A DNA stretch of 64,000 bases. Source: Enterococcus sp. 9D6_DIV0238. Lineage in GTDB: Bacteria; Bacillota; Bacilli; Lactobacillales; Enterococcaceae. A program made the translations under genes and the position numbers. Numbering within the stretch: position 1 is the first letter of the stretch; every line of letters begins with the position of its first letter. This document shows positions 1-64,000 of the stretch, in pieces. The stretch is from positions 2,644,001 to 2,708,000 of the forward strand of contig NZ_CP147246.1 in NCBI RefSeq assembly GCF_002174455.2, written 5' to 3'. Under the pieces are notes generated by a model. It made no database searches and had not been told where the DNA came from. It saw nothing but the letters and a program-made list of their open reading frames with translations.

Positions 1-317
1 AATTTAAAAATCATCAATACTTTTTTGTAAAAAGACTATACGATTCATTCATCAAATAGTCATCGGATGGCCAACGAAACGATCCCTATTAAAGTATAGT
101 GTAATGTTATTGTAATATTTATGAAATGTTTTGACATCCATCTTAAGACCTATTTTTATTGTAACATCTCTAACCTTCATTATACGTAGTTCTTTTATAT
201 AAACCAAAGAATGTGATTTTTTATTAGAATCATATGATTTGTGAAGCTGGCTTTTTTGTATTAGGGTAAATAGATAGGAAAATATTAATCTACACAAAAA
301 AATTAGGAGGAATCAGT
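1..317. other. AT-rich region without a convincing gene
   Basis: This stretch is strongly AT-rich. The only sizeable reading frame runs on the minus strand (297 to 52). It has no ribosome binding site and its product resembles nothing I recognise. An AGGAGG at about 305-310 belongs to the SDR gene that begins at 318. I see no clear terminator or RNA gene. Confidence 0.5.
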
Positions 318-1205
318 ATGACGAAGAAAATTGAAAATCCGCTCACGAAATTCTATGATGGGAAATTTGAGAAGCAAGTTCAAGAAGCACCGGCATTACA
401 GCAAAAAATGACTCCTATTCCTGATTGTGGGGAAGAATCTTATCACGGGTCTGGGAAACTTACAGGCCGCAAAGCATTGATTACAGGCGGGGATTCCGGT
501 ATCGGTCGTGCAGCAGCAATTGCTTACGCGAGAGAAGGTGCGGATGTTGCTATCAACTATCTGCCTTTTGAAGAAGATGACGCGCAGCAAGTAAAACAAT
601 TGATCGAAGCAGAAGGACGCAAAGCAGTGCTGCTTCCTGGAGATTTAAAAGAAGAAGACTTTACACGAAAATTGATTCATGATGCTGCTAAGGAATTGGA
701 TGGTTTAGATATTTTAGTTTTGAATGCCGGGATGCAGCAAGCAGTTGAATCGATCAAGGATCTATCGACACAACAAATCGTCGATACCTATACAACGAAT
801 ATCATTTCAATGTACTGGGCTGTTCAGGAAGCATTGGATTATCTGCCAAAGGGAGCGAGTATCATCACCACTACCTCTATCCAAAGTGCAGAACCTAGTG
901 CACATTTACTTGATTATGCAGCGACGAAAGGCGCGATCACTTCGTTCAGTAAAGGACTATCTGCGCAGTTGGCCGCATCTGGCATTCGTGTCAATACTGT
1001 GGCGCCAGGTCCGATTTGGACGGCTTTGCAGATTTGCGGAGGACAGCCGCAAGAGAAGATTCCGGAATTTGGTCAAAATGAGTTGCTTCAAAGAGCAGGC
1101 CAGCCAGCTGAATTAGCTGCTGTATATGTCTTTTTAGCCTCTGACGAAGCCAGCTATGTCACCGGACAAGTGTATGCCATTACTGGCGGAAGCTTTTTTG
1201 CATAA
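318..1205 (+). CDS. SDR family oxidoreductase (general stress type)
   Basis: This is a 295-residue NAD(P)-dependent short-chain dehydrogenase of the stress-associated YhdF/YghA type. Residues 1-45 form the polar N-terminal extension typical of that subgroup. The Rossmann glycine motif GGDSGIGRA lies near residues 57-65, and NAG appears near residue 136. The catalytic Ser followed by YAATK (the Tyr and Lys of the triad) falls near residues 187-205. The substrate cannot be read from the sequence; aldehyde or sugar alcohol reduction is typical of the family. A strong AGGAGG lies eight bases before the ATG. A YdaT-like gene follows after 17 bases, and the pairing of two stress-type genes suggests a small general-stress operon. 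Confidence 0.9.
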
Positions 1206-1222
1206 GAAAGGAGAGCTGACTT

Positions 1223-1654
1223 ATGCCTTGGGATCTAAATGATTATCCAGCGTCATTCAAACATTTTGAACCGCTTCTTAAGAAAAAGGCTATCGATATT
1301 GTCAATGCGCTTGTGAGTGAAGGGTATCCCGAAGGTGATGCCATTCCGATTGCTATCTCTCAAGCAAAAAAATGGTATGCTGAAGCGTCTGACTCGGAGA
1401 AAACAGCATTTAAGCACGCAGCTGATCCGCAAAAAAACGATAGACACCCAAACAAAATCAATACAGATCTTTTGGACAATGACGTGTTGGTTTATTATGA
1501 AGACGATCGCTGGTATGTTCAAACGAAAAACGCTAAAAAAGCAGCAGATTCCTTCGGCACGAAAGAGCAGGCGGTAAATAGAGCGAAAGAAATTGCAGAA
1601 AATAAAAACGCTCATGTTATAACCTATAAGAAAGATGAGACACCAGATAAATAA
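1223..1654 (+). CDS. YdaT-like protein with C-terminal DUF2188 domain
   Basis: The protein has 143 residues. The N-terminal half (MPWDLNDYPASFKHFEPLLKK onward, about residues 1-75) resembles Bacillus YdaT and ChaB-like proteins, including the 'KKAIDIVNALVSEG' helix. Residues about 90-138 match DUF2188, a small beta-alpha fold with WYVQTKNAKKA and AHVITYKKD at its ends. The biochemical role is unknown; Bacillus relatives belong to the general stress response. It sits 17 bases after the SDR gene with GGAGAG as ribosome binding site, so the two are probably co-transcribed. It carries no signal peptide or membrane segment and is likely cytosolic. Confidence 0.8.
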   Translation: MPWDLNDYPASFKHFEPLLKKKAIDIVNALVSEGYPEGDAIPIAISQAKKWYAEASDSEKTAFKHAADPQKNDRHPNKINTDLLDNDVLVYYEDDRWYVQTKNAKKAADSFGTKEQAVNRAKEIAENKNAHVITYKKDETPDK

Positions 1655-1702
1655 TCAGCTCTTTGCTTGTTGAAAGGCGTCAATAGGAAAGGTGGTTGAG
1701 AC

Positions 1703-2146
1703 GTGGAAAAGAAAGCTAAAGCATTGTCAGGAAACTGGTTGATAAAAGGAACGACCTTTCCTTTGTGGCTGTCAGGAAAACGTCGGCAGCCAATGATTTC
1801 TTATAAGCTTTTATCCGTCGATCCGCTCATTTTTTTAGATACAGTTTGCTATAAAAATCAGCAGGGAAAAAGCAAAACGATTATTGGAAAAGATACTTGG
1901 AAGCAGAATTCATTTGTCTGGCGAGGTGTAGGAATCTTAAAAGTATTGAGCAGTCGCTGGTCGATCATAGCCTTGACAGAGACGATTTTGGTGATCAAAT
2001 TCGAACGGTCATTTCTGACGCCAGCAGGAATCGATGTGCTGGTAAAAGAATCGGCTCAAATAAACGAAGTTAAGCAAGTGATCGCTGATTCACCGCAACG
2101 CTATGGTCTTGATCTGGATGAGGTTGAGTGTTTAGCTTGGCTTTAA
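1703..2146 (+). CDS. Hypothetical protein, 147 aa
   Basis: I do not recognise this protein. The GTG start at 1703 is supported by AGGTGG about eight bases upstream. The sequence is rich in beta-prone segments with many Trp, Ile and Val residues, and it ends in a charged helix-like stretch (about residues 112-147). No signal peptide, transmembrane helix or cofactor motif is visible. It could be a small ligand-binding barrel of the lipocalin or PH type, but that is a guess from composition only. It follows the YdaT-like gene after 48 bases and is followed by terminators, so it is probably the last gene of the three-gene unit. Confidence 0.6.
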   Translation: MEKKAKALSGNWLIKGTTFPLWLSGKRRQPMISYKLLSVDPLIFLDTVCYKNQQGKSKTIIGKDTWKQNSFVWRGVGILKVLSSRWSIIALTETILVIKFERSFLTPAGIDVLVKESAQINEVKQVIADSPQRYGLDLDEVECLAWL

Positions 2147-2233
2147 CAGCGTAATAATCGAGGCTGAGACAAAAGTGTTTAGCTCCTTATTTCCAAAGGA
2201 ACTGCTTTTTTCTCGCTGTTTATTTGAGTTTAA

Positions 2234-2275
2234 AGAGCGAAACAAAACTGCTTTTTAGTTTTGTTCCGCTCTCTT
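2234..2275 (+). terminator. Rho-independent terminator with AACAAAACT core
   Basis: A 16-base left arm (2234-2249) pairs with a right arm at 2257-2272. A weaker hairpin (AGCTCCTT...AAAGGAACT) lies upstream at about 2180-2205. The same two-hairpin layout occurs after copZ near 30.55 kb. The inner part AACAAAACT/AGTTTTGTT recurs in other terminators of this window. Confidence 0.75.
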
Positions 2276-2282
2276 TATAAAC

Positions 2283-2345
2283 AAAATAGCTATGGAATCA
2301 ATTCTTCGTTGACTTCCATAGCTATTTTGTTATTTTTTTAGTTAA
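2283..2345. terminator. Second hairpin terminator before the PTS operon
   Basis: Perfect 15-base arms (2283-2297 and 2324-2338) containing ATAGCTATGGAA are followed by a T-rich run. It separates the stress genes from the PTS operon downstream. Confidence 0.7.
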
Positions 2346-2397
2346 GTCCAATTCTTTTGAAAAATAAAAAATAGATTAGACCCAAGACTTCTTTCGT

Positions 2398-2412
2398 TTG
2401 TAGCGTTTACAT
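2398..2412. promoter_or_regulatory. cre-like catabolite control site upstream of the PTS operon
   Basis: Read on the minus strand the site is ATGTAAACGCTACAA, one position away from the Bacillus cre consensus WTGNAANCGNWNNCW. It lies 28 bases before the regulator's ATG. CcpA-mediated carbon repression of the operon is inferred. The chitinase/LPMO operon carries a site of the same variant form at 55606-55620. Confidence 0.55.
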
Positions 2413-2439
2413 TATATAGTGGAAACAGGAGGAACACAT

Positions 2440-4491
2440 ATGATTGATTATCGAATGAGTTATCTTATCGCAATGCCGGCCGGAGTGGGTTACTCCATTC
2501 AAGAAATCAATGAGAAAACAGGTTTGACAACAGAAGTAGTGATCGATCAGCTAGGCAAGATCAATGAATTTTTACAGGAGAATTCTTATCAACCAATGAT
2601 TTGGCAAAAGGATCGTGTCTATTTTTCGGATCAGCTGACAGAGCTGTGGTTGGAAATACAATTTGGCAAACACGAATGGGACATTTGTTATTCTGAACAG
2701 GAACGACAGGCGCTATTATATCTTTTGACATTTTTAGAAAAAGAAGATTTATCTGTTTTCCACTATCAAGATTTTTTTCAAGTAAGTAAAAATACGATCT
2801 TATCAGATATCAAAAAACTGCGTGATGCTCTTTCAGAAGACTGTATCACATTGGACTATTCAAGGAAACTTGGGTTTCATTTGGCTGGTCAGGAAAATCA
2901 GCTGCGCCTTAAAGCACATGAGATGATCACAAAAATCATTGGAACACAAGCAGGAAAATGGGGCTTGAAAAAAGCTTTACTAACACAATCGAAAACAGTT
3001 GAAGCAGATGTTCGTTTTCATTTATTTGAAACGATCAAAAAATATGACTGGTCGATCGTGCCTAGCCGAATCGAAGAAACAGTCTATTTTTTAGCCTATA
3101 TATTATACCGACATTCAAAACAGTCTGTCTTAATAGATGAGGAAAGTAAAAAATGGCTGAGTCAATTGACCGTATTTCAAGGCAGTCAGGATTTTTTAGC
3201 TCAGTTTCCGACAGTTGAATATTCTAGTGATGAGGCGTTTTATTGTTCACTGATCTTTATGACGATCATTCAAGGTGAGGTTAGAGAAACGGCTTTAGAG
3301 TTCTTATTGGAATGCGCTAGTCAGATCATTCATGAAATGGAGCGTTTAGCGGCGATCGAATTTAAAGCGTACCGCAAGTTGTTATTGGATCTTTTTTACC
3401 ATCTAGTCCCTGCTTTTTTTCGGATCAAGTATCATTTTTCGTTATCTAATGTGTTGATTGAGGAGATCAAGGAACAATATGGTGAAATATTTGCTTTGAC
3501 TAAGCGCGCGCTGCATCCTTTAGAAGTACTGACCGGAGAAAAAATTCCAGATGAAGAAATTGGCTATTTTACTATTTTGTTTGGTGGAGAAATCGGCAAT
3601 CAGCGGGAATTGAACCGGGTGATTCGATACAAAGCGCTTGTTTTATGTCCCAGCGGAATCAGTTCATCATTGATCATGCAGTCTGAATTGAAAGAATTGT
3701 TTCCGACGATCGATTTTAGTTTAACGACAACTGTTGACCAGCTGGAAAATATCTCTGAGACAGAGTATGATGTGATCTTTTCAAGTGTTCCACTGACGAT
3801 TCCTAAGAATGTGTATCTCGTCAAACCGATCATGTCGCAATTAGAGAAGAACAATTTGATGCGGTGTGTGCAGGAGGATTTATTGATTCCAGGAATTGTC
3901 GTTCCTTCTGTGGATGAGATCATCGAAACACTCTTGCCGTATGTGGAACTGAAAAAAGGCGTCACAAAAGAAAAAATCTATCGAATTTTAAATCGTAAAA
4001 TGATCAAAAAATTGAAAGTGAAAGAAGATGAGAAACCAATGTTATCTGAGTTGCTGACCGAAGAAATGATCCAATTGACGGATGAAAAAATGAATTGGGA
4101 AGAAGCCATTACTTATGCGGCAGCCCCATTATTAAAACAAGAAAAAATAACCGATCATTATATAGAAGCAATGATCCAAAAGGTCAAAGACTATGGTGCC
4201 TTCATTCACATTGGCAAAGGGATTGCTTTGCCGCATGCCAGACCAGAAGATGGTGTCAAACAATTAGGGATGTCGTTGTTAAAAGTGAGTGAACCGATCG
4301 AGCTTTTAGATGATCCCAAACATGAAATCACGATTTTTATCTGTTTGGCAGCCATCGATAATGAGATGCATTTAAAAGCTTTAGCTAGTTTGACCAAAAT
4401 ACTTTCAAATAAAGACAATTTAGAAAAATTATTGGCAGCGACAGATCAACAAACGATCATGGCGCTATTAAAGGAAGGAGAATTATTATGA
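2440..4491 (+). CDS. BglG-family PTS-regulated transcriptional regulator with EIIB-like and EIIA domains
   Basis: This is a multidomain activator or antiterminator of a PTS operon. The ATG at 2440 is chosen because AGGAGG (2427-2432) lies seven bases before it; the in-frame GTG at 2419 overlaps that site. The 683-residue product has N-terminal helix-turn-helix domains (to about residue 140), two PRD domains (about 170-385), an EIIB-like domain with Cys403 in CPSGISSS, and a C-terminal EIIA domain with the phosphorylatable His599 in ALPHARPE. Phosphorylation of PRDs and EIIB is known to tune such regulators. No free EIIA gene is visible in the operon, so this EIIA domain may also feed the transporter. 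It overlaps the next gene by four bases. Confidence 0.88.
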   Translation: MIDYRMSYLIAMPAGVGYSIQEINEKTGLTTEVVIDQLGKINEFLQENSYQPMIWQKDRVYFSDQLTELWLEIQFGKHEWDICYSEQERQALLYLLTFLEKEDLSVFHYQDFFQVSKNTILSDIKKLRDALSEDCITLDYSRKLGFHLAGQENQLRLKAHEMITKIIGTQAGKWGLKKALLTQSKTVEADVRFHLFETIKKYDWSIVPSRIEETVYFLAYILYRHSKQSVLIDEESKKWLSQLTVFQGSQDFLAQFPTVEYSSDEAFYCSLIFMTIIQGEVRETALEFLLECASQIIHEMERLAAIEFKAYRKLLLDLFYHLVPAFFRIKYHFSLSNVLIEEIKEQYGEIFALTKRALHPLEVLTGEKIPDEEIGYFTILFGGEIGNQRELNRVIRYKALVLCPSGISSSLIMQSELKELFPTIDFSLTTTVDQLENISETEYDVIFSSVPLTIPKNVYLVKPIMSQLEKNNLMRCVQEDLLIPGIVVPSVDEIIETLLPYVELKKGVTKEKIYRILNRKMIKKLKVKEDEKPMLSELLTEEMIQLTDEKMNWEEAITYAAAPLLKQEKITDHYIEAMIQKVKDYGAFIHIGKGIALPHARPEDGVKQLGMSLLKVSEPIELLDDPKHEITIFICLAAIDNEMHLKALASLTKILSNKDNLEKLLAATDQQTIMALLKEGELL

Positions 4492-4769
4492 GAATGGCAG
4501 CGGTGTGCGGATCAGGATTAGGATCTAGTTTTATGGTGGAAATGAATATCAACAGTGTGTTGAATGAACTGGGAGTAACAGGCATTGAGGTCGCTCATTA
4601 TGATATGGGAAGTGCTACACCTGATTTGGCAGATGTCTTCTTTGTAGCAGGAGATCTTGCAGATAGTGCCCAGCATTTGGGCAATGTCGTGGTACTGGAC
4701 AGCATTATCGATATGGATGAATTGCGGGAAAAGGTTAGAGCTGTTTGTGTTGAAAATGAACTGTTATAA
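4488..4769 (+). CDS. ulaB: PTS EIIB component, ascorbate/lactose superfamily
   Basis: This 93-residue phosphocarrier has the PTS-IIB P-loop at its N terminus, with the phosphorylated Cys7 in CGSGLGSS. It accepts phosphate from EIIA and passes it to the incoming sugar on EIIC. The length and motif fit UlaB/SgaB-type EIIB. Its ATG overlaps the regulator's stop codon, showing translational coupling. An EIIC gene follows after 54 bases. The symbol reflects family similarity; the sugar is not proven. Confidence 0.87.
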   Translation: MRMAAVCGSGLGSSFMVEMNINSVLNELGVTGIEVAHYDMGSATPDLADVFFVAGDLADSAQHLGNVVVLDSIIDMDELREKVRAVCVENELL

Positions 4770-4823
4770 CGATGATCAAAGAACATAGGCGCGTTTTAAG
4801 GAAAAGAAAGTGAGGGAAAATCA

Positions 4824-6191
4824 ATGAATGGGGTATTAAATATACTGATCGATATCGCAAGTACACCAGCAATTTTGGTCGCTTTGATTGCAGTGCTGGG
4901 GTTAGGGTTACAGAAAAAGCCGATTTTTGATGTTGTACGTGGAGGGATCAAAACGTTTGTTGGCTTTTTAGTCGTCACTGCAGGAGCAGGAGTCATTGAA
5001 GGCTCATTAGCTCCGTTTGGAGAAATGTTTCAGCATGCATTCAATATGCAAGGCGTTGTACCGAACAACGAAGCGATCGTAGCATTAGCTTTGACGAAAT
5101 ACGGCACTTATACAGCATTGATCATGTTAGTTGGTATGGCCTTCAATATTTTGATCGCCCGCATCACTAAATTTAAATACATTTATTTAACTGGCCATGC
5201 AACGCTTTATATGGCGTGTATGATCGCAGTCATCATGAGTGTGACAAAAATGAGCGCTGTGCCATTAGTTTTGGTTGGCGGTTTGGCTTTAGGCTTGGCA
5301 AATACGATTTTTCCAGCAATTGCCCAACCATTTACCAAACAAATCACTAAGAATGATTCTGTAGCCTTAGGGCATACAGGAAACTTTGGTTATGCGCTTA
5401 GTGGGTTTATTGGAAAATATGTTGGAAACAAAGAAAAATCAACAGAGGATATCAATTTTCCTAAAGGGCTCGCGTTTTTACGAGATTCCACAGTTAGTAT
5501 TACGTTAACGATGGGGATCGTATATACGATTGTCGCATTATTTGCAGGAAACACGTTTATCTCAGAAAACCTTAGTGATGGCACAAATTACATTATTTAT
5601 GCTTTACAGCAAGCAGGAATGTTTGCAGCGGGCGTGTTTGTGATCCTTGCAGGTGTTCGTTTGATCTTAGCGGAAATCGTTCCGGCGTTCAAAGGAATCT
5701 CAGAAAAATTAGTGCCAAATTCGATACCAGCATTGGATTGCCCAATCGTCTTTCCATATGCACCAAATGCTGTGTTGATCGGCTTTTTAACTAGTTTTGT
5801 AGGTGGAATCGTGAGTTTGCTCATCATGGTGGCAACAGGTACGACCGTGATCATTCCAGGTGTGGTGCCGCATTTCTTCTGTGGTGCAACGGCAGGTGTT
5901 TTTGGCAATGCCACAGGCGGTGTACGCGGAGCAGTGGTAGGTTCATTTATCCATGGGGTGATCATCAGTTTCATGCCGATTCTATTGATGCCAGTCATGG
6001 GCGATCTTGGCTTCCAAGGATCGACATTCTCTGATACCGATTATGGAGTAACAGGGATTTTCCTTGGAAAATTAGCGGATATGGGTGGACAAATTGCAGT
6101 TGTTGCTGGCGTGTTAGCAGTATTAGCGTTATTGATCGGGTTAACGGTCTTCGGCAAGAAAAAAGGGACTGAAGCGAAGGAGGCAGCATAA
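4824..6191 (+). CDS. ulaA: PTS EIIC transporter, UlaA (ascorbate) family
   Basis: This 455-residue membrane protein has around ten or more hydrophobic segments and matches the UlaA/SgaT EIIC family. Characteristic stretches are GHATLYMACM, LGHTGNFGYALSG and FCGATAGVFGNATGG. Members take up L-ascorbate or related acidic sugars and phosphorylate them with EIIB. AAAGTGAGGG supplies the ribosome binding site. The stop codon overlaps the next ATG, which ties it directly to the transketolase pair. The classical ascorbate catabolic genes ulaD, ulaE, ulaF and ulaG are absent here, so another substrate is possible. Confidence 0.87.
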   Translation: MNGVLNILIDIASTPAILVALIAVLGLGLQKKPIFDVVRGGIKTFVGFLVVTAGAGVIEGSLAPFGEMFQHAFNMQGVVPNNEAIVALALTKYGTYTALIMLVGMAFNILIARITKFKYIYLTGHATLYMACMIAVIMSVTKMSAVPLVLVGGLALGLANTIFPAIAQPFTKQITKNDSVALGHTGNFGYALSGFIGKYVGNKEKSTEDINFPKGLAFLRDSTVSITLTMGIVYTIVALFAGNTFISENLSDGTNYIIYALQQAGMFAAGVFVILAGVRLILAEIVPAFKGISEKLVPNSIPALDCPIVFPYAPNAVLIGFLTSFVGGIVSLLIMVATGTTVIIPGVVPHFFCGATAGVFGNATGGVRGAVVGSFIHGVIISFMPILLMPVMGDLGFQGSTFSDTDYGVTGIFLGKLADMGGQIAVVAGVLAVLALLIGLTVFGKKKGTEAKEAA

Positions 6192-7021
6192 TGGATATCC
6201 AAAAATTTGCGGATCAGATTCGTTATTATACGATGCGGGAGTTGGACCATTTAGGCTTTGGTCATTTTGGCGGCAGCTTGTCTATCGTTGAAACATTGGC
6301 TGTCTTGTATGGAAAAGTTATGAACGTTTCAGCAGAAAAACGAGATGATCCAGACCGTGACTATTTTGTTTTGTCGAAAGGACATGCTGGACCCGCGCTC
6401 TATGCTACGTTGTTTTTGAAAGAATATTTTGATGAAGCGTTTCTTTTTAGCCTCAATCAAAATGGCACTAATTTACCTTCGCACCCTGACCGAATCAAAA
6501 CGCCTGGGGTAGACATGACCACTGGATCACTTGGACAAGGAATCTCAGCTGCAACAGGAATCGCAAAAGGCAACCAGCTGTTAGGCAAAGAAAATTATAC
6601 TTTTGCAGTTGTGGGTGATGGAGAATTAAACGAAGGACAATGCTGGGAAGCTTTTCAATTTGCCGCACATCAAAAATTGGATCATTTGATCGTGTTGATC
6701 GACGATAATAAAAAACAGTTGGACGGTTATACCACAGACATTTGTGATCCTTTTGATTTTGTTGAGAAAATGCGGGCGTTTGGCTTTAATAGTTGGCGGG
6801 TGAATGGGAGAGATGTGTCTGCTATTGAAGCTGCGATCGATCAAGCAAAAAAGGGAAAAGGTGCTCCTACAGCGATCGTTTTAGATACAGTAAAAGGACA
6901 AGGTGTTCCTTATTTTGAAGAGCTGATGGATAACCATCATATTCGTCCGGATGAAGCAACTAAAATCGCGATCAAAGAATCGATTGAAAGCTTAGCTAAA
7001 AAGATCGAGGTGAAGCAGTAA
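6191..7021 (+). CDS. Transketolase, N-terminal (TPP-binding) subunit
   Basis: At 276 residues this is the thiamine-diphosphate domain of transketolase as a separate chain. It shows SKGHAGPALYA near residue 60, the GSLGQGISAATG loop, and the TPP motif GDGELNEGQ near residue 141. It needs the next gene's product for activity. Transketolase moves two-carbon units between sugar phosphates, so a pentose-phosphate-type intermediate of the PTS sugar is the likely substrate. It overlaps the EIIC stop codon by one base and the next gene by one base, so the whole operon is tightly coupled. Confidence 0.92.
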   Translation: MDIQKFADQIRYYTMRELDHLGFGHFGGSLSIVETLAVLYGKVMNVSAEKRDDPDRDYFVLSKGHAGPALYATLFLKEYFDEAFLFSLNQNGTNLPSHPDRIKTPGVDMTTGSLGQGISAATGIAKGNQLLGKENYTFAVVGDGELNEGQCWEAFQFAAHQKLDHLIVLIDDNKKQLDGYTTDICDPFDFVEKMRAFGFNSWRVNGRDVSAIEAAIDQAKKGKGAPTAIVLDTVKGQGVPYFEELMDNHHIRPDEATKIAIKESIESLAKKIEVKQ

Positions 7022-7944
7022 TGAAAGACTTAGAAATGCGTCAAGTTTATACCCAAACAATACAAGGGCTAGCAGAAAAAGATCAAAAAATTTTAGCTTT
7101 AGAAGCTGATTTGGCAAGTTCGATGGGAACCAGCAAATTAAAAGAAAAGCTAGGCGATCGTTATATCAATGTAGGCATCATGGAAGCTCAGGAAATGAGT
7201 GCGGCTGCTGGATTAGCTGTAACGGGATTTATTCCATTTATCCATACCTTTGCGCCCTTTGCAACGAGACGCTCATTCGATCAAGTATTTCTTTCCCTTG
7301 GGTATGCCAAAAATCATGCAGTCATCGTTGGAACAGACCCGGGTGTTACAGCTGAAATGAATGGCGGTACGCACATGCCGTTTGAAGATATAGCATTAAT
7401 GCGGGTGATTCCAGGAAACAATATCTATGAAGTATCAGATCCGTATCAATTTAAAGCCATTTTGACCTATGCTCATACGGCAAAAGGATTATTTTATATT
7501 CGTACGATACGCAAGCAGGCAAAGTCACTGTATAATGAAAAAGAAGATTTTTCAAAAGGCTACTGTAGATTGAAAAAAGGAACACATGGGACCATTTTTG
7601 CTAGTGGGATCATGGTGGAAGAAGCGCTTCAGGCAGCGGATGATTTAGAAGAAAAAGGGATTTCCGTTCAAGTGATCGATTTATTTAGAATCAAGCCGAT
7701 GAATGAAGAAGTCGTAATCGAAGCTGCCAAATTAGGCCCGATCATAACCGCAGAAAATCATAACGTGATCGGTGGACTAGGGAGTGCTGTGGCAGAAATC
7801 ATTGCTGAAAATCATCCAACAAAAATGAAACGGATCGGTGTAAAAGAGCAATTCGGTCAAGTAGGTAAATTGGATTATTTGAAAGAAGTCTACGGCTTAA
7901 AGGCTAATGATATTTCAAAAGCGATGATAGATTTATTAAAATAA
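7021..7944 (+). CDS. Transketolase, C-terminal subunit
   Basis: This 307-residue chain carries the pyrimidine-binding and C-terminal domains of transketolase. It has the GIMEAQEMSAAAGLA segment with the conserved glutamate near residues 54-60, TFAPFATRRSFDQ, and a C-terminal domain beginning near residue 185 (GTIFASGIMVEEAL). It forms an alpha2beta2 enzyme with the preceding subunit. Split transketolases next to UlaA-type PTS genes are known in Firmicutes. This is the last gene of the operon and is followed by a clear terminator. Confidence 0.92.
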   Translation: MKDLEMRQVYTQTIQGLAEKDQKILALEADLASSMGTSKLKEKLGDRYINVGIMEAQEMSAAAGLAVTGFIPFIHTFAPFATRRSFDQVFLSLGYAKNHAVIVGTDPGVTAEMNGGTHMPFEDIALMRVIPGNNIYEVSDPYQFKAILTYAHTAKGLFYIRTIRKQAKSLYNEKEDFSKGYCRLKKGTHGTIFASGIMVEEALQAADDLEEKGISVQVIDLFRIKPMNEEVVIEAAKLGPIITAENHNVIGGLGSAVAEIIAENHPTKMKRIGVKEQFGQVGKLDYLKEVYGLKANDISKAMIDLLK

Positions 7945-7956
7945 AGCTACACATTT

Positions 7957-7986
7957 AGAGTTTGACTGATAGTCAAACTCTTTTTT
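7957..7986 (+). terminator. Terminator of the PTS/transketolase operon
   Basis: AGAGTTTGACT and AGTCAAACTCT form an 11-base-pair stem with a GAT loop, followed by a run of T. Confidence 0.85.
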
Positions 7987-8060
7987 ATGGAGAACCATGA
8001 GCGCATGCTACTATTTTTTTATGTTATGATAAGAGAAATAGTGATTTGTAGGAGAGAAGA

Positions 8061-8588
8061 ATGAGGAAGAACCAACCATCAAAATTTGATTGGTACCACA
8101 ACCAATGGGGGAAGCCTACCCACGATGACCGCTTGCTTTTTATTTTATTAACGGTAGGTACCTTTCAAGCAGGATTGAGCTGGAAGGCTGCAGCTGGTAA
8201 ATTAGATGCTTTTTTAAGAAATTTCCACAATATGGATATTCAAAAAGTGGCTGCAATGATGCCCGATGATGTGGAAAAAGTCATGCAGGATCCTGAAATG
8301 ATTCGCAACCCAAGAAAAATCAATGCGACGATTCAAAATGCTCAAGCGATTTTAGCAGTACAAAAAGAATATGGCAGCTTTGCTGAGTATATGTGGGATT
8401 TTGTTGGCGGTGTTCCCCATTTGAATGTTTATGAAGAAGCATATGAGGTACCTAATATCACCCCGCTATCGAAACATGTAGCTAAAGATATGAAAAAGCA
8501 TGGCTTTACCTTTGTGGGGCCGGTCGTGACGTATATGTTCATGAAAGCTAGTGGACTCATTCAAGATAAAGTGTTGAATCAAGAGTAG
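8061..8588 (+). CDS. DNA-3-methyladenine glycosylase I (Tag)-like protein lacking zinc-snap residues
   Basis: This 175-residue protein belongs to the Tag family, base-excision enzymes that remove 3-methyladenine. FDWYHNQWGKP, QAGLSWKAAAGKL, IRNPRKINATIQNAQAIL and the C-terminal KKHGFTFVGPVVTYMFMKASGLIQD match the family in order. Several known residues are missing. There is no N-terminal Cys in the usual RCxW position, and the protein stops before the C-terminal HxxxC pair that binds zinc in E. coli Tag. The position of Tag Glu38 (in EGQQAGLSW) appears to be Gly. It may be a diverged or non-canonical glycosylase. AGGAGAG precedes the ATG. Confidence 0.82.
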   Translation: MRKNQPSKFDWYHNQWGKPTHDDRLLFILLTVGTFQAGLSWKAAAGKLDAFLRNFHNMDIQKVAAMMPDDVEKVMQDPEMIRNPRKINATIQNAQAILAVQKEYGSFAEYMWDFVGGVPHLNVYEEAYEVPNITPLSKHVAKDMKKHGFTFVGPVVTYMFMKASGLIQDKVLNQE

Positions 8589-8660
8589 AAGAAAATCGGA
8601 CTGAAGAATTCAGTTCCTATTACTCATGGTGTTGCTTTTGTTGCTGTTTATCAAGAGTTA

Positions 8661-8714
8661 AATAGAGTCCTGAACAAAACTCTTTTCTAGTTTTGTTCAG
8701 GACTCTATTTTTTA
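8661..8714. terminator. Bidirectional terminator between tag-like gene and merR
   Basis: Perfect 21-base arms (8661-8681 and 8689-8709) have T-rich flanks on both strands. The inner stem again has AACAAAACT/AGTTTTGTT. It serves convergent genes on both sides. Confidence 0.85.
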
Positions 8715-9443
8715 ATAAAAATCAGAGCTAGGAAAATCTTCAAAAAAATCCGGCTCTAAGAACTGAATCAGTGCATAAATATATTTGGTAGAAATCATTT
8801 GACGTTTAAGTAATTCATTGAGCGCCCGTAGGGATTGTTCTGCAAGCTCAATCATTCGCTTAGGTGAATCTGCCTGAAACTGAGTAAGGATTTCCCGAAC
8901 CTCATCCAGTGACCAAGTAGAGGCACGGATCATACGAATAAATAATAACTGTTGAATTGCGTGCTCATCAAACATTCGATAATTACTCTCTGGATCACGA
9001 GGAACGTCAAGGAGTTGCTCTTTCGTCCAGTGACGAATGGAGGTTTCTGTGATTGCCAAACGTTCAGCTGCTTCTCCAATCGTTAACCATCCTCTATTTG
9101 GCATTTGGTTTATTTCCTGCCACTCCTCTTCATGAAGCAATGCTAAGGTTTGATCAGAAATCTTTTTGCGCTGATTCAATTTTACTTGTTCTTCATTCAA
9201 TAGCCAAAAAGCTTCTGTAAATTTTTCTTTTTGAAGAGCAGTCATGATTTTTTTAGTTGCATGATAACCATATGTGATCGTTGTTGTTCGGATCGCTCGA
9301 AAGTAGTGGAGACTTTCTTCTGTATACAGACGATAACCACTCTTACTTCTCTTAGGTATGGGAAGTAGTTGATTTTTTTCGTAATGGCGTAATAAGCTGG
9401 TACTGATATTTAATTCTCGTGCAATATCGATTGGGCGAATCAT
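8712..9443 (-). CDS. MerR-family regulator with two MerR helix-turn-helix domains
   Basis: This regulator of about 243 residues carries two complete MerR DNA-binding domains. The first (about residues 1-70) has IDIARELNISTSLLRHYEK and SGYRLYTEESL. The second (about 117-190) has LTIGEAAERLAITETSIRHW and NYRMFDEHAIQQL. Most MerR proteins have one such domain followed by an effector domain, so the duplication is notable. GGAGG lies eight bases before the ATG at 9443; an in-frame TTG at 9446 is less likely. It is divergent from a UvrA-like ATPase gene and probably controls it and itself. The effector is unknown. Confidence 0.85.
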   Translation of the reverse strand: MIRPIDIARELNISTSLLRHYEKNQLLPIPKRSKSGYRLYTEESLHYFRAIRTTTITYGYHATKKIMTALQKEKFTEAFWLLNEEQVKLNQRKKISDQTLALLHEEEWQEINQMPNRGWLTIGEAAERLAITETSIRHWTKEQLLDVPRDPESNYRMFDEHAIQQLLFIRMIRASTWSLDEVREILTQFQADSPKRMIELAEQSLRALNELLKRQMISTKYIYALIQFLEPDFFEDFPSSDFY

Positions 9444-9461
9444 CAACTATTCCTCCGGATA

Positions 9462-9503
9462 ACAAAGTTTTGAGTCTATTATAACTGATAAAAATAACTT
9501 TGT
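9462..9503. promoter_or_regulatory. merR promoter flanked by ACAAAGTT inverted repeat
   Basis: ACAAAGTT (9462-9469) and AACTTTGT (9496-9503) form an inverted repeat. On the minus strand it encloses a TATAAT -10 box with a TTACAA -35 box at 16-base spacing. Autoregulation by the MerR protein is inferred. Confidence 0.45.
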
Positions 9504-9510
9504 AATTCAT

Positions 9511-9547
9511 AACCTTAGAACTTGCACGAATGTGCTACGATAAGGTT
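9511..9547. promoter_or_regulatory. Nested dyad between merR and the uvrA-like gene
   Basis: AACCTTA (9511-9517) and TAAGGTT (9541-9547) are perfect 7-base arms. They enclose a second dyad, GCAC-GAAT-GTGC. The position upstream of the UvrA-like gene fits an operator for the divergent MerR-type regulator, but a simple hairpin is also possible. Confidence 0.4.
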
Positions 9548-9562
9548 AGTCTAGTGGTATCT

Positions 9563-9866
9563 AGCTGCACAAATCAATCCTTAGGAAAATAGATAAATTG
9601 CCAGTGAGGCAACAAGCACCTCAATGTTAATTTCCTAATTTTCTACAGGATTAAGCGATTTGTTCCGCTTTTGCTGAGAATCACAGCGAAAGAAATTGAG
9701 CTGATGATGAACAGTACAAGACTTTCGTAAGAAAGTGTTGATCATTGATGCTATCTAGCTGCACAAATCAATCCTTAGGAAAATAGATAAATTGTCAGTG
9801 AGGCAAGAAATGCCTCAAAGTCAATTTCCTAATTTTCTACAGGATTAAACGATTTGTTTCACTTTT
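9563..9866 (+). repeat. Double hairpin repeat element A (units 9563-9672 and 9757-9866)
   Basis: Two units of about 110 bases each start with AGCTGCACAAATCAATCC and end with TTCCGCTTTT or a close variant. In each, CAAATC-AATCCT at the start pairs with AGGATT-GATTTG near the end. AAATTG and GAAAAT pair further in, and a small inner hairpin (GAGG/CCTC or GAGGC/GCCTC) sits at the tip. Between the units is a conserved spacer (CTGAGAATCACAGCGAAAG) and a small hairpin ACTTTC-GTAA-GAAAGT. The second unit ends about 10 bases before the AAGGAGG of the UvrA-like gene. Related elements are at 25.5 and 59.7 kb. The layout is reminiscent of the EFAR repeats described in E. faecalis, but I cannot confirm membership. 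Confidence 0.8.
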
Positions 9867-9885
9867 ACATTTAAGGAGGAATAGT

Positions 9886-12111
9886 ATGACAGAATATGTA
9901 GTGATCAATGGGGCAAGAGAAAATAATTTGAAAAATGTTTCTGTTTCGATCCCTAAGCGAAAAATCACTGTTTTTACAGGAGTATCCGGATCAGGAAAGT
10001 CCTCAATTGTTTTTGAAACGATTGCAAACGAATCACAAAGACAGTTGAATGAAACATTCAGTGCTTTTGTCCAAAATTTTCTGCCGAAATATCAGCAGCC
10101 GGATGTAGACAGTATTGAAAATTTAGCGACATCAGTGGTCATCAATCAAAAACGATTGGGAGGAAATTCTCGCTCTACACTTGGAACGATCACAGATATC
10201 AATCCATTGTTGCGGGTTTTGTTTTCAAGGTTTGGTCAGCCAAGTATCGGTACCGCTAATTACTTTTCATTTAACGATCAAGCTGGGATGTGCCCAAAAT
10301 GTCAAGGAATTGGAAAAACAGTTCAGATCAATGAAGAAAAATTTTTAGATCGTTCTAGATCATTGAACGACGGAGCTGTTCAATTTTCTGTTTTTAAAAA
10401 TACAGAATGGTATATGAAAGGCTATTTAGACTCTGGACTTTTCGACAACGATAAAAAAATTGAAGCGTATACAGAAGAAGAACTGGAGAATTTGCTTTAC
10501 GCTAAAGATTTCAAGATCCAGGTGGATGGCTACAATTTGAGCTATGAAGGGCTTTTTACTAAATTTAATCGATTGTATTTACAAAAAGAAGGAGAATTGA
10601 CTGCGCGAACACAAAAACTGATCGAAGAATATACAGTTGAAGCGTGCTGTCCATTATGTAAAGGCAAACGTTTGTCTCAGGAGTCTCTGGCAGTAAAGGT
10701 CGCAGGTCATTCTATTGCTGACCTTATGGCAATGGAAGTAACAAAACTCATGGAAACATTAAAGATGATCCAATTGCGGGAAGCTCAGCCAGTATTGAAT
10801 AATCTACAAGAAAAAATTGGACATCTTGTTGAAATTGGTTTAGGGTATTTAAGTTTGGACAGAGCAACGACAACGTTATCTGGAGGAGAATCTCAGCGTG
10901 TCAAGATGGTCAAACATTTAAATAATAGTTTAGTCGATTTGATCTACATATTCGATGAGCCTAGCATTGGTCTGCATCCGCGTGATGTCCATCGTTTAAA
11001 TGAGCTTTTGTTTAAATTAAGAGATAAGGGAAATACCGTTATTGTGATCGAACATGATCCTGATGTGATAAAGATCGCCGATCATGTGATCGAAGTAGGA
11101 CCTCATGCAGGAAAGCATGGTGGAGAAATCATGTTTGAAGGTAGTTATACAGCTTTGCTTGAATCAGAGACCTTGACTGGTAAATACTTAAAAAATCAAA
11201 CAAAGCTTAAACAGGCAGTTCGACCGGTAGAAGAGTTCTATCAAGGTCGTCCATCTAGTCTGCATAATTTGAAAGAGACAGCTTTGCGTGTACCTAAACA
11301 GACCTTGACGATGATCACTGGTGTGGCTGGTTCAGGAAAGAGTACCTTAGTCAAAGATTCGTTTTTAGCTTCATATCCTGAAACGATCATTATTGATCAA
11401 GCAGCTGCACAAACCAACTCCCGTTCCAATCCAGCGACTTATATCGGAATTATGGATACGATTAGAAAGGGCTTTGGTAAAGCTAATAACGTGTCAGCTT
11501 CTTTATTTAGCTACAATTCAAAAGGCGGCTGTGAGAAATGTAAAGGGCAGGGGTATATTGAAATGAATCTGGCCTTTATGGATGCAGTGAAAACAGAATG
11601 CGATGTTTGTCAGGGCAAACGCTTCAAACAAGAAGTTCTTGATTATCGTTTTCAGGAGAAATCTATTACGGAGGTGCTGAATTTAACAGTTGAAGAGGCT
11701 TTGGATTTCTTTAAGGAGCCAGTTGTCTTGAAAAAGCTTCGTGCGATGGAGCAAGTCGGTTTGGGCTATTTGACATTAGGCCAGCCAACGAGTACTTTAT
11801 CAGGTGGAGAGTGTCAACGGATGAAATTAGCCAGTGAGTTTTATAAAAAAGGGAGTATTTATGTGCTGGATGAGCCTTCAACGGGTCTTCATTTATCAGA
11901 TATCGATCATTTAATGGAAATCATGGATCATTTGGTAGATCAAGGAAATACTGTTGTGGTCATTGAACATCATATCGATTTGATCAAGCAAGGAGATTGG
12001 ATTGTGGATATTGGACCTGATGGCGGGAATCAAGGTGGGCAGATCATGTTTGAAGGTCAACCAGCTGATATTCAATTTAGTGAATCGATTACAGGACGAT
12101 TCATTAAATAA
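9886..12111 (+). CDS. Short UvrA paralogue (excinuclease ABC subunit A-like ATPase)
   Basis: At 741 residues this is clearly shorter than canonical UvrA (about 940). It has two ABC modules: Walker A GVSGSGKS (residues 32-39) with signature LSGGESQR near 331, and Walker A GVAGSGKST near 478 with signature LSGGECQR near 638. Zinc-finger-like CxxC pairs (CPKC, CPLC, CEKC, CDVC) are present. The region used for UvrB contact in UvrA seems reduced. Such paralogues are often linked to resistance to DNA-binding drugs rather than general repair, and a divergent MerR regulator fits that idea. Its leader carries the double hairpin element, and AAGGAGG precedes the ATG. It ends at a strong terminator. 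Confidence 0.88.
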   Translation: MTEYVVINGARENNLKNVSVSIPKRKITVFTGVSGSGKSSIVFETIANESQRQLNETFSAFVQNFLPKYQQPDVDSIENLATSVVINQKRLGGNSRSTLGTITDINPLLRVLFSRFGQPSIGTANYFSFNDQAGMCPKCQGIGKTVQINEEKFLDRSRSLNDGAVQFSVFKNTEWYMKGYLDSGLFDNDKKIEAYTEEELENLLYAKDFKIQVDGYNLSYEGLFTKFNRLYLQKEGELTARTQKLIEEYTVEACCPLCKGKRLSQESLAVKVAGHSIADLMAMEVTKLMETLKMIQLREAQPVLNNLQEKIGHLVEIGLGYLSLDRATTTLSGGESQRVKMVKHLNNSLVDLIYIFDEPSIGLHPRDVHRLNELLFKLRDKGNTVIVIEHDPDVIKIADHVIEVGPHAGKHGGEIMFEGSYTALLESETLTGKYLKNQTKLKQAVRPVEEFYQGRPSSLHNLKETALRVPKQTLTMITGVAGSGKSTLVKDSFLASYPETIIIDQAAAQTNSRSNPATYIGIMDTIRKGFGKANNVSASLFSYNSKGGCEKCKGQGYIEMNLAFMDAVKTECDVCQGKRFKQEVLDYRFQEKSITEVLNLTVEEALDFFKEPVVLKKLRAMEQVGLGYLTLGQPTSTLSGGECQRMKLASEFYKKGSIYVLDEPSTGLHLSDIDHLMEIMDHLVDQGNTVVVIEHHIDLIKQGDWIVDIGPDGGNQGGQIMFEGQPADIQFSESITGRFIK

Positions 12112-12150
12112 AAAAAGAGGTGAAGCAGATCCTCTGCTTCACCTCTTTTT
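12112..12150. terminator. Bidirectional terminator between uvrA-like gene and bglA
   Basis: A long perfect stem (AGAGGTGAAGCAGA paired with TCTGCTTCACCTCT) with a three-base loop lies between A-rich and T-rich flanks. It can stop transcription from either side. Confidence 0.92.
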
Positions 12151-12153
12151 AAT

Positions 12154-13584
<1,431 letters not shown>

Positions 13585-13628
13585 CTAATCTACTCCTTGC
13601 AGCATTTACTATTTTTATAAAAAAAGAT

Positions 13629-13676
13629 CTCTGCACAACTGGGAGGAAACATTTGAACGGATCAGTTGTGCGAGAG
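13629..13676 (-). terminator. Intra-operon terminator between celB and bglA
   Basis: CTCTGCACAACTG (13629-13641) pairs with CAGTTGTGC-AGAG (13663-13676). On the minus strand the hairpin is followed by seven T. It lies after the EIIC gene and before bglA, so it could reduce bglA transcription or serve as an antitermination point. No antiterminator gene is adjacent. Confidence 0.65.
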
Positions 13677-13704
13677 AACTAGTCGGTAACTTAGCTTAAA
13701 AAGG

Positions 13705-15036
13705 TTACGCTTGTGCTTCGATTTCTTCCAATGTTTCTTCTGTGATCGGTTGATTTGTTTCTTGAGCATAGTTGATTGCATCCATTTTTCTAGCGAACGG
13801 TAAGTAGATAAAGAAACCAACCGTTAAAACAAATGCTTGTAACAAGGCTGCTTGCCAACCGCCTACTAATAATCCAGAAATGATCGGAGGTGTTGTCCAA
13901 GGAACTTGAACGGCTGTAAATAATGGAACTAAACCTGTATACAAAGCAAAATACGTAATGATCGAAGAAACGACCGGTGTCAAAATAAATGGAATCGCCA
14001 TGATTGGATTCATTACGATCGGTGTGGCAAAAGTGATCGGCTCATTGATATTGAAGACTGCTGGTCCGATGGATAGACGACCCAATTGTTTGAATTGTGC
14101 AGATTTTGCAAAAAATACCATATAAACCACTAAACCGATCGTCATCCCAGCACCAGTTACGGTCAAGAATTGATCTAAAAATTGTTGGGTAACGATATGA
14201 CCGCCATTAGCAACAGTCAATTCTTTACCGGCTTTTAAAATATCTGTATTTTCTAAAGAGTTTGCTTGTAAGATAGGACCCATGATTCCACCGACGATCG
14301 TTGAACCGTGAACGCCGAAGAACCAGAATAAAGGAACTAAGAAGCCGAGAACTAATGCGCCGCCTAATGAATCAGTAACCCCTTGAAGCGGAGATTGAAG
14401 TACCTCATAAATAAAATCAAAGAATGTTGTATTAAAGACTTTATCAAAGAAAATATAGACAAACATCGCACCAGTGATCAAAGCACCCGCTGGAATCAAG
14501 GCTGTAAATGAGTTTGCTACGTTTTCTGGTACAGCTTCAGGCAATTTGATGCGGATATCATGACGTAAGAACCAGCTGTATACCCAACCAACGATCAATC
14601 CAACGATGATTGCTGTGATCATTCCTTTTCCAGCAGTCCAGTCTTTATTGATGATGTTGCCAATCGTTACACCGCTTTCTGCATCTGTGATTTCAGCAGA
14701 CATGAATAAGATAAACACAACAAGAGAAATCATCCCAGCTGGCAATCCTTCAAACCCTTCTGTTTTAACATAGGAATAGGCGATCCCTATAACCGCAAAA
14801 ACAGACATAATAGCAAATGAAGCTCCATAAGCCTGATTGAAATAAACGACAAGACCACTTTCTGTGATCCAATTGGCAACAGATTCGATCGGTAGGTTTG
14901 CTAATAAAAGGAAAATCGAACCGACGATCGTAAATGGCATAGTATAAAGCATCCCATTTCTTAGTGCGGTGATCGCTTTCGTATTTACAAATTTTAAAAC
15001 AGGGGGTAGGACTTTCTCATTGATCCATTCGTTCAT
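13705..15036 (-). CDS. celB: PTS cellobiose-type EIIC permease
   Basis: This membrane component (443 residues from the chosen start) belongs to the lactose/cellobiose EIIC family. The start at 15036 (MNEWINEKVLPPVLKF) is the family's normal N terminus and has AAAGGAGAG upstream. The longer frame back to 15231 has no ribosome binding site and covers the promoter region. Typical segments include ALRNGMLYTMPFTIVGSIFLL, FGVHGSTIVGG and FNINEPITFATPIV, the last being the substrate-binding part. The matching EIIA and EIIB genes are not in this window, so it must share subunits encoded elsewhere. It is placed with bglA and an RpiR regulator. Confidence 0.92.
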   Translation of the reverse strand: MNEWINEKVLPPVLKFVNTKAITALRNGMLYTMPFTIVGSIFLLLANLPIESVANWITESGLVVYFNQAYGASFAIMSVFAVIGIAYSYVKTEGFEGLPAGMISLVVFILFMSAEITDAESGVTIGNIINKDWTAGKGMITAIIVGLIVGWVYSWFLRHDIRIKLPEAVPENVANSFTALIPAGALITGAMFVYIFFDKVFNTTFFDFIYEVLQSPLQGVTDSLGGALVLGFLVPLFWFFGVHGSTIVGGIMGPILQANSLENTDILKAGKELTVANGGHIVTQQFLDQFLTVTGAGMTIGLVVYMVFFAKSAQFKQLGRLSIGPAVFNINEPITFATPIVMNPIMAIPFILTPVVSSIITYFALYTGLVPLFTAVQVPWTTPPIISGLLVGGWQAALLQAFVLTVGFFIYLPFARKMDAINYAQETNQPITEETLEEIEAQA

Positions 15037-15125
15037 TAAAAATCTCTCCTTTGTTCTGAGTTTAGGTAAATAAAAATAAGTGCATGTAGTGTATTCAAAA
15101 AAAGTGGCCGTCTTTTTCGAATGAT

Positions 15126-15140
15126 TGAATACGTTTACAT
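15126..15140. promoter_or_regulatory. cre site upstream of celB
   Basis: On the minus strand ATGTAAACGTATTCA matches the consensus WTGNAANCGNWNNCW at every defined position. It lies about 90 bases upstream of the celB start, in the promoter region. Catabolite repression by CcpA is the likely meaning. Confidence 0.7.
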
Positions 15141-15218
15141 ACATACTATAAGGGAGTTTTTCTTTTTTTAAAATAGTTTTGCGGTTTTGAGAAACATGTT
15201 CCAGCTGAAAAAACAAAA

Positions 15219-15262
15219 AAAGTCTGAACAAAAACTGTTTTATAGTTTTTGCTCAGACTTTA
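15219..15262. terminator. Terminator downstream of the RpiR gene
   Basis: AAGTCTGAACAAAAACT (15220-15236) pairs with AGTTTTTGCTCAGACTT (15244-15260). It separates the RpiR gene from the celB promoter. The inner sequence is of the shared AACAAAA(A)CT type. Confidence 0.85.
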
Positions 15263-15312
15263 ATTCTTCATAAACGATAGTTAACAGTCGCTTAGCGAAC
15301 ATTGGCTCGTTT

Positions 15313-16083
15313 TTATGGTCTTTTTTGAGAACTTCTTTCTGAATATTCCTTACTTGCTTGATGCGCAAGCAGTTCGATTAAAGCGACAACTGGAATTTGA
15401 GTTGTAATATTGATAAAAGGATCGGCAAATGATGAGCGTTCGTCCGGCATATAATAGGAGATGTTGTAATCAGCTAAACGAGCGATCGTTGAGTGTTCAT
15501 CGTTTGTGATACTCAAGATTTTTGCCCCAGAACGTTTAAAATCAGTCACTTGCTTGATCACTTCGGAGGTTTCACCAGAGACTGAAAGAATGATAGCCAA
15601 AGTATTTTCAAACCCTCTTTGAGGAATAGGTGTGAAGGGATCATCAATACTATAGGCATTGATCCCCATATTTGCAAAATAACGACTGCCGTAACTCCCT
15701 AAAATGCCGCTGGTCCCAATCCCTGTAAATACGACATGACGATTTTCAATGATCATAGTAATTGCTGGTTTTAAGGTTTCATAATAAGTTTGTTGATTGA
15801 TCCGTTTTAAAAAAGAATCAACATGAATCGTTGCTGTATAATATTGCTCGAAAGAACGTTGTTTTTTTTGTTCAGCTTCTTTTTTGAGCGCATATTTTAA
15901 TTCTGAAAAACCATCAAAACCCATCTTTGAACAAAAGCGCAAAATGGTTGAAGTTGAAACATGACAATCAGCAGATAATTGCCGGATCGTTAATTTGGGG
16001 ATCGTTGTCATGTGCTCTAGTATATAATGATAAACTAGCATTTCCAGCTCATTTAGTGATTGAACTTTCTCTAGATCAAACAA
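15313..16083 (-). CDS. RpiR/MurR-family transcriptional regulator (HTH + SIS)
   Basis: This 256-residue regulator has an N-terminal RpiR helix-turn-helix (about residues 1-75, with LTIRQLSADCHVSTSTILRFCSKMGFDGFSELK). A sugar-isomerase SIS domain follows (about 110-240, with VFTGIGTSGILGSYG and ILSVSGETSEVI), which binds phosphosugars. A TTG start at 16083 is supported by AGGAGG about eight bases before it. It lies upstream of celB-bglA in the same orientation with a terminator between, so it is probably the local regulator responding to phosphorylated beta-glucosides. Confidence 0.9.
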   Translation of the reverse strand: MFDLEKVQSLNELEMLVYHYILEHMTTIPKLTIRQLSADCHVSTSTILRFCSKMGFDGFSELKYALKKEAEQKKQRSFEQYYTATIHVDSFLKRINQQTYYETLKPAITMIIENRHVVFTGIGTSGILGSYGSRYFANMGINAYSIDDPFTPIPQRGFENTLAIILSVSGETSEVIKQVTDFKRSGAKILSITNDEHSTIARLADYNISYYMPDERSSFADPFINITTQIPVVALIELLAHQASKEYSERSSQKRP

Positions 16084-16198
16084 AAAAATTCCTCCTACAT
16101 GTAAATTAGATAGTTTAGCCTAAAAATAGGGAAGTCTTCACTTTGTATTGTACAGGAAAGTGAGTATTTTCGCTTGTTTATCTACTTTTCATGAATAA

Positions 16199-16247
16199 AA
16201 AGAGAGTGAGACGAAAAGTTTTCTCATTTTGCCTCACTCTTTAAAAA
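16199..16247 (-). terminator. Terminator of the amino-acid permease gene
   Basis: AGAGTGAG (16203-16210) pairs with CTCACTCT (16233-16240), with further pairing of GACGAAAA with the complementary TTTTGCC side. A T-rich run follows on the minus strand. Confidence 0.75.
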
Positions 16248-16277
16248 CAAATAAATATTTTTTTCTCAAAAAATCCG

Positions 16278-17783
16278 TTACTTTAATGTATATTGTTCCT
16301 GTTTCAACTGGAAATTGTTATAGAGCAGGTAAGCAATCAAAGTAAATAGTAAAGGGCCGATCAATAAAGAAACACTTTTCATCACTTCCCCTTGAGAAAT
16401 CGGCTGGTATAATTGAAAGCCAATCGCTAAAACAATGCTGAAAACGACACTGCGGCTGATGATTTGACTGGACTTTTCTGACTGAATAAAGCCGAATGAA
16501 TCAATCGTTGAAAGCTGTTTCTTTTTAAAAGCAGGATAGGCAAGAGCAACCAGTAAATAAGGGATTGCTCTTGAAATATTCGTCATCAACGTCAGTTGGT
16601 TATACAAAAAGACGACATACTGGCTCCCAAAACTGATCCCTAAAATAAATAAACTGACTAGCACACCTTGAACCAATAAAGCGTTTGTCGGCATATTATA
16701 TTTATTTTTTTGTTTAAGCCATGGATGCCAATAGTGATTCGGTGTGCCTTCTACTAGTGTTCGAATCGGCAGATAAGAAATTGTCGATAGTAAACTGATA
16801 TATGATAATAATAGTGTTAAGGCTGTGAAACGAGTAAACAGTTGGGCCAATAATCGACAAGAAGTATCATTGAAAGAAAATGATTGACCTAAGGAATAAC
16901 CTAGATTTTTCATCATTTCATACATCAGATTGCCCAAGTGTATCGTGTTGTTTGCTTTTAAATGAGTTAAATTATTACCGCCACTCCATAATAAGATACC
17001 TAGGAAATAGCTAAGAACTACTAAAATACTGCTGAAAATCAACAATTTTGGAAAGTGTTTTTTTTGTTCACCAGTTTTATCTACTAGGCTGGCGATCGTA
17101 TCTAAACCACCAAAAGCAGTGATTGCAAAAATTAAGAAGGACCATTGTTCGATCATCGGTTGTTTGATACCAGAAGAAGGGTTTCCACCAGCAAAACTCG
17201 CTGAGAGATTAGGTAAAATATCTGAACTATTTGTAAGCCACAGCCATAAATTGCCACCCAGACTGAGACCAATCAAAATGGTCATCATAATCCCGCTCAT
17301 GTACAAAGCGGAAGCAATTCCTTTGAATCCCCGACTGACAAAATAAAAGGTCACACAAACAGCAAACAAAGACAATAGCCCAATCAAAACAGAAGTTGAT
17401 AAGAATGGTAAGGGGCTGTTCTTTTTTGTTAGATCTTCACCAAACGCTAGGATAGATAAAGGAATCCATAGCTTCATAAATAAACTGATCATCCAGATAA
17501 AATAGCTGCAATACCACAAGAAAGAGGCAATAAAAGCCACCTTTTCTGAAAGATGGCCTGCCAGCCATTGATACAAGCCGCCAATATGATTTTTATATAC
17601 ACCTGTAAATTCTGATATAATGATGGCGTAGGGAATAAAATAAAAGAGTGCTGCACCGATAAAATATGGTATAGCTTTGATTCCCATCAAGAAAAACGCG
17701 GTAGTCATGCTGGAGAAAGAAAACACGGTCATCGTAATGATCATGATCAAGCGTTTAGAACTAAATACAGTAGTTGTTTTCAT
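16278..17783 (-). CDS. APC-family amino-acid permease (YjeM/glutamate-GABA antiporter type)
   Basis: This 501-residue membrane protein has about twelve hydrophobic segments. The N-terminal part (MTVFSFSSMTTAFFLMGIKAIPYF, EFTGVYKNHIGGLYQWLAGHL) and FAITAFGGLDTIASLVDKTG match the amino-acid/polyamine/organocation superfamily, particularly the YjeM branch. The substrate is uncertain; glutamate, GABA or a related amino acid is possible. AAAGGA lies upstream of the ATG. It is monocistronic and is divergent from the nitrite sensory genes, with about 100 bases between them. Confidence 0.85.
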   Translation of the reverse strand: MKTTTVFSSKRLIMIITMTVFSFSSMTTAFFLMGIKAIPYFIGAALFYFIPYAIIISEFTGVYKNHIGGLYQWLAGHLSEKVAFIASFLWYCSYFIWMISLFMKLWIPLSILAFGEDLTKKNSPLPFLSTSVLIGLLSLFAVCVTFYFVSRGFKGIASALYMSGIMMTILIGLSLGGNLWLWLTNSSDILPNLSASFAGGNPSSGIKQPMIEQWSFLIFAITAFGGLDTIASLVDKTGEQKKHFPKLLIFSSILVVLSYFLGILLWSGGNNLTHLKANNTIHLGNLMYEMMKNLGYSLGQSFSFNDTSCRLLAQLFTRFTALTLLLSYISLLSTISYLPIRTLVEGTPNHYWHPWLKQKNKYNMPTNALLVQGVLVSLFILGISFGSQYVVFLYNQLTLMTNISRAIPYLLVALAYPAFKKKQLSTIDSFGFIQSEKSSQIISRSVVFSIVLAIGFQLYQPISQGEVMKSVSLLIGPLLFTLIAYLLYNNFQLKQEQYTLK

Positions 17784-17885
17784 AAAAAAATCCTTTTTTT
17801 ATATAATTGATATAGGCTTAAGGATAAGAGAATGTGAGAAGGAATACAAGCTTTTTATTAAAAATTAGGGAATAGGAGTAGGAAG

Positions 17886-18314
17886 ATGGGAGATCAGATT
17901 CAAAGAAAAATCGATCAAATCAAAGCAGAGCTTCACGTTGATTTTACGGCATTAGCGTTGTCTACCATCAGTGATCAAACCAATTTACGAGTGATTCGCT
18001 GGCAGTATGTTTCAGGTAATATCAATCAGCATTATCGTCGTATTCGTCTTCAAGTGGGGAAAGGAATCGGAGGAATTGTTTGGCGGACTGGCCGTAGCTA
18101 TCAGGCGACACATTTACAAAGTCAGCCGGAGCAATTGATCGAATTGCCAATCACACGAATGGAAAAACTGGAGACCGTAGTAGCTTATCCTGTGATGGAT
18201 ATAGGTGAGGTCAAGGGTGTTTTACTTGTTGGATATCGTGAGGTAAAAGAAGTATCAAATGAATTGATAACTGCTGCACAAGTTAAAGCAAATGAACTAA
18301 AGGTTTATTTATAG
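17886..18314 (+). CDS. nreA: GAF-domain protein, NreA-like nitrate/nitrite sensor
   Basis: This 142-residue protein is a single GAF domain, with VGKGIGGIVWRTGRSYQ near residues 57-73 and YPVMDIGEVKGVLLVGYRE near 103-120. In Staphylococcus carnosus NreA is a GAF nitrate receptor that restrains the NreB kinase. The present gene has the same size, fold and order ahead of a kinase and a LuxR-type response regulator. Whether it binds nitrate or nitrite is inferred. No nitrate reductase lies in the window, only nitrite reductase. AGGAGTAGG precedes the ATG. The stop codon overlaps the ribosome binding site of the kinase. Confidence 0.78.
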   Translation: MGDQIQRKIDQIKAELHVDFTALALSTISDQTNLRVIRWQYVSGNINQHYRRIRLQVGKGIGGIVWRTGRSYQATHLQSQPEQLIELPITRMEKLETVVAYPVMDIGEVKGVLLVGYREVKEVSNELITAAQVKANELKVYL

Positions 18315-18323
18315 GAGTTAAGA

Positions 18324-19343
18324 ATGAGAAAAAACACATTAGAACAGACTTTTGATGCTGCAAATGATGCATTATTCTTATTTGAAAATGATCGATGTAT
18401 CAAATACAATAAAGCAGCGAATGAATTGAATAAAGCTTTTCAAATTCATTTACCAAAGATTTTAGAAATTGCCAAAGGTGAAGGCTGTATGCTGCATTCA
18501 ACGATGGATAAATGTTTGGACTGCGAAGTCAGAGCGGATTGGGATCAAGGTGCTTTTCCACTTATTTTAATGACGGTGACTGGTCGTCAGGAACAATTTA
18601 GCGGCAGTTATGCTGAGGTAAATGAGACCACTTCTTTATTGAGTCTGCGTCGTATTGCAGTAGAAGAACGAATGCAGCAGATGATCCAAAACAAGCGTTT
18701 GATCGAATATGTGAATCAAGCACATGAAAATGAACGCCGAGCTTTGTCTCAGGAGCTTCATGATGGATTAGCACAAAGCATTTACAGTTTGATGCTTGAA
18801 ACGCGGCAGCTGAAATGGATGGATCGATTAGATGGACTTACGGAGAAGCTGCAAAAAATCGATGATGATTTTGTTTCATTGCTTAGTGAAGTGAAACAAT
18901 TGGCAGTCGATCTGCGTCCAGCGGCTTTGGACGATTTAGGTTTGATTCCGGCAATCGAAGTCTTACTTCATCGATACAAGGAGACGACAGGCCTTCATAT
19001 TCATTTTATTCCGGTAGTACCCAGCAAACGATTTGCAGAGAGCTTGGAAACGATTACGTATCGTGTATTGCAGGAAAGCGTGATGAATAGCGTGAAATAC
19101 GCAGATGTGGATGAATTATGGGTAACCTTGAGTGAGCGGAATGCTCATTTGGTGTTGACTGTACGGGATCATGGCAAAGGATTTGATGTTCATTTGGTCA
19201 ATGAAAATAGTCAGGGATTAGGGCTTTTACACATGCAGGAAAGAGCTGAATCGATTGGTGGACATCTAGACATTCATTCTGAAAAAGGTGAAGGAACGAC
19301 GATCGTTTTGCGTTTACCGATTGAACGGGAGGAAGTAAAATGA
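18324..19343 (+). CDS. nreB: NreB-like oxygen-sensing histidine kinase
   Basis: This soluble 339-residue kinase has no transmembrane helices. An N-terminal PAS-like region (about 1-110) carries four cysteines: Cys25, Cys55, Cys64 and Cys67. The dimerisation/phosphoacceptor region has His146 in ELHDGLAQS (HisKA_3 type). An HATPase domain with QESVMNSVKYA, DHGKGFD and GLGLLHMQERAESIGG completes it. Staphylococcal NreB holds an oxygen-labile [4Fe-4S] cluster on two CxxC pairs. Here only Cys64/Cys67 form such a pair, so the ligand spacing differs. It phosphorylates the response regulator encoded next, whose ATG overlaps the kinase stop codon. Confidence 0.88.
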   Translation: MRKNTLEQTFDAANDALFLFENDRCIKYNKAANELNKAFQIHLPKILEIAKGEGCMLHSTMDKCLDCEVRADWDQGAFPLILMTVTGRQEQFSGSYAEVNETTSLLSLRRIAVEERMQQMIQNKRLIEYVNQAHENERRALSQELHDGLAQSIYSLMLETRQLKWMDRLDGLTEKLQKIDDDFVSLLSEVKQLAVDLRPAALDDLGLIPAIEVLLHRYKETTGLHIHFIPVVPSKRFAESLETITYRVLQESVMNSVKYADVDELWVTLSERNAHLVLTVRDHGKGFDVHLVNENSQGLGLLHMQERAESIGGHLDIHSEKGEGTTIVLRLPIEREEVK

Positions 19344-19987
19344 ACATTATCATAGCAGACGATCATGCAGTTGTCCGAAGCGGATTACGTTTATTGCTGG
19401 AAGGACATGAAAATATAACTGTCGTAGGCGATGCAGCTGATGGAACGGAAGCTTTTATGCTGCTGGAAAAATTTCCAGTGGATATAGTATTGATGGATCT
19501 GCGAATGCCGCCAGGAGAAAATGGGTTACAAACAACACGCAGAATCAAAGAGCATTTTCCAAAAGTCAAGACGATTATTTTAAGTATGCATGATGAAGAA
19601 GAATATGTTCGTAAAGCTTTGGAGTATGGCGCCAAGGGGTATATCCTAAAAAGTTCACCGGATACTGTTCTACTCGAAGCGATCGAACAGATTGCAGCGG
19701 GCAAGACTACTATCGATCCTTTTTTTGGACAATACAGCAAAGAAAACTGGTGCAATGAGCAGAAAAAGATCGAAAAAGATAATAAATATGAGCGTCTTTC
19801 AAAACGTGAACGGGAAGTATTACCATTGGTAGCGTTGGGGTACAGCAATAAAGAAATTGCTGAGCGGTTATTCATTTCGGTAAAAACGGTTGAGGTCCAT
19901 AAATCCCATGTGATGAAAAAGCTGGAATTTGAAACCTTTACTGAACTTTTGCAATATAGTATGAAACATCAACTAATCGATTTATGA
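19340..19987 (+). CDS. nreC: NreC-like LuxR-family response regulator
   Basis: This 215-residue regulator has a receiver domain with the acidic pocket DD at residues 7-8, the phosphoacceptor Asp53 in VLMDLRMP, and Lys near 105. A C-terminal LuxR/NarL helix-turn-helix follows (about 148-212, LSKREREVLPLVALGYSNKEIA). NreC-type proteins activate nitrate and nitrite respiration genes without oxygen. Its likely targets here are nirB and the surrounding genes. The gene overlaps nreB by four bases and is followed after nine bases by sirB, so the sensors and the siroheme genes form one transcript. Confidence 0.92.
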   Translation: MNIIIADDHAVVRSGLRLLLEGHENITVVGDAADGTEAFMLLEKFPVDIVLMDLRMPPGENGLQTTRRIKEHFPKVKTIILSMHDEEEYVRKALEYGAKGYILKSSPDTVLLEAIEQIAAGKTTIDPFFGQYSKENWCNEQKKIEKDNKYERLSKREREVLPLVALGYSNKEIAERLFISVKTVEVHKSHVMKKLEFETFTELLQYSMKHQLIDL

Positions 19988-19996
19988 GGTGAAAAA

Positions 19997-20734
19997 ATGA
20001 TAGGGATTCTTTATGTCTTTCACGGCAGTCAAAAAAATGAAAAAAATCAGGCAGCAATGACATTTATTCAACAGCTGCAAGAAAAATTACCAACCAACCT
20101 TGTACAAAAAACAGCATTTCTAGAGAATCATCCCGATACTATTGCAGTTATCGCAGAACGATTGATTGAATCTGGTGTTGAAAAAATAATCGTTGTGCCA
20201 GTATTACTATTTGCTGCCAAGCATGCATTGGTTGATATTCCAGCAGAATTAGCGCATGTTAAAAAAGCATATCCAACAGTTCAATTTATTCAAACTAAAA
20301 CATTTGGCAGTAAAAAAGGCAGCCGAGCTGTTTTACTCGAGCGCTTTAAGGCAGTTTGTGAAGAACAGCCGAATGATGAAATGATTGGCTTTTTGGTGGC
20401 TCATGGCACAAAACAAACAGAAGAACCTCAGCAAATATTAGTGGAAATTGCTTCAGAAATTGAACAGCAGGTCGGCTATCCAGTAACAGCAGTCAGCTTA
20501 AAAGGGCAAAAAAATTATTTAGAGATCATTGGTGAGCAGCTGGATAAAGAGCACAAACCAATCATCGTTCCTTTCTTTTTATTTGACGGGCACTTGATCA
20601 CGATCATGAAGAATAAACTAGCAGAAGTGTTTCCAACAACTAGCTTTATTATTACACCAACGTTAGAGTTTGATTTTCGAATTTTGAGTGATTTAGAAGA
20701 AATCGTTCGTGAGGCACTAGCATGTATCCAGTAA
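19997..20734 (+). CDS. sirB: Sirohydrochlorin ferrochelatase (SirB/CbiX)
   Basis: The 245-residue protein has two CbiX-type repeats. The first begins ILYVFHGSQ with the metal-binding His9, and the second contains FLVAHGTKQTEEPQ near residue 130. It inserts ferrous iron into sirohydrochlorin, the last step of siroheme synthesis needed by the nitrite reductase downstream. The VVPVLLFAAKHALVDIP and PFFLFDGHLITIM segments are typical. GAGGTG lies before the ATG. The stop codon overlaps the start of the dehydrogenase gene by 13 bases. Confidence 0.9.
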   Translation: MIGILYVFHGSQKNEKNQAAMTFIQQLQEKLPTNLVQKTAFLENHPDTIAVIAERLIESGVEKIIVVPVLLFAAKHALVDIPAELAHVKKAYPTVQFIQTKTFGSKKGSRAVLLERFKAVCEEQPNDEMIGFLVAHGTKQTEEPQQILVEIASEIEQQVGYPVTAVSLKGQKNYLEIIGEQLDKEHKPIIVPFFLFDGHLITIMKNKLAEVFPTTSFIITPTLEFDFRILSDLEEIVREALACIQ

Positions 20735-21168
20735 TGCTTGACTTGACAGAAAAGAAAATCGTGATTATTGGTGGCGGTAAAATTGCTTTAAGAAAAGCAA
20801 AAGCAGTTTTAGAGGCGAATGGTACAGCTACGATCATCGCACCAAACATCTTACCGGAATTTTTTAAGCTTAGTGATGTTCAATTGATTGAGGCTCTCTA
20901 TGAACGTAAGTATATCGAAACAGCACACTTGATTTTTGCTTGCACAGATTCTTTCACGATCAATCAGCAAATTGTAAAGGATGCCGTTGACTGGCAGTGG
21001 GTCAATGACTGTAGTCACAAAGAAAATAGCAATTTTTACAACATGAGTACAATCGAACAAGAAGATTATTTGATAGCTTTATCTTCTTATGGGAAGGATC
21101 CAGCTAAACTAAAAGAGAAGCGAAAAAAATTGGAAAATCTATTGAATCTAAACCATTCAACAAATTAA
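20722..21168 (+). CDS. sirC: Precorrin-2 dehydrogenase (SirC/Met8-type)
   Basis: This 148-residue NAD-dependent enzyme oxidises precorrin-2 to sirohydrochlorin. The N-terminal Rossmann motif VIIGGGKIALRKAKAVLEANG (about residues 14-34) and the sequence WVNDCSHKENSNFYNMS near 91-107 match bacterial SirC/Met8 proteins. It overlaps sirB by 13 bases and ends the nreABC-sirBC transcript at a hairpin terminator. Together with SUMT, HemC and HemD downstream it supplies siroheme from porphobilinogen. Confidence 0.9.
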   Translation: MYPVMLDLTEKKIVIIGGGKIALRKAKAVLEANGTATIIAPNILPEFFKLSDVQLIEALYERKYIETAHLIFACTDSFTINQQIVKDAVDWQWVNDCSHKENSNFYNMSTIEQEDYLIALSSYGKDPAKLKEKRKKLENLLNLNHSTN

Positions 21169-21178
21169 GTAAAAAACG

Positions 21179-21216
21179 ACCATGACCTGTTTGACGATAG
21201 GACATGGTTATTTTTT
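21179..21216. terminator. Terminator between sirC and a convergent gene
   Basis: ACCATGACCT (21179-21188) pairs with AGGACATGGT (one mismatch), followed by six T on the plus strand and A-rich sequence on the other side. It can serve both converging transcripts. Confidence 0.8.
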
Positions 21217-21645
21217 ATAAATAGGATTTAATAATTTTTTCAAAGTCTTTATTAATAAGGTTGTTAAAAGCAATGTTGATAAAAACTTCCTGACCATTAT
21301 TCAAAAGCAAAACAGGATAATAACTAGTTATAGGGTTTTTATGCGGGGTTAATTCTTTATAAGTAATCTCTTTGATGTCAGCCCTTTTTATAACTATTTG
21401 TTTTTTACATTCAATAAAATCGCATGTTCATGAATGGCGATGTGATCGGCTCTTTTGAATATAAGGAAAAAGAGCCCAATCAAAATAAAAATAGATCCAA
21501 TAATATATCCAAATAATTTGGCATATATAAAATTAGCTCCGACAGCAATTACGATTCCTAAAATAGTGAAAACCAGTCCGTTTTTTAAACTATCTGTTTT
21601 GGATTTGTATAATAATTTTCCAAGCTCGTTCATTTTTTCTTTCAC
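21215..21645 (-). pseudogene. DUF5381-like membrane protein gene split by a -1 frameshift
   Basis: The first frame (21645-21394) encodes 83 residues with two hydrophobic segments and stops just after NVKNK. Changing to the -1 frame at the A-run near 21405 opens a further 65 or so codons (KQIVIKRADIKEITYKEL... to ...KIIKSYL) ending at the stop 21215-21217. Together they give a plausible protein of about 147 residues: two membrane helices followed by a small beta-rich domain, as in DUF5381 proteins. The junction reads A AAA AAC in the zero frame, a possible slippery site. A missing A (six instead of seven), a sequencing error or programmed frameshifting would all fit. Confidence 0.65.
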
Positions 21646-21703
21646 TCCTTTCCCTTAGTATATCATAATGTTTTTCTATAGAAAATTACATACTTGCAGT
21701 TAA

Positions 21704-21719
21704 TTAGGTAATTCCCTAA
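21704..21719. promoter_or_regulatory. Palindrome upstream of nirB, candidate NreC operator
   Basis: TTAGGTAATTCCCTAA is a 16-base palindrome with one mismatched central pair, placed 81 bases before the nirB start. Response regulators of the NarL/NreC group bind inverted repeats in such positions. The link to the NreC-like protein is inferred from position only. Confidence 0.45.
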
Positions 21720-21799
21720 TAGGCAGTATTCATACTTATTGTTATGCTGAAAACAGCAAATTATAGACTAGATTGCTCAAGTAATCACAAAAGGGGATC

Positions 21800-24211
21800 A
21801 TGAATAAAATGAAAGAAAAGCTTGTCTTAATTGGAAATGGAATGGCCGGAGTTCGTACGATCGAAGAAATTCTTGATCGGGATGCAAAACGTTATCAAAT
21901 CACGATCATTGGTGAAGAAAAGTATCCGAATTATAATCGTATTATGTTGTCGAATGTACTGCAAAAGAAAATGACAGTTCCTGAAATCGTTACAAATCCG
22001 TTGGAGTGGTATGAAGAAAATCAGATCGAGCTGATCAATCATGATCCAGTTGTAAAGATGGACACCGCAGCAAAACAAGTTATTACACAATCAGGTAAAG
22101 AAATTTCTTATGATAAATGTATTGTAGCAACAGGCTCTAGAGCATTTATTTTACCAGTAGAAGGAGCGAACCTGCCGGGTGTGGTTGGTTTTAGAACGAT
22201 CGATGATACAGAAAACATGCTGGAAGCAGCTCAAAAATATCAAAAGGCAGTCGTGATCGGCGGCGGTTTACTTGGTTTAGAGGCGGCTAAGGGTCTTTTG
22301 GATCAAGGGATGGACGTCACAGTTGTTCACTTAGAAAAATGGTTGATGGAAACGCAACTGGACGAAAAAGCTGGCAAAATGCTGCAAGCTGATTTGGAAA
22401 AACAAGGACTAAAATTCTTGATGGAAAAAATGACTCAAAAAATTCTAGGAGAAGATCGTGTCACAGGCTTAGCTTTTAGTGATGGTACATCGATCGAAAC
22501 AGATATAGTTGTAATGTCGATCGGGATTCGTTCGGAGACAACGGTTGCTAAAGCAGCGAATATTGAAGTCAACAGAGGAATCGTCGTAGATGATTTCATG
22601 CATACTAGTATTGAAGATGTTTATGCAGTGGGGGAATGTGCTGAGCATAACGGCAATGTCTACGGCTTAGTTGCACCATTATTTGAGCAAGGCAAAGTTT
22701 TAGCAGATGTTCTGACCGGACGTGAAGCAAAACCTTATAAAGGAAGTACGACATTTACTTCGCTAAAAGTATCTGGCTGTGATCTTTATTCTGCTGGTAA
22801 TATCAAGCAGCAAGAAGGGGTAAATAGTATTGAAGCTTTTGATGGTATCAATTACACATACAAGAAGATTTTCGTCAAAGAGGATCGAGTGGTCGGTGTT
22901 GTACTATATGGCGATACGAGTGAAGGAAATCGCTACTACAATATTTTAAAGAAAAATGAAAGTATCGAAGACTATACACCTGTTTCATTACTGCATATGG
23001 TGGGCGAGGAAGCGAGTGCCGATGTTAGTGAATGGCCGGATGATGAAGTGATCTGCGGCTGTAACGGGATCGATAAAGGAACGATCATGACGGCTATAAG
23101 AGAAAAAGAATTAACATCTGTTGTAGAGGTCACGAAGCACACTAAAGCTGGCGGCTCTTGCGGAAAATGTAAATCAGTCATCAGTGATGTTTTGGCACAT
23201 GCATTAGGCGGAGAAGTGGTTTCAGCTCCAACAGGAATTTGTGGCTGTACAGACTTAACAAGAGATCAGATCGTTACACAAATTTATGCAAAAAAATTAA
23301 CGTCTTCAGAAGAAGTATATCGTGAATTAAACTTTATTAATCCAGAAGGCTGTCCAAAATGTCGTCCGGCAATCAATTTCTATTTGAATGTTGCTTGGCC
23401 TAAGGAACATGAGGATGAAAAAGAATCTCGCTATGTTAACGAACGCTTATATGCCAATATTCAAAATGACGGAACGTTTTCGGTGATTCCAAGAATGCGT
23501 GGCGGAAAAACGAATCCACAACAATTATTGCTGATTGCAAAAGTTGCTGAAAAATATGATGTCCCAATGGTAAAGGTGACAGGAAGTCAACGAATCGGTT
23601 TGTATGGTGTCAAAAAAGAAGACCTACCACAAATTTGGGAAGAACTGGATATGAAAGCAGCGGGTGCTTATGCTAAAGCTGTTCGTTCTGTGAAAACATG
23701 TGTTGGAGCAAACTTTTGTCGCTTTGGTACGCAGGATTCTATGGGACTGGGAATCAAATTAGAACAACGGTATGAATTTATTGATACACCACATAAATTT
23801 AAAATGGGGGTTTCTGCTTGTCCAAGAAGTTGTGTGGAAAGCGGCGTGAAAGACTTCGGGATCATCGGTGTTGAAAATGGGTTCCAAATCTATATCGGTG
23901 GAAATGGCGGGACAGAAGTTAAGGAAGCTCAATTGCTGACAACCGCTGAGACAGAACAAGAAGTCATCGATATTTGCGGAGCAATGCTTCAATATTATCG
24001 AGAAACAGGTATTTATGCAGAGCGTACAGCGCCGTGGATCGAACGGATGGGCTTTGATGTTGTGAAAGAGGTATTGTTAAATTCTGAAAAACGTCAGGAA
24101 TTATTAGCCGCATTAGATCAAGCAGTCGAAGGTCGTCGTGGCAATCCGTGGGATGAAGTCGTTGAAGATCAACAAACACGCGAAGAATTGTATACAGTAG
24201 GGAGAGTCTAA
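21800..24211 (+). CDS. nirB: Assimilatory-type NADH nitrite reductase, large subunit
   Basis: This 803-residue cytosolic enzyme reduces nitrite to ammonia with NADH. An N-terminal FAD/NAD domain has VLIGNGMAGVRTIEE, ATGSRAF and VIGGGLLGLEAA. Two [2Fe-2S]-type BFD segments follow: CGC near 419-421 with CGKC near 454-457, then a second with CGC and CPKC. The C-terminal part is the siroheme/[4Fe-4S] domain, with Cys634 and Cys640 (CxxxxxC) and Cys674 and Cys678 (CxxxC). The length is within the family range. It heads the nirBD-cobA unit. The ATG at 21800 has AAGGGGAT upstream; another ATG nine bases later is possible. Confidence 0.96.
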   Translation: MNKMKEKLVLIGNGMAGVRTIEEILDRDAKRYQITIIGEEKYPNYNRIMLSNVLQKKMTVPEIVTNPLEWYEENQIELINHDPVVKMDTAAKQVITQSGKEISYDKCIVATGSRAFILPVEGANLPGVVGFRTIDDTENMLEAAQKYQKAVVIGGGLLGLEAAKGLLDQGMDVTVVHLEKWLMETQLDEKAGKMLQADLEKQGLKFLMEKMTQKILGEDRVTGLAFSDGTSIETDIVVMSIGIRSETTVAKAANIEVNRGIVVDDFMHTSIEDVYAVGECAEHNGNVYGLVAPLFEQGKVLADVLTGREAKPYKGSTTFTSLKVSGCDLYSAGNIKQQEGVNSIEAFDGINYTYKKIFVKEDRVVGVVLYGDTSEGNRYYNILKKNESIEDYTPVSLLHMVGEEASADVSEWPDDEVICGCNGIDKGTIMTAIREKELTSVVEVTKHTKAGGSCGKCKSVISDVLAHALGGEVVSAPTGICGCTDLTRDQIVTQIYAKKLTSSEEVYRELNFINPEGCPKCRPAINFYLNVAWPKEHEDEKESRYVNERLYANIQNDGTFSVIPRMRGGKTNPQQLLLIAKVAEKYDVPMVKVTGSQRIGLYGVKKEDLPQIWEELDMKAAGAYAKAVRSVKTCVGANFCRFGTQDSMGLGIKLEQRYEFIDTPHKFKMGVSACPRSCVESGVKDFGIIGVENGFQIYIGGNGGTEVKEAQLLTTAETEQEVIDICGAMLQYYRETGIYAERTAPWIERMGFDVVKEVLLNSEKRQELLAALDQAVEGRRGNPWDEVVEDQQTREELYTVGRV

Positions 24212-24212
24212 A

Positions 24213-24518
24213 ATGGAAAAAGTTTTTGTTGCCCGCTTAGATGAATTAGCATCAAGAATGGGAAAAGAAGTCATTGTTGGAGAACAGAAAATTGCTGTTT
24301 TTCGTTTAAGCGATGATCGTGTGAAAGCAATCGAAAATATTTGTCCCCATAAGCAAGGACCTTTAGCTGAAGGAACGGTTTCCGGTGAATATGTCTTTTG
24401 TCCGCTACATGATTACAAGATCGATCTGAATGATGGTCAAGTTCAAGAACCGGACGAAGGCTGTGTTCGTGCCTATGAAACGATTGTTGAAGAAAACCTT
24501 GTCTACGTTATGGTGTAA
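24213..24518 (+). CDS. nirD: Nitrite reductase small subunit (Rieske-type)
   Basis: This 101-residue Rieske-fold partner of NirB has a complete cluster motif: Cys44-Pro-His46 in ICPHKQGPL and Cys63...His66 in FCPLHDYKI. Many NirD proteins have lost these ligands, so this one probably keeps a [2Fe-2S] centre. It starts one base after the nirB stop codon, with GGGAGAG inside the end of nirB as ribosome binding site. The SUMT gene begins two bases after its stop codon. Confidence 0.93.
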   Translation: MEKVFVARLDELASRMGKEVIVGEQKIAVFRLSDDRVKAIENICPHKQGPLAEGTVSGEYVFCPLHDYKIDLNDGQVQEPDEGCVRAYETIVEENLVYVMV

Positions 24519-24520
24519 TT

Positions 24521-25510
24521 ATGGGAAAGGTTTATTTTGTCGGTGCAGGTTCAGGAGATCCAGAATTATTGACACTAAAAGGAAAACGAGTGTTGGAAGC
24601 GGCTGATGTGATCATCTATGACCGTTTAGTTCATCCTGTGCTATTGTACTTAGCTAAAGATTCGGCCCGTTTTATTTATAGCGGTAAATACCCGAAGAAT
24701 CACGTGTTAAAGCAAAAAACTATTAATGAGCTATTGTTGGAAGAAGGAAGAAAACAGCAGTGTGTAGTGCGTTTAAAGGGTGGCGATCCTGGTATTTTCG
24801 GCCGCGTCGGCGAGGAGATCACGACGTTAAAAAGTGAAAACATCAGCTATGAAATTGTCCCAGGTGTTACTGCTGCATCTGCTGCCAGCAGTTATAGCGG
24901 TATCCCTTTAACTCACCGAGAGTGCAGTAGTAAAGTAACTTTAGCAACCGCTCATCGTCAAGCTGGTGAAATGGTTGATTTTAAAGGGTTGACAGAAAAT
25001 GGCACGGTATGTTTATACATGGGCGTGGAGCGAGCAAAAAGTACGCAGAAAAAACTTCTAGAGCAAGGTGTCTCAAAGGATTTACCGGTAGCTATCATTG
25101 AGTGGGCAAGCCTTGGTCGTCAGCGTACTGTAACAACGACACTTCAAGAGTTGATCAAAACGATTGACGACAAGCACATTCAAAATCCGTCATTGATTAT
25201 TCTAGGAGAAGTAGCAGCTTATCGTAAAGGGGCAGACTGGTTTGAGGAAATGCCATTATTTGGGCATAAAATCTTGTTGATCGATACGCAGAAGATCAAG
25301 TTCGAAACGATTCTTTCGTATACGCAAGAAGGTGCAGATGTTTACGCCATTCAAGTTGGTGAAGCTCGAGATCGCAGATACGATGAGGTCCACCAACAAT
25401 ACTTGAAAGACCATTCGTTCGATGAAGTTGTTTATTTGGATCAGGAGTTAAAAACGATATATAACAAACAATGGGATGTTTTGAAAAAAGAAATAACCTT
25501 AGGAAAATAG
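24521..25510 (+). CDS. cobA: Uroporphyrinogen-III C-methyltransferase (SUMT) with truncated HemD-like tail
   Basis: Residues 1 to about 245 form the SAM-dependent methyltransferase that makes precorrin-2: VGAGSGDPELLTLKG at the start, VRLKGGDPGIFGRVGEE near 82-98, VPGVTAASAA, and YMGVERAK. Residues about 247-329 (LFGHKILLIDTQKIKFETIL...) look like the first part of a HemD domain, as in CobA-HemD fusions, but only about 80 of the usual 240 residues remain. The last codons and the TAG stop lie inside hairpin repeat B (its conserved CCTTAGGAAAATAG), so the repeat appears to have cut off the tail. A separate full hemD lies at 27.5 kb. Confidence 0.9.
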   Translation: MGKVYFVGAGSGDPELLTLKGKRVLEAADVIIYDRLVHPVLLYLAKDSARFIYSGKYPKNHVLKQKTINELLLEEGRKQQCVVRLKGGDPGIFGRVGEEITTLKSENISYEIVPGVTAASAASSYSGIPLTHRECSSKVTLATAHRQAGEMVDFKGLTENGTVCLYMGVERAKSTQKKLLEQGVSKDLPVAIIEWASLGRQRTVTTTLQELIKTIDDKHIQNPSLIILGEVAAYRKGADWFEEMPLFGHKILLIDTQKIKFETILSYTQEGADVYAIQVGEARDRRYDEVHQQYLKDHSFDEVVYLDQELKTIYNKQWDVLKKEITLGK

Positions 25511-25752
25511 ATAAATTACCAGTGTGACAAAGAACGTCACAAAGTCAATTTCCTGATTTTCTACAGAATTAAACGATTTGTTCCGTTTTTACTGAGAAAC
25601 ACAACGAAAGTAATGAGTTGATGTTAATCAGTTATATTATCCAGCTGCACAAGCCAGCCTTTCGAAAAAAAGATAAATTTGGTGTGAGACAAAAAGCGTC
25701 TCAACCAAATTTCTTATTTTTCAGTCAAGGCTAAACGGCTTGTTCCGCTTTT
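25497..25752 (+). repeat. Double hairpin repeat element B (units 25497-25590 and 25643-25752)
   Basis: The first unit begins directly at CCTTAGGAAAATAG and lacks the left outer arm (AGCTGCACAAATCAAT) found in the others; that arm is replaced by the 3' end of the SUMT gene. Its tip is GTGAC/GTCAC. The second unit is complete with changed but still paired arms, CAAGCC-AGCCTT with AAGGCT-GGCTTG, and tip GAGAC/GTCTC. The spacer CTGAGAAACACAACGAAAG resembles that of element A. The second unit ends about eight bases before the ribosome binding site of nirC. Confidence 0.8.
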
Positions 25753-25773
25753 AAATTAAGGAGATGAAATTTT

Positions 25774-26559
25774 ATGGGGGCACTTCAACCGCCGGAAATA
25801 GTTGATGTTACAATTGAAAAAGGAATTCAAAAAGCCCGAGCAAGTGTTTTGACATTGGCCGTGTTAGGCTTTTTAGCAGGGATGTTTATTGCTGTTGCAG
25901 GAGTTGCGATGATTCGAGCAATGGGAACGATGCCGAAGGAGTGGGGGAGCCTAGTTAATGTGATTGGCGCTGCGGTTTTTCCATTTGGTTTGATCTGTTT
26001 ATTATTAGCTGGTGGTGAGTTGGTGACTGGCAATATGATGGTCGTTTCCATGGCGCTGTTTTCCAAAAAAATCAATGGAAAAGAATGGGTACGTAATATT
26101 GTGATCGTCACGATTTTTAACTTGCTTGGTTCTTTATTTGTTGCTTATTTCTTTGGTTATTTAAGTGGTGCGTTACAAGGCGATTTTGCTGAGCGGGCGA
26201 TTCAGGTTTCTCTAGGAAGAACGAAAGATACCTTCTTACAAGGATTTCTTTCCGGAATTGCCTGTAACTTTTTAGTCAGTACAGCTGTTTATTTAAATTT
26301 TGCAGCGAAAGATTTTATCGGAAAAATCGTAGGAATCTTTTTACCGATCATGGGATTTGTAATTTGTGGATATCAGCATGTGGTAGCCAATATGTTCTTG
26401 ATTCCAATGGGGATTTTTCTAGGAGGAAATACTTGGGCAGCTTTTGGTCAAAATATGGTCAGTGTTTATTTAGGGAATATCGTTGGCGGCGGCCTTTTTG
26501 TGGCAGGATTATATTTTCTGGCCTACAAAGTAGGTACACGTCAGTTGTCAAACAAGTAA
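25774..26559 (+). CDS. nirC: Formate/nitrite transporter family channel
   Basis: This 261-residue membrane protein of the FNT family has six hydrophobic segments, ending with GNIVGGGLFVAGLYFLAYK. The family signatures LLAGGELVTGNMMVVSMAL (near 72-90) and GIACNFLVSTAVYLNFAAKD (near 156-175) are present, as is the central-pore His region QHVVANMFLIPMG. Its place between nitrite reductase and siroheme genes argues for nitrite import rather than formate. AAGGAGATG precedes the ATG. The leader carries hairpin repeat B, which may affect its expression. Confidence 0.9.
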   Translation: MGALQPPEIVDVTIEKGIQKARASVLTLAVLGFLAGMFIAVAGVAMIRAMGTMPKEWGSLVNVIGAAVFPFGLICLLLAGGELVTGNMMVVSMALFSKKINGKEWVRNIVIVTIFNLLGSLFVAYFFGYLSGALQGDFAERAIQVSLGRTKDTFLQGFLSGIACNFLVSTAVYLNFAAKDFIGKIVGIFLPIMGFVICGYQHVVANMFLIPMGIFLGGNTWAAFGQNMVSVYLGNIVGGGLFVAGLYFLAYKVGTRQLSNK

Positions 26560-26606
26560 AATCTAGTATGATTATAGGATAAGAAAACATAAAGGAAGTA
26601 AAAAAG

Positions 26607-27515
26607 ATGAAAACTGTCCGTGTCGGTACTAGAAATAGTCCACTAGCTATGAAACAAACGATGATTGTTTTAGAATTATTAAAAGCGGTGCAAAAAGATG
26701 TTACTTTTGAAATTGTGCCTATGACTACTAAAGGAGATCAGTTACTTTCTGTTAGCCTATCTAAAATCGGCGGTAAGGGATTATTTGTCAATGAAGTAGA
26801 GCAAGCTCTGCTATTAGGCGCGATCGATTTTGCTGTGCATAGTTTAAAAGATATGCCGGCAAATATGGTCGATGGATTAACGTTGGCAGCATTACCAAAA
26901 AGGAGTGATCCAACCGATTGCCTGATTTTTCGTGAAGTTGACACAGTAGATCAGCTGCCTTATGGGGCAAAAATCGGTACAAGCAGCTTACGACGTGAAT
27001 TTCAAATGAAAGAGCTTAGAGAAGACATACAAGTAGAATCGATTCGTGGCAATGTAGGTACTCGTTTGAAGCGGATGGAGGAAGAAAAACTTGATGCTAT
27101 TGTTTTAGCAACTGCTGGATTAAAACGACTAAACTGGTTTGAAGAACCTAGCTATCCATATATTCATTTGACTTGTGAGCAGTGTATACCAGCGGTTGGC
27201 CAGGGAGCATTAGCGCTAGAATGTCGTAGTGATGATCTAGAAATGATCGCATTTTTAGGTCAGGTCGATGATTCTTTAACAAGAAAATTGGTTATGGAAG
27301 AACGCGCTTTCTTAGCTGAATTGAATGGAAATTGTGATATTCCTATCGGTGCTTATGCTGAAAAAACAAACCAAGGGTATCAGTTTTCAGGGTTTTTGGG
27401 AGATAAAGAACTAGAACGATCATTTACTGAAATGACGACGGTAGAGGAAGTAACCGGTGTTGGACAGACGATGGCGAAAAGATTATTAGAAAAGATAAAT
27501 CAGGCAAAAAAATGA
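26607..27515 (+). CDS. hemC: Porphobilinogen deaminase (hydroxymethylbilane synthase)
   Basis: This 302-residue enzyme joins four porphobilinogen molecules into hydroxymethylbilane. Cys243 in ELNGNCDIPIGAY is the attachment site of the dipyrromethane cofactor. Other family stretches are VGTRNSPLAMKQT, FAVHSLKDMP, IGTSSLRR and SIRGNVGTRL. The length fits the family. The genes that make porphobilinogen (hemA, hemL, hemB) are not in the window, so precursor must come from elsewhere in the genome or outside. Its stop overlaps the hemD start by four bases. Confidence 0.95.
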   Translation: MKTVRVGTRNSPLAMKQTMIVLELLKAVQKDVTFEIVPMTTKGDQLLSVSLSKIGGKGLFVNEVEQALLLGAIDFAVHSLKDMPANMVDGLTLAALPKRSDPTDCLIFREVDTVDQLPYGAKIGTSSLRREFQMKELREDIQVESIRGNVGTRLKRMEEEKLDAIVLATAGLKRLNWFEEPSYPYIHLTCEQCIPAVGQGALALECRSDDLEMIAFLGQVDDSLTRKLVMEERAFLAELNGNCDIPIGAYAEKTNQGYQFSGFLGDKELERSFTEMTTVEEVTGVGQTMAKRLLEKINQAKK

Positions 27516-28192
27516 AAAAAATACTTTTAACGCGAATGATTGAAGACAATAGAGAGGATCGAGTTTATTTTCAAGAGCAAGGGTTTGAGACTGTTGAAAT
27601 ACCGTTGATTGGTTTAAAGCGGCATGTCTATCCTACATTTGGTGATGAGTTAAAACAATGCGAATGGATCTTTTTAACGAGTCAGCATGCAGCTGAATTT
27701 TTTTTAGAACAAGTGAAAAAAGATGGGATGATGCAACAGCTGCACTCAAAAAAATTTGCTGTTATTGGGACTAAAACAGCAAATATACTGCTGAACAATC
27801 AATTAGAAATTTTTCTAGTAGCACCAGAACCAACTAAAAAGAGCTTGTTTCATTTTTGGCTAAAGCATCAGACGAAACTTACGTCGATTTTTTATCCTAA
27901 AAGTAATTTAGCTGATGCTGCTTGGGAAGAAATTTTGCTAAAACAAGGACATACATTGTACACACCAATTATTTATATCAACTTTTTTCCAGCTGAAAGT
28001 AAACAAAGACTGCGTAGATACTTGAATGAAGAAGAATTCGCAGCCGTATATTTTGCTAGCCCATCGTTGTGGCTTCGTTTTTTCACTATATTTTCAGAGT
28101 TAAGACTAGAAAAGATGCCAGTACTCTATTGTTTGGGAGAAACGACTCAAAAAGCAATCAAAAAAATGGGCTATGATGCGATCGTAAAATAG
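27512..28192 (+). CDS. hemD: Uroporphyrinogen-III synthase
   Basis: This 226-residue protein has the low-conservation two-lobe HemD fold. The N-terminal lobe starts KKILLTRMIEDNREDRVYFQEQGFETVEIPLI. Typical elements follow, such as WIFLTSQHAAEFFLEQV and the C-terminal AAVYFASPSLWLRFF and VLYCLGETTQKAIKKMGYD. It closes and inverts ring D of hydroxymethylbilane to give uroporphyrinogen III, the SUMT substrate. It overlaps hemC, so the two are co-translated. The pathway HemC-HemD-CobA-SirC-SirB is complete here from porphobilinogen to siroheme. Confidence 0.88.
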   Translation: MKKILLTRMIEDNREDRVYFQEQGFETVEIPLIGLKRHVYPTFGDELKQCEWIFLTSQHAAEFFLEQVKKDGMMQQLHSKKFAVIGTKTANILLNNQLEIFLVAPEPTKKSLFHFWLKHQTKLTSIFYPKSNLADAAWEEILLKQGHTLYTPIIYINFFPAESKQRLRRYLNEEEFAAVYFASPSLWLRFFTIFSELRLEKMPVLYCLGETTQKAIKKMGYDAIVK

Positions 28193-28228
28193 GGCTCCAT
28201 TTCAAATCCAACGAAGTAGACAAACTGA

Positions 28229-28256
28229 TTGACTAGAAAAACAAATCTAGTACAAT
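28229..28256 (+). promoter_or_regulatory. Promoter of the RibD-C/DHFR-like gene
   Basis: TTGACT (28229-28234) and TACAAT (28251-28256) are spaced by 16 bases, 38 bases before the ATG at 28294. Confidence 0.55.
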
Positions 28257-28293
28257 GAGTAGACTGGCATGATTACTTTAAAGGGGGAGCATA

Positions 28294-28827
28294 ATGAGTA
28301 GGGAAATTATTTTATATATTGCAGAAAGTTTAGATGGGTATATCGCTGAGACGGATGGTAGTATTGATTTTTTAGGTGGCGGAGCGGAATTGCTTGAAGA
28401 TGAAACAAGCTACCAAGAATTGATGGCAAAAATCGATACAGTAGTAATGGGGCGGACGACCTATGACCAAGTGGTGAATGAATTAGCCCCTGGCCAGTAT
28501 CCATACGAGGAGCAAACCTCTTACATTATCACAAGTCGTACGGAAGATGATTCAGAAAACCTTATCTTTACAAATCAAGAACCAGTTGATCTGGTCAAAA
28601 CATTAGCAAAAGAACAAGGAAAAGCAATCTGGATCGTTGGAGGCGGCAGTATTATTGCACCTTTAGTTGAAGCAAATTTGATTGATATCTACATTATTAC
28701 AACAATACCAGTAATATTAGGTAAAGGAATTCCTTTGTTCAACGAATTTAACGGTCCAATCAATCTCACAGTCGAAAATGTTTACGTAAAAAACAATATG
28801 GTTTATACAACTTACTCGAAACAATAA
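28294..28827 (+). CDS. Dihydrofolate reductase family protein (RibD C-terminal domain)
   Basis: This 177-residue protein has the RibD-C/DHFR fold seen in YwjB/YyaP-type proteins. The N terminus IILYIAESLDGYIAETDGSIDFL, VVMGRTTYDQV near 49-59, IWIVGGGSIIAPLVEANLID near 111-130 and VILGKGIPLF are conserved. It is probably an NADPH-dependent reductase, but the substrate is unknown. AAGGGGGAG precedes the ATG, and a dedicated promoter and a strong terminator make it a single-gene unit. Confidence 0.87.
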   Translation: MSREIILYIAESLDGYIAETDGSIDFLGGGAELLEDETSYQELMAKIDTVVMGRTTYDQVVNELAPGQYPYEEQTSYIITSRTEDDSENLIFTNQEPVDLVKTLAKEQGKAIWIVGGGSIIAPLVEANLIDIYIITTIPVILGKGIPLFNEFNGPINLTVENVYVKNNMVYTTYSKQ

Positions 28828-28878
28828 AAATAAGATCGGTCTGTCATGGAGAGTTTGACAGGCCGATCTTATTTTTTT
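28828..28878. terminator. Bidirectional terminator
   Basis: AATAAGATCGGTCTGTCA pairs with TGACAGGCCGATCTTATT (one G-T pair), followed by seven T. It separates the DHFR-like gene from the convergent CPBP protease-like gene. Confidence 0.9.
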
Positions 28879-28898
28879 AACAAATGATTTTTTACTTA

Positions 28899-29513
28899 TT
28901 AACCTATAGATAAAGCAATCAAATCGATCAATAAATGGGTGATCCAAGAAGCCCAGATGCTTTTTCCAGCTTTTAGATAGATCAAGTTTAAAATCAAACG
29001 GGCAACACTTTGTAATAATAATACATGCATAACTGTTGAAAATAATGAGCCGTCCCAATAAGAAGGGATGTGCAGAAGACCAAAAATAAGGGCACTCAAC
29101 AAAGTACTGCTTCTTAAAGATAAACCTGAACTCAACGAACCTTCTAAGACACCGATACCAAGTAATTCCTCACCCATCAACATAAAAGGGATCATAAAAA
29201 TGATTGAGCCTAGCTTACCTGATTCGGGGCTTGCTGCCCAATTGAATCCGATAGCTTGTGCAAGTAGCCCTACTAAAAGTCCGATAATAAAATAGCTAAT
29301 AACACCAACGGGGATCAACCATAATCTATGAGGCATTTTAAAAGCTTGTTTACTGCTTTTTCCAAATGCTAAAAGCCAAGCCAAAATACCTCCGACAAAA
29401 AGGCCGCTCCAAGCCCAAGAAATAGTTGTTAAACTAAAGAAGCCAATCAATAAAAGTAAGGCAGCACCAGTAAGTCTAGCGGTAGAACTATGCATTGTTT
29501 CGTTTGTATTCAT
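28899..29513 (-). CDS. CPBP-family intramembrane protease-like protein
   Basis: This 204-residue membrane protein has about six hydrophobic segments. It carries the family's three motif regions: GEELLGIGVLEG near 112-124, FGLLHIPSYW near 143-153, and the C-terminal SWITHLLIDL near 189-199. The first motif is normally EExxxR; here the Arg position is Ile (EELLGI), so proteolytic activity is in doubt. Relatives are linked to peptide self-immunity or prenyl-protein processing, but no peptide gene is adjacent. A short promoter region precedes it, with no operon partner. Confidence 0.82.
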   Translation of the reverse strand: MNTNETMHSSTARLTGAALLLLIGFFSLTTISWAWSGLFVGGILAWLLAFGKSSKQAFKMPHRLWLIPVGVISYFIIGLLVGLLAQAIGFNWAASPESGKLGSIIFMIPFMLMGEELLGIGVLEGSLSSGLSLRSSTLLSALIFGLLHIPSYWDGSLFSTVMHVLLLQSVARLILNLIYLKAGKSIWASWITHLLIDLIALSIG

Positions 29514-29756
29514 AAAAATGCCTCTTTCTAAAAAGTAATTATTGTACTAAGAAATGATCATTAAGGGAACCAAATTAAACTCAAGTGTTCAATTAAGTAT
29601 AATAGGTTTCACTTAATAAAAAAAACAAGTTGCTTTCACAAATCAGGGAACGATATGAGTATACACTGATCAAAGCGGTTCGTTGAAGAAGGTCCTATAT
29701 TTAATACCATGATTTATTTTCAAATCAGATAAATCAGAAGAAAAAAGAATCATCTG
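29514..29756. other. Intergenic region between the CPBP and copY genes
   Basis: About 240 bases of AT-rich DNA lie here, with no reading frame that has a ribosome binding site. It probably holds the promoter of the leftward CPBP gene (AAAGAGG is its ribosome binding site near 29521-29527). Nothing else stands out. Confidence 0.4.
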
Positions 29757-29811
29757 TTGACAAAGATGTAAGAAACAGCTATTATTAGAATATAAAAAGA
29801 CTACGAATGTA
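29757..29811 (+). promoter_or_regulatory. copY promoter with cop-box-like operator
   Basis: TTGACA (29757-29762) and TATTAT (29780-29785) are separated by 17 bases. TACGAATGTA (29802-29811) differs by one base from the CopY operator TACANNTGTA. It lies just after the expected transcription start, where CopY would block transcription in low copper. Confidence 0.65.
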
Positions 29812-29845
29812 GTTGTTTTTAGGATACGAGTAAAGGAGACTTCCT

Positions 29846-30292
29846 ATGTCTGATAAGAAAAAGACTTCAGCGATCACCGATGCAGAGTGGGAGATCATGC
29901 GCGTTGTTTGGACTAAAGAAGAGACAACTAGTAAAGAAGTCACTGAGGTTTTGAATGAAAAGACTGAGTGGAAAAGTACGACTGTGAAGACGTTGCTTAG
30001 TAGACTAGTAGAAAAAGAAATGCTCGGAACAAAGCGCAATGGAAATAAATTTACCTATTTTCCGTTAGTAGAAGAGCGTAGAAGCATCGAAGTTCTCTCA
30101 GAAGATTTATTAAGAAAAATCTGTAGTAAAAAAGTGGGAAAGGTATTAGAATCGATCATCGATAATAGTACTTTAAGTTTCTCAGATATCGACCAGCTGG
30201 AAAGTCTTTTGCAAGAGAAAAGAAAAACGGCTGTTGAAGTTGTTCCTTGTAACTGTATTCCTGGTCAATGTCAGTGTCATCATGTTCATTAA
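29846..30292 (+). CDS. copY: CopY-type copper-responsive repressor
   Basis: This 148-residue repressor of the BlaI/MecI/CopY family has a winged helix near residues 10-75 (ITDAEWEIMRVVWTKEETTSKEV, WKSTTVKTLLSRLVEKEML). Its C-terminal metal motif has Cys135, Cys137, Cys142 and Cys144 (CxCxxxxCxC). Known CopY proteins hold zinc when repressing and lose DNA binding when CopZ delivers Cu(I). copZ is the next gene. Unlike the E. hirae cop operon, no copper ATPase gene follows. A cop-box-like operator lies upstream. Confidence 0.93.
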   Translation: MSDKKKTSAITDAEWEIMRVVWTKEETTSKEVTEVLNEKTEWKSTTVKTLLSRLVEKEMLGTKRNGNKFTYFPLVEERRSIEVLSEDLLRKICSKKVGKVLESIIDNSTLSFSDIDQLESLLQEKRKTAVEVVPCNCIPGQCQCHHVH

Positions 30293-30328
30293 TCAAATAA
30301 AACTAAAATAATTAAGGAGTGTTTATAC

Positions 30329-30529
30329 ATGGAAAAAACAGTAACGATCAATGGAATGAAGTGTGACGGCTGTGTAAATATCGTCAAAGAAAATTTTGAA
30401 TCGATTGCAGGTGTTCAACAAGCCGCAGTTGATCTTGAAAAAAAATCTGCTTCTATCACAAGTGATCGAGAAATTTCAAATACAGAGCTACAGCAAGCTC
30501 TGTCAGAAACAAAATTTACGGTTGCTTAA
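30329..30529 (+). CDS. copZ: Copper chaperone CopZ (HMA domain)
   Basis: This 66-residue heavy-metal-associated domain carries the Cu(I)-binding pair Cys12 and Cys15 in GMKCDGC. It has the beta-alpha-beta-beta-alpha-beta length and the pattern VTINGMKCDGCVNIVKE. It carries copper to CopY and ATPases. AAGGAG lies upstream, 36 bases after copY. Two terminators follow directly, so the operon ends here without copA or copB. Confidence 0.92.
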   Translation: MEKTVTINGMKCDGCVNIVKENFESIAGVQQAAVDLEKKSASITSDREISNTELQQALSETKFTVA

Positions 30530-30552
30530 TGTAAAAACGGCTGAGAAAAAAA

Positions 30553-30654
30553 CAGCTCCTTCTTTTTTCCAAAGGAGCTGCTTTTTTTCTCGCCATTTTC
30601 GGAATTAGAGCCTTAGACAAAACTAAAAAACAGTTTTGTCTAAGGCTCCTTTTT
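30553..30654 (+). terminator. Tandem terminators after copZ
   Basis: The first hairpin is CAGCTCCTT (30553-30561) with AAGGAGCTG (30572-30580) and a T run. The second is GAGCCTTAGACAAAACT (30608-30624) with AGTTTTGTCTAAGGCTC (30632-30648), followed by TTTTT. The pair has the same order and partly the same sequence as the pair at 2.18-2.28 kb. The second also serves the convergent GNAT gene. Confidence 0.85.
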
Positions 30655-31159
30655 ACATAAAAGGAAAGAATTTTGTATTAGGCGTGCTTTCTTTAGCATA
30701 GACCATCAAATAATTTAGCAAGAGCACACCATTACGATAATTGTTATTTTGTTTCACTACCTTGAAGCCAAGTGATTCAAAGAATGATTTCGCTGTGATC
30801 GAAGAGTGGACAGTAATTTCCTTCGCTCCTGCTTTAAATGCATAGTCAATCAAATCATTTGCTAATAATTTTCCTGCGCCATAACCGATCCATTCTTTGC
30901 TTACATATAAATAATCAAGTTTACCTGATTTTGATATATTTCCAAAGCCGACGATTTTCATACCAACTAGTACAACACGTGTGTAAGTAGAAGTTAAGAC
31001 AGCATCCCATTTTTCATAGTCAGGTGTGGGCTGCACCCATTGTTCGATTTGTTGTTCCGTATAATCTTTTTTATTGATCGCTTGAACGGTTGAATTAAAT
31101 AACGCCACCAATTCTTCTAAGTCAGAACGTTGATAGTCTCTTAAACTGAATACAGTCAT
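30653..31159 (-). CDS. GNAT-family N-acetyltransferase
   Basis: Starting at 31159 (MTVFSLRDYQRSDLEELVALF) the protein has 168 residues; the longer frame to 31216 has no ribosome binding site. The acetyl-CoA fold is visible in VVLVGMKIVGFGNIS, the family core YLYVSKEWIGYGAGKLLANDLIDYA (pyrophosphate loop) and the C-terminal SITAKSFFESLGFKVVKQNN. The acceptor substrate is not known. AGGAG lies 11 bases before the start. The gene is monocistronic. Confidence 0.87.
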   Translation of the reverse strand: MTVFSLRDYQRSDLEELVALFNSTVQAINKKDYTEQQIEQWVQPTPDYEKWDAVLTSTYTRVVLVGMKIVGFGNISKSGKLDYLYVSKEWIGYGAGKLLANDLIDYAFKAGAKEITVHSSITAKSFFESLGFKVVKQNNNYRNGVLLLNYLMVYAKESTPNTKFFPFM

Positions 31160-31589
31160 TTGCTCATCACTCCTATTCGTTAAGACCAGTTTAATCATAC
31201 AAAAGGAATATGTCAAAATATAATTAGAAAAAAGTGCAATTTTTTACTTATTTTTGGTTATTGAACGATCACTTATAATAATGTTTTGTGAGAGTAGAGA
31301 TGAAGTGAAAAGGCATGCAGCATATAGAAAATAGTGAAATCGTATCTTTAGCTAGAAATACTAGTAGGGAAGAGTTGAATGGGTTATTCAGTAGTTAAGC
31401 TACAATCAAAGTCAAAAGTCATCCAGTAATGTCTTTTTCAGAAAATAACGAGAGAATGAGGTCAAAGCTCCTTAGATTCGAGCGATTGGCGTAAAAATCC
31501 GAGAATCTAACTTTTGACACTATCTATTAAAAAGTATAGTCCAGAACAAAACTGTTTTTTAGTTTTGTTCTGGACTGGTTGCTTTTTTA
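31160..31589 (+). ncRNA. Gene-poor region with a possible structured transcript and a 27-codon ORF
   Basis: A TATAAT box at 31274-31279 lies upstream of a short ORF (31315-31398, 27 codons, MQHIENSEIVSLARN...). It is followed by a three-part pairing: GTCAAAAG (31411-31418) with CTTTTGAC (31511-31518), and TTAGATTC (31472-31479) with GAATCTAA (31503-31510). The two right arms are adjacent, so the helices could stack. The perfect terminator at 31539-31576 would end the transcript. The ORF has only AAAAGG one base before the ATG, so translation is doubtful. An RNA of about 290 nucleotides is possible but unproven. Confidence 0.35.
31539..31576. terminator. Bidirectional terminator with AACAAAACT core
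   Basis: Perfect 16-base arms AGTCCAGAACAAAACT and AGTTTTGTTCTGGACT with a six-T loop. It terminates the leftward DUF5808 gene and any rightward transcript. Confidence 0.88.
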
Positions 31590-32972
31590 CTATTTGTCAC
31601 GAATAGATTGAATATCTTTATAATATTTTTTAGTCAATTGACTATCTTTATTTGTATAGTAATAACGCTTATCCTTCGTTTCTATTTCTAGGATCGGTTG
31701 TTCTTTTCGATAGACGAGAAGATACGCAGGGTGATCATCTACTTGAAATTCTCCAGTTAGGTAATTTTCAGTAGCCGTTCCATAGACGCGAATCGTATTT
31801 TTTGGCAGTTCATTGACTAACTGTACTGACTTGATCTCCTCCCACTCGATTTCTCTATTCTTAGAAAATGGCGCAGATAAATGGATGCCGTTATGAGAAG
31901 TTGATAGTTCAAATGGATTTGCTGAAAAATCACTGATCAGCATCGGGATGCTAACGGCAATGAGTGCACCGAAAACAAAAAGTCCGACGAGGCTCATGAT
32001 GATTTTTCCAGCTGGGCGCCCTAGATTTGTTGTAATATTCATACCGATGCGGTCAGGAACAAGAATTCTTTTATCATTAGGATTGATATAAATCGCATAT
32101 TTCCAGTATTGGTCTTCATCACTATAGCGATATTCTTCTGCTAAAGAAATCAATTGATCCTGTTTCTTACGAGAAGAAAATAGATAATAGAAGGTGAATA
32201 CAATAAATAGTAAGATTGTTAGAACAAAACCAAAAGTCAAAAGCATCATTTGTTCATAAGGTAAAATGACAGACAAACCAGCTATAAAAGGTAATGGACT
32301 CAAAACCAAAGCTGAAACAGCCATCAAGACAGACCAGTGGTGCCGCATTAGATCGTTGACCTGTTGATTGATCGCTTCATCGCTTGTCAAAGGTTTAACA
32401 GGTAAACGACTGATAAAATAATAGAAAAGCAAGAAAAAGCCAAATAAGAATAGACTGATAAAGAAAAGCAGCCAAGAACCATTATCTTTACCGACAGCTA
32501 TCAATGAATAAATAGCTCCAGCAACAGTGAGTACAAAGCTTGGTAAAAACCACCAAACACTAATCAATTTGCGGTTCTTATTGGCAACAAGCTTAGTATC
32601 TACCAAGATCGGCTGAGTAGGTAAAAACCATTTATTTTGAACTTTGACGGCAGTCATTTTACGAATATAGATCACTTCCAAGTAGAAAAAAGTCCCGATA
32701 AAGCCAAATAGAACAGTTAAAAAATAGATCATGGTCAATGAATCATAAGGAATGAAGATCACAGGTAAAGCAATAAATAAAAAAGCGATAGCCCATTGGA
32801 GTAACCGTTTTTTATACAACTTACTAACAGCTAAAACTTGCGGATCTTGGAGTTTTTCTTTTGGTAACGTTGTTTCTAAAACGATGTTTTTGTGTGGATT
32901 GGCAGGGATCCTTCCTGAAAAAGCCATTAAAAAACCAACACCTACAAGAATGACATATAATAAAAAATTCAT
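31590..32972 (-). CDS. DUF5808-type multi-pass membrane protein with C-terminal PH-like domain
   Basis: The 460-residue product starts at ATG 32972 with AAAGGTG upstream; an in-frame TTG at 32996 overlaps the GntR gene. The N-terminal part has several transmembrane segments (for example NFLLYVILVGVGFLMAF). A DUF5808 segment (DQYWKYAIYINPNDKRILVPDRIGMNITTNLGRP) lies near residues 290-325, and a bacterial PH-like domain in the last 100 residues (EWEEIKSVQLVNELPKNTIRVYG). Proteins of this layout are usually encoded next to YtrA-type GntR repressors, as here, and are thought to act at the envelope. The exact role is unknown. Confidence 0.78.
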   Translation of the reverse strand: MNFLLYVILVGVGFLMAFSGRIPANPHKNIVLETTLPKEKLQDPQVLAVSKLYKKRLLQWAIAFLFIALPVIFIPYDSLTMIYFLTVLFGFIGTFFYLEVIYIRKMTAVKVQNKWFLPTQPILVDTKLVANKNRKLISVWWFLPSFVLTVAGAIYSLIAVGKDNGSWLLFFISLFLFGFFLLFYYFISRLPVKPLTSDEAINQQVNDLMRHHWSVLMAVSALVLSPLPFIAGLSVILPYEQMMLLTFGFVLTILLFIVFTFYYLFSSRKKQDQLISLAEEYRYSDEDQYWKYAIYINPNDKRILVPDRIGMNITTNLGRPAGKIIMSLVGLFVFGALIAVSIPMLISDFSANPFELSTSHNGIHLSAPFSKNREIEWEEIKSVQLVNELPKNTIRVYGTATENYLTGEFQVDDHPAYLLVYRKEQPILEIETKDKRYYYTNKDSQLTKKYYKDIQSIRDK

Positions 32973-32985
32973 TTTTAACACACCT

Positions 32986-33360
32986 TTATTGGTCAAATTT
33001 TTGATAAATCTGTTTCACATTTTTTTGGATAGTTTCTTCGGTTACTTGATGGATAACGGCTTCAGCTAATAATAAATCCAATCGTTCAGAAACGTATTCT
33101 TGAAATTGTGATGTCGGTGATTGCCGATCAGCGACTATCGTCCCATTGCGTCGATCAGTTAAAATATAGCCGTCTGCCTTTAATGATGTATAAGCTTTTG
33201 ACACAGTCATCATATTAACACCTATTTCATCTGCCATTTGGCGAACAGATGGTAATTGTTCTCCTGCCTGCAACTGATTTTTAGCGATTCCGATGATCAA
33301 TTGATTACAGATCTGTTGATAAATAGGCGTTTGACTTTGCGTATCTATTTCCAATAACAT
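32986..33360 (-). CDS. GntR-family regulator, YtrA type
   Basis: This short 124-residue GntR protein has the winged helix near residues 10-75 (QTPIYQQICNQLIIGIAKNQLQAGEQLPSVRQMADEIGVNMMTVSKAY) and only a small C-terminal helical dimerisation region. That layout is the YtrA subfamily, which usually represses its own operon and responds to envelope stress. The DUF5808 gene follows within 13 bases and is certainly co-transcribed. The ATG has GAGGTG upstream, about seven bases away. Confidence 0.9.
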   Translation of the reverse strand: MLLEIDTQSQTPIYQQICNQLIIGIAKNQLQAGEQLPSVRQMADEIGVNMMTVSKAYTSLKADGYILTDRRNGTIVADRQSPTSQFQEYVSERLDLLLAEAVIHQVTEETIQKNVKQIYQKFDQ

Positions 33361-33499
33361 GATTTCACCTCTTTTGTATTGTTTGTATTATATATACTAA
33401 TACAGATGATATTAAAAAGCAATGACTTTTTACAAAAACTTGTGAGAATGAATCATCAGGCATATAATAAAAAAGAACGATGAAAAAGTGGAAGGATGA

Positions 33500-34834
33500 A
33501 TGAATATGTCAATAATCGAACCAACAATGACACAAAAATTTCGCGCTGCTTTTGCAGAAAACAATAAGCAAAATGCGTTGCAAAGAAGTGTCGTAAAAAA
33601 TGGAATCAGCGCTTCAGCTCAGAATCAAGCAGCAGAGGTGAATAACGTTCCTGTCTTTTCTGTAGATCTTGCGACTGGGAAAGTAGCAAACCAAAAACAA
33701 AGTGGACGTTGCTGGATGTTTGCAGCACTGAATACGTTTAGACACAAAATGATCAACAGCTTTAACTTGAAAGATTTTGAACTTTCTCAAAATTATACTT
33801 TTTTCTGGGATAAATATGAGAAATCCAACTATTTTTATGAAAATATCATTGCAACTGCTGATCAAGAATTAGACAGCCGCAAAGTAGCTTTCCTTTTAGC
33901 AACACCACAACAAGATGGCGGACAGTGGGATATGATCGTCTCTATTTTTCAAAAATATGGTGTTGTACCAAAAACTGCGATGCCGGAAAGCAGCAACAGT
34001 TCTAATTCTCGTGATTTAAATAATTATCTAAATAAAAAGTTAAGAAAAGATGCAGTCACTCTTCGCGAGCTGATCCATAATGGTAAAACAATAGAAGAAG
34101 TGCTGGCAGCAAAAGAAAGAATGCTGGGAGAAATTTATAATTTCTTGGCGATCTCATTGGGAACACCGCCAGAAACCTTTGATTTTGAATACCGCGATGA
34201 GGAAAAAAATTATCATTTGGATCAAGGATTGACTCCGCAGTCCTTCTATGAAAAATATGTTGGTGTTGATCTGGACGACTATGTCAGCGTGATCAATGCA
34301 CCGACAGCGGATAAGCCTTACAACAAGACCTATACTGTTGAAATGCTTGGTAACGTGGTCGGCAGTAAAGCGGTGAAATATATCAATGTAGATATGACAA
34401 CCTTTAAAAAACTAGCAGCGGCTCAATTAGAACAAGGAGAATCTGTTTGGTTTGGGTGTGATGTGGGCCAATCTTCTACTAGAGATAGCGGAATCATGTC
34501 GTTAGATGCTTATGAGATGAATGATCTTTTTGATATCGATTTTACAATGACGAAGGCAGAGCGTTTGGATTTTGGTGAAAGCCTAATGACACATGCAATG
34601 GTCTTGACAGGTGTTGATTTAATCAATGGTGTGTCTACAAAATGGAAAGTTGAAAATAGCTGGGGAGAAAAAGTTGGTGATAAAGGCTTCTTCGTGATGA
34701 GTGATGCTTGGATGGATGAATATACGTACCAAATCGTAGTGCGTAAAGAGTTGCTATCTAAAGAATTACAAGAGGTTTGGAAACAAGAGCCTATCATGTT
34801 AGCACCTTGGGATCCAATGGGTGCATTAGCATAA
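33500..34834 (+). CDS. pepC: Aminopeptidase C (bleomycin hydrolase family)
   Basis: This 444-residue cytosolic cysteine aminopeptidase of the C1B family trims N-terminal residues from peptides. The catalytic triad is visible: Cys71 in SGRCWMFAALN, His365 in MTHAMVLTGV and Asn386 in VENSWGE. The C terminus (APWDPMGALA) carries the self-capping tail typical of PepC. It is a single-gene unit between its own promoter region and a terminator. A second ATG two codons on (33506) could also serve. Confidence 0.95.
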   Translation: MNMSIIEPTMTQKFRAAFAENNKQNALQRSVVKNGISASAQNQAAEVNNVPVFSVDLATGKVANQKQSGRCWMFAALNTFRHKMINSFNLKDFELSQNYTFFWDKYEKSNYFYENIIATADQELDSRKVAFLLATPQQDGGQWDMIVSIFQKYGVVPKTAMPESSNSSNSRDLNNYLNKKLRKDAVTLRELIHNGKTIEEVLAAKERMLGEIYNFLAISLGTPPETFDFEYRDEEKNYHLDQGLTPQSFYEKYVGVDLDDYVSVINAPTADKPYNKTYTVEMLGNVVGSKAVKYINVDMTTFKKLAAAQLEQGESVWFGCDVGQSSTRDSGIMSLDAYEMNDLFDIDFTMTKAERLDFGESLMTHAMVLTGVDLINGVSTKWKVENSWGEKVGDKGFFVMSDAWMDEYTYQIVVRKELLSKELQEVWKQEPIMLAPWDPMGALA

Positions 34835-34849
34835 TAATGCACACTTTTA

Positions 34850-34896
34850 GGTAACAAAAAAATCCCGACAGTCGATTTCAGGATTTTTTTGTTACC
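34850..34896 (+). terminator. Terminator of pepC
   Basis: GGTAACAAAAAAATCC (34850-34865) pairs with GGATTTTTTTGTTACC (34881-34896), a perfect 16-base stem. Confidence 0.88.
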
Positions 34897-34911
34897 AAAG
34901 GTCTATGTATA

Positions 34912-35027
34912 TTTTCAAAAAGCTTTTTGTGTGTTATAATTTGTAGAGATAAAGAAAGACGTTGATATTACTACCGCCTAAAGTAAGTAATATCAACGTT
35001 AACCGATTCACTTAGAATCTTTTTTTG
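34912..35027 (+). ncRNA. Candidate small RNA with 14-bp hairpin
   Basis: A promoter-like TTTTCA-N17-TATAAT (TATAAT at 34935-34940) precedes a perfect 14-base hairpin. ACGTTGATATTACT (34959-34972) pairs with AGTAATATCAACGT (34986-34999), leaving a 13-base loop containing ACCGCC. A small stem GATTC-ACTTA-GAATC (35005-35019) with eight T follows and could end transcription near 35027, giving an RNA of about 80 nucleotides. The terminal stem is only five base pairs, so the end is uncertain. No reading frame is present. Confidence 0.35.
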
Positions 35028-35270
35028 ATAACGTAAGTGTATCATATGTTGTTTGGATTTACAAAATCCTGAACGTTATATTTTAAGAAATTCTTAGCTT
35101 GAAATGAACTTTTTGACAGAACGAAAAGATTTTCATAATAATAGTAAAATAGGTATTATCAAGAGCTTTTTTTGAGATTTTTAGTTTGAGAATTTCAGCC
35201 TGTGAAAATAGTTTCACAGAAATAGACTGATTCTATTCATTAGAAATTAATAGAAAAAATAGTATCTCTA

Positions 35271-35299
35271 TTGCTATCTGGATTATTGTGGCGTAGAAT
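35271..35299 (+). promoter_or_regulatory. Promoter of the SMR exporter operon
   Basis: TTGCTA (35271-35276) and TAGAAT (35294-35299) are spaced by 17 bases. Transcription would begin near 35306, giving a leader of about 160 bases that includes the two hairpins described next. Confidence 0.5.
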
Positions 35300-35338
35300 G
35301 AGAATCAGTTTGAACGAACAAATTAAATAAAGACTTTT

Positions 35339-35424
35339 GACAGGTTGCGCCGGCAACTTGTCACTCAAAGTGTGAATCAACAATTCTTAGGCCGTAGATG
35401 GAATTGTTGGTTGACGCTTTTTTT
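35339..35424 (+). promoter_or_regulatory. Riboswitch-like leader with kissing-loop potential and terminator (guanidine type suspected)
   Basis: P1 is GACAGGTTGC-GCCG-GCAACTTGTC (35339-35362), a 10-base-pair stem. P2 is a stem of about 20 pairs with one mismatch (35367-35420), with CAACAATTC and GAATTGTTG next to the loop TTAGGCCGTAGATG, followed by seven T (35418-35424). P2 is therefore an intrinsic terminator in front of the SMR genes. GCC in the P1 loop can pair with GGC in the P2 loop. Two hairpins joined by a loop-loop contact, the second being a terminator, is how I recall the guanidine-IV (mepA) riboswitch class, and SMR pairs of the YkkCD kind export guanidinium. The class assignment is inference. 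Confidence 0.55.
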
Positions 35425-35468
35425 AGTTGATCGGACAGACTGTTTATTTAAAGTCAGGAGGATTTGTA

Positions 35469-35798
35469 ATGAATAAAGATTGGATAAAATTGATCGTGGG
35501 TGCTTTTTTTGAAGTGCTGTGGGTGATTGGAATGAAGCATAGTTCTAACTGGTGGCAATTGTTGCTGACAGGTATTTTCATCTTTATCAGCTTCTATGCG
35601 TTGATAAAGGCGGGTGAAACACTGCCGGTCGGAACAGCTTATGCTGTGTTCGTCGGTTTAGGGACAGCAGGAACGGTTATTTCAGGCATTCTATTTTTCG
35701 GTGAAGAATTCAAAATCAGCAAGATCTTACTGATCATTGTTTTATTAGCTGGTGTTATGGGATTGAAATTTGTGACAGGTGAAAAAGGAGAGGAATAA
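35469..35798 (+). CDS. SMR-family transporter subunit 1 (YkkC/SugE-like)
   Basis: This 109-residue protein has four hydrophobic helices and the essential membrane-embedded Glu15 in VGAFFEVLWVIGMKHS. The start at 35469 is set by AGGAGG (35456-35461); the longer frame from 35427 overlaps the terminator region. The paired organisation with a second small SMR gene one base downstream resembles ykkCD, whose products act as a heterodimer. Given the riboswitch-like leader, guanidinium or a small cation is the probable substrate. Assignment to export of quaternary ammonium compounds is also possible. Confidence 0.87.
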   Translation: MNKDWIKLIVGAFFEVLWVIGMKHSSNWWQLLLTGIFIFISFYALIKAGETLPVGTAYAVFVGLGTAGTVISGILFFGEEFKISKILLIIVLLAGVMGLKFVTGEKGEE

Positions 35799-35799
35799 A

Positions 35800-36114
35800 A
35801 TGAGTTGGTTCTTTTTAGTCATTGCTGGAATTTTTGAAATGTTAGGTGTTGCTTCGATCAATCGGTTTAATCAAAAAAAAGATAGTAGATCACTGCTTTT
35901 ATTGGTTTTAGCTTTTGCCAGCAGTTTTATTTTTCTATATTTGGCAATGAAACAGTTACCGATGGGCGTCTCTTATGCAATATGGACGGGGATCGGTGCG
36001 GCAGGTGGAGCAATTTTAGGTATGATCCTTTATGGGGAATCAAAAGATTGGCGGAGAATTTTATTCATTGGAGTCATTTTATCGTCAGTCATTGGATTAA
36101 AATTGATTGCTTAG
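35800..36114 (+). CDS. SMR-family transporter subunit 2 (YkkD-like)
   Basis: This 104-residue four-helix protein has the conserved Glu13 in IAGIFEMLGVASINRF. The ATG at 35800 follows the stop codon of the first SMR gene by one base, and GGAGAGG within that gene's end is the ribosome binding site. It also has YAIWTGIGAAGGAILGMILYGES, the GxG dimer-contact helix of SMR proteins. It most likely forms a heterodimer with subunit 1. Confidence 0.88.
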   Translation: MSWFFLVIAGIFEMLGVASINRFNQKKDSRSLLLLVLAFASSFIFLYLAMKQLPMGVSYAIWTGIGAAGGAILGMILYGESKDWRRILFIGVILSSVIGLKLIA

Positions 36115-36129
36115 TCTAAAAAATAGAAA

Positions 36130-36183
36130 AATCAGCTTAGGCTGCTTGGATCATCGGCCGAGTGAGTCTAAGCTGACTTTTTG
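36130..36183. terminator. Terminator between SMR genes and recombinase 1
   Basis: TCAGCTTAG (36132-36140) pairs with CTAAGCTGA (36168-36176), with extra pairing in the loop and T/A-rich flanks on both sides. It can serve both converging genes. Confidence 0.75.
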
Positions 36184-36184
36184 T

Positions 36185-36754
36185 TTAATGAACTTTTCTA
36201 TGTAGATTTTGCTTCTTTATATGATGGTAGACAGTTGGAATAGAGATGTCACACTTTTCTGCAATTTCAGGAACGGATAACTCAGATTCGGTATAAAGCT
36301 TCAGAGCCTGTTGGACTTCTTTCGTACGCGGCGGTCGTCCCAGTTGTTTTCCATTTTCTCGCGCAGCATCTAAACCTGCAATCACCCTTTCTCTGATCAA
36401 TTCTGCCTCCATCTCAGCAAAGGCCCCCATGATCGTGAAAAAGAAGCGTCCCATCGGTGTAGAGGTATCGATATTATTTTGGATGCTTACAAAGTGAATG
36501 TTTTTCCGGTCAAACTCTTCTAATAAACTTAACAGTTGCTTTGTCCCTCTGGATAAACGATCTAGCTTGAAAATGACTAACGTATCTCCCGATTTTAATT
36601 GAGCTAGAGCCTTATTCAATTCACTTCTAGATGTTTTTCGCCCGCTTTCTCTTTCTTTGTAGATCACGTCCACACCATACTTTTCAAGAGCTTTTCTTTG
36701 GGAATCAAATTTCTGCTGCTGTGTACTGACGCGCATATAGCCGATAACTGTCAT
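36185..36754 (-). CDS. Serine recombinase/resolvase 1, left boundary of the island
   Basis: This 189-residue small serine recombinase of the resolvase/invertase type has catalytic Ser10 in YMRVSTQQQK, the Arg-rich active-site segment IFKLDRLSRGTKQLL near 62-76, and GAFAEMEAELIRERV near 111-125. A C-terminal helix-turn-helix follows (about 140-185). It is a paralogue of the recombinase at 53221-53841, roughly 70% identical over the catalytic domain by eye, and points the other way. AAACAGGGGTG upstream gives a plausible ribosome binding site. Recombination between sites near the two genes could excise or invert the region between them. Confidence 0.9.
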   Translation of the reverse strand: MTVIGYMRVSTQQQKFDSQRKALEKYGVDVIYKERESGRKTSRSELNKALAQLKSGDTLVIFKLDRLSRGTKQLLSLLEEFDRKNIHFVSIQNNIDTSTPMGRFFFTIMGAFAEMEAELIRERVIAGLDAARENGKQLGRPPRTKEVQQALKLYTESELSVPEIAEKCDISIPTVYHHIKKQNLHRKVH

Positions 36755-36757
36755 TTC

Positions 36758-36773
36758 TAAACACCCCTGTTTA
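36758..36773. promoter_or_regulatory. Small palindrome before recombinase 1
   Basis: TAAACA-CCCC-TGTTTA lies directly upstream of the recombinase start. It could be an autoregulatory or res-like subsite. No matching copy was seen in front of recombinase 2. Confidence 0.3.
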
Positions 36774-37337
36774 ATTATAATGAAATATATTATAAATCTG
36801 TTTTTTTGAAATCGAAGGTCGAGGAATTATTCTATATAAAACGATAAAAGATAAAATTTTTTGCTCTATGCATGTAATTAGAACACTGATTTTATATGTA
36901 TAATAGCTCAATCTGACTTAAGAATGTATGTGAATCACCTACTTTTTCCCGCTATTTTCGATTATATAAAAAATGAAAAATAAAATGTAAAAAAAGTTTT
37001 AAAATGATATTGACTTTCGATTTTCTCTATAATAAACTAATGTTTTTTATAGAAATGAAATACCAGTTTTTACTTTTAGAGGAAACACACGAGAAATACG
37101 GTTTGATGGGCTTTATGCTGATCGCTGTATTTCTTTTTTGCGTTTTAGTTGATTTTCTCAATATCATTAGTTTTTTGGAAGCTTTGATCAGATAAGAATG
37201 TTGAGGAATAGGTAATCTCAAGTAGATTAAATGATGATATCAGCGATAAGTTGGTTTTCTTAAGCTAACAGTGTGTGGTTCTAATAAACATGAATGAATA
37301 AAACAAGGTGATTGTGGACGAAATGAGGGTTTGATAA
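36774..37337. other. AT-rich region ahead of the SipW operon
   Basis: This stretch of about 560 very AT-rich bases probably contains the promoter of the surface-fibre operon. A 63-codon frame (37004-37195) with one hydrophobic helix lacks a ribosome binding site and is not called as a gene. GAGGG before 37338 is the only clear translation signal. I see no repeats of note. Confidence 0.4.
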
Positions 37338-38081
37338 ATGGTAGAAGAGCAACAGAAAAAAAGGAAGAAAAAAAAAGGCAATGCGCAAATAAAATCATCA
37401 AAACAATCCATAAATAAAATAAATTCAGAAAATAAAAAATCAAACCCAAAAAAGAAAGCGAGAAAATCACCTCCTAGTTCTAAAAAGAGTAAAAATAAGG
37501 GACATTCAGAAAGAAGAAAACCGATTCCAAAGCAAAAGAGAAATCCCTTGTATACATTTATTTTTAATGTTTTCTTTTATAGTTTTATTTCATTCATGGT
37601 TATTGGATCGATATTGTTTGCAACAAGCAAGAGTTCAGACAGAAGTGTTCTTGGTTATCGTTTCTTTGGTGTTTTAACTGATTCAATGGTGCCAAGAGAT
37701 CCTAAAACTCAAAAAGGCGGCTTTCATTCTGGAGACATTATTGTCGTGAAAAATATTGAAGGTGACTCAGCAAAGGTGGGAGACATCATTACCTTTAAGC
37801 CTAGCATCAACAGCACTGCTTTTTTGACACATAGAGTAAAAAAGAAAATGGATCATTTAGGTGATACCAAAGGGACCTACTATATCACACAAGGAGATGC
37901 AAATAAAGCGGAGGACGTCCCTATAAGTGAAAAACAAGTAGTTGGTAAAAAAGTTTTTGCGATACCTAAAGTAGGCGGCATTTTGAACTTTGTCAGTGAA
38001 AATCTACTGGTGTCGATCATTTTCTTAGTTTCAGTCTTTGGTTTTATCACGATTATTCGCTATTACATTTTAAACAAATAA
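37338..38081 (+). CDS. sipW: SipW-type signal peptidase I
   Basis: The 247-residue protein starts with an unusual Lys-rich tail of about 70 residues. A transmembrane helix near 75-95, the peptidase domain and a C-terminal helix near 222-243 follow. The catalytic residues are Ser116 in GVLTDSMVP and His165 in FLTHRV. The Ser-His pair instead of Ser-Lys marks the ER/SipW type. QGDANKAEDVPI near 192-203 is also typical. In Bacillus, SipW removes the signal peptides of TasA and TapA. Here it heads an operon of three SipW-dependent proteins and two other surface proteins, which are presumably its substrates. Confidence 0.92.
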   Translation: MVEEQQKKRKKKKGNAQIKSSKQSINKINSENKKSNPKKKARKSPPSSKKSKNKGHSERRKPIPKQKRNPLYTFIFNVFFYSFISFMVIGSILFATSKSSDRSVLGYRFFGVLTDSMVPRDPKTQKGGFHSGDIIVVKNIEGDSAKVGDIITFKPSINSTAFLTHRVKKKMDHLGDTKGTYYITQGDANKAEDVPISEKQVVGKKVFAIPKVGGILNFVSENLLVSIIFLVSVFGFITIIRYYILNK

Positions 38082-38177
38082 CGGTAATTTCTTTTTGATC
38101 AAGAAGAAAAGAGTATCTCGACTTCAACTTGATCAAAAGGTGAATTATATAAAAAAATTGGGGAAGGAAGTAAAAAG

Positions 38178-39224
38178 ATGCAAAAAAACAAGAAGAAAAA
38201 AATATTGGCCTTAGCAAGCGGATTTGCGCTTGTTGCTGTAATGGCAGCGACATTTGCCTGGTTCACGAGTGAGGACCAAAAAACCAACCACTTTGAAGGT
38301 CAAATCGCAACAGGAAAAGATATCGAGGTAGTGGAAACATTTGAACCGCCGACCGAATGGGAACCAGGTTCAGAAGTAAACAAAGATGTGGCAATTGCCA
38401 ATATTGGTAAATATGACACATTGATCCGTGTATCTTTAAGTGAGTCATTACAATTATTGAAAGATCATAACGCAAAACAAACAACAGGTGCAGAGCTTGA
38501 AAATCAAACAAGCAAAACTGTTTATGTATTACCAGGAACAGACGCACCAGCAGGATTTACAGATTCTGTCTTTGATGGAGCTGCACCAACATTAACTGTT
38601 GCTGCGGGTGAATTCAGTGGAACTTATACATTAAAAGTAAAAGAAAAAGCTGAAACTGTCGGCACAAAAACAACTTATACGTACCGTTATGCGTTTGAAA
38701 AAGGCGGCATACTTTACCACGCTAGCGGAGTTGACGGATTTGAACGTAATGCGTCTAATCAAATCAAAGTGAAATCAGGCACACCATCATTAAGCTATGT
38801 TTCATTAGAATATAATGCTGCAGACGAAAGAACTTGGACAGATGCACCGATCTACACACCAACATTCACTGCAGACGGTACTTTAATTTGGAATGCACCA
38901 GCTGCTACAGGTTCTGGAAATATTCAAGTATCATTCAACAATATTACAACAGATCCTACAGTTGCTGACAAATGGTATTTCAATGCTGCTGATGGTTACT
39001 TCTACTACACAAGTGTTGTTGCACCAGGCGTAAATACATCACAATTGATGGACGCTGTTAAATTGCTTGGAACTGCTGGTAATGAATACAGCAAACTAAT
39101 CTACGATTTAACTGTTAAAGGTCAAGGAATCTCAGCATACAAAGATGCTGTAGATCAATGGTTGCCAGCAGGCGTCAATGACCCATTAGCAACTGCACTA
39201 AAAGCTTTAGTACCAGCTAAATAA
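38178..39224 (+). CDS. SipW-dependent matrix protein (BsaA/TasA-like) 1
   Basis: This 348-residue secreted protein has a Lys-rich start and a SipW-type signal (ALASGFALVAVMAATFAWFT) followed by SEDQKTNHFEGQ. The mature part begins with a conserved stretch, VVETFEPPTEWEPGSEVNKDVAIANIGKYDTLIRVSL, and carries DGYFYYTSVV near residue 275. The layout matches BsaA-family proteins related to TasA/camelysin, which form fibres in biofilm matrix. It is the largest of three paralogues here and probably the main fibre subunit. AAGGAAG precedes the ATG, 97 bases after sipW. Confidence 0.85.
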   Translation: MQKNKKKKILALASGFALVAVMAATFAWFTSEDQKTNHFEGQIATGKDIEVVETFEPPTEWEPGSEVNKDVAIANIGKYDTLIRVSLSESLQLLKDHNAKQTTGAELENQTSKTVYVLPGTDAPAGFTDSVFDGAAPTLTVAAGEFSGTYTLKVKEKAETVGTKTTYTYRYAFEKGGILYHASGVDGFERNASNQIKVKSGTPSLSYVSLEYNAADERTWTDAPIYTPTFTADGTLIWNAPAATGSGNIQVSFNNITTDPTVADKWYFNAADGYFYYTSVVAPGVNTSQLMDAVKLLGTAGNEYSKLIYDLTVKGQGISAYKDAVDQWLPAGVNDPLATALKALVPAK

Positions 39225-39262
39225 TAAAAAGAAACAACTATCTATTTTAAGGAGGAAGAAGG

Positions 39263-40021
39263 ATGAAGAATCAGCACAGGGGGAAAGGAAAGCTTTTGAT
39301 CGGGCTTATATTGATATTTAGCCTATTGATTGCTTTTAAACCTGTTGAAGCTAGAGGTGAGTCCGCTCTTCCTTCTGGGATGGTAGTTGGCGATGACCAA
39401 GGAATTAAAGTCAATAGTGATGGGAAATACTTGATCGATATTCGTGATGTCGCACCTGGTAAAAAATGGTCTACTAAAATTACGATCATCAATGTGGAGA
39501 AAGATATCCCGTATCAATTAACCATGACTAGCAGTAAACCGACATTGATCGAAGGAAATCTTGATTTATCCAAAGCTATTCAAATGAGTTTATTTCTTGA
39601 TGGAAAAGAAGTGTATCAAGGACCTTTGTCAGGTGTTAGTAAAGCAAGAAATTTACAAGATAAAGCAAATCCCTTAAATTTAGGCATCTATAAGGGAGGC
39701 GATACTCATTTATTAGAAGCCAAATTTGAGTTGGATGGTAAGTCCTACACAAATCGGGATTTTTTCAAAAAGAACGTAGTCGAAAATATTTGGAACTTTA
39801 AAGCAGTTAAAACAGAATTACCAGATACAAAAGGACCAGACAAGCCTAAAAATATCATTGACACAGTAAAAGATCGACTGTCATTTCCAAAAACAGGTGA
39901 ACAATGGCGTGAAGCTTTGTTATTCATGTGTATTGGCCTATTTTTGATCTTGATCGTCCTATTGATCTTGAAGCATAAAAAAAATGAGCAAGGAAAGAAA
40001 AATAAAAAATGGATTTCTTAG
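39263..40021 (+). CDS. Sortase-anchored surface protein with FPKTG motif
   Basis: This 252-residue secreted protein has a signal peptide ending near AFKPVEARG, a mature domain of about 150 residues of beta-rich sequence (VNSDGKYLIDIRDVAPGKKWSTKITI), and a cell-wall sorting signal. The signal is FPKTG (208-212), a membrane helix and a Lys-rich tail. FPKTG is an accepted LPXTG variant. It lies between two SipW-dependent paralogues in one operon, so it may anchor the fibre to the wall in the way TapA helps TasA. No sortase gene is in the window. AAGGAGGAAGAAGG precedes the ATG. Confidence 0.8.
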   Translation: MKNQHRGKGKLLIGLILIFSLLIAFKPVEARGESALPSGMVVGDDQGIKVNSDGKYLIDIRDVAPGKKWSTKITIINVEKDIPYQLTMTSSKPTLIEGNLDLSKAIQMSLFLDGKEVYQGPLSGVSKARNLQDKANPLNLGIYKGGDTHLLEAKFELDGKSYTNRDFFKKNVVENIWNFKAVKTELPDTKGPDKPKNIIDTVKDRLSFPKTGEQWREALLFMCIGLFLILIVLLILKHKKNEQGKKNKKWIS

Positions 40022-40050
40022 AACGATCAAAAGACAGGAGGAAATAGCGT

Positions 40051-40908
40051 GTGAAAAAGAAGTTAGCGAAAAAGAAAAAAAATACTCGCAGAAAAAAGTT
40101 TAAACTCCATGCCAAACTAATCATTGCAGTCTGCGCGTTTCTTTTTTCTGGTTTGATGGTTCTAGGAAGTACATATGCTTGGTTCGTTTCAGAAGACGAA
40201 GAAAACAACCATTTTGTGGGAGCGAGGTTATCAGCTGAAATCGTTGAAGATTTCGTCCCGGATTTCGAATGGCAGTCAGGAATGACAGTAAAAAAAGTCG
40301 TTCGTGTCAAAAACACTGGAAACATGCCTGCCTTTGTTCGGATCAGCTTATATGAATATTTACTGATGTTCAAAATAGATGTGGCAGATCAGACAGGGAA
40401 TGGGAATTTAGCTCTTTCGCCCAATGCCGTACAGCCGATTGCAGAAATAGAGCATCCAAAAAACTGGGCAAATGCAGCAGCAGGAGGCGGGACATATCTT
40501 TATGATGGACATTATTATATTGCTAAAAGTGCAGTGATCCCAGCTAATACCGCAGATCGATACAAGTTCAAAGATGCTGCTCGCAACGGAACAGATTTGA
40601 AATGGTTCAAAGTGAACTTTCCAACGAATATCTACGAAAGTTTGCCAGCAAGTGGGACACAAAACTACTGGCTATATCAAGATGGTTATTTTTATTACTC
40701 AGAATTATTAGAGCCAAATGACTTAACAACACCGATTGTTGAGAGTGTTTCACTGGATCAAAGTGCACCAAACAAATTTAAGGGAGCTCTTTATAAGTTA
40801 GAACCAGTAATGGACGCTCACGATGCCACGCAAATTTTGTTGAGTAATTGGGAGATCACACCGTCAAGCCCAGCAGCCAATTTATATAAAGATCGGCTAA
40901 GTGACTAA
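40051..40908 (+). CDS. SipW-dependent matrix protein (BsaA/TasA-like) 2
   Basis: The GTG start at 40051 has ACAGGAGG about ten bases before it. The 285-residue protein has a very basic N terminus, a hydrophobic signal with STYAWFVSEDEENNHFVG, then VEDFVPDFEWQSGMTVKKVVRVKNTGNMPAFVRISL, parallel to paralogue 1. DGYFYYSELLEP lies near 211-222. The three paralogues share the DGYFYY element but otherwise diverge, which suggests different fibre subunits rather than recent duplicates. The gap to the next gene is only 17 bases. Confidence 0.82.
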   Translation: MKKKLAKKKKNTRRKKFKLHAKLIIAVCAFLFSGLMVLGSTYAWFVSEDEENNHFVGARLSAEIVEDFVPDFEWQSGMTVKKVVRVKNTGNMPAFVRISLYEYLLMFKIDVADQTGNGNLALSPNAVQPIAEIEHPKNWANAAAGGGTYLYDGHYYIAKSAVIPANTADRYKFKDAARNGTDLKWFKVNFPTNIYESLPASGTQNYWLYQDGYFYYSELLEPNDLTTPIVESVSLDQSAPNKFKGALYKLEPVMDAHDATQILLSNWEITPSSPAANLYKDRLSD

Positions 40909-40925
40909 AAAGAGGAGGAGCCATT

Positions 40926-41585
40926 TTGAAAACAAAAAAATCGAAAAAGAAAATTAAAATAGCGAAATCCCTCTTTTTACTTACGAGCGCAGCGATCATT
41001 TTGGTGATGGTGTCATTGGGATTGCATCGAACGTATGCAGCTTTAACAGATAGTGATCAAAAAGAAAATGATTTTAGAGTAGGAAATGTTCAGACAGAGA
41101 TCAAAGAAGAATTTGATCCGCCAAGTATTTTTGAGCCAGATAAAGAATATTCAAAAAAAGTCCAGATAACAAATACTGGTGAACAGGATATCTTTATTCG
41201 AGTGTTAGCTTTACCAAGTATCACCAAACAACAATCGAATGGTTCAACGCTCTTATTGCCAGCTACTACAGAAGGAAGCAACCCGGTTTTGACGATCGAT
41301 TACAATCTGACAGATTGGATCAACGGACAGGATGGTTATTTCTATTATAAAAAGAAACTAGCGAAAAATGAACAGACAGCAGTTCTTTTTACGAAAGTAA
41401 AAATGAATCAGGCGGCAATTACAGAGGAATATGAAAATGTTTCATTGACCATTGAAATCAAAGCAGAAGGCATCGGAACAACGAAATATTCTTATCGAGA
41501 TGCTTGGTGGAACGCTGAGACACCGACCACCGGCCCGCTTTTAGATGTTGATAATGCATTGAAAGGACAAACAAGCGGTCAATAA
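40926..41585 (+). CDS. SipW-dependent matrix protein (BsaA/TasA-like) 3
   Basis: This 219-residue protein starts at TTG 40926, supported by GAGGAGGAG just upstream. The signal region is FLLTSAAIILVMVSLGLHRTYAALTDSDQKENDF, and the mature part has EEFDPPSIFEPDKEYSKKVQITNTGEQDIFIRVLALP and DGYFYYKKKLAKNEQ. It is the smallest paralogue and may be a minor subunit or cap. It is followed after 31 bases by the vWA-domain gene in the same operon. Confidence 0.82.
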   Translation: MKTKKSKKKIKIAKSLFLLTSAAIILVMVSLGLHRTYAALTDSDQKENDFRVGNVQTEIKEEFDPPSIFEPDKEYSKKVQITNTGEQDIFIRVLALPSITKQQSNGSTLLLPATTEGSNPVLTIDYNLTDWINGQDGYFYYKKKLAKNEQTAVLFTKVKMNQAAITEEYENVSLTIEIKAEGIGTTKYSYRDAWWNAETPTTGPLLDVDNALKGQTSGQ

Positions 41586-41616
41586 GAGTAAAAATCTAGA
41601 GAAAGAAGGTGCACTC

Positions 41617-43863
41617 ATGAAAAAGGGAAGAAGAAAGAAATTACGTTTTTTTCATTGGATGATGATTGTTGCAAGTTTGATTGGATTAGTTTATTTTGCA
41701 CAGTCGGCACTCTTATATACGAATGCGCCTATCAAAGCTGCTTTGAAGACTGATCTTCAACCTGGGGAAGTGAAATTGAGTAAGACCGCTAAACCGGTAG
41801 AGGGTATGGTCAACCAGTGGGATATCACCGTTCGGATCGAAGGACGTAATCAATTTCCACCGCCGCCAACGGATATTGTTTTAATCATTGATACTTCAGG
41901 AAGTATGGAAGAAAATGATCGAATGATCAAAGCTAAGAGCGCCGCAGAAAAATTTGTAAACATGGTGCTCCACAAAGATTATGTCAATCGAATCGCTTTA
42001 GTTACTTATAATTCCACTGTGACGAATTATACATTCAATCAGGCTGGATGGAGTGATCAATTTGTTGATTACGCCCATAAAAGTCTATTGATCGATAAAA
42101 TCAAAGAATTAGAACCCGTTGTCAACGGAGGAACCTTTACACAAGCTGGAATCAAATCTGCAACAGAAGTCATGGCAAAAGCTACTGGAGAAAAGAGAAA
42201 CATCGTACTTATTTCTGATGGAGTACCAACCTATAGCTATCCGCCTACTGCACCTTATAACCAATTAAGCGGGATGGAGCTTTTTGATTATCCTAGTGGT
42301 GCTGCAGGATATAACTATTATGAAAGTGTCAAAACGATTCCAGAAGCCAATTTTGACTACAGTAAACCTTACGGAAATGGTGCTAAATATCGTATTGGTG
42401 CATTTGCACCAGAATATGAGCAAATGCCCACAGGCTCTAAAAATCGTTTGATGGCCAATCATGCACATAGCGCGATTGCTCAAGCAACCATTACTAAAAA
42501 CGAAAAAATGTCGAATGGTGACTTTTTAGTAACAGATTTCTATACGATCGGTGTGGATTTAGATTCCGCTTCTCAAGATGATGAAATCAAAACGGGGAAT
42601 CAGACCTTGAAAGAAATTGCCTCATCAGAAGATAAATGTTTTGCTGCAACTGCAGATAATTTAGATGACATTTTAAGTGGCATTGCCGGTGAAATCGTCG
42701 GTGCCATCAAATCAGCCCATGTCGTAGATCCGATGGGAACAGGTTTTGTTATGAATGGCAGTGAGTCTGTCACTCAAGGGAATTCTGAAGCGAAGGATGT
42801 TTTAGGTGTAAAAACGATCAATTGGGATGTAGGAACACTCAAAACGCCTGTTTCAAATGATCCAGATGAAGATGTGATGTATGCGGAAATGACCTATCGA
42901 GTAGATGCGACAAATGATGTCTTAAAACCTAATGTGATCGATACAAATGGATTAGCTAAAACAAATGGCAAAACAACGATCGTTTACAAAAGATACGATG
43001 ATACGGTCATACCGTCAGAATTTGAGGTCCCTAGTGTCAAACCAATTATTGTAAGCTTACAAAAGAAACTCCTGGATGAAGACGGTAAGGAAGTGACAGA
43101 GAAGTCTGATTCGTTTGATTTTAAATATGGGAATGATCAATATACAGGGAACGATACATTTACACTTTTCCCGACTGAAGTGAAAAAAATCGTCCATCCA
43201 TGGAAAGCTAGTCAAGAATACACGATTGAAGAACTACTAAAGTCGACACAAGACTATGAGACGCAAATAGAGATCAACGGACAAGTAACAGCAGGAACCA
43301 AAGATGTCTTCAAATTCGATTCGGTAAATGGACAATACACCGATCAACAAATCATTGTCACAAATACAAGAATCGCTCAAATAAGAAAAGTGTATCTAAA
43401 TATTCGACAAGCTGTAATCGGCCCAAATGAAGAGCTGGTGATCCCTTCAAAAGGATATTTTACATCTGATATTGAAAACACTGATCAAACGAGCAATATA
43501 ATTTCTAAAAGCACAACAAAAGATACGCCAGCCGAAGTATCTGAATCCCTATTTATGAAATATGAACTTATGTTGAAAAAAGGAGAAACAAAAGTATCTA
43601 TTAGCGATATCATTCCAGAATACTATCAATTTGCAGGATATATTGTTTCTTCAACGAATCAGAATCTGAATACAACACATATTTCAAGTAATACGAGTGG
43701 ATTAATGAAAACGAATAAGGCAGAACTAGATTATCAAACGAACGAAGAATACTGGCTGACGATGTTTATTACACCAAAATTGGGAACAACTAACGATGGT
43801 GACAAAGAAACATCACCTAGACCTTATAGTTGGGCATACAAAGTAAATCAATTTGGTCAGTAA
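41617..43863 (+). CDS. Secreted von Willebrand factor A-domain protein
   Basis: This 748-residue protein has an N-terminal membrane/signal helix near residues 10-32 and a vWA domain near 85-370. The MIDAS metal site starts at Asp92 (DTSGSMEEN, Asp92-x-Ser94-x-Ser96), and GGTFTQAGI carries the distal Thr. Beta-rich Cna/pilin-like segments follow (about 470-590 and 600-740). vWA proteins often sit at the tips of Gram-positive pili. There is no LPXTG motif at the C terminus, so it is either held by its N-terminal helix or joins the fibre non-covalently. It is the last gene of the SipW operon. AGAAAGAAGG precedes the ATG. Confidence 0.85.
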   Translation: MKKGRRKKLRFFHWMMIVASLIGLVYFAQSALLYTNAPIKAALKTDLQPGEVKLSKTAKPVEGMVNQWDITVRIEGRNQFPPPPTDIVLIIDTSGSMEENDRMIKAKSAAEKFVNMVLHKDYVNRIALVTYNSTVTNYTFNQAGWSDQFVDYAHKSLLIDKIKELEPVVNGGTFTQAGIKSATEVMAKATGEKRNIVLISDGVPTYSYPPTAPYNQLSGMELFDYPSGAAGYNYYESVKTIPEANFDYSKPYGNGAKYRIGAFAPEYEQMPTGSKNRLMANHAHSAIAQATITKNEKMSNGDFLVTDFYTIGVDLDSASQDDEIKTGNQTLKEIASSEDKCFAATADNLDDILSGIAGEIVGAIKSAHVVDPMGTGFVMNGSESVTQGNSEAKDVLGVKTINWDVGTLKTPVSNDPDEDVMYAEMTYRVDATNDVLKPNVIDTNGLAKTNGKTTIVYKRYDDTVIPSEFEVPSVKPIIVSLQKKLLDEDGKEVTEKSDSFDFKYGNDQYTGNDTFTLFPTEVKKIVHPWKASQEYTIEELLKSTQDYETQIEINGQVTAGTKDVFKFDSVNGQYTDQQIIVTNTRIAQIRKVYLNIRQAVIGPNEELVIPSKGYFTSDIENTDQTSNIISKSTTKDTPAEVSESLFMKYELMLKKGETKVSISDIIPEYYQFAGYIVSSTNQNLNTTHISSNTSGLMKTNKAELDYQTNEEYWLTMFITPKLGTTNDGDKETSPRPYSWAYKVNQFGQ

Positions 43864-43885
43864 TAATATAAAAAACAAATAAAAA

Positions 43886-44758
43886 TCAATTAATTTGATT
43901 TGATTGCAAAATACTTTGATAGTCTTCAACGATTTTACAATAATCTAAGGTCTCTAGGATATCTAAGTATTTTGCTATTTCAGGTGTCAATTGTTTAGAT
44001 GTATCAGCTGAATGGGCAATCGCATGATTTAAGCGGGCAATAAGCATTTCAAATAGCCGATAATCTGATTGTGCATTAGCGATGGCAAGTTTAGAAAAAT
44101 CCATGGCATGTTGATAGTCTTTATAATTTAAACATAACGAGGAGAGATTTAAATAAATTCTCAGTTTTGTATCTTGTAAAGTTTCAATTTGATTCAAAGG
44201 ATCGATTTTATCGGTCACTAATGTTCCTAAAGCGATCGCCTCTGAGGGCGAAAAACAATAAAGAGAATTGTTCAAAAGTTTTAGCTCATACAGGTACCAT
44301 TTATCTACACCGATCAAATAGTTTTTGATTGGGCTCATAAGTTGCTGTAAAGAAGGATTTTGCGGTGTTTCTTCGTTTGTAAAATTTATTTGAAGCATCG
44401 CCTGCGTAATCAAAAAAAGATGATAATACTTTTCATTTTTTGTTGTTTGATAGCGTTGATCAGCAAGCTGTTTCAACGTCTCAAGGTAAGCTTTATCTTT
44501 TTTAAAAACAGCATGACTTAATTCGTAGTATAACTGGTTTTCAGCGGGAAAATACTCTGGGTCAAGTAAGTTAAGAAACTCTTCAACAGACAGAAATAGT
44601 TTCTCCAAGATCAATAAGAATTTATCGAATGAGGGCATGCTGACATTTGATTCAATTAAGTAGTAAGTTTGTCTAGTCATTATTCCTGAATAAACATTTT
44701 TTTGGCTGAGACCTTTTTCAATTCTGATTTTTTTTATTAATGATCCATAATTATTCAA
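43886..44758 (-). CDS. Rgg-family transcriptional regulator (RRNPP type)
   Basis: This 290-residue protein has an N-terminal XRE helix-turn-helix (about residues 5-62, LIKKIRIEKGLSQKNVYSGIMTRQTYYLIESN). An all-helical C-terminal region of the Rgg/GadR/MutR kind follows (about 70-285, with KNEKYYHLFLITQAMLQIN and YKDYQHAMDFSKLAIANAQ). Rgg proteins bind short imported peptides. The gene lies between the fibre operon and the SpaA/lanthipeptide genes and is divergent from an 11-codon hydrophobic peptide ORF. It probably controls one or both neighbouring units. AAAGGAG precedes the start. Confidence 0.88.
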   Translation of the reverse strand: MNNYGSLIKKIRIEKGLSQKNVYSGIMTRQTYYLIESNVSMPSFDKFLLILEKLFLSVEEFLNLLDPEYFPAENQLYYELSHAVFKKDKAYLETLKQLADQRYQTTKNEKYYHLFLITQAMLQINFTNEETPQNPSLQQLMSPIKNYLIGVDKWYLYELKLLNNSLYCFSPSEAIALGTLVTDKIDPLNQIETLQDTKLRIYLNLSSLCLNYKDYQHAMDFSKLAIANAQSDYRLFEMLIARLNHAIAHSADTSKQLTPEIAKYLDILETLDYCKIVEDYQSILQSNQIN

Positions 44759-44850
44759 AAAAAAATCTCCTTTCTGGGTATAAAATACTTTACCGACTGA
44801 AAAAATTTACTTCCTGTGTGTTATTATAACAAAAAAATAAATAACTAATT

Positions 44851-44880
44851 AAAAAAGTTAATATTTAGATTAATTTTTTT
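44851..44880. promoter_or_regulatory. AT-rich palindrome between rgg and the peptide ORF
   Basis: AAAAAAGTTAAT (44851-44862) and ATTAATTTTTTT (44869-44880) form 12-base arms with one mismatch around ATTTAG. The place, about 25 bases before the short peptide ORF and about 90 before the rgg start, fits an Rgg operator. AT-rich palindromes also arise by chance, so this is tentative. Confidence 0.4.
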
Positions 44881-44904
44881 AGATTAGGAAGGAGCTGAAT
44901 AAAT

Positions 44905-44940
44905 ATGGTTCTGTTACTTGTATGGTTTATTACATTTTAA
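44905..44940 (+). CDS. Candidate short hydrophobic peptide (SHP-like pheromone), 11 aa
   Basis: The ORF encodes MVLLLVWFITF. AGGAAGGAG (44886-44894) lies ten bases before the ATG, a good ribosome binding site for so short a frame. An in-frame stop just upstream excludes a longer product. It is divergent from an Rgg gene, the classical position of SHP pheromone genes, and is fully hydrophobic. Known SHP precursors are usually about 20 residues with a basic start, so this one is short and lacks that part. It could also be a leader peptide of the SpaA gene. Confidence 0.45.
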   Translation: MVLLLVWFITF

Positions 44941-44989
44941 TTGTCTGTAGAGTTCAAATTAATTAATAGTTAGGGGCGTTTATTAAAGT

Positions 44990-47440
44990 ATGAAACAAAA
45001 GCTTAGTTATGTACTTATTCCATTTATCATGGTTTTCATTGCGTTGGGGTTGCTTAATGGACCAACAGCAGAAGCAACAAGTACGAATGCAACATGGTCA
45101 ACAGCAACAAATTCAACAACAGTTGGTCTTCCCAACTTGGGTGATGTCCAAAATAATGTTTTACAGACTCAACAGCCGACAGCTAGATTTTTAGGCGTAA
45201 CTTGTTATGCAGGTGTTCAAGTAATCAAATATGATTCAAAAACGAATGCAAGATTAGCTGGAGCAGAATTTACGATCTATGATTCATGGGGGCGTGCTGT
45301 TCAAGTCATCCAGTCAAATGCAAACGGGATTGCTCAAACAACTACCTTACCTTTAGGTAACTATTCGATCCGAGAAACAAAAGCACCGAGCGGCTATCAG
45401 CTTGAATCTAGTCGTATGTATTTTTCTCTAATGAGAAGTGGTCAACTACTTTGCTTGACGAAATGTAATGTTCCGCTACCAGAGCAAAAAGGCGGACTGC
45501 AAGTAGTCAAAACGAATGAGTCAAATCAAGTGTTGGCTGGTGCTGTTTTCGATGTATATAATTCCAACAATCAGCTTGTAGGAAGAATTACCACTGGTGC
45601 AAATGGAGTAGCTGCGTTAAGCAATTTACCTTTTGGCACATATAAACTAGTTGAAGTTCAAGCACCAAACGGTTATGAAGTAGATTCAACGCCGAAATAT
45701 GTGACGATTTCTTCAACAAATAAAACTGTAACGATTTATGTCACTAATAAAAAAGCTACAGGTAAGATCTTGATCGTTAAACAAAGTGTGGAAGGCAGAT
45801 TACTATCAGGTGCTACTTTCCAAGTATACAATGCAAACAATCAGTTAGTTGGAACGGTCACTACAAGTGATAGTGGGTTTGCTACGTTGAACGATCTACC
45901 TTATGGCACTTACAAATTAGTTGAAACAAAAGCGCCGGACGGCTATGAACTAGATCCAACACCGCATTATGTCACTATCTCAAAAGATACACCAAATGGG
46001 GTTGCAAGTATTGCCATTGTCAATAAGAAAAAAGTCACGACAGGTAACCTTGAAGTCATCAAAAAAGATGAAGAAGGAAAATTACTTGCAGGAGCAGAAT
46101 TCAATGTATTCAACGCAAATAACCAATTAGTCGGAACGGTTACAACAGATGCAAATGGTGTAGCGACATTAAATGATCTACCTTTTGGCACCTATAAATT
46201 GATTGAAACAAAAGCGCCGGCAGGCTATGAGTTAGATGCGACACCGCATTATGTGACGGTATCTGAAAATGATCCGAACGGAAAAGTCAGCATTACAGTG
46301 GTGAATAAAAAAGAACAAACAACAGGTAACCTTGAAGTCATCAAAAAAGATGAAGAAGGGAAGCTCTTAGCAGGAGCAGAATTCGAAGTATACGATAGTA
46401 ATGATCAGTTAGTAGGGAAAGTTACAACAGATGCTAACGGAGTCGCTACTTTAGCAGATTTACCATATGGTACGTACAAATTGATCGAAACAAAAGCACC
46501 GGACGGTTATGAAATGGATGCGACACCAAAATATGTCACACTTTCTAAAACAGATCCAAACGGCAAAGCAACGATCGAAGTCTTGAATAAAAAAGAAGTC
46601 GTACCTGAGACTGGTTCATTGAAAATCATCAAATATGTTCAAGGATCAGATCCAATCGAATATTTAGCAGATGCAGTCTTTGAAGTCTATGATACAGATA
46701 CACAATTATTAGGCACATATACAACAGATCAAAATGGAGAAATTCTCCTAAATGATTTGGCGCCTGGTAAATATTATGTAATAGAAGTACAAGCACCTCC
46801 TGGTTTTGAAGAAGATACAACCTTCTATGAAATCACGGTAGAAGCTGGAAAAGTTGCTGAAATCAGACATGCCAATGTGAAAAAGGAAAACTTAGGTAGT
46901 CTAAAAGTCACCAAATATGCATTGGATGAAGATGGGTTTGAGACAGAAAATGTTTTACCTAACGCTGAATTTTCAGTAACAGATTCAAATGGGAATGTTC
47001 ATACAGGAACAACGGATGCTAATGGAGAAGTCTTCTTCTCTAACTTGCCGGTAGGTGAGGTTGTCATCGCAGAAACGAAAGCACCGGACGGCTATGAACT
47101 AGATGCTCCACAACAAACCAATACCATTGAAGTCGGTAAAATTGCAGAAAATGTTTTCTACAATAAACCGAAGCAAATTCAAGGACGTGCTTTAGTCTAT
47201 GTCTCAAGTACAGATGCTAAGCAAGTTTTAAGTGGTTTAGAATATCAAATTACTTGTACGAAAGGTAATGCCTTAGAAACAACTGCTATTACCAATAGTT
47301 TTGGCCAAATCAGTATTTACTTACCGCCTGGTGAGTATGAAATTGCGCCATTGATCAAAGCAAAAACAACATCCGTTGTTAAACCAACAAGCTTTAAAAT
47401 CGAACCAAACAAATTTACGATCATTAGATTATCTATTTAA
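44990..47440 (+). CDS. Secreted SpaA/CnaB-repeat adhesin or matrix protein
   Basis: This 816-residue protein has a signal peptide (about 1-30, ending near TAEA) and then about eight prealbumin-like SpaA/CnaB domains of 85-95 residues. Each follows a pattern such as GxLxVxK...LAGAEFxVYDxNxQLVGxVTTDANGVATLxDLPxGTYKLIETKAPxGYE. Domains 4 and 5 are nearly identical over NLEVIKKDEEGKLLAGAEF. The Lys and Glu (ETKAP) positions for intramolecular isopeptide bonds are present. There is no LPXTG motif or C-terminal helix, unlike pilins, so the protein is probably released or bound non-covalently. The start at 44990 has only AGGGG at a long distance. It ends at a terminator just before the lanthipeptide precursor. 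Confidence 0.85.
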   Translation: MKQKLSYVLIPFIMVFIALGLLNGPTAEATSTNATWSTATNSTTVGLPNLGDVQNNVLQTQQPTARFLGVTCYAGVQVIKYDSKTNARLAGAEFTIYDSWGRAVQVIQSNANGIAQTTTLPLGNYSIRETKAPSGYQLESSRMYFSLMRSGQLLCLTKCNVPLPEQKGGLQVVKTNESNQVLAGAVFDVYNSNNQLVGRITTGANGVAALSNLPFGTYKLVEVQAPNGYEVDSTPKYVTISSTNKTVTIYVTNKKATGKILIVKQSVEGRLLSGATFQVYNANNQLVGTVTTSDSGFATLNDLPYGTYKLVETKAPDGYELDPTPHYVTISKDTPNGVASIAIVNKKKVTTGNLEVIKKDEEGKLLAGAEFNVFNANNQLVGTVTTDANGVATLNDLPFGTYKLIETKAPAGYELDATPHYVTVSENDPNGKVSITVVNKKEQTTGNLEVIKKDEEGKLLAGAEFEVYDSNDQLVGKVTTDANGVATLADLPYGTYKLIETKAPDGYEMDATPKYVTLSKTDPNGKATIEVLNKKEVVPETGSLKIIKYVQGSDPIEYLADAVFEVYDTDTQLLGTYTTDQNGEILLNDLAPGKYYVIEVQAPPGFEEDTTFYEITVEAGKVAEIRHANVKKENLGSLKVTKYALDEDGFETENVLPNAEFSVTDSNGNVHTGTTDANGEVFFSNLPVGEVVIAETKAPDGYELDAPQQTNTIEVGKIAENVFYNKPKQIQGRALVYVSSTDAKQVLSGLEYQITCTKGNALETTAITNSFGQISIYLPPGEYEIAPLIKAKTTSVVKPTSFKIEPNKFTIIRLSI

Positions 47441-47467
47441 TCTGTGGGTGTAAATACTAAATTTTGT

Positions 47468-47512
47468 TTTAAGCTGGACGATTGGTGTTCAAAGCAAACG
47501 TCCAGTTTAAAT
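47468..47512 (+). terminator. Terminator after the SpaA-repeat gene
   Basis: TTTAAGCTGGACG (47468-47480) pairs with CGTCCAGTTTAAA (47499-47511). It separates the SpaA gene from the lanthipeptide genes, which must then have their own promoter, read-through aside. Confidence 0.75.
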
Positions 47513-47520
47513 AGATAAAT

Positions 47521-47541
47521 AATAAATGTGCACACTTTATT
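47521..47541. promoter_or_regulatory. Near-palindrome in the lanA promoter region
   Basis: AATAAA and TTTATT arms flank TGTGCACA, itself a perfect 8-base palindrome but offset by one base. It lies 34 bases before the precursor gene's start. An operator or promoter element is possible; I could not assign clear -35 and -10 boxes. Confidence 0.3.
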
Positions 47542-47574
47542 ATTAGGAAAAAACATAATGGGAGGAAAAAAACT

Positions 47575-47763
47575 ATGAACAAAACTGCTGAAAAAAAAGT
47601 TGGAAAATCTTTTGAAGAATTAACACCAGAAGAAATGAATAAAGTACAAGGGAGCTTCTTCGGATGGAGCTGGTCTTCATCTTCATCATCTTCATCATCA
47701 AGTAGCTGTTACTCTACAAGATGTAGCTATAGCTGCTGCTCTTCAAGATGTTGCGGTTGGTAA
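47575..47763 (+). CDS. lanA: Class II lanthipeptide precursor with poly-Ser and Cys-rich core
   Basis: The precursor has 62 residues. The leader (1-27) has the acidic helix SFEELTPEEMNKVQGS typical of LanM substrates and ends in a GS double-glycine-type site for a C39 peptidase. The core (28-62) starts FFGWSW, continues with eleven consecutive serines (34-44), then CYSTRC and SYSCCSSRCCGW. Cysteines are at 45, 50, 54, 55, 59 and 60. Serines are coded by mixed TCT, TCA, AGT and AGC codons. LanM would dehydrate Ser/Thr and join them to Cys; six thioether rings are the maximum. I know no lantibiotic with such a core. GGGAGG precedes the ATG by about ten bases. Confidence 0.88.
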   Translation: MNKTAEKKVGKSFEELTPEEMNKVQGSFFGWSWSSSSSSSSSSSCYSTRCSYSCCSSRCCGW

Positions 47764-47778
47764 TCTAAAATAACTCGA

Positions 47779-47828
47779 TGCTAGATAAGTTGCCTTTAAA
47801 AAAGGCAATTTATCTAGCACTTATTTTT
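47779..47828 (+). terminator. Hairpin between precursor and lanM, likely partial terminator
   Basis: GCTAGATAAGTTGCCTTT (47780-47797) pairs with AAAGGCAATTTATCTAGC (47801-47818) with one G-T pair, followed by ACTTATTTTTAAT. Such hairpins after lanthipeptide precursors let more precursor than enzyme mRNA be made. Confidence 0.75.
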
Positions 47829-47886
47829 AATATGGAACTAATTCAGGAGAATTTACATAAATAAATTGATTTAAAGGAGACTAGCT

Positions 47887-50800
47887 ATGAGTCTTAATAA
47901 TTTAGCTAAAGCAACCTCGATCCGTCAACGATATGATCTATTAAAAAAATACTATGTTGGGAAAACAGAATCACCGAATACCTCATCACTTGAAAACTAT
48001 AAAAAATGGCGAAGCCGACCGACTACGGTAACGGATGAACGATTTGAAGAAATCCTCCAGTCTGCAAGATTGACAAAAGAAGAGTTTGATCTGGCCATCA
48101 AAGAATTGACAGAAGAAGAAAAAGACTATATTTTTTCAGAAATTCAAACAGATGATTGGCTTCAAATGACACAAGAGATTTTGGAACAGGATGATCATCT
48201 TGTCAATGACGTGTTTGACGAAAGCAAAGCTAATTTTACTTATGCCTTACGTCTGCATATCGATTATTTTGAACGGAAGCTCAAAGAAATCTTGAAAGAG
48301 TTTTCAGAAGTAGAGGTGCAAGCGAGCGCAATGATGGATTATGTCGGTGAAGTCATCAATCGATTCATGGATATCGGGCTTAGAACCTATGTATATGATT
48401 TACACGTAACGAAAGAAAAGCTGGAAATAGAGCCGGAACTTGATGAGAAAAAGGCGTTTCAAAAGTACCTCATCTCTCGTTTTGATTCAAAAGAAAAAGT
48501 AGCAGACTTTTTTGCTCACTATCCAGTATTAGCAAGGCTATATGCAGAAACTATCAGCTTTCAGCTTGTTAACTTTAAAGAGCTGATGGAAGCACTTGAT
48601 GAAAGTCAGGATGAATTGAATGACATTTTCAAACTAAGACTTCCTCTTAGTTTGACTGGGTTAAAAATGGGTGCTGGAGATTCACATGATCGTGGGAAAT
48701 CAGTGGCAATTTTAACGTTTCATGGAGAATCAGAACTTGTTTATAAACCAAAAAATTTAGCTATTAGTGAGCGTTTTGATCGGTTTGTGGCAGAGGTACA
48801 AAAATTAGATGCGTCATTTGATTTTTATTTAACAACTAAAATAGTGAAAGAAAACTATTCGTTTGAAGAACGTTTGCTTTATCTGGAATGTGTAACAGAG
48901 GCAGACGTGCATCACTATTATCGTCAATTTGGTCAAACGATTGCTTTAGTATATTTGCTTAACGGTAATGATTTTCATTTAGAAAACGTCCTGGCTTTTG
49001 AAAAGTATCCTGTATTGATCGATTTGGAAACGATCATTCAAAATCATTTTCCAATGCCAGACAGCCAAAATGCGATCGTTAAAGTAATGCAGGAGAATGG
49101 TGAATCCGTAGTGATGAGCGGTTTAGTGCCGATTTATCTTTTTGAAGAACGTGCGGAAGAAGATGTCGAAGGTGCATCAAAAGGAATTCAACTGAGTGCT
49201 TTGAGTGGGGGAGAACAAAAATTACCGTATAAGGTTTTGAAGCTTGTCAATTTTGATTCTGTGAATATGCAGTTTTTATATCAAGAGCATATCACCGATG
49301 CTGCTGAAAATATTCCAATGTATCACGGAGAAAAAGTTGATTTTGTTCCATATATCGACACCATTGTGAAAGGCTTTAAGGAGTTTTCTGCTTTTGCACT
49401 GAATAATCAAGAAACATTGGCGGAAATCGTAGAAAATATTTTTTCAGATTGTCTTGTTCGTAATGTGATCAAAACAACGCAAAGCTATGGAGATCTCCTT
49501 GATTATTCCACACACCCGACATGTATGGTCGACTACATCGAAAGAGAAAAATTATTCGAAAATCTTTGGATGCATGGATATTCCAATGCTCAGCCTGTGC
49601 CGTTTGAAGTAAGAGATATGCTTCAGCATGACGTGCCGATTTTCTTCAATCCTACTAGCAGTCGTGATCTTGTTGCTAGTCAAGGAGAAGTGATCAAGGA
49701 TATGTATCCTGATAGAGCAATCGATTTAGAGGTAGCAAAAGTCAAAGGTTACTCCAAACAAGAAGAAACAGAACAGCTGGATTATTTAAAAACATCCTTT
49801 GGCCTGTATCACTCAACAGATCTCCAAGAAAAACGAGTTCCGTTAAAAGACATCACTGGACAAACGATTTTTGAAAAGGGTGCCTATGCAATTGGTGAAG
49901 CAATCCTTGAAGCTGCCTTTTTGGGAGAAGATTCGATCGCTTGGAAAGATATTGAAGAATCTTCGCCTGACAATTATGTGGTCAATGTGATGAACGAGAA
50001 TTTTTATGATGGTATTACAGGAATGTATTTGTATTTCAGTGAACTCTATTATGCACTAAAAGAGCCGCAATTTAAAGAAGCTTATCAATTAGCCGAAAAG
50101 CTAGTGCTGAAACTTGAAGAAGATTATGTAGACAGTGTTTCTGCATTCTACGGTTCTTTTGCAGCAGTCTATCCTTTACTTTATACCTATAGAATGACCA
50201 AAGAAGAGCAATTGCTGCAGGCTGCGGAATCGATTGCTGAAAAATATATGACCAACTATGATCCGGAAACGATTGAAAGCTATGACTGGAATGGCGGGAC
50301 GGCCTCGATCATTAAAGTTTTTGTGCTTTTATATCAAGAAACGGGGCAGCGGCGCTATTATGATTTTGCGAAACGATTATTATTCGATTTGGACTTAAAC
50401 AAGGTAACGCAAGGTGGATTTGCTCATGGTTATTCAGGAGTGATCCATGCGGCCAATAGTTTGCTGACAGTTACAGATGATCTAGAAGTTGAATTGATCA
50501 TAAAAAAATGTTTGATCAAAGAACGTACCACCTTTGATCCTAAGCAAAAAGGTTGGCTGGATCTCAGACCTGTACCGCCGATGGTCAATGACTTGTGGTG
50601 TTATGGTTCTACGGGGATTGGTTTAGCTTATTTGGATCTTTTGAATACTGGGTTTACGGATTCAAAATTGCAGTCAGAGGTTCAACTTGCGGCAGATCGT
50701 CTACTTGCACAGGATAAAAGAGATGACTGTCTCTGTCATGGAAATTTAGGGGACCTAGCCTTTTTGAATGCTTTCGGAGAAACAACTTTTGCAACTGCTG

Positions 50801-51000
50801 AACAGAAAGCAAAAATCAAGGAGAAACAAGAGAAAATAAAGACGAAAATCATGAACCAAGCCTATACCTTCGAAGGGTTGCCGACAATTCCTAAATACGG
50901 CTTATTTACTGGTTTATCTGGAATCGGCCATCAAATTTTACGAATGCATACCCCAGAAACAACAGCAGATGTATTAACACTGACTTTACCAAAAAAATAA
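47887..51000 (+). CDS. lanM: Class II lanthipeptide synthetase LanM
   Basis: This 1037-residue bifunctional enzyme has an N-terminal dehydratase domain (about 130-560) with GAGDSHDRGKSVAIL, LVYKPKNLAISERF, LNGNDFHLENVLA and VLIDLETIIQ, the kinase-like residues that phosphorylate Ser/Thr. The C-terminal LanC-like cyclase (about 680-1037) has zinc ligands Cys905 (DLWCYGSTG), Cys950 and His951 (CLCHGN). All key residues are present, so the enzyme should be active. The length is usual for LanM. AAAGGAGAC precedes the ATG. It acts on the precursor encoded 124 bases upstream and is followed by the transporter after 16 bases. Confidence 0.96.
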   Translation: MSLNNLAKATSIRQRYDLLKKYYVGKTESPNTSSLENYKKWRSRPTTVTDERFEEILQSARLTKEEFDLAIKELTEEEKDYIFSEIQTDDWLQMTQEILEQDDHLVNDVFDESKANFTYALRLHIDYFERKLKEILKEFSEVEVQASAMMDYVGEVINRFMDIGLRTYVYDLHVTKEKLEIEPELDEKKAFQKYLISRFDSKEKVADFFAHYPVLARLYAETISFQLVNFKELMEALDESQDELNDIFKLRLPLSLTGLKMGAGDSHDRGKSVAILTFHGESELVYKPKNLAISERFDRFVAEVQKLDASFDFYLTTKIVKENYSFEERLLYLECVTEADVHHYYRQFGQTIALVYLLNGNDFHLENVLAFEKYPVLIDLETIIQNHFPMPDSQNAIVKVMQENGESVVMSGLVPIYLFEERAEEDVEGASKGIQLSALSGGEQKLPYKVLKLVNFDSVNMQFLYQEHITDAAENIPMYHGEKVDFVPYIDTIVKGFKEFSAFALNNQETLAEIVENIFSDCLVRNVIKTTQSYGDLLDYSTHPTCMVDYIEREKLFENLWMHGYSNAQPVPFEVRDMLQHDVPIFFNPTSSRDLVASQGEVIKDMYPDRAIDLEVAKVKGYSKQEETEQLDYLKTSFGLYHSTDLQEKRVPLKDITGQTIFEKGAYAIGEAILEAAFLGEDSIAWKDIEESSPDNYVVNVMNENFYDGITGMYLYFSELYYALKEPQFKEAYQLAEKLVLKLEEDYVDSVSAFYGSFAAVYPLLYTYRMTKEEQLLQAAESIAEKYMTNYDPETIESYDWNGGTASIIKVFVLLYQETGQRRYYDFAKRLLFDLDLNKVTQGGFAHGYSGVIHAANSLLTVTDDLEVELIIKKCLIKERTTFDPKQKGWLDLRPVPPMVNDLWCYGSTGIGLAYLDLLNTGFTDSKLQSEVQLAADRLLAQDKRDDCLCHGNLGDLAFLNAFGETTFATAEQKAKIKEKQEKIKTKIMNQAYTFEGLPTIPKYGLFTGLSGIGHQILRMHTPETTADVLTLTLPKK

Positions 51001-51016
51001 GAAAGGGGGCGTTGTT

Positions 51017-53158
51017 TTGGTGAAAAAAGTTCCATTTATTGAGCAAAGTGAACATAGTGAATGTGGTCTTGCCTGTACCGCTATGGTATTGAATTATTAT
51101 GATGATCATGTGACCTTGAGCCACTTGCGCGATGTCTATGGCGTACCCAAAGGTGGGAATACCTTAACCAATCTTTACCAAATTTTACTGGATAGAGGAA
51201 TCGAAACGAAAGCGATCCGAGTACTGGAATTAGATGTTTTAGAAGAACAAACAGCACCAACGATTTGCTTTTGGGAAGAGCGACATTACGTTGTTTTAGA
51301 AAAGCTAACAGCGAAAGAGGCCATCATCCTTGATCCATCTACAGGGAGAAAAAAAATCAGACGAGAAGAATTCATCGCTGGTTTTTCAAATATTGCACTG
51401 ATTTTAGTCGATATCGATGTCACTGTGTCACAAAGAAAAAAAGCAAAAAATGCGACATGGGTCATATTGAAAGATATTTTAAAGAGTAAAAAAGCGCGTG
51501 TAGCAGTTTTTATTTTATTAACGCTGCTTATACAAGGTGTGACGATCATCGTTCCACGAATCACCCAAATGATCATCGATGGTGCAGATTCTGTGGTCAG
51601 CAACGGGCTTCAGATCGGCTTAACTATTTTGGCGTTATTTATCGCCTATTATTTTTTACAGGTGGCCAGAGGTTTAGTATTGATTTTATTGGAAAACTTA
51701 TTCGATCTAACCTTGATGAAAGAATTTATGCAAAAAATTATTCATCTGCCCTTGCGCTTTTTCATTAATCGTTCGACGGGTGATTTGATTTTTAGAGCGA
51801 ATTTAAGTGTGATCATCCAGCAAATCATGAGCCAGCGAATGTTAACGATTTTTGTCGATTTCCTTTTCGTATTTATTTACTTGATTTTGATGATCAGCAT
51901 GTCTGTTAAATTGACATTGATTGCAATTTTCGGTGCATTGCTTATGGGCTTGATTTCCGTAGTCAACTCGAGAAGAGTTCAAAGCATCACTAATAAAGAA
52001 TTGATTGCCCAATCAAAAGTGCAGCGTATTTTAGTTGAATTGTTTGAAGGAATGGAGACCGTGAAGTCGTCAGGCTCTGAAAACGAGTTCTATACAAAGT
52101 GGCGGAATGAGTTCAAAAATCAAATTGGTTTACGGGCTGAGAAGAGTCGCTTTTCAACTTGGGTCAGAACGATTCAAACCTCGATTCAGTTTATTTTACC
52201 GATCACATTGATTTATATCGGATTGATGCAGGTCGTAGCCGGTCAGGTGACTTTAGGGGAACTGATCAGTTTTAATGCATTGGCAGGAGCTTTTATCACA
52301 CCGATCGTTACAGTGTTTGATTCTTATACGGAGTTACTTTTATTGCGCTCTTATTTTGGTAAGCTGAATGAGATTTTAGAAGCCAAAGAGAGTCCTCGCT
52401 TAACACAGGCAGATGAAAAGATCACTCGTATTGATGAAATTGCAGCAAATGATATTTCATTCAAATACAGTCATTTTGAAGAAGAAATCTTGACGTCTGT
52501 TAGCTTCAAGATCGCAGCAGGAGAAAAAGTTGCGATCGTTGGGAAAAGCGGATCTGGAAAAAGTACGTTATTGAAGCTGCTGGCAGGCTTATATGATGTT
52601 AGTGCTGGAGACATTCGTTTTAATGATATCGATATAAGTAAAATTGATGAAACGTCTATAAAAAGCTGTGTGAGTATCGTGAATCAAAAGCCAACGATTT
52701 TTAATGCATCACTTTATGAAAATATCGTGTTGAATCAAAATGATGTCGCGCAAGAGCGGGTGGAACAGGCGATTTTTGATTCTAAAGTAGACGAAATCAT
52801 AATGAACTTACCGTTAGGTTTGGAAACACAAATTTCAGAAGGCGGTATGAATTTGTCTGGCGGTCAGATGCAGCGGATTTCGATTGCTCGTGCGTTAGTC
52901 AAGGAAACAAGTTTATTATTGATGGATGAACCGACAAGCTCATTAGATAATATTTCGGAGAACTTCATTATGAATAGACTAAAAATGTATGACTTTACTT
53001 GTATCATCGTTGCCCATCGGTTAAATACGATCAAGCATTTCGATCGGATTTTGGTAATGGATCAAGGCAGAATCGTTGAAGAAGGAACACATGACGAACT
53101 ATTGGAGTTAAAAGGACATTATTATTCCATTTATGTTGATCCGCAAAATATTAGTTAA
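51017..53158 (+). CDS. lanT: Lanthipeptide ABC transporter with C39 leader peptidase (LanT)
   Basis: This 713-residue exporter cuts the leader and exports the modified peptide. The N-terminal C39 peptidase has Cys16 in SECGLAC, His90 in ERHYVVL and Asp106 in LDPSTG. A membrane domain of about six helices follows (about 155-440). The ATPase domain has Walker A GKSGSGKST near 508-516, LSGGQMQRISIARAL, and Walker B LLLMDEPTSSLD. The start is TTG 51017 or GTG 51020, with AAAGGGGG upstream. The peptidase matches the GS site of the precursor. No separate immunity transporter (LanFEG) or LanI gene is recognisable nearby. Confidence 0.95.
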   Translation: MVKKVPFIEQSEHSECGLACTAMVLNYYDDHVTLSHLRDVYGVPKGGNTLTNLYQILLDRGIETKAIRVLELDVLEEQTAPTICFWEERHYVVLEKLTAKEAIILDPSTGRKKIRREEFIAGFSNIALILVDIDVTVSQRKKAKNATWVILKDILKSKKARVAVFILLTLLIQGVTIIVPRITQMIIDGADSVVSNGLQIGLTILALFIAYYFLQVARGLVLILLENLFDLTLMKEFMQKIIHLPLRFFINRSTGDLIFRANLSVIIQQIMSQRMLTIFVDFLFVFIYLILMISMSVKLTLIAIFGALLMGLISVVNSRRVQSITNKELIAQSKVQRILVELFEGMETVKSSGSENEFYTKWRNEFKNQIGLRAEKSRFSTWVRTIQTSIQFILPITLIYIGLMQVVAGQVTLGELISFNALAGAFITPIVTVFDSYTELLLLRSYFGKLNEILEAKESPRLTQADEKITRIDEIAANDISFKYSHFEEEILTSVSFKIAAGEKVAIVGKSGSGKSTLLKLLAGLYDVSAGDIRFNDIDISKIDETSIKSCVSIVNQKPTIFNASLYENIVLNQNDVAQERVEQAIFDSKVDEIIMNLPLGLETQISEGGMNLSGGQMQRISIARALVKETSLLLMDEPTSSLDNISENFIMNRLKMYDFTCIIVAHRLNTIKHFDRILVMDQGRIVEEGTHDELLELKGHYYSIYVDPQNIS

Positions 53159-53220
53159 GAGATGATAGGTGATTTTAAAAATAGGAGAAAACTCTTGGTT
53201 ATCATAGGGGGAGAAAAGCT

Positions 53221-53841
53221 ATGGCAGTTATTGGGTATATGCGTGTTAGTACACATCTTCAAAAATTTGATTCACAACAACAGGCACTGGATGATTACGG
53301 TGTAGATATGATTTTTAAAGAGTATGAAAGTGGACGGAAAAGCTTTCGAAATGAGCTAAACAAGGCATTAGATATTCTTGAACCGGGCGATACATTTGTG
53401 ATTTTCAAATTGGACCGGTTAGCAAGGGGAACAAAGCAGTTGCTTGTTTTACTGGAGCGGTTCAATGAACTGAATATCAATTTTGTCAGTATTGAAAATA
53501 ACATCGATACCTCAACACCAATGGGCCGATTCTTCTTTACGATCATGGGTGCTTTTGCCGAGATGGAAGCAGAATTGATTCGGGAACGTGTTTTAGCAGG
53601 ACTGAATGCTGCAAAGCAAAAAGGAGTGGTTTTAGGTCGACCGCCTTTAGTTGATCAGGTCAATGAAGCGCTTGAGTTATACCATAACACGAAGCTTCCC
53701 GCTGAACAAATTTCAAAACGCTGCGGGATTTCGATTTCTACCTTGTATCATCATTTAAGAAAAGAAGGCGTTTATCGAACAAAAACGACGAATGACCTAA
53801 TCGATATGGGCGAATTTATGGTTAGAGGTACTAAAAATTAA
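53221..53841 (+). CDS. Serine recombinase/resolvase 2, right boundary of the island
   Basis: This 206-residue small serine recombinase has Ser10 in YMRVSTHLQK, IFKLDRLARGTKQLL, STPMGRFFFTIMGAFAEMEAELIRERV, and a C-terminal helix-turn-helix (AEQISKRCGISISTLYHHLR). Long stretches are the same as in recombinase 1 (for example NNIDTSTPMGRFFFTIMGAF), yet flanking codons differ, so the two are older paralogues. It starts 62 bases after lanT with AGGGGGAG as ribosome binding site and may be co-transcribed with the lan genes. The tail (DMGEFMVRGTKN) is about 17 residues longer than in recombinase 1. Confidence 0.9.
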   Translation: MAVIGYMRVSTHLQKFDSQQQALDDYGVDMIFKEYESGRKSFRNELNKALDILEPGDTFVIFKLDRLARGTKQLLVLLERFNELNINFVSIENNIDTSTPMGRFFFTIMGAFAEMEAELIRERVLAGLNAAKQKGVVLGRPPLVDQVNEALELYHNTKLPAEQISKRCGISISTLYHHLRKEGVYRTKTTNDLIDMGEFMVRGTKN

Positions 53842-53854
53842 CGTCAGTTAAATA

Positions 53855-53902
53855 AAAAAGAGAGGAAAACTAAACATCCGTTTAGTTTTCCTCTCTTTTT
53901 CT
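53855..53902. terminator. Bidirectional terminator between recombinase 2 and chitinase
   Basis: Perfect 21-base arms (53855-53875 and 53880-53900) containing GAGAGGAAAACTAAAC have A/T runs on both sides. It serves converging genes. Confidence 0.92.
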
Positions 53903-53913
53903 TTTATGACCTG

Positions 53914-54963
53914 TTACTGTAAAATTTGCGCATATCTTGTTGCAAATTCATTGTTGTATGATACACCATTGACATTTGTGCCGACATCCCAATTTGCTGA
54001 CCAAGTCATCAAACCTTTGATTGGGTTGCCATCTTTTTTCAATTGCTCTAATGCTTTGTAGACAGCCGTTGGATCGATAACATAACCGCTTCCAGCAGCA
54101 TCTACATTTGCTGGTAAACCTAAGACCAATTTATCGTTAGGGATTTTTAAGAATGTTCTTGTTCCGTGGATCATTGAATCAGACATGTAATAAAGGAATT
54201 CATACTTAAGTGTATCGTCACTTTGTGGGATCCACTTCATGATTTCATCTACCCAGACACCATCGCCACCTTGATTATATAATTGTGGCGCAATATAGTC
54301 ATAGTAGCCATCCAAAGAGGTAATATATTTTTCATAAGCAGCACCTGGTTTTAAATAGGGGAATTCAGGCGCCATTGTGATAATGAAGTTTTTACCTTGT
54401 GCTTTATAGTGATTTTTTACAATTTTTAGTGCTGCTGGAATAACAGTCTGATTATCACCTGCCGTAATAGCAGATTGTTCTAAATCAATATCAAGTCCGT
54501 CAAACCCGTAAGTTTCTACTTGGCGGATGATTTCATTGGCAAATGCCTGCTCATCGCCAGCTTGTAATTGAATGTGAGCATCAGCTCCACCTAAAGCAAG
54601 TAATACAGCACGACCTTGACTGTTCAGCGTTGCTACATCTTGACGAAATGCTGCATCCGTTTTGTTGTAAGGGGCGAATGTCGGGATTCGACTGACACCG
54701 TCACTTTTCATAAAGGAAACAGGGACTACATTATAAGCTTTGTTGATGTCTGTTAAAGAGATATTTGCCGATGTTCCTTGTTTGTAGCCATCTCTTCCTT
54801 TAGACGCCCAGTTATGCCAATAGCCAACTAAAACCTTTTTATTTGCTACGCTGACCATATCACTGGCAGCATCAGCTGCTTCTACAGGTGTGCTGGTAAA
54901 CAGACCACCGGCAAGGATACCGGAAACGATTAAAGCCGCTGGAATAAGTTGTTTGATTTTCAT
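53914..54963 (-). CDS. GH18 chitinase
   Basis: This 349-residue secreted enzyme has a signal peptide (about 1-30, ending PVEAADA). The GH18 barrel follows, with KVLVGYWHNWASKG at its first strand and the catalytic motif FDGLDIDLEQS (DxxDxDxE, Glu near 161). APQLYNQGGDG and the C-terminal MTWSANWDVG carry substrate-binding residues. It lacks extra carbohydrate-binding modules. The gene is 31 bases downstream of an LPMO gene, the same pair as in E. faecalis (EF0361/EF0362). Together they degrade chitin or related glycans outside the cell. Confidence 0.95.
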   Translation of the reverse strand: MKIKQLIPAALIVSGILAGGLFTSTPVEAADAASDMVSVANKKVLVGYWHNWASKGRDGYKQGTSANISLTDINKAYNVVPVSFMKSDGVSRIPTFAPYNKTDAAFRQDVATLNSQGRAVLLALGGADAHIQLQAGDEQAFANEIIRQVETYGFDGLDIDLEQSAITAGDNQTVIPAALKIVKNHYKAQGKNFIITMAPEFPYLKPGAAYEKYITSLDGYYDYIAPQLYNQGGDGVWVDEIMKWIPQSDDTLKYEFLYYMSDSMIHGTRTFLKIPNDKLVLGLPANVDAAGSGYVIDPTAVYKALEQLKKDGNPIKGLMTWSANWDVGTNVNGVSYNNEFATRYAQILQ

Positions 54964-54994
54964 TCTAAATTCTCCTTTTGATCGATAAGTTGGA

Positions 54995-55579
54995 TTATTT
55001 TACGTTCACGTCGATTGCTTGGTAAAATGCGTTTGTTGTATCATAGACGTTCCAAACTGCGTAAATAACATGATAGCCTTTACGATCAGCAGGGACAGTT
55101 ACCGTGTGTTTAACACTTGCTTCAGGAATCGTCCCATTATCATCTACGGTACCGATCAAATCAAAATTTTTGATGTCTAAAGGTTGATTAGGGTTCCAAC
55201 CTTGTTTTGTCATATAGTAGTTCCAAGTCGAAGTTCTGTGGCGTGCAGTCAGTGTCCAGGTAAGGCTAAGTGGACCTGCTGTAATATCTGATTTCACCCA
55301 GCGATCAGCAGTCTGCTCATCCAAAGGATCGAACCCGGTCACACCAGCACTTGCTAACTTTCCAGTAATAAAGGTATTTTTAGTAGCTTCAATACTTTGA
55401 GGCTCCCATTCAGCACGACCAACATTTTTGTTGACTTTTCCACCAGCAGCACTACCGAAGTATGCACGGCTTCCAGGTGAAGAAACATATCCGTGGGCAT
55501 CAGCAACTGCGGTTGTAACGAATAATCCTCCGGCCAATAAACTAAGTGACAGAACAGCTTTTAACAATGTCTTTTTCAC
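54995..55579 (-). CDS. Lytic polysaccharide monooxygenase AA10 (chitin-binding protein)
   Basis: This 194-residue secreted copper enzyme has a signal peptide ending VADA directly before His29 of HGYVSSPGSRAYFG. After cleavage this His is the N terminus and one half of the copper histidine brace. The second brace His is in TARHRTSTW near 112. It cleaves crystalline chitin oxidatively and helps the chitinase encoded next. AGGAGGAATTAG precedes the start. A cre-like site 27 bases upstream of the start suggests carbon control. Confidence 0.94.
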   Translation of the reverse strand: MKKTLLKAVLSLSLLAGGLFVTTAVADAHGYVSSPGSRAYFGSAAGGKVNKNVGRAEWEPQSIEATKNTFITGKLASAGVTGFDPLDEQTADRWVKSDITAGPLSLTWTLTARHRTSTWNYYMTKQGWNPNQPLDIKNFDLIGTVDDNGTIPEASVKHTVTVPADRKGYHVIYAVWNVYDTTNAFYQAIDVNVK

Positions 55580-55605
55580 TCTAATTCCTCCTAAAAAATG
55601 TTTTT

Positions 55606-55620
55606 GTAGCGCTTACAAAA
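55606..55620. promoter_or_regulatory. cre-like site upstream of the LPMO-chitinase operon
   Basis: TTGTAGCGCTTACAA resembles the palindromic cre TGTAAGCGCTTACA with one base missing. On the minus strand TTGTAAGCGCTACAA is one position off WTGNAANCGNWNNCW. It is the same variant as at 2398-2412. Confidence 0.6.
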
Positions 55621-55702
55621 AGATTATAACATTCTTATATATATTATTCAAATAATATATATAATATAAAATAAATAATTTAAAAACGTATGATTTATAC
55701 CT

Positions 55703-55755
55703 AAAAAAAACGAGAACAAATAACGTGGTATATCGCTATCTGTTCTCATTTTTTA
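55703..55755 (-). terminator. Terminator after the RRNPP-type regulator gene
   Basis: GAGAACA-AATA on the left pairs with TATC-TGTTCTC on the right, with A and T runs outside. On the minus strand it ends the regulator's transcript. Confidence 0.75.
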
Positions 55756-55776
55756 AGACGTATATTGTGTAGCGTT

Positions 55777-56622
55777 TTAGCGCTTTAATTCTTTTTCATC
55801 GTTTTTGATCACGTTCAAAAGACTTTGATTGTCATTAAAAGCAGCAAAAGCTTTCGCACTACTGTAGTCTGGGACAATCAAATCATCCGACAACATAAAC
55901 GCATTGAATGCAGCTTCATAAGCTAGAAGATCCAGCATATAAAGTGATTGATAGGTCTTATTCAGCGCCATTCCTTTTGAAGCAAGCTCAAAAGCTGCTT
56001 CGTAGTTTTTGATCAAAGAATAGAATTTAGCTGTATTAAAGTAAACTTTTGTCGCCTTGATTGGCATTTTGACCGTCATTTTATTCAGCATTTCAATTGA
56101 TTTTTCATAATAAACTTGTGCTTTATCTAATTCATCTGCCATTTCATAGACGATTCCTAAGCTATTGACAGAAAGGATCGCATAAATCGAATTTGCATCT
56201 CCAAGTTCATCCGCACGATAAAAGTAAAATAGGCTGTCAGTTGTATTATTGTAGCCTAAGAGATTTGTGATCCCCATATAATAGAACCAGCGAATTTCCA
56301 ATTCTCTATTTTGAAAATCAGAAACGTTGATCGTGGATTCTTTCAAAAGAGCTTGTGCTTCTTTATGCTTAAAGGTATTACATAACTCTTCTACTGTATT
56401 CAATAAATTTGTTAATTTTTTTTCTTCGTTATCATCTAGAACACTTTCTAGACTAAGGTTCAATCTTTTGCAGATCGCATCAAGGATTTCAAGACTGTCA
56501 CAGATATTTTTATTTTCGATATTACTGATTGTTCCTTGAGTACAAATACCTGCAGCAAGAGTGACTTGTGATAGTTTTTTTTGTTTTCTTACGGAACGGA
56601 TGATGTCTCCTTTGATTCTCAT
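55777..56622 (-). CDS. XRE-family regulator with TPR-like C-terminal region (PlcR/Rgg-like)
   Basis: This 281-residue regulator has an N-terminal helix-turn-helix (about 5-62, IIRSVRKQKKLSQVTLAAGICTQGTISNIEN). Helical repeats of TPR type follow: NSLGIVYEMADELDKAQVYYEKSIEML near 153-179 and TAKFYSLIKNYEAAFELASKGMAL near 190-215. That is the layout of peptide-sensing RRNPP regulators. GAGGGGAAT precedes the ATG. A divergent short ORF with a strong ribosome binding site lies less than 100 bases away. The target genes are unknown; the chitinase operon downstream on the same strand and the thioesterase are candidates. Confidence 0.85.
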   Translation of the reverse strand: MRIKGDIIRSVRKQKKLSQVTLAAGICTQGTISNIENKNICDSLEILDAICKRLNLSLESVLDDNEEKKLTNLLNTVEELCNTFKHKEAQALLKESTINVSDFQNRELEIRWFYYMGITNLLGYNNTTDSLFYFYRADELGDANSIYAILSVNSLGIVYEMADELDKAQVYYEKSIEMLNKMTVKMPIKATKVYFNTAKFYSLIKNYEAAFELASKGMALNKTYQSLYMLDLLAYEAAFNAFMLSDDLIVPDYSSAKAFAAFNDNQSLLNVIKNDEKELKR

Positions 56623-56718
56623 ATAATTCCCCTCTATGTTTATGCATTATATTTATAGTTTTATATAATAGTATGGTATTATTCCTATAGAAGCAACTAA
56701 TTTTTTGGAGGTATGGAG

Positions 56719-56781
56719 ATGGAAACACTTTTAGAGTTACTGACTTTAGTGTCCCCTTACGGCAATACTGGACACGTATAG
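56719..56781 (+). CDS. Candidate signalling peptide ORF, 20 aa
   Basis: The ORF encodes METLLELLTLVSPYGNTGHV, or two residues more if the first ATG at 56713 is used. GGAGG at 56707-56711 gives seven bases of spacing to 56719 but only one to 56713, so the second ATG is preferred. It is divergent from a peptide-receptor-type regulator. A TATAAT box lies at 56664-56669. An inverted repeat (AGATATTTTT at 56851-56860 with AAAAATATCT at 56894-56903) followed by T may end its transcript. Against a pheromone, the sequence also resembles the first residues of M20/M42 peptidases, so it could be a gene remnant. Confidence 0.45.
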   Translation: METLLELLTLVSPYGNTGHV

Positions 56782-57021
56782 TTTGAAAAAATTAGTTCCT
56801 GGGAGTTTTTATGTGACAAATAGATAAGGGTGAAAGCTTTTCAAGATGGGAGATATTTTTTCTCGATTTTGGAAAGTTTTTTTATTTGATTTCAAAAATA
56901 TCTTTTTTATATTTTAAGCTTTTGTTTTCTCAATACGTTGATCAAACCACGATCAGCATTCTCACTTTAAAAGTCTTATGTTATAATTTAACTGGTTATG
57001 TTGAAAAAAGGAGGAGATCCA

Positions 57022-57762
57022 GTGGGAAAAAAATTTACAACACCATATGAAGTTGCATACTATGATGGAGATATCACAAGAAAGATGACAATTCCATCTA
57101 TGCTGGCAGTGGTGATCAAAACCTCAGAGGAACAAAGTGATGCCTTAGAGCGTGGAGCGGATTACGTCGCGTCATTTGGTCTTGGCTGGGTCATTACGAA
57201 TTATGAAATCCACATTACTCGTTTACCTATAGTAGGGGAAAAGCTGACAATAACGACGCAGGCGATGTCGTATAATAAATACTTTTGCTATAGAAATTTT
57301 TGGATCCATGATGAAGAAGGCAATGAATGTGTCTTGATCAAGTCAACGTTTGTTTTAATGGATAAAGAAAATCGAAAAATGAGTAGTGTATTACCAGAAA
57401 TTATCGAGCCGTACGAAAGTGAAAAAATCACAAAAATTTACCGCGGTGAGAAAATTGAAAAAATAGAAGCAGGGGAGTTTCTTCCATATCGCGTTCGCTA
57501 TTTTGATATTGATGGAAATCAACATGTAAATAATGCCATTTACTTTAATTGGTTACTAGACGTTTTAGGCTACGACTTTTTAACGACTTACGAGCCAACC
57601 TTCATCAATGTCAAGTTTGATAAGGAAGTAGAGTATGGTCAGGAGATAGAAAGTCACTTTGAAATACTTGATGATGAAAATGGCAAACAAACGCGTCATG
57701 AAATTCGGATCGCAGGTCAACTCTATTGTGAAGCAAATATGACATGGAAAAAGAGCCAATAG
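57022..57762 (+). CDS. Acyl-ACP thioesterase
   Basis: From GTG 57022, set by GGAGG eight bases before it, the protein has 246 residues; the frame open to 56998 overlaps that site. It has two hot-dog domains: the first with YEVAYYDGDITRKMTIPSMLAVVIKTSEEQ near the start, and the second beginning VRYFDIDGNQHVNNAIYFNWLLDVL near 162-186, with the conserved Asn and His of FatA-type enzymes. It releases fatty acids from acyl carrier protein in the cytosol. It is monocistronic with a terminator. Confidence 0.9.
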   Translation: MGKKFTTPYEVAYYDGDITRKMTIPSMLAVVIKTSEEQSDALERGADYVASFGLGWVITNYEIHITRLPIVGEKLTITTQAMSYNKYFCYRNFWIHDEEGNECVLIKSTFVLMDKENRKMSSVLPEIIEPYESEKITKIYRGEKIEKIEAGEFLPYRVRYFDIDGNQHVNNAIYFNWLLDVLGYDFLTTYEPTFINVKFDKEVEYGQEIESHFEILDDENGKQTRHEIRIAGQLYCEANMTWKKSQ

Positions 57763-57784
57763 CCATCACACGAAATTTATATTA

Positions 57785-57823
57785 AGATTGGGACAATTTT
57801 TTGTTTTGTCTCAGTCTTTTTTA
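57785..57823 (+). terminator. Terminator after the thioesterase gene
   Basis: AGATTGGGACAA pairs imperfectly with TTTGTCTCAGTCT and is followed by six T. Confidence 0.65.
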
Positions 57824-57896
57824 GTATAAAATAAGAGAATGATCCTTTGAACGATTTGTTGGTAATAATTTAAAAATAGGAAGGATAGATGTTCTT

Positions 57897-58730
57897 TTGA
57901 TTCGATTAGGTTTGACTTCTTTTAATGAGCATGATACGTTGACCGGAAAAAAACGTTCAACACTTTATGAATATGCGGGCTATCTACCATTCGTTGAGAT
58001 GGACACGGCTTATTACGGTATTCCTAGACAAGAGTCGGTCACAGAGTGGACAAAATCTGTTCCTGATAACTTTCGTTTTGTCATGAAAGTATACAGCGGA
58101 ATCAGCTGTCAGGGAGAGTGGCAGCAATATTATCAAAATGAGCAGGAAATGGTGACGGCATTTCTAACGAGCATGCAGCCAATGATCGAAAGCGGCAAAT
58201 TGTATGCTTTTCTGGTTCAATTTTCAGGGACATTTAGCTGTACAAAAGAGAATGTTCAGTATTTGGAAAAAATCCGTCATTGGTTTGCCGATTATCCGCT
58301 AGCGATCGAATTGCGAAATGGGTCATGGTATGCAGAGAAGTATCTCAAGCAGACATTGTCTTTCATGAAGAAAAATGAATTTTCGCTAGTGATCGTTGAT
58401 GAACCGCAGATCCCAACCAATCCAGTCCCTTTTTTCCCATTTGTTACAAATGAACAGTTTGTTTTATTTCGATTGCATGGACGTAACGCAGCTGGTTGGA
58501 TGGCCAACGACAAGGACTGGCGTAAAAAGAGAACCTTATATCGCTATAATGTTGATGAAATTGCAGATTTGAGTGAAGCGGTGGAAAAGATTGCTGGGTC
58601 AGCTAAAGAAGTCGGGGTGATTTTTAATAATAATTCCGGCGGCGATGCAGCAGGAAATTTGCTTGAGATGAAAGCGGCACTTGGAATAGAGTATGACCAG
58701 CTGAATCCAAAGCAGATCGATTTGTTTTAG
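57897..58730 (+). CDS. DUF72 (YecE-like) family protein
   Basis: This 277-residue TIM-barrel-like protein is of the DUF72 family. It has RLGLTSFNEHDTLTG at the start, VEMDTAYYGIPRQESVTEWTKSVPDNFRFVMKV near 36-68, YPLAIELRNGSW near 128-139, and FRLHGRNAAGWM and VIFNNNSGGDAAGNLLEM in the C-terminal half. The function is unknown. The TTG start at 57897 follows AAGGATAG; no ATG fits the family's N terminus better. The HAD-phosphatase gene lies 34 bases downstream and is probably in the same transcript. Confidence 0.85.
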   Translation: MIRLGLTSFNEHDTLTGKKRSTLYEYAGYLPFVEMDTAYYGIPRQESVTEWTKSVPDNFRFVMKVYSGISCQGEWQQYYQNEQEMVTAFLTSMQPMIESGKLYAFLVQFSGTFSCTKENVQYLEKIRHWFADYPLAIELRNGSWYAEKYLKQTLSFMKKNEFSLVIVDEPQIPTNPVPFFPFVTNEQFVLFRLHGRNAAGWMANDKDWRKKRTLYRYNVDEIADLSEAVEKIAGSAKEVGVIFNNNSGGDAAGNLLEMKAALGIEYDQLNPKQIDLF

Positions 58731-58764
58731 TGTGAATATGAGTAATTTAAAGAAAGGAAAGCGG

Positions 58765-59616
58765 ATGATAAAAGCCATTTTTTTTGATATTGACGGAACA
58801 TTGGTGAACAAGCATGGCAAAGCGCTGGAATCGACTAAACAGGGAATCGCCATAGCCCAACAGCAGGGGATCATTTGCGGGATAGCAACAGGAAGAGGAC
58901 CGATCCATCTTAGTCAGAAAATCGATGCTTTGAATTTAGATGTGTTTGTTACTTATAATGGACAGCTAGTTTACAATGATGAAAAGACGATTCGTTCTGC
59001 TCATTTTCCTGATGAAACGCTTAAAAGAATTGTTCAATTTTCTGACCGTTACCATCGTCAGATCATGTTTGGCAGCCGAAGGAGTATGGAGGGCAGTTCC
59101 TTGATGCGCTTTGGTCAAAATAAATGGGCTAAAAAGCTATCGCGCTTCATCCCTAAACGATTACCAATGACCTTTACAAAAAATTTGATAAGCCGACTTT
59201 CGATCCATCGGAAAGATCAACGTTATGCTGAACTAAGTATTTTGAAAGAGCCGATCTATCAATGTGTATTATTGAGTCCGCCAAAAGAATTGGATAGGTT
59301 AAAAGAACAATTGCCTGATTGTCATCTGACCCGTTCCAATCCCTATACAGTAGATATCATTCCAGCAGGTGGTTCTAAGTTGATCGGTATTCAGCAGTGC
59401 GCTGAAGCATTTGGCATACAAATGGATGAGATCATGGCTTTCGGTGATAGCTGGAATGATTTAGAGATGTTATCAGGAGTAGGCATAGGTGTTGCAATGG
59501 GAAATGCGGAAGAGGCAGTGAAAGAAGCAGCTGATTTTGTTACACGATCGAATGAAGAAGACGGGATTTATCAAGCGTTACTGCATTATGGGATTATTTC
59601 TGATAATAATTTCTAA
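58765..59616 (+). CDS. Cof-type HAD-superfamily phosphatase
   Basis: Starting at ATG 58765 (MIKAIFFDIDGTLV) with AAAGGAAAG upstream, the protein has 283 residues. The frame is open to GTG 58732 but lacks a better signal. Motif I is FDIDGT (nucleophile Asp near residue 8), with the C2 cap in the middle, and motif IV is MAFGDSWNDLEML near 220-232 followed by GVGVAMGNAEEAVKEAADFVT. Such enzymes remove phosphate from sugar phosphates, nucleotides or flavins. The substrate is not predictable. Hairpin repeat C lies downstream. Confidence 0.88.
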   Translation: MIKAIFFDIDGTLVNKHGKALESTKQGIAIAQQQGIICGIATGRGPIHLSQKIDALNLDVFVTYNGQLVYNDEKTIRSAHFPDETLKRIVQFSDRYHRQIMFGSRRSMEGSSLMRFGQNKWAKKLSRFIPKRLPMTFTKNLISRLSIHRKDQRYAELSILKEPIYQCVLLSPPKELDRLKEQLPDCHLTRSNPYTVDIIPAGGSKLIGIQQCAEAFGIQMDEIMAFGDSWNDLEMLSGVGIGVAMGNAEEAVKEAADFVTRSNEEDGIYQALLHYGIISDNNF

Positions 59617-59682
59617 AAGCAAGACGAAGAAAATAAGTGAAGGTGTTGAGCATGATCGAGCTCATTTTATTTTTAATAATTC

Positions 59683-59914
59683 AGCTGCATGAGCTAAGCT
59701 CTCGGAAAAAAGACAAAAATGAAACTCAGCGGAGAGCGCAGTGATTCATTTTTTCTATTTTCCAGTCGCGCTTGAATGAGCTCATTTCGCTTTTATCGTT
59801 ATCCAGCTGCACAAATCAATCCTTAGGAAAATAGATAAATTGACAGTGAGACAAAGAGCGTCTCAAAGTCAATTTCTTAATTTTCTACAGGATTAGACGA
59901 TTTGTTCCGCTTTT
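59683..59914 (+). repeat. Double hairpin repeat element C (units 59683-59794 and 59805-59914)
   Basis: The first unit has strongly changed arms that still pair: GAGCT-AAGC with GCTT-AGCTC, and AAAATGA with TCATTTT. The second unit is close to those of element A, with tip GAGAC/GTCTC and arms CAAATC-AATCC/GGATT-GATTTG. Only ten bases separate the units, without the CTGAGAA spacer of A and B. The second unit ends with TTCCGCTTTT, seven bases before AGGAGG of the MazG-like gene. The whole gap between the flanking genes (59617-59931) holds little else. Confidence 0.8.
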
Positions 59915-59931
59915 AATTTAGGAGGTATGTT

Positions 59932-60450
59932 ATGAAGATCGATGATCCATTTGAAAAAACTGAGGCATTTCACGAGCGGTTTGATAATAGACGGCCGGAT
60001 GTACCAACGGAGTTTTCTCCTGAGCGTGCAGTAGCACGAGCGGGTTTTAAGATAGAAGAATTAGTCGAGTTTTTATATGGATCGGCGAATAATGATCCAG
60101 AAAAATTTGAACAAATGATCGAACAGCTGAAAGAGTCTGTCGATCAGGCTGTAGAGAAAGTGTTGAGTAAAGAAAAAATCGTCACAGATCCTTTAGTTGA
60201 ACAAGTAGATGCACTAGTTGATTTGCTTTATTTTACTTATGGTTCCTTTTCACTATTAGGTGTGAATCCGACAGAAATTTTTTCGATCGTTCATGAAGCG
60301 AACATGGGCAAATTATTTCCAGACGGGAAACCTCACTACCATCCCGTCACACACAAAGTGCTTAAACCAGATAATTGGGAAAAGGACTTTGCTCCTGAAC
60401 CCAAGATCAAAGCTGAGCTTGAACGACAACGGGAATCAAAAAGAGGTTGA
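59932..60450 (+). CDS. MazG-like NTP pyrophosphohydrolase family protein
   Basis: This 172-residue all-alpha protein shows the MazG/phosphoribosyl-ATP-PPase acidic pattern. KIEELVEFLYG near 40-50 gives the ExxE pair, and VDALVDLLYFTYGSFSLLGVNP near 92-113 gives the ExxxD-like second half. HEANMGKLFPDGKPHYH follows near 122-138. It probably hydrolyses a nucleoside triphosphate or related compound. AGGAGG precedes the ATG, and the leader carries hairpin element C. It ends at a long hairpin terminator. Confidence 0.8.
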   Translation: MKIDDPFEKTEAFHERFDNRRPDVPTEFSPERAVARAGFKIEELVEFLYGSANNDPEKFEQMIEQLKESVDQAVEKVLSKEKIVTDPLVEQVDALVDLLYFTYGSFSLLGVNPTEIFSIVHEANMGKLFPDGKPHYHPVTHKVLKPDNWEKDFAPEPKIKAELERQRESKRG

Positions 60451-60477
60451 GAAAGAAGTGTTTAATCCCGAGAAATA

Positions 60478-60530
60478 AGAAAGAATTCACGAAAATTGTT
60501 TTCCAAATTTTTGTGAATTCTTTCTTATTT
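60478..60530 (+). terminator. Terminator after the MazG-like gene
   Basis: AAGAAAGAATTCACGAAAAT (60478-60497) pairs with ATTTTTGTGAATTCTTTCTT (60507-60526). A second hairpin, GTGTC-GGGA with TCCC-GACAC (about 60574-60613), lies next to it and may serve the convergent permease gene. Confidence 0.8.
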
Positions 60531-60624
60531 TCGAAGGGATTGCTTCTGCTCTCACCGTTTATCCAGATTCCAGGTGTCCGGGATTTGACTCGCAGAGTTT
60601 TGTCCCAGACACTTTTTTCAATAA

Positions 60625-62208
60625 TCAATCAAATCGTTGCCAAAAGTTCTTTTGATAGTAAAGAATCAAGAGAAATGAAATGAATCCAACTACAGCCAAT
60701 ACCGCTAAATTCAAAGGCCAAAATGGGAAGTAAGCCGCAGCAAAACCATAACCCGCTAAAACGATCAAGCTTCCGAATATTGAAACAAGCAGAGTCAAAA
60801 CTAATCCCACGTTTCCGCTGCCTCGACTGAATAATTGGTTCAGATTAGTCCAATCTAATAAAAGCAAGCGATGATCTCTAGCAAAAAATCTCAAACAAAG
60901 CAGATAACTACCTAAAAGTGCACCGACTATCAGACTAATAAGAAATAAGATCGGAAGTCGGAAAAGTAAGCCGCCAGCCAAAGCGATCCCACCAGTCAAA
61001 ATCGATTGAACCACCAGTCCAACTTTGAATTTTTGTTTTAGATAATGACGCATTGAAATCGGTAATGAACGTACAAAATGAAAATTTTCTTGATCCAATG
61101 AAATAAGATTACTGATAAAAGAAGTTTGATTCGTTGTCATAAAGGCCAGTGCAACACCAGTTAAAAAGACAACACCAATAAAACGCGTTTCTAAATGACT
61201 CAAATTTAGCGAACCGCTAAAGGCAAAAGAAACAATGAAAATCACAGGCATCAACAAAGAGCTGGAAAGCACCTGCATGATCAGATTTGGTTCCTTCAAT
61301 AATTGTTTGTTATAGTTAATGAATAGCTGATTTAGTGATTGATCAGTTTTATGCTTACGTCGGCGCGTTTCAGTAGCAGATGAAGCATCTGCAAGTTGTT
61401 CATATAGTTTCGGTAAAATAAATAGTTTTATGGTACCTAATAATAAAATAAACACGAGCAAAAGCCCTGCAAAACTTGTCATTCCAGCAACCGAAAATGG
61501 AGTGGAAGCAATATGAAAAATAGGCATCAAAAAGCTGATTGGTTGTCTATCAAGTTGGCTTGTTTCGATCGACGAACTTTGAGCATTCATCGATAAGATA
61601 CCAATAATGGCGATGGCCATAGAAATACCTAACAAAAGACTAGTGACGATTTTCTTGTGCTTTTTAAAAACAGCCGTTCTAGTCAAACCAAAAACGATCA
61701 AACAGCAGATGGAAAAAACCAGAGCAATTATCAAAACAAATAGAACAATGGACAGCAGTAGCGTTAGGGGGATAAATATCCCAGAACGCCAGCCAGTTAA
61801 TAAAAAGACGACAAACATAGGAAAGACAAATGGGACAACGGTTAAGGCCACAACAAGAATTTTAGCTGAAAAAATCGTACGTTGACGAAATGGCAAGGGT
61901 AGATAAGCAGCTAAATCCTGACTTTCAAAAAAGACATTATAAATGACGGAAATGCCTTGAGAGAACGCTAAAATTCCAAATAGAGCAACATAATACGTAA
62001 AATAACCAGGCATTTTACTAAAATCGATGATAAACATCGTCAAGCCGTAAATAAATAGAAATAGAACACCAGAAAGTAGATATTGGCCGATCAAAGAACG
62101 AGTTAAGGCTTTTCCGCTTTTTCCTTTTTTTCTGGCTCGGTCAGTTACCTGAGGGTTGGCATAGCGCAGGTTGACACGTGTTAATTCAAGTAACTGACTT
62201 TTATTCAT
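60625..62208 (-). CDS. ABC-2-type exporter permease
   Basis: This 527-residue integral membrane protein has about twelve hydrophobic segments. The start ATG 62208 is preferred because GAAGGTGAAG lies just before it; the frame is open to TTG 62223. An EcsB/YthQ-like arrangement is seen: a basic N-terminal segment (RARKKGKSGKALTRSLIGQYLLSG), paired helices, and the middle segment SLDQENFHFVRSLPIS typical of large ABC-2 permeases. It pairs with the ATPase gene upstream, whose end it overlaps by eight bases. The exported substrate is unknown. Confidence 0.85.
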   Translation of the reverse strand: MNKSQLLELTRVNLRYANPQVTDRARKKGKSGKALTRSLIGQYLLSGVLFLFIYGLTMFIIDFSKMPGYFTYYVALFGILAFSQGISVIYNVFFESQDLAAYLPLPFRQRTIFSAKILVVALTVVPFVFPMFVVFLLTGWRSGIFIPLTLLLSIVLFVLIIALVFSICCLIVFGLTRTAVFKKHKKIVTSLLLGISMAIAIIGILSMNAQSSSIETSQLDRQPISFLMPIFHIASTPFSVAGMTSFAGLLLVFILLLGTIKLFILPKLYEQLADASSATETRRRKHKTDQSLNQLFINYNKQLLKEPNLIMQVLSSSLLMPVIFIVSFAFSGSLNLSHLETRFIGVVFLTGVALAFMTTNQTSFISNLISLDQENFHFVRSLPISMRHYLKQKFKVGLVVQSILTGGIALAGGLLFRLPILFLISLIVGALLGSYLLCLRFFARDHRLLLLDWTNLNQLFSRGSGNVGLVLTLLVSIFGSLIVLAGYGFAAAYFPFWPLNLAVLAVVGFISFLLILYYQKNFWQRFD

Positions 62209-62965
62209 AGTCTTCACCTTCAAGCGTTTGTGCTAATTGTGCATCCGACTGACGACCAGCCATTTTTAAGTAGATTTCTTCTAATGACTCGTTGGGAGAT
62301 TGCTCCAGTAATTCCTCTACAGAACCATTGTAAATCAGTTCGCCTTTTTTCAAAATGGCTAGCTCATCGCACAATTGTTGGGCAGTATCTAGGGCATGCG
62401 TTGAAAAAATGACGGTTTTTCCTTTAGCGGCATGTGCTTTCATCATTTGTTTCAAATCAAATGCTGCTTGCGGATCTAGCCCTTGTAACGGTTCGTCTAA
62501 GATCCATATATCAGGGTCTGGCAGCAAGGCGCCAATAATAATTGTTTTTTGCCGCATACCATGTGAAAAGCCGGCTAAGGTTTCATCTTGATGACTTTGC
62601 ATGTCAAATAAAGTGGCAAGCTCGTCCAAACGCTGTTGTTTTTTTGAAGCATCAAGTCCATAAGCTGCACCGATCAAATCCCAATATTCGCCAGCAGTCA
62701 ATTGTAAAAAAATATCTGGTGTATCAGGAACATAGGCAATTTTTTTCTTGATTGTTTCACGATGTTCAGATAATGATAATCCGTCGACTGCGATAGAACC
62801 GCTTGAAGGCTGGATAATACTTACTAAACTTTTGATCGTTGTGGATTTGCCGGCACCATTATGTCCTAAAAAGCCAAAAATTTCTCCCTGTTTGATATTC
62901 AAATTCAGTTCTTTTAATGCTTGTTTTGTACCATAATTCTTCGTTACATTGACCAATTCAATCAT
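62201..62965 (-). CDS. ABC transporter ATP-binding protein
   Basis: From ATG 62965 (MIELVNVTKNYG), with AAAGGTGG eight bases upstream, the protein has 254 residues. Walker A GHNGAGKST lies near 39-47, signature FSHGMRQK near 131 (a common variant of LSGGQ), and Walker B IWILDEPLQGLDP near 152. It energises the permease encoded downstream. Two earlier in-frame starts (62971 and 62977) are possible but closer to the ribosome binding site. Confidence 0.92.
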   Translation of the reverse strand: MIELVNVTKNYGTKQALKELNLNIKQGEIFGFLGHNGAGKSTTIKSLVSIIQPSSGSIAVDGLSLSEHRETIKKKIAYVPDTPDIFLQLTAGEYWDLIGAAYGLDASKKQQRLDELATLFDMQSHQDETLAGFSHGMRQKTIIIGALLPDPDIWILDEPLQGLDPQAAFDLKQMMKAHAAKGKTVIFSTHALDTAQQLCDELAILKKGELIYNGSVEELLEQSPNESLEEIYLKMAGRQSDAQLAQTLEGEDYE

Positions 62966-63108
62966 ATACATTCCCACCTTTTTTCAAATTCAGTTATAAA
63001 TCTATTGTACTCCAGCTAGAGTATTAAAAACATACAGCATATAAAAAAACAGACCAGAAAACGTTCAATCTGGCATGTTTTTAATATATTTGTGTAATAG
63101 ACTGTTGA

Positions 63109-64000
63109 TCAACTATTCTGGTCGGCAAAAAATGTTTGATAAAGTGCTTGTATTGCTCGTTTTTCCTGATCTTCACGAATACCAAACATGATACTGACCT
63201 CAGAAGAACCTTGGTTGATCATTTCCAAGTTGATTCTATTTTCTGCAAGTGCCGCTGTACTGTCAGCCATCACCCCGATCCGCTGACGCATTCCTTCACC
63301 TACGATCATCAGCATAGATAAACCGTGAGTGATACGTAATTCATCTGGTTCAAGTTCTTCTTCTAAGCGATTCATCAATTCTTCTTCGATTTCAACTGTT
63401 AGTTGACGTTCTCTTAAAATAATCGAAATATCATCGATTCCAGAAGGCATATGTTCATAGCTTAAGCCTAATTCTTCTAAAATCTGTAGTAAACGTCGTC
63501 CAAATCCTAACTCTCTATTCATCAAGTATTTACTAATGTAAATGCTGGCAAAACCTTGGTCGCTTGCGATCCCAACTACTGGATCATGTTTGACCATCCG
63601 AGAAGTTGTGATCAATGTACCTGGATGAGAAGGATTATTCGTGTTCTTGATCACTACTGGAATATTTGCACGGTAAGCAGGCATCAACGCTTCATCGTGA
63701 AGAACAGCAAAACCAGCATACGCTAGTTCACGCATTTCACGATAGGTCAATTCAGTGATTGTTTTTGGTTCACGTACGATGCCCGGATGAGCAACAAAAA
63801 TACCATCGACATCGGTAAAGTTTTCATAAATATCCGCTTCTACACCAGCTGCAACGATCGATCCTGTAATGTCAGACCCGCCTCTTGAAAATGTACAAAT
63901 CTCTCCAGATTCTGTGAAACCAAAGAAACCAGGAATGACCAAAATCTCTTCAGTTGCTTTAAAGGCATTGATTTTACTTAATGAGGATGGCAAAATACGG
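63109..64000 (-). CDS. Aspartate kinase, C-terminal part (cut by window edge)
   Basis: About 297 codons are present and the frame remains open at base 64000, so the N-terminal catalytic part is missing. Visible parts are VIPGFFGF, SRGGSDITGSIVAAGVEADIYENFTDVDGIFVAHP (kinase core) and two ACT domains in the last 150 residues (VGIASDQGFASIYIS and LSMLMIVGEGMRQRIGVMADSTAAL). Aspartate kinase makes aspartyl phosphate for Lys, Thr and Met synthesis, and ACT domains allow feedback inhibition. The TTG at 63993 is not the real start. Confidence 0.93.
   Translation of the reverse strand, partial: RILPSSLSKINAFKATEEILVIPGFFGFTESGEICTFSRGGSDITGSIVAAGVEADIYENFTDVDGIFVAHPGIVREPKTITELTYREMRELAYAGFAVLHDEALMPAYRANIPVVIKNTNNPSHPGTLITTSRMVKHDPVVGIASDQGFASIYISKYLMNRELGFGRRLLQILEELGLSYEHMPSGIDDISIILRERQLTVEIEEELMNRLEEELEPDELRITHGLSMLMIVGEGMRQRIGVMADSTAALAENRINLEMINQGSSEVSIMFGIREDQEKRAIQALYQTFFADQNS

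Follow-up and report, generated by a model that had tools for sequence, protein, structure and literature searches.

Organization of the locus

The window, a 64,000-nucleotide stretch of Enterococcus sp. 9D6_DIV0238 (contig NZ_CP147246.1, positions 2,644,001 to 2,708,000), carries genes whose sequences give good support to a class II lanthipeptide pathway (lanA, lanM and lanT). The initial annotation treated these genes as a stand-alone cluster; they turned out to lie at one end of a conserved block of surface-fibre genes. By coordinates, the block runs from a SipW-like peptidase through BsaA-1, an LPXTG-motif protein, BsaA-2, BsaA-3, a VWA protein, an Rgg regulator and a SpaA protein to lanA, lanM, lanT and a serine recombinase. 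The features are as follows.

36185..36754, minus strand: outward-facing serine recombinase, left end of the block (PF00239)
37338..38081, plus strand: SipW-like signal peptidase I (TIGR02228, 72.6 bits; cut-off 51.85)
38178..39224, plus strand: BsaA-family SipW-dependent biofilm matrix protein 1 (TIGR04090, 100 bits; cut-off 60)
39263..40021, plus strand: protein with a C-terminal FPKTG sorting motif and hydrophobic segment (by motif; NF053819 below cut-off, 29.5 of 47)
40051..40908, plus strand: BsaA-family protein 2 (TIGR04090, 78.5 bits; cut-off 60)
40926..41585, plus strand: BsaA-family protein 3 (TIGR04090, 61.4 bits; cut-off 60)
41617..43863, plus strand: VWA protein with a GBS104-like tip-pilin Ig domain (PF00092 and PF21426 above cut-offs)
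43886..44758, minus strand: Rgg-family regulator (PF21259 and TIGR01716 above cut-offs)
44990..47440, plus strand: SpaA (prealbumin-like) repeat protein, 816 aa, no LPXTG
47468..47512 (approximate ends), plus strand: hairpin between spaA and lanA (z -3.0 for a 136-nt stretch)
47575..47763, plus strand: lanA precursor gene, ORF with ATG start, 62 aa (PF16934)
47779..47819, plus strand: strong terminator-like hairpin between lanA and lanM (z -5.7 for a 123-nt stretch)
47887..51000, plus strand: lanM, class II lanthipeptide synthetase, 1037 aa (TIGR03897, 669 bits, cut-off 304; CylM match)
51017..53158, plus strand: lanT, C39 peptidase/ABC exporter, TTG start, 713 aa (PF03412, PF00664, PF00005)
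53221..53841, plus strand: serine recombinase, right end of the block (PF00239)

The three TIGR04090 proteins beside a SipW-like peptidase indicate a predicted BsaA-type SipW-dependent fibre operon. The peptidase scored 55 of the 190 set for the Bacillus SipW equivalog and did not pass that model, and a sequence search of solved structures gave no match to BsaA protein 1. The SpaA, VWA and BsaA-family proteins of the window contain no LPXTG motif; FPKTG occurs only in the protein at 39263..40021, which is likely the wall anchor, judging from its motif. Because the pilin-like SpaA protein is without an LPXTG-type motif, the block is not classed as a sortase-assembled LPXTG pilus. The left recombinase is 68% identical to the right-hand one, and a repeat search of 35800-37400 for an invertible promoter or phase switch served by the recombinases gave imperfect repeats only. 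A long hairpin is predicted in the lanA-lanM gap of all 18 loci, the comparison with shuffled sequences covering that of the window alone. ORF lists and family scans of the window, which small proteins could escape, revealed no LanFEG- or LanI-like gene within the block, and the other ABC genes in the downstream part of the window are confined to 60625-62977, outside the block.

The lanthipeptide precursor and its enzymes

The precursor described in the initial annotation, 62 residues with eleven serines in a row and six cysteines, was confirmed at 47575-47763. Its leader extends to ...VQG(S) and is followed by the core FFGWSW-Ser11-CYSTRCSYSCCSSRCCGW; it thus has the double-glycine-type leader and the Ser/Thr/Cys core, encoded next to lanM, of a class II precursor. 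LanA passes the gathering threshold of Pfam Mersacidin PF16934 (31.7 bits; threshold 27.6) over leader residues 9-27 only, and stays under the curated cut-off of the lichenicidin A2 family TIGR03893 (23.2 bits; cut-off 32.95). By its profile match the leader is of the cytolysin/mersacidin type, a feature that does not favour a fibre role.

The serine run of the window comprises exactly 11 residues encoded by mixed codons (TCT, TCA, AGT and AGC), which excludes a simple nucleotide repeat. Neither is it due to chance, since a run of 7-14 serines occurs in 17 of the 18 orthologous precursors, that of the window included. It is absent from the DIV0212c precursor (among the 18) and from the LJL99 protein P0006 (outside them), so that the run was rejected as an essential feature of LanA, and a poly-dehydroalanine tail cannot be essential. 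Within the family, the serine run varies, and the leader and a CYSxxCSYxCxSRCCG-type motif at the C terminus stay constant. With cleavage by LanT after Gly-Ser, the core of the window peptide would have 18 Ser/Thr and 6 Cys, and these counts would allow a run of dehydroalanines next to six rings at most. In the DIV0212c orthologue, eight cysteines exceed seven Ser/Thr (the cut-site serine included); therefore, not all cysteines of the family can become thioethers.

Close LanA homologues are named "serine-rich class II lanthipeptide" or "mersacidin family lantibiotic" at NCBI. The claim that no lanthipeptide of this form had been described holds for characterised peptides within the literature searched, and must be qualified by these existing names. 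A paper describing the serine-rich peptide, or a pairing of a lanthipeptide with a fibre, was not found among titles and abstract openings of the non-subscription literature. The available part of PMC12715929 includes a class II locus of E. plantarum TRW2, displayed for its defence genes, which may be the present locus.

LanM is complete and carries both a dehydratase (PF13575) and a LanC-like half (PF05147), with the zinc ligands Cys905, Cys950 and His951 as the initial annotation had placed them. It aligns with CylM (PDB 5dzt) at an E value of 4e-111, and the GDSH..GK, YKPK, D.H.EN, ID.ET and VRNVI..TQ.Y stretches, which contain residues that we take to be catalytic, match up together with the zinc ligands. 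Both halves look catalytically complete from this alignment. Among solved structures, LanM matches CylM and LicM2 only. LanT has the expected Cys16, His90 and Asp106 of a C39-type peptidase and matches ComA and structures of peptidase-containing ABC transporters across almost its full length; matches of PADLOC defence models were limited to its ATPase region. All 18 loci have uninterrupted reading frames for lanA, lanM and lanT. Plasmid carriage of the lan block was considered and rejected: 100 plasmid records matched LanM at E <= 1e-40, all below 60% identity and thus none an orthologue (27-28% in the 15 listed), and the nucleotide search of plasmids gave one match of 58 bases.

The SpaA-repeat protein

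The SpaA protein of the window has cysteines at positions 72, 155, 159 and 756. Cys155 is invariant across all 18 loci, and most of the others are not conserved; the total is 3-7 per protein in all 18, a count that includes over-long ORF starts in three loci. SpaA is the sole exported protein of the block with at least three cysteines in every locus. BsaA-1 lacks cysteine in 11 of 13 loci, the remaining exported block proteins have 0-3, none invariant, and the neighbouring exported GH18 (13/13) and LPMO (14/14) proteins are free of cysteine. Fold comparison of the predicted SpaA structure gives pilin matches. A thioester domain was rejected, as a TIE protein stands first in the fold list but with TM-scores of 0.24 and 0.35, and a Pfam scan of the SpaA protein found no thioester domain. 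In the one lan-less locus compared (L098), the SpaA protein also has two cysteines, which speaks against a fibre role; one of them lies in the first domain and is not aligned with Cys155.

Distribution and conservation of the block

The order BsaA-2, BsaA-3, VWA, SpaA, lanM, lanT and recombinase is constant in all 17 genomes that carry a close LanM (59-95% identity), with lanA between spaA and lanM and the right recombinase adjoining lanT in every one. The left end is not covered in all loci: sipW is visible in 11 of the 17, one of which has it cut and another split into two ORFs, and the left recombinase is present in each of the five orthologous loci, of the 17, for which coverage extends beyond 1.3 kb upstream of sipW. 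A Trans_reg_C-type regulator takes the place of Rgg in 3 of 17 loci (one of the three was included in the Pfam run). Among 22 genomes of the genus, the same 17 carry lanA, a close LanM, a SpaA orthologue and a BsaA-2 orthologue, and five carry none of them, where a BsaA-2 orthologue means at least 52% identity and the five non-carriers reach at most 44%. The same 17 are the genomes with LanM at E <= 1e-150 among 105 of the family. The close lanA-lanM pair was never found apart from the block in the 22 genomes.

Three of the five block-free genomes (G012, G013 and G019) have an empty site in which SMR-SMR-GH18-LPMO are joined with about 100-170 bp between, and the matching site is filled with about 18 kb in the window, G022 and G001; therefore, the lan and fibre genes act as one unit that was inserted or lost. 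It may also be that the linkage reflects no more than a lan cassette having inserted into a mobile fibre island. In G001, another locus (L098) contains fibre genes, Rgg, a SpaA protein and both recombinases but is free of lan genes, so that the fibre module can do without them. The second LanM of G022 (L092/L093), which lies some 18 kb away from a second fibre locus, was rejected as another lan-fibre pair, as unrelated genes lie between and neither lanA nor lanT came up near it with a simple filter.

Over all pairs of loci, identity is 93% for the LanA leader and 92% for its C-terminal core (the serine-run region excluded), 82% for LanT, 81% for the recombinase, 72% for LanM and 62-74% for the exported proteins (fibre and SpaA). 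Where LanM is below 66%, as in 48 pairs that mostly involve four divergent loci, the values are 92% for the leader, 81% for the core, 70% for LanT, 61% for LanM and 48-61% for the fibre and SpaA proteins. No other product of the block is as well conserved as LanA in its leader and C-terminal core. The LanM and fibre trees have 9 of 15 splits in common; 3 of 13 strong fibre splits are in conflict with LanM, and the recombinase tree conflicts with five strong fibre splits, so that some exchange has taken place.

Possible role of the lanthipeptide

Lanthipeptides have mostly been studied as antibiotics, and the few morphogenetic ones are from Streptomyces. That the lan pathway is inherited as a single unit with a predicted biofilm-fibre operon, across 17 genomes of enterococci, suggests a structural or matrix role, and we see about an even chance that modified LanA is a structural part of the predicted BsaA-type surface fibre or its matrix, and not a free antibiotic. 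Judging from the enzyme family, LanM would dehydrate Ser/Thr of LanA and close some cysteines onto the products, so that a dehydroalanine-rich stretch would be followed by a compact, Cys-rich knob at the C terminus, and LanT would export the peptide and remove the leader after Gly-Ser. Family membership suggests that SipW frees the three BsaA-family subunits for polymerisation outside the cell, that the LPXTG-motif protein anchors the fibre, and that the VWA protein sits at its tip and SpaA decorates or spaces it. The finished peptide would then join this structure. The favoured route, and the least certain step, is coupling of LanA dehydroalanines to Cys155 of SpaA or to lysines, by which the fibre might be hardened or coated; that they react with the invariant cysteine to make a covalent cross-linker or hard coat of the biofilm fibre is, taken by itself, rather unlikely. 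Cys155 nevertheless offers a concrete candidate partner. If this is true, Gram-positive surface fibres would have a further covalent chemistry next to sortase and isopeptide bonds, and there would be reason for caution in counting each LanM cluster as a bacteriocin.

The main rival is a lantibiotic that is co-produced with the matrix and acts against competitors by killing them at the surface of the colony, the fibre block serving for its delivery and immunity coming from a general resistance system elsewhere; we regard this as a serious, if tentative, possibility. The Pfam Mersacidin match of the precursor, the NCBI naming of close relatives as lantibiotics and the restriction of structural matches to CylM and LicM2 agree with it. 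LanFEG/LanI self-immunity genes are common and not universal, many lantibiotic clusters having no recognisable ones. Bacteriocins usually change fast, in contrast to a LanA core that is still 81% identical where the synthetase is down to 61%. An antibiotic was lowered to the main rival on account of this conservation and of the block's ORF lists, in which no immunity gene was recognised, though a small one could escape them; the tie to a single fibre block, seen in all 17 genomes, also weighs against it. A toxin induced in biofilms has a parallel in YIT of B. subtilis, according to the accessible text of PMC6818787.

A morphogenetic or surface-active lanthipeptide, similar to SapB and SapT, that coats the pellicle non-covalently, or a signal sensed by the producer, appears quite unlikely. 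The aromatic N-terminal head FFGWSW, the predicted hydrophobic dehydrated tail and the Rgg-family regulator within the block are consistent with such a function, and morphogenetic lanthipeptides are known (PMC9011353, in part); however, the same part of that source gives SapT as class I, and LanM here is class II. As Rgg is replaced in 3 of 17 loci, no fixed receptor for a signal is evident. It is very improbable that the lan cassette landed in a mobile fibre island and hitch-hikes there, functionally unlinked to the fibre. Recombinases at both ends, the clean empty site and the lan-less sister island L098 indicate that the island can come or go, but the consistently open lan genes, the strong conservation of LanA and the confinement of the close lanA-lanM pair to the block in the 22 genus genomes argue against a mere passenger.

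Comparison with known systems

The cytolysin, lichenicidin and mersacidin clusters (CylM, LicM2) share the two-half LanM, the C39-LanT and the leader type with the present locus. In contrast, the core here differs from those of the named families that were scanned and consists of an aromatic head, a serine run and a CYSxxCSYxC motif ending in SRCCG, no immunity gene is recognised, and the lan genes are fixed to a fibre block. The NCBI "serine-rich class II lanthipeptide" entries of Enterococcus termitis and E. ureasiticus are orthologous precursors in the same block; this is a database name, for which no paper was found in the literature searched. SapB (class III, according to a published abstract) and SapT (class I, according to PMC9011353) belong to other classes than the synthetase here.

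SipW-dependent subunits also build the TasA/SipW matrix fibre of Bacillus subtilis. This likeness is discussed in the portion of PMC7395162 at hand; the Bacillus system differs in having no lanthipeptide, and the proteins here pass the BsaA-family model. The C. perfringens sipW-bsaABCRSD operon, in the same portion, likewise combines a SipW peptidase with BsaA-family matrix proteins, and BsaA forms SDS-resistant extracellular polymers that require SipW. A BsaRS two-component system is found there in place of Rgg, and the VWA protein, the SpaA-repeat protein and the lanthipeptide pathway are additions of the present block. Lysinoalanine cross-linking of the spirochete flagellar hook runs through dehydroalanine. 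Within the text available of PMC10691653, the hook offers a precedent for covalent links in fibre subunits, joining Cys (or Ser) to Lys; the fibre protein itself is converted there, whereas a separate enzyme-made peptide would supply the dehydroalanines in the enterococcal fibre.

Lanthipeptide genes and their relatives

ORF listing confirmed the positions proposed for lanA, lanM and lanT in the initial annotation. These genes and the neighbouring secreted genes in the window are as follows.

47575-47763, + strand, lanA, ORF with a PF16934 match
47887-51000, + strand, lanM, ORF identified by the class II synthetase model and CylM alignment
51017-53158, + strand, lanT, ORF with Pfam C39, membrane and ATPase domains
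53914-55579, genes for secreted proteins resembling GH18 and LPMO10, assigned by eye

The description of LanM as complete is supported by the class II synthetase model, whose cut-off of 304 bits it far exceeds with 669 bits, and by the alignment of CylM along its length, including the stretches with catalytic and zinc residues. LanT contains Cys16, His90 and Asp106, as had been proposed, and ComA and peptidase-containing ABC transporters match it across nearly its full length. LanA possesses a double-glycine-type leader (PF16934, 31.7 bits against a cut-off of 27.6, residues 9-27), and its core, with eleven serines and six cysteines, was found as described. A strong terminator-like hairpin lies between lanA and lanM (19 pairs; z -5.7, from shuffles of the window only), and a long hairpin is predicted at this place in all 18 loci (the window and 17 orthologous loci), which would fit an excess of lanA message over lanM.

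Six LanA homologues were retrieved by protein search. Those of E. termitis and E. ureasiticus are named "serine-rich class II lanthipeptide" and those of E. rotai and Enterococcus sp. LJL99 "mersacidin family lantibiotic"; another carries the label Erwinia sp. CPCC 100877, a record with a LanM at 74% that is suspected to be a contaminated assembly. Apart from this record, all LanM homologues of at least 49% with an organism name are from Enterococcus. The initial statement that no described lanthipeptide of this form is known holds for the searchable literature, where searches aimed at the peptide or at a lanthipeptide-fibre pairing found no paper describing it, but not for databases, where homologues are already named. 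The observed gene cluster is real and conserved, and its setting is of more interest than the serine run.

Other lanthipeptide genes occur in the genus. A second LanM, with about 28-32% identity to that of the window, was observed in 20 of 22 Enterococcus genomes and is split in two in one of them (G007). In G022, it (L093:3256-6147) lies near a queA-like gene, and a simple filter revealed no lanT or lanA-like ORF nearby; this enzyme is possibly a conserved orphan synthetase. Genome G015 contains an orphan 72-aa LanA-like ORF (L121:9412-9630) that shares the leader type of LanA but differs in its core. The 20 kb examined there contain no match to lanM, and the peptide may be modified in trans. 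A cytolysin-like lanthipeptide cluster, which encodes LanM, LanT and three similar precursors, is present at a second place in G005 (L096).

A conserved block of lanthipeptide and fibre genes

The lan genes had been regarded as a stand-alone cluster. Neighbouring genes of the window were searched by tblastn against ten Enterococcus loci taken from the LanM alignment, seven further genomes were added, and gene order was listed. All 17 genomes share the order LPXTG-motif protein, BsaA-2, BsaA-3, VWA, regulator, SpaA, lanA, lanM, lanT and recombinase, and BsaA-1 precedes the LPXTG-motif protein in every case, partially where the locus sequence ends there. As the left end of the loci is not always covered, sipW was seen in 11 of 17; it is cut in E. 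larvae and appears as a pair of ORFs of 137 and 85 aa in a close relative (L107, G022), where it may therefore be broken or misread. A left recombinase is present in all five loci whose covered sequence extends more than 1.3 kb upstream of sipW. LanA was missed by automatic matching in E. rivorum and E. larvae, and its sequence was read directly in all 17. The regulator is Rgg-like in 14 loci and of another type in three (E. larvae, BWR-S5 and G006), the E. larvae protein passing PF00486 Trans_reg_C. An extra 221-222 aa gene between BsaA-2 and BsaA-3 in five loci (L003, L006, L103, L104 and L105) looks by eye like this regulator type.

Among the 22 genus genomes, lanA, a close LanM, the SpaA orthologue and a BsaA-2 orthologue (at least 52%) are all present in 17 and all absent in five; a separate LanA search recovers the same 17, as does LanM at E <= 1e-150 among 105 family genomes. 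Four of the five block-less genomes encode different fibre proteins, which are BsaA-2 relatives not exceeding 44%, and G018 encodes none. In three of the five (G012, G013 and G019), the SMR pair and GH18 gene, separated in the window by the stretch from about 36115 to 53913, adjoin at a distance of about 100-170 bp, indicating that the block is gained or lost as one unit; of the other two, G021 has SMR without GH18 and G018 lacks both. Outward-facing recombinases occupy both block ends in the window and in the five loci that showed the two; they carry less weight because resolvase genes are generally enriched near class II lanthipeptide loci (PF00239, 8.2 against 0.4, PMC12715929). The GH18- and LPMO10-like genes border the insertion site, adjoining the block in most, not all, orthologous loci; the E. 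rivorum block lacks this flank, and the insertion site therefore differs between genomes. The LanM tree and that of four concatenated fibre proteins have 9 of 15 splits in common, and of 13 strong fibre splits three conflict with strong LanM splits, none with LanT and five with the recombinase, implying mostly joint descent with some exchange.

When every pair among the 18 loci is compared, the LanA leader averages 93% identity and its C-terminal core 92%, against 82% for LanT, 81% for the recombinase, 74% for BsaA-1 (13 loci), 72% for LanM, 67% for the LPXTG-motif protein, 66% for BsaA-3, 63% for BsaA-2 and VWA, and 62% for SpaA; the neighbouring GH18, outside the block and compared in 13 loci, reaches 92%. 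For the 48 pairs whose LanM identity is below 66%, the values are 92% (leader), 81% (core), 75% (recombinase), 70% (LanT), 61% (LanM), 61% (BsaA-1, 32 pairs), 49% (SpaA) and 48% (VWA), which are coarse because most of these pairs involve four divergent loci and only 18-19 residues make up the core stretch. The serine run varies from 7 to 14 among orthologous precursors and is absent in that of the DIV0212c locus and in the separate LJL99 precursor P0006, both of which have additional Cys near the core start. The DIV0212c precursor contains eight Cys against seven Ser/Thr; therefore, at least one Cys is not in a within-peptide thioether.

Fibre proteins and their cysteines

With scores of 100, 78.5 and 61.4 bits, three block proteins exceed the cut-off of 60 for the NCBIfam BsaA family, the last barely. 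The SipW-like protein passes the signal peptidase I model TIGR02228 and does not pass the Bacillus SipW equivalog model. BsaA polymers of C. perfringens resist SDS and formic acid and require SipW (PMC7395162). The VWA protein has a GBS104-like tip-pilin Ig domain. The SpaA protein, in which no sorting motif was found in the window, comprises seven SpaA stretches and passes the SpaH/EbpB pilin model NF033902 (190.9 against 95). AlphaFold predicts a chain of successive beta domains for it (mean pLDDT 80, pTM 0.28), with pilins and isopeptide adhesins among the best fold matches at low whole-chain TM-scores.

Fibre loci of the BsaA type that lack lan genes also occur as paralogues (L098 and L100 in G001, L092 and L099 in G022, L095, and L111-L117), and some species have several in one genome. 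Among them, L098 even contains Rgg, a SpaA protein and both recombinases. Beside the L092 locus, an ORF (1589-2290) with, by eye, a resolvase-like N-terminal half and C-terminal hydrophobic segments is possibly a recombinase turned membrane protein.

Exported proteins of Gram-positive bacteria usually contain few Cys. GH18 (13 loci) and LPMO (14 loci) have none, nor does BsaA-1 in 11 of 13 loci; BsaA-2 and BsaA-3 have 0-2, recurrent only near the N-terminus, VWA has 0-3 (residue 341 in five of 18), and the LPXTG-motif protein has 0-3, of which one recurs in 15 of 18 loci inside the C-terminal hydrophobic segment. SpaA contains 3-7 in all 18 loci, three counts including Cys from over-long ORF starts. 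Its Cys155 is invariant (18 of 18), accompanied by Cys159 in 13 and a Cys at residue 756 in 12. In the model, Cys155 is part of the strand (153-160) that closes the first domain and, from residue alternation in the repeats, would face outward. The only lan-less SpaA relative examined (L098) has Asn at the aligned place and two other Cys, one in the first domain. This pattern is suggestive, no more, of a thiol partner for LanA.

Proposed role of the peptide

The main rival explanation is a lantibiotic associated with the matrix, for which a biofilm-induced toxin of B. subtilis offers a precedent (PMC6818787). We favour the modified LanA peptide as a matrix or fibre component. LanM would modify LanA, LanT would export and trim the peptide, SipW would release the fibre subunits, and the peptide would join the fibre, perhaps via dehydroalanine-Cys155 or dehydroalanine-lysine bonds. 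In the spirochete hook, fibre subunits are known to be linked by lysinoalanine bonds (PMC10691653).
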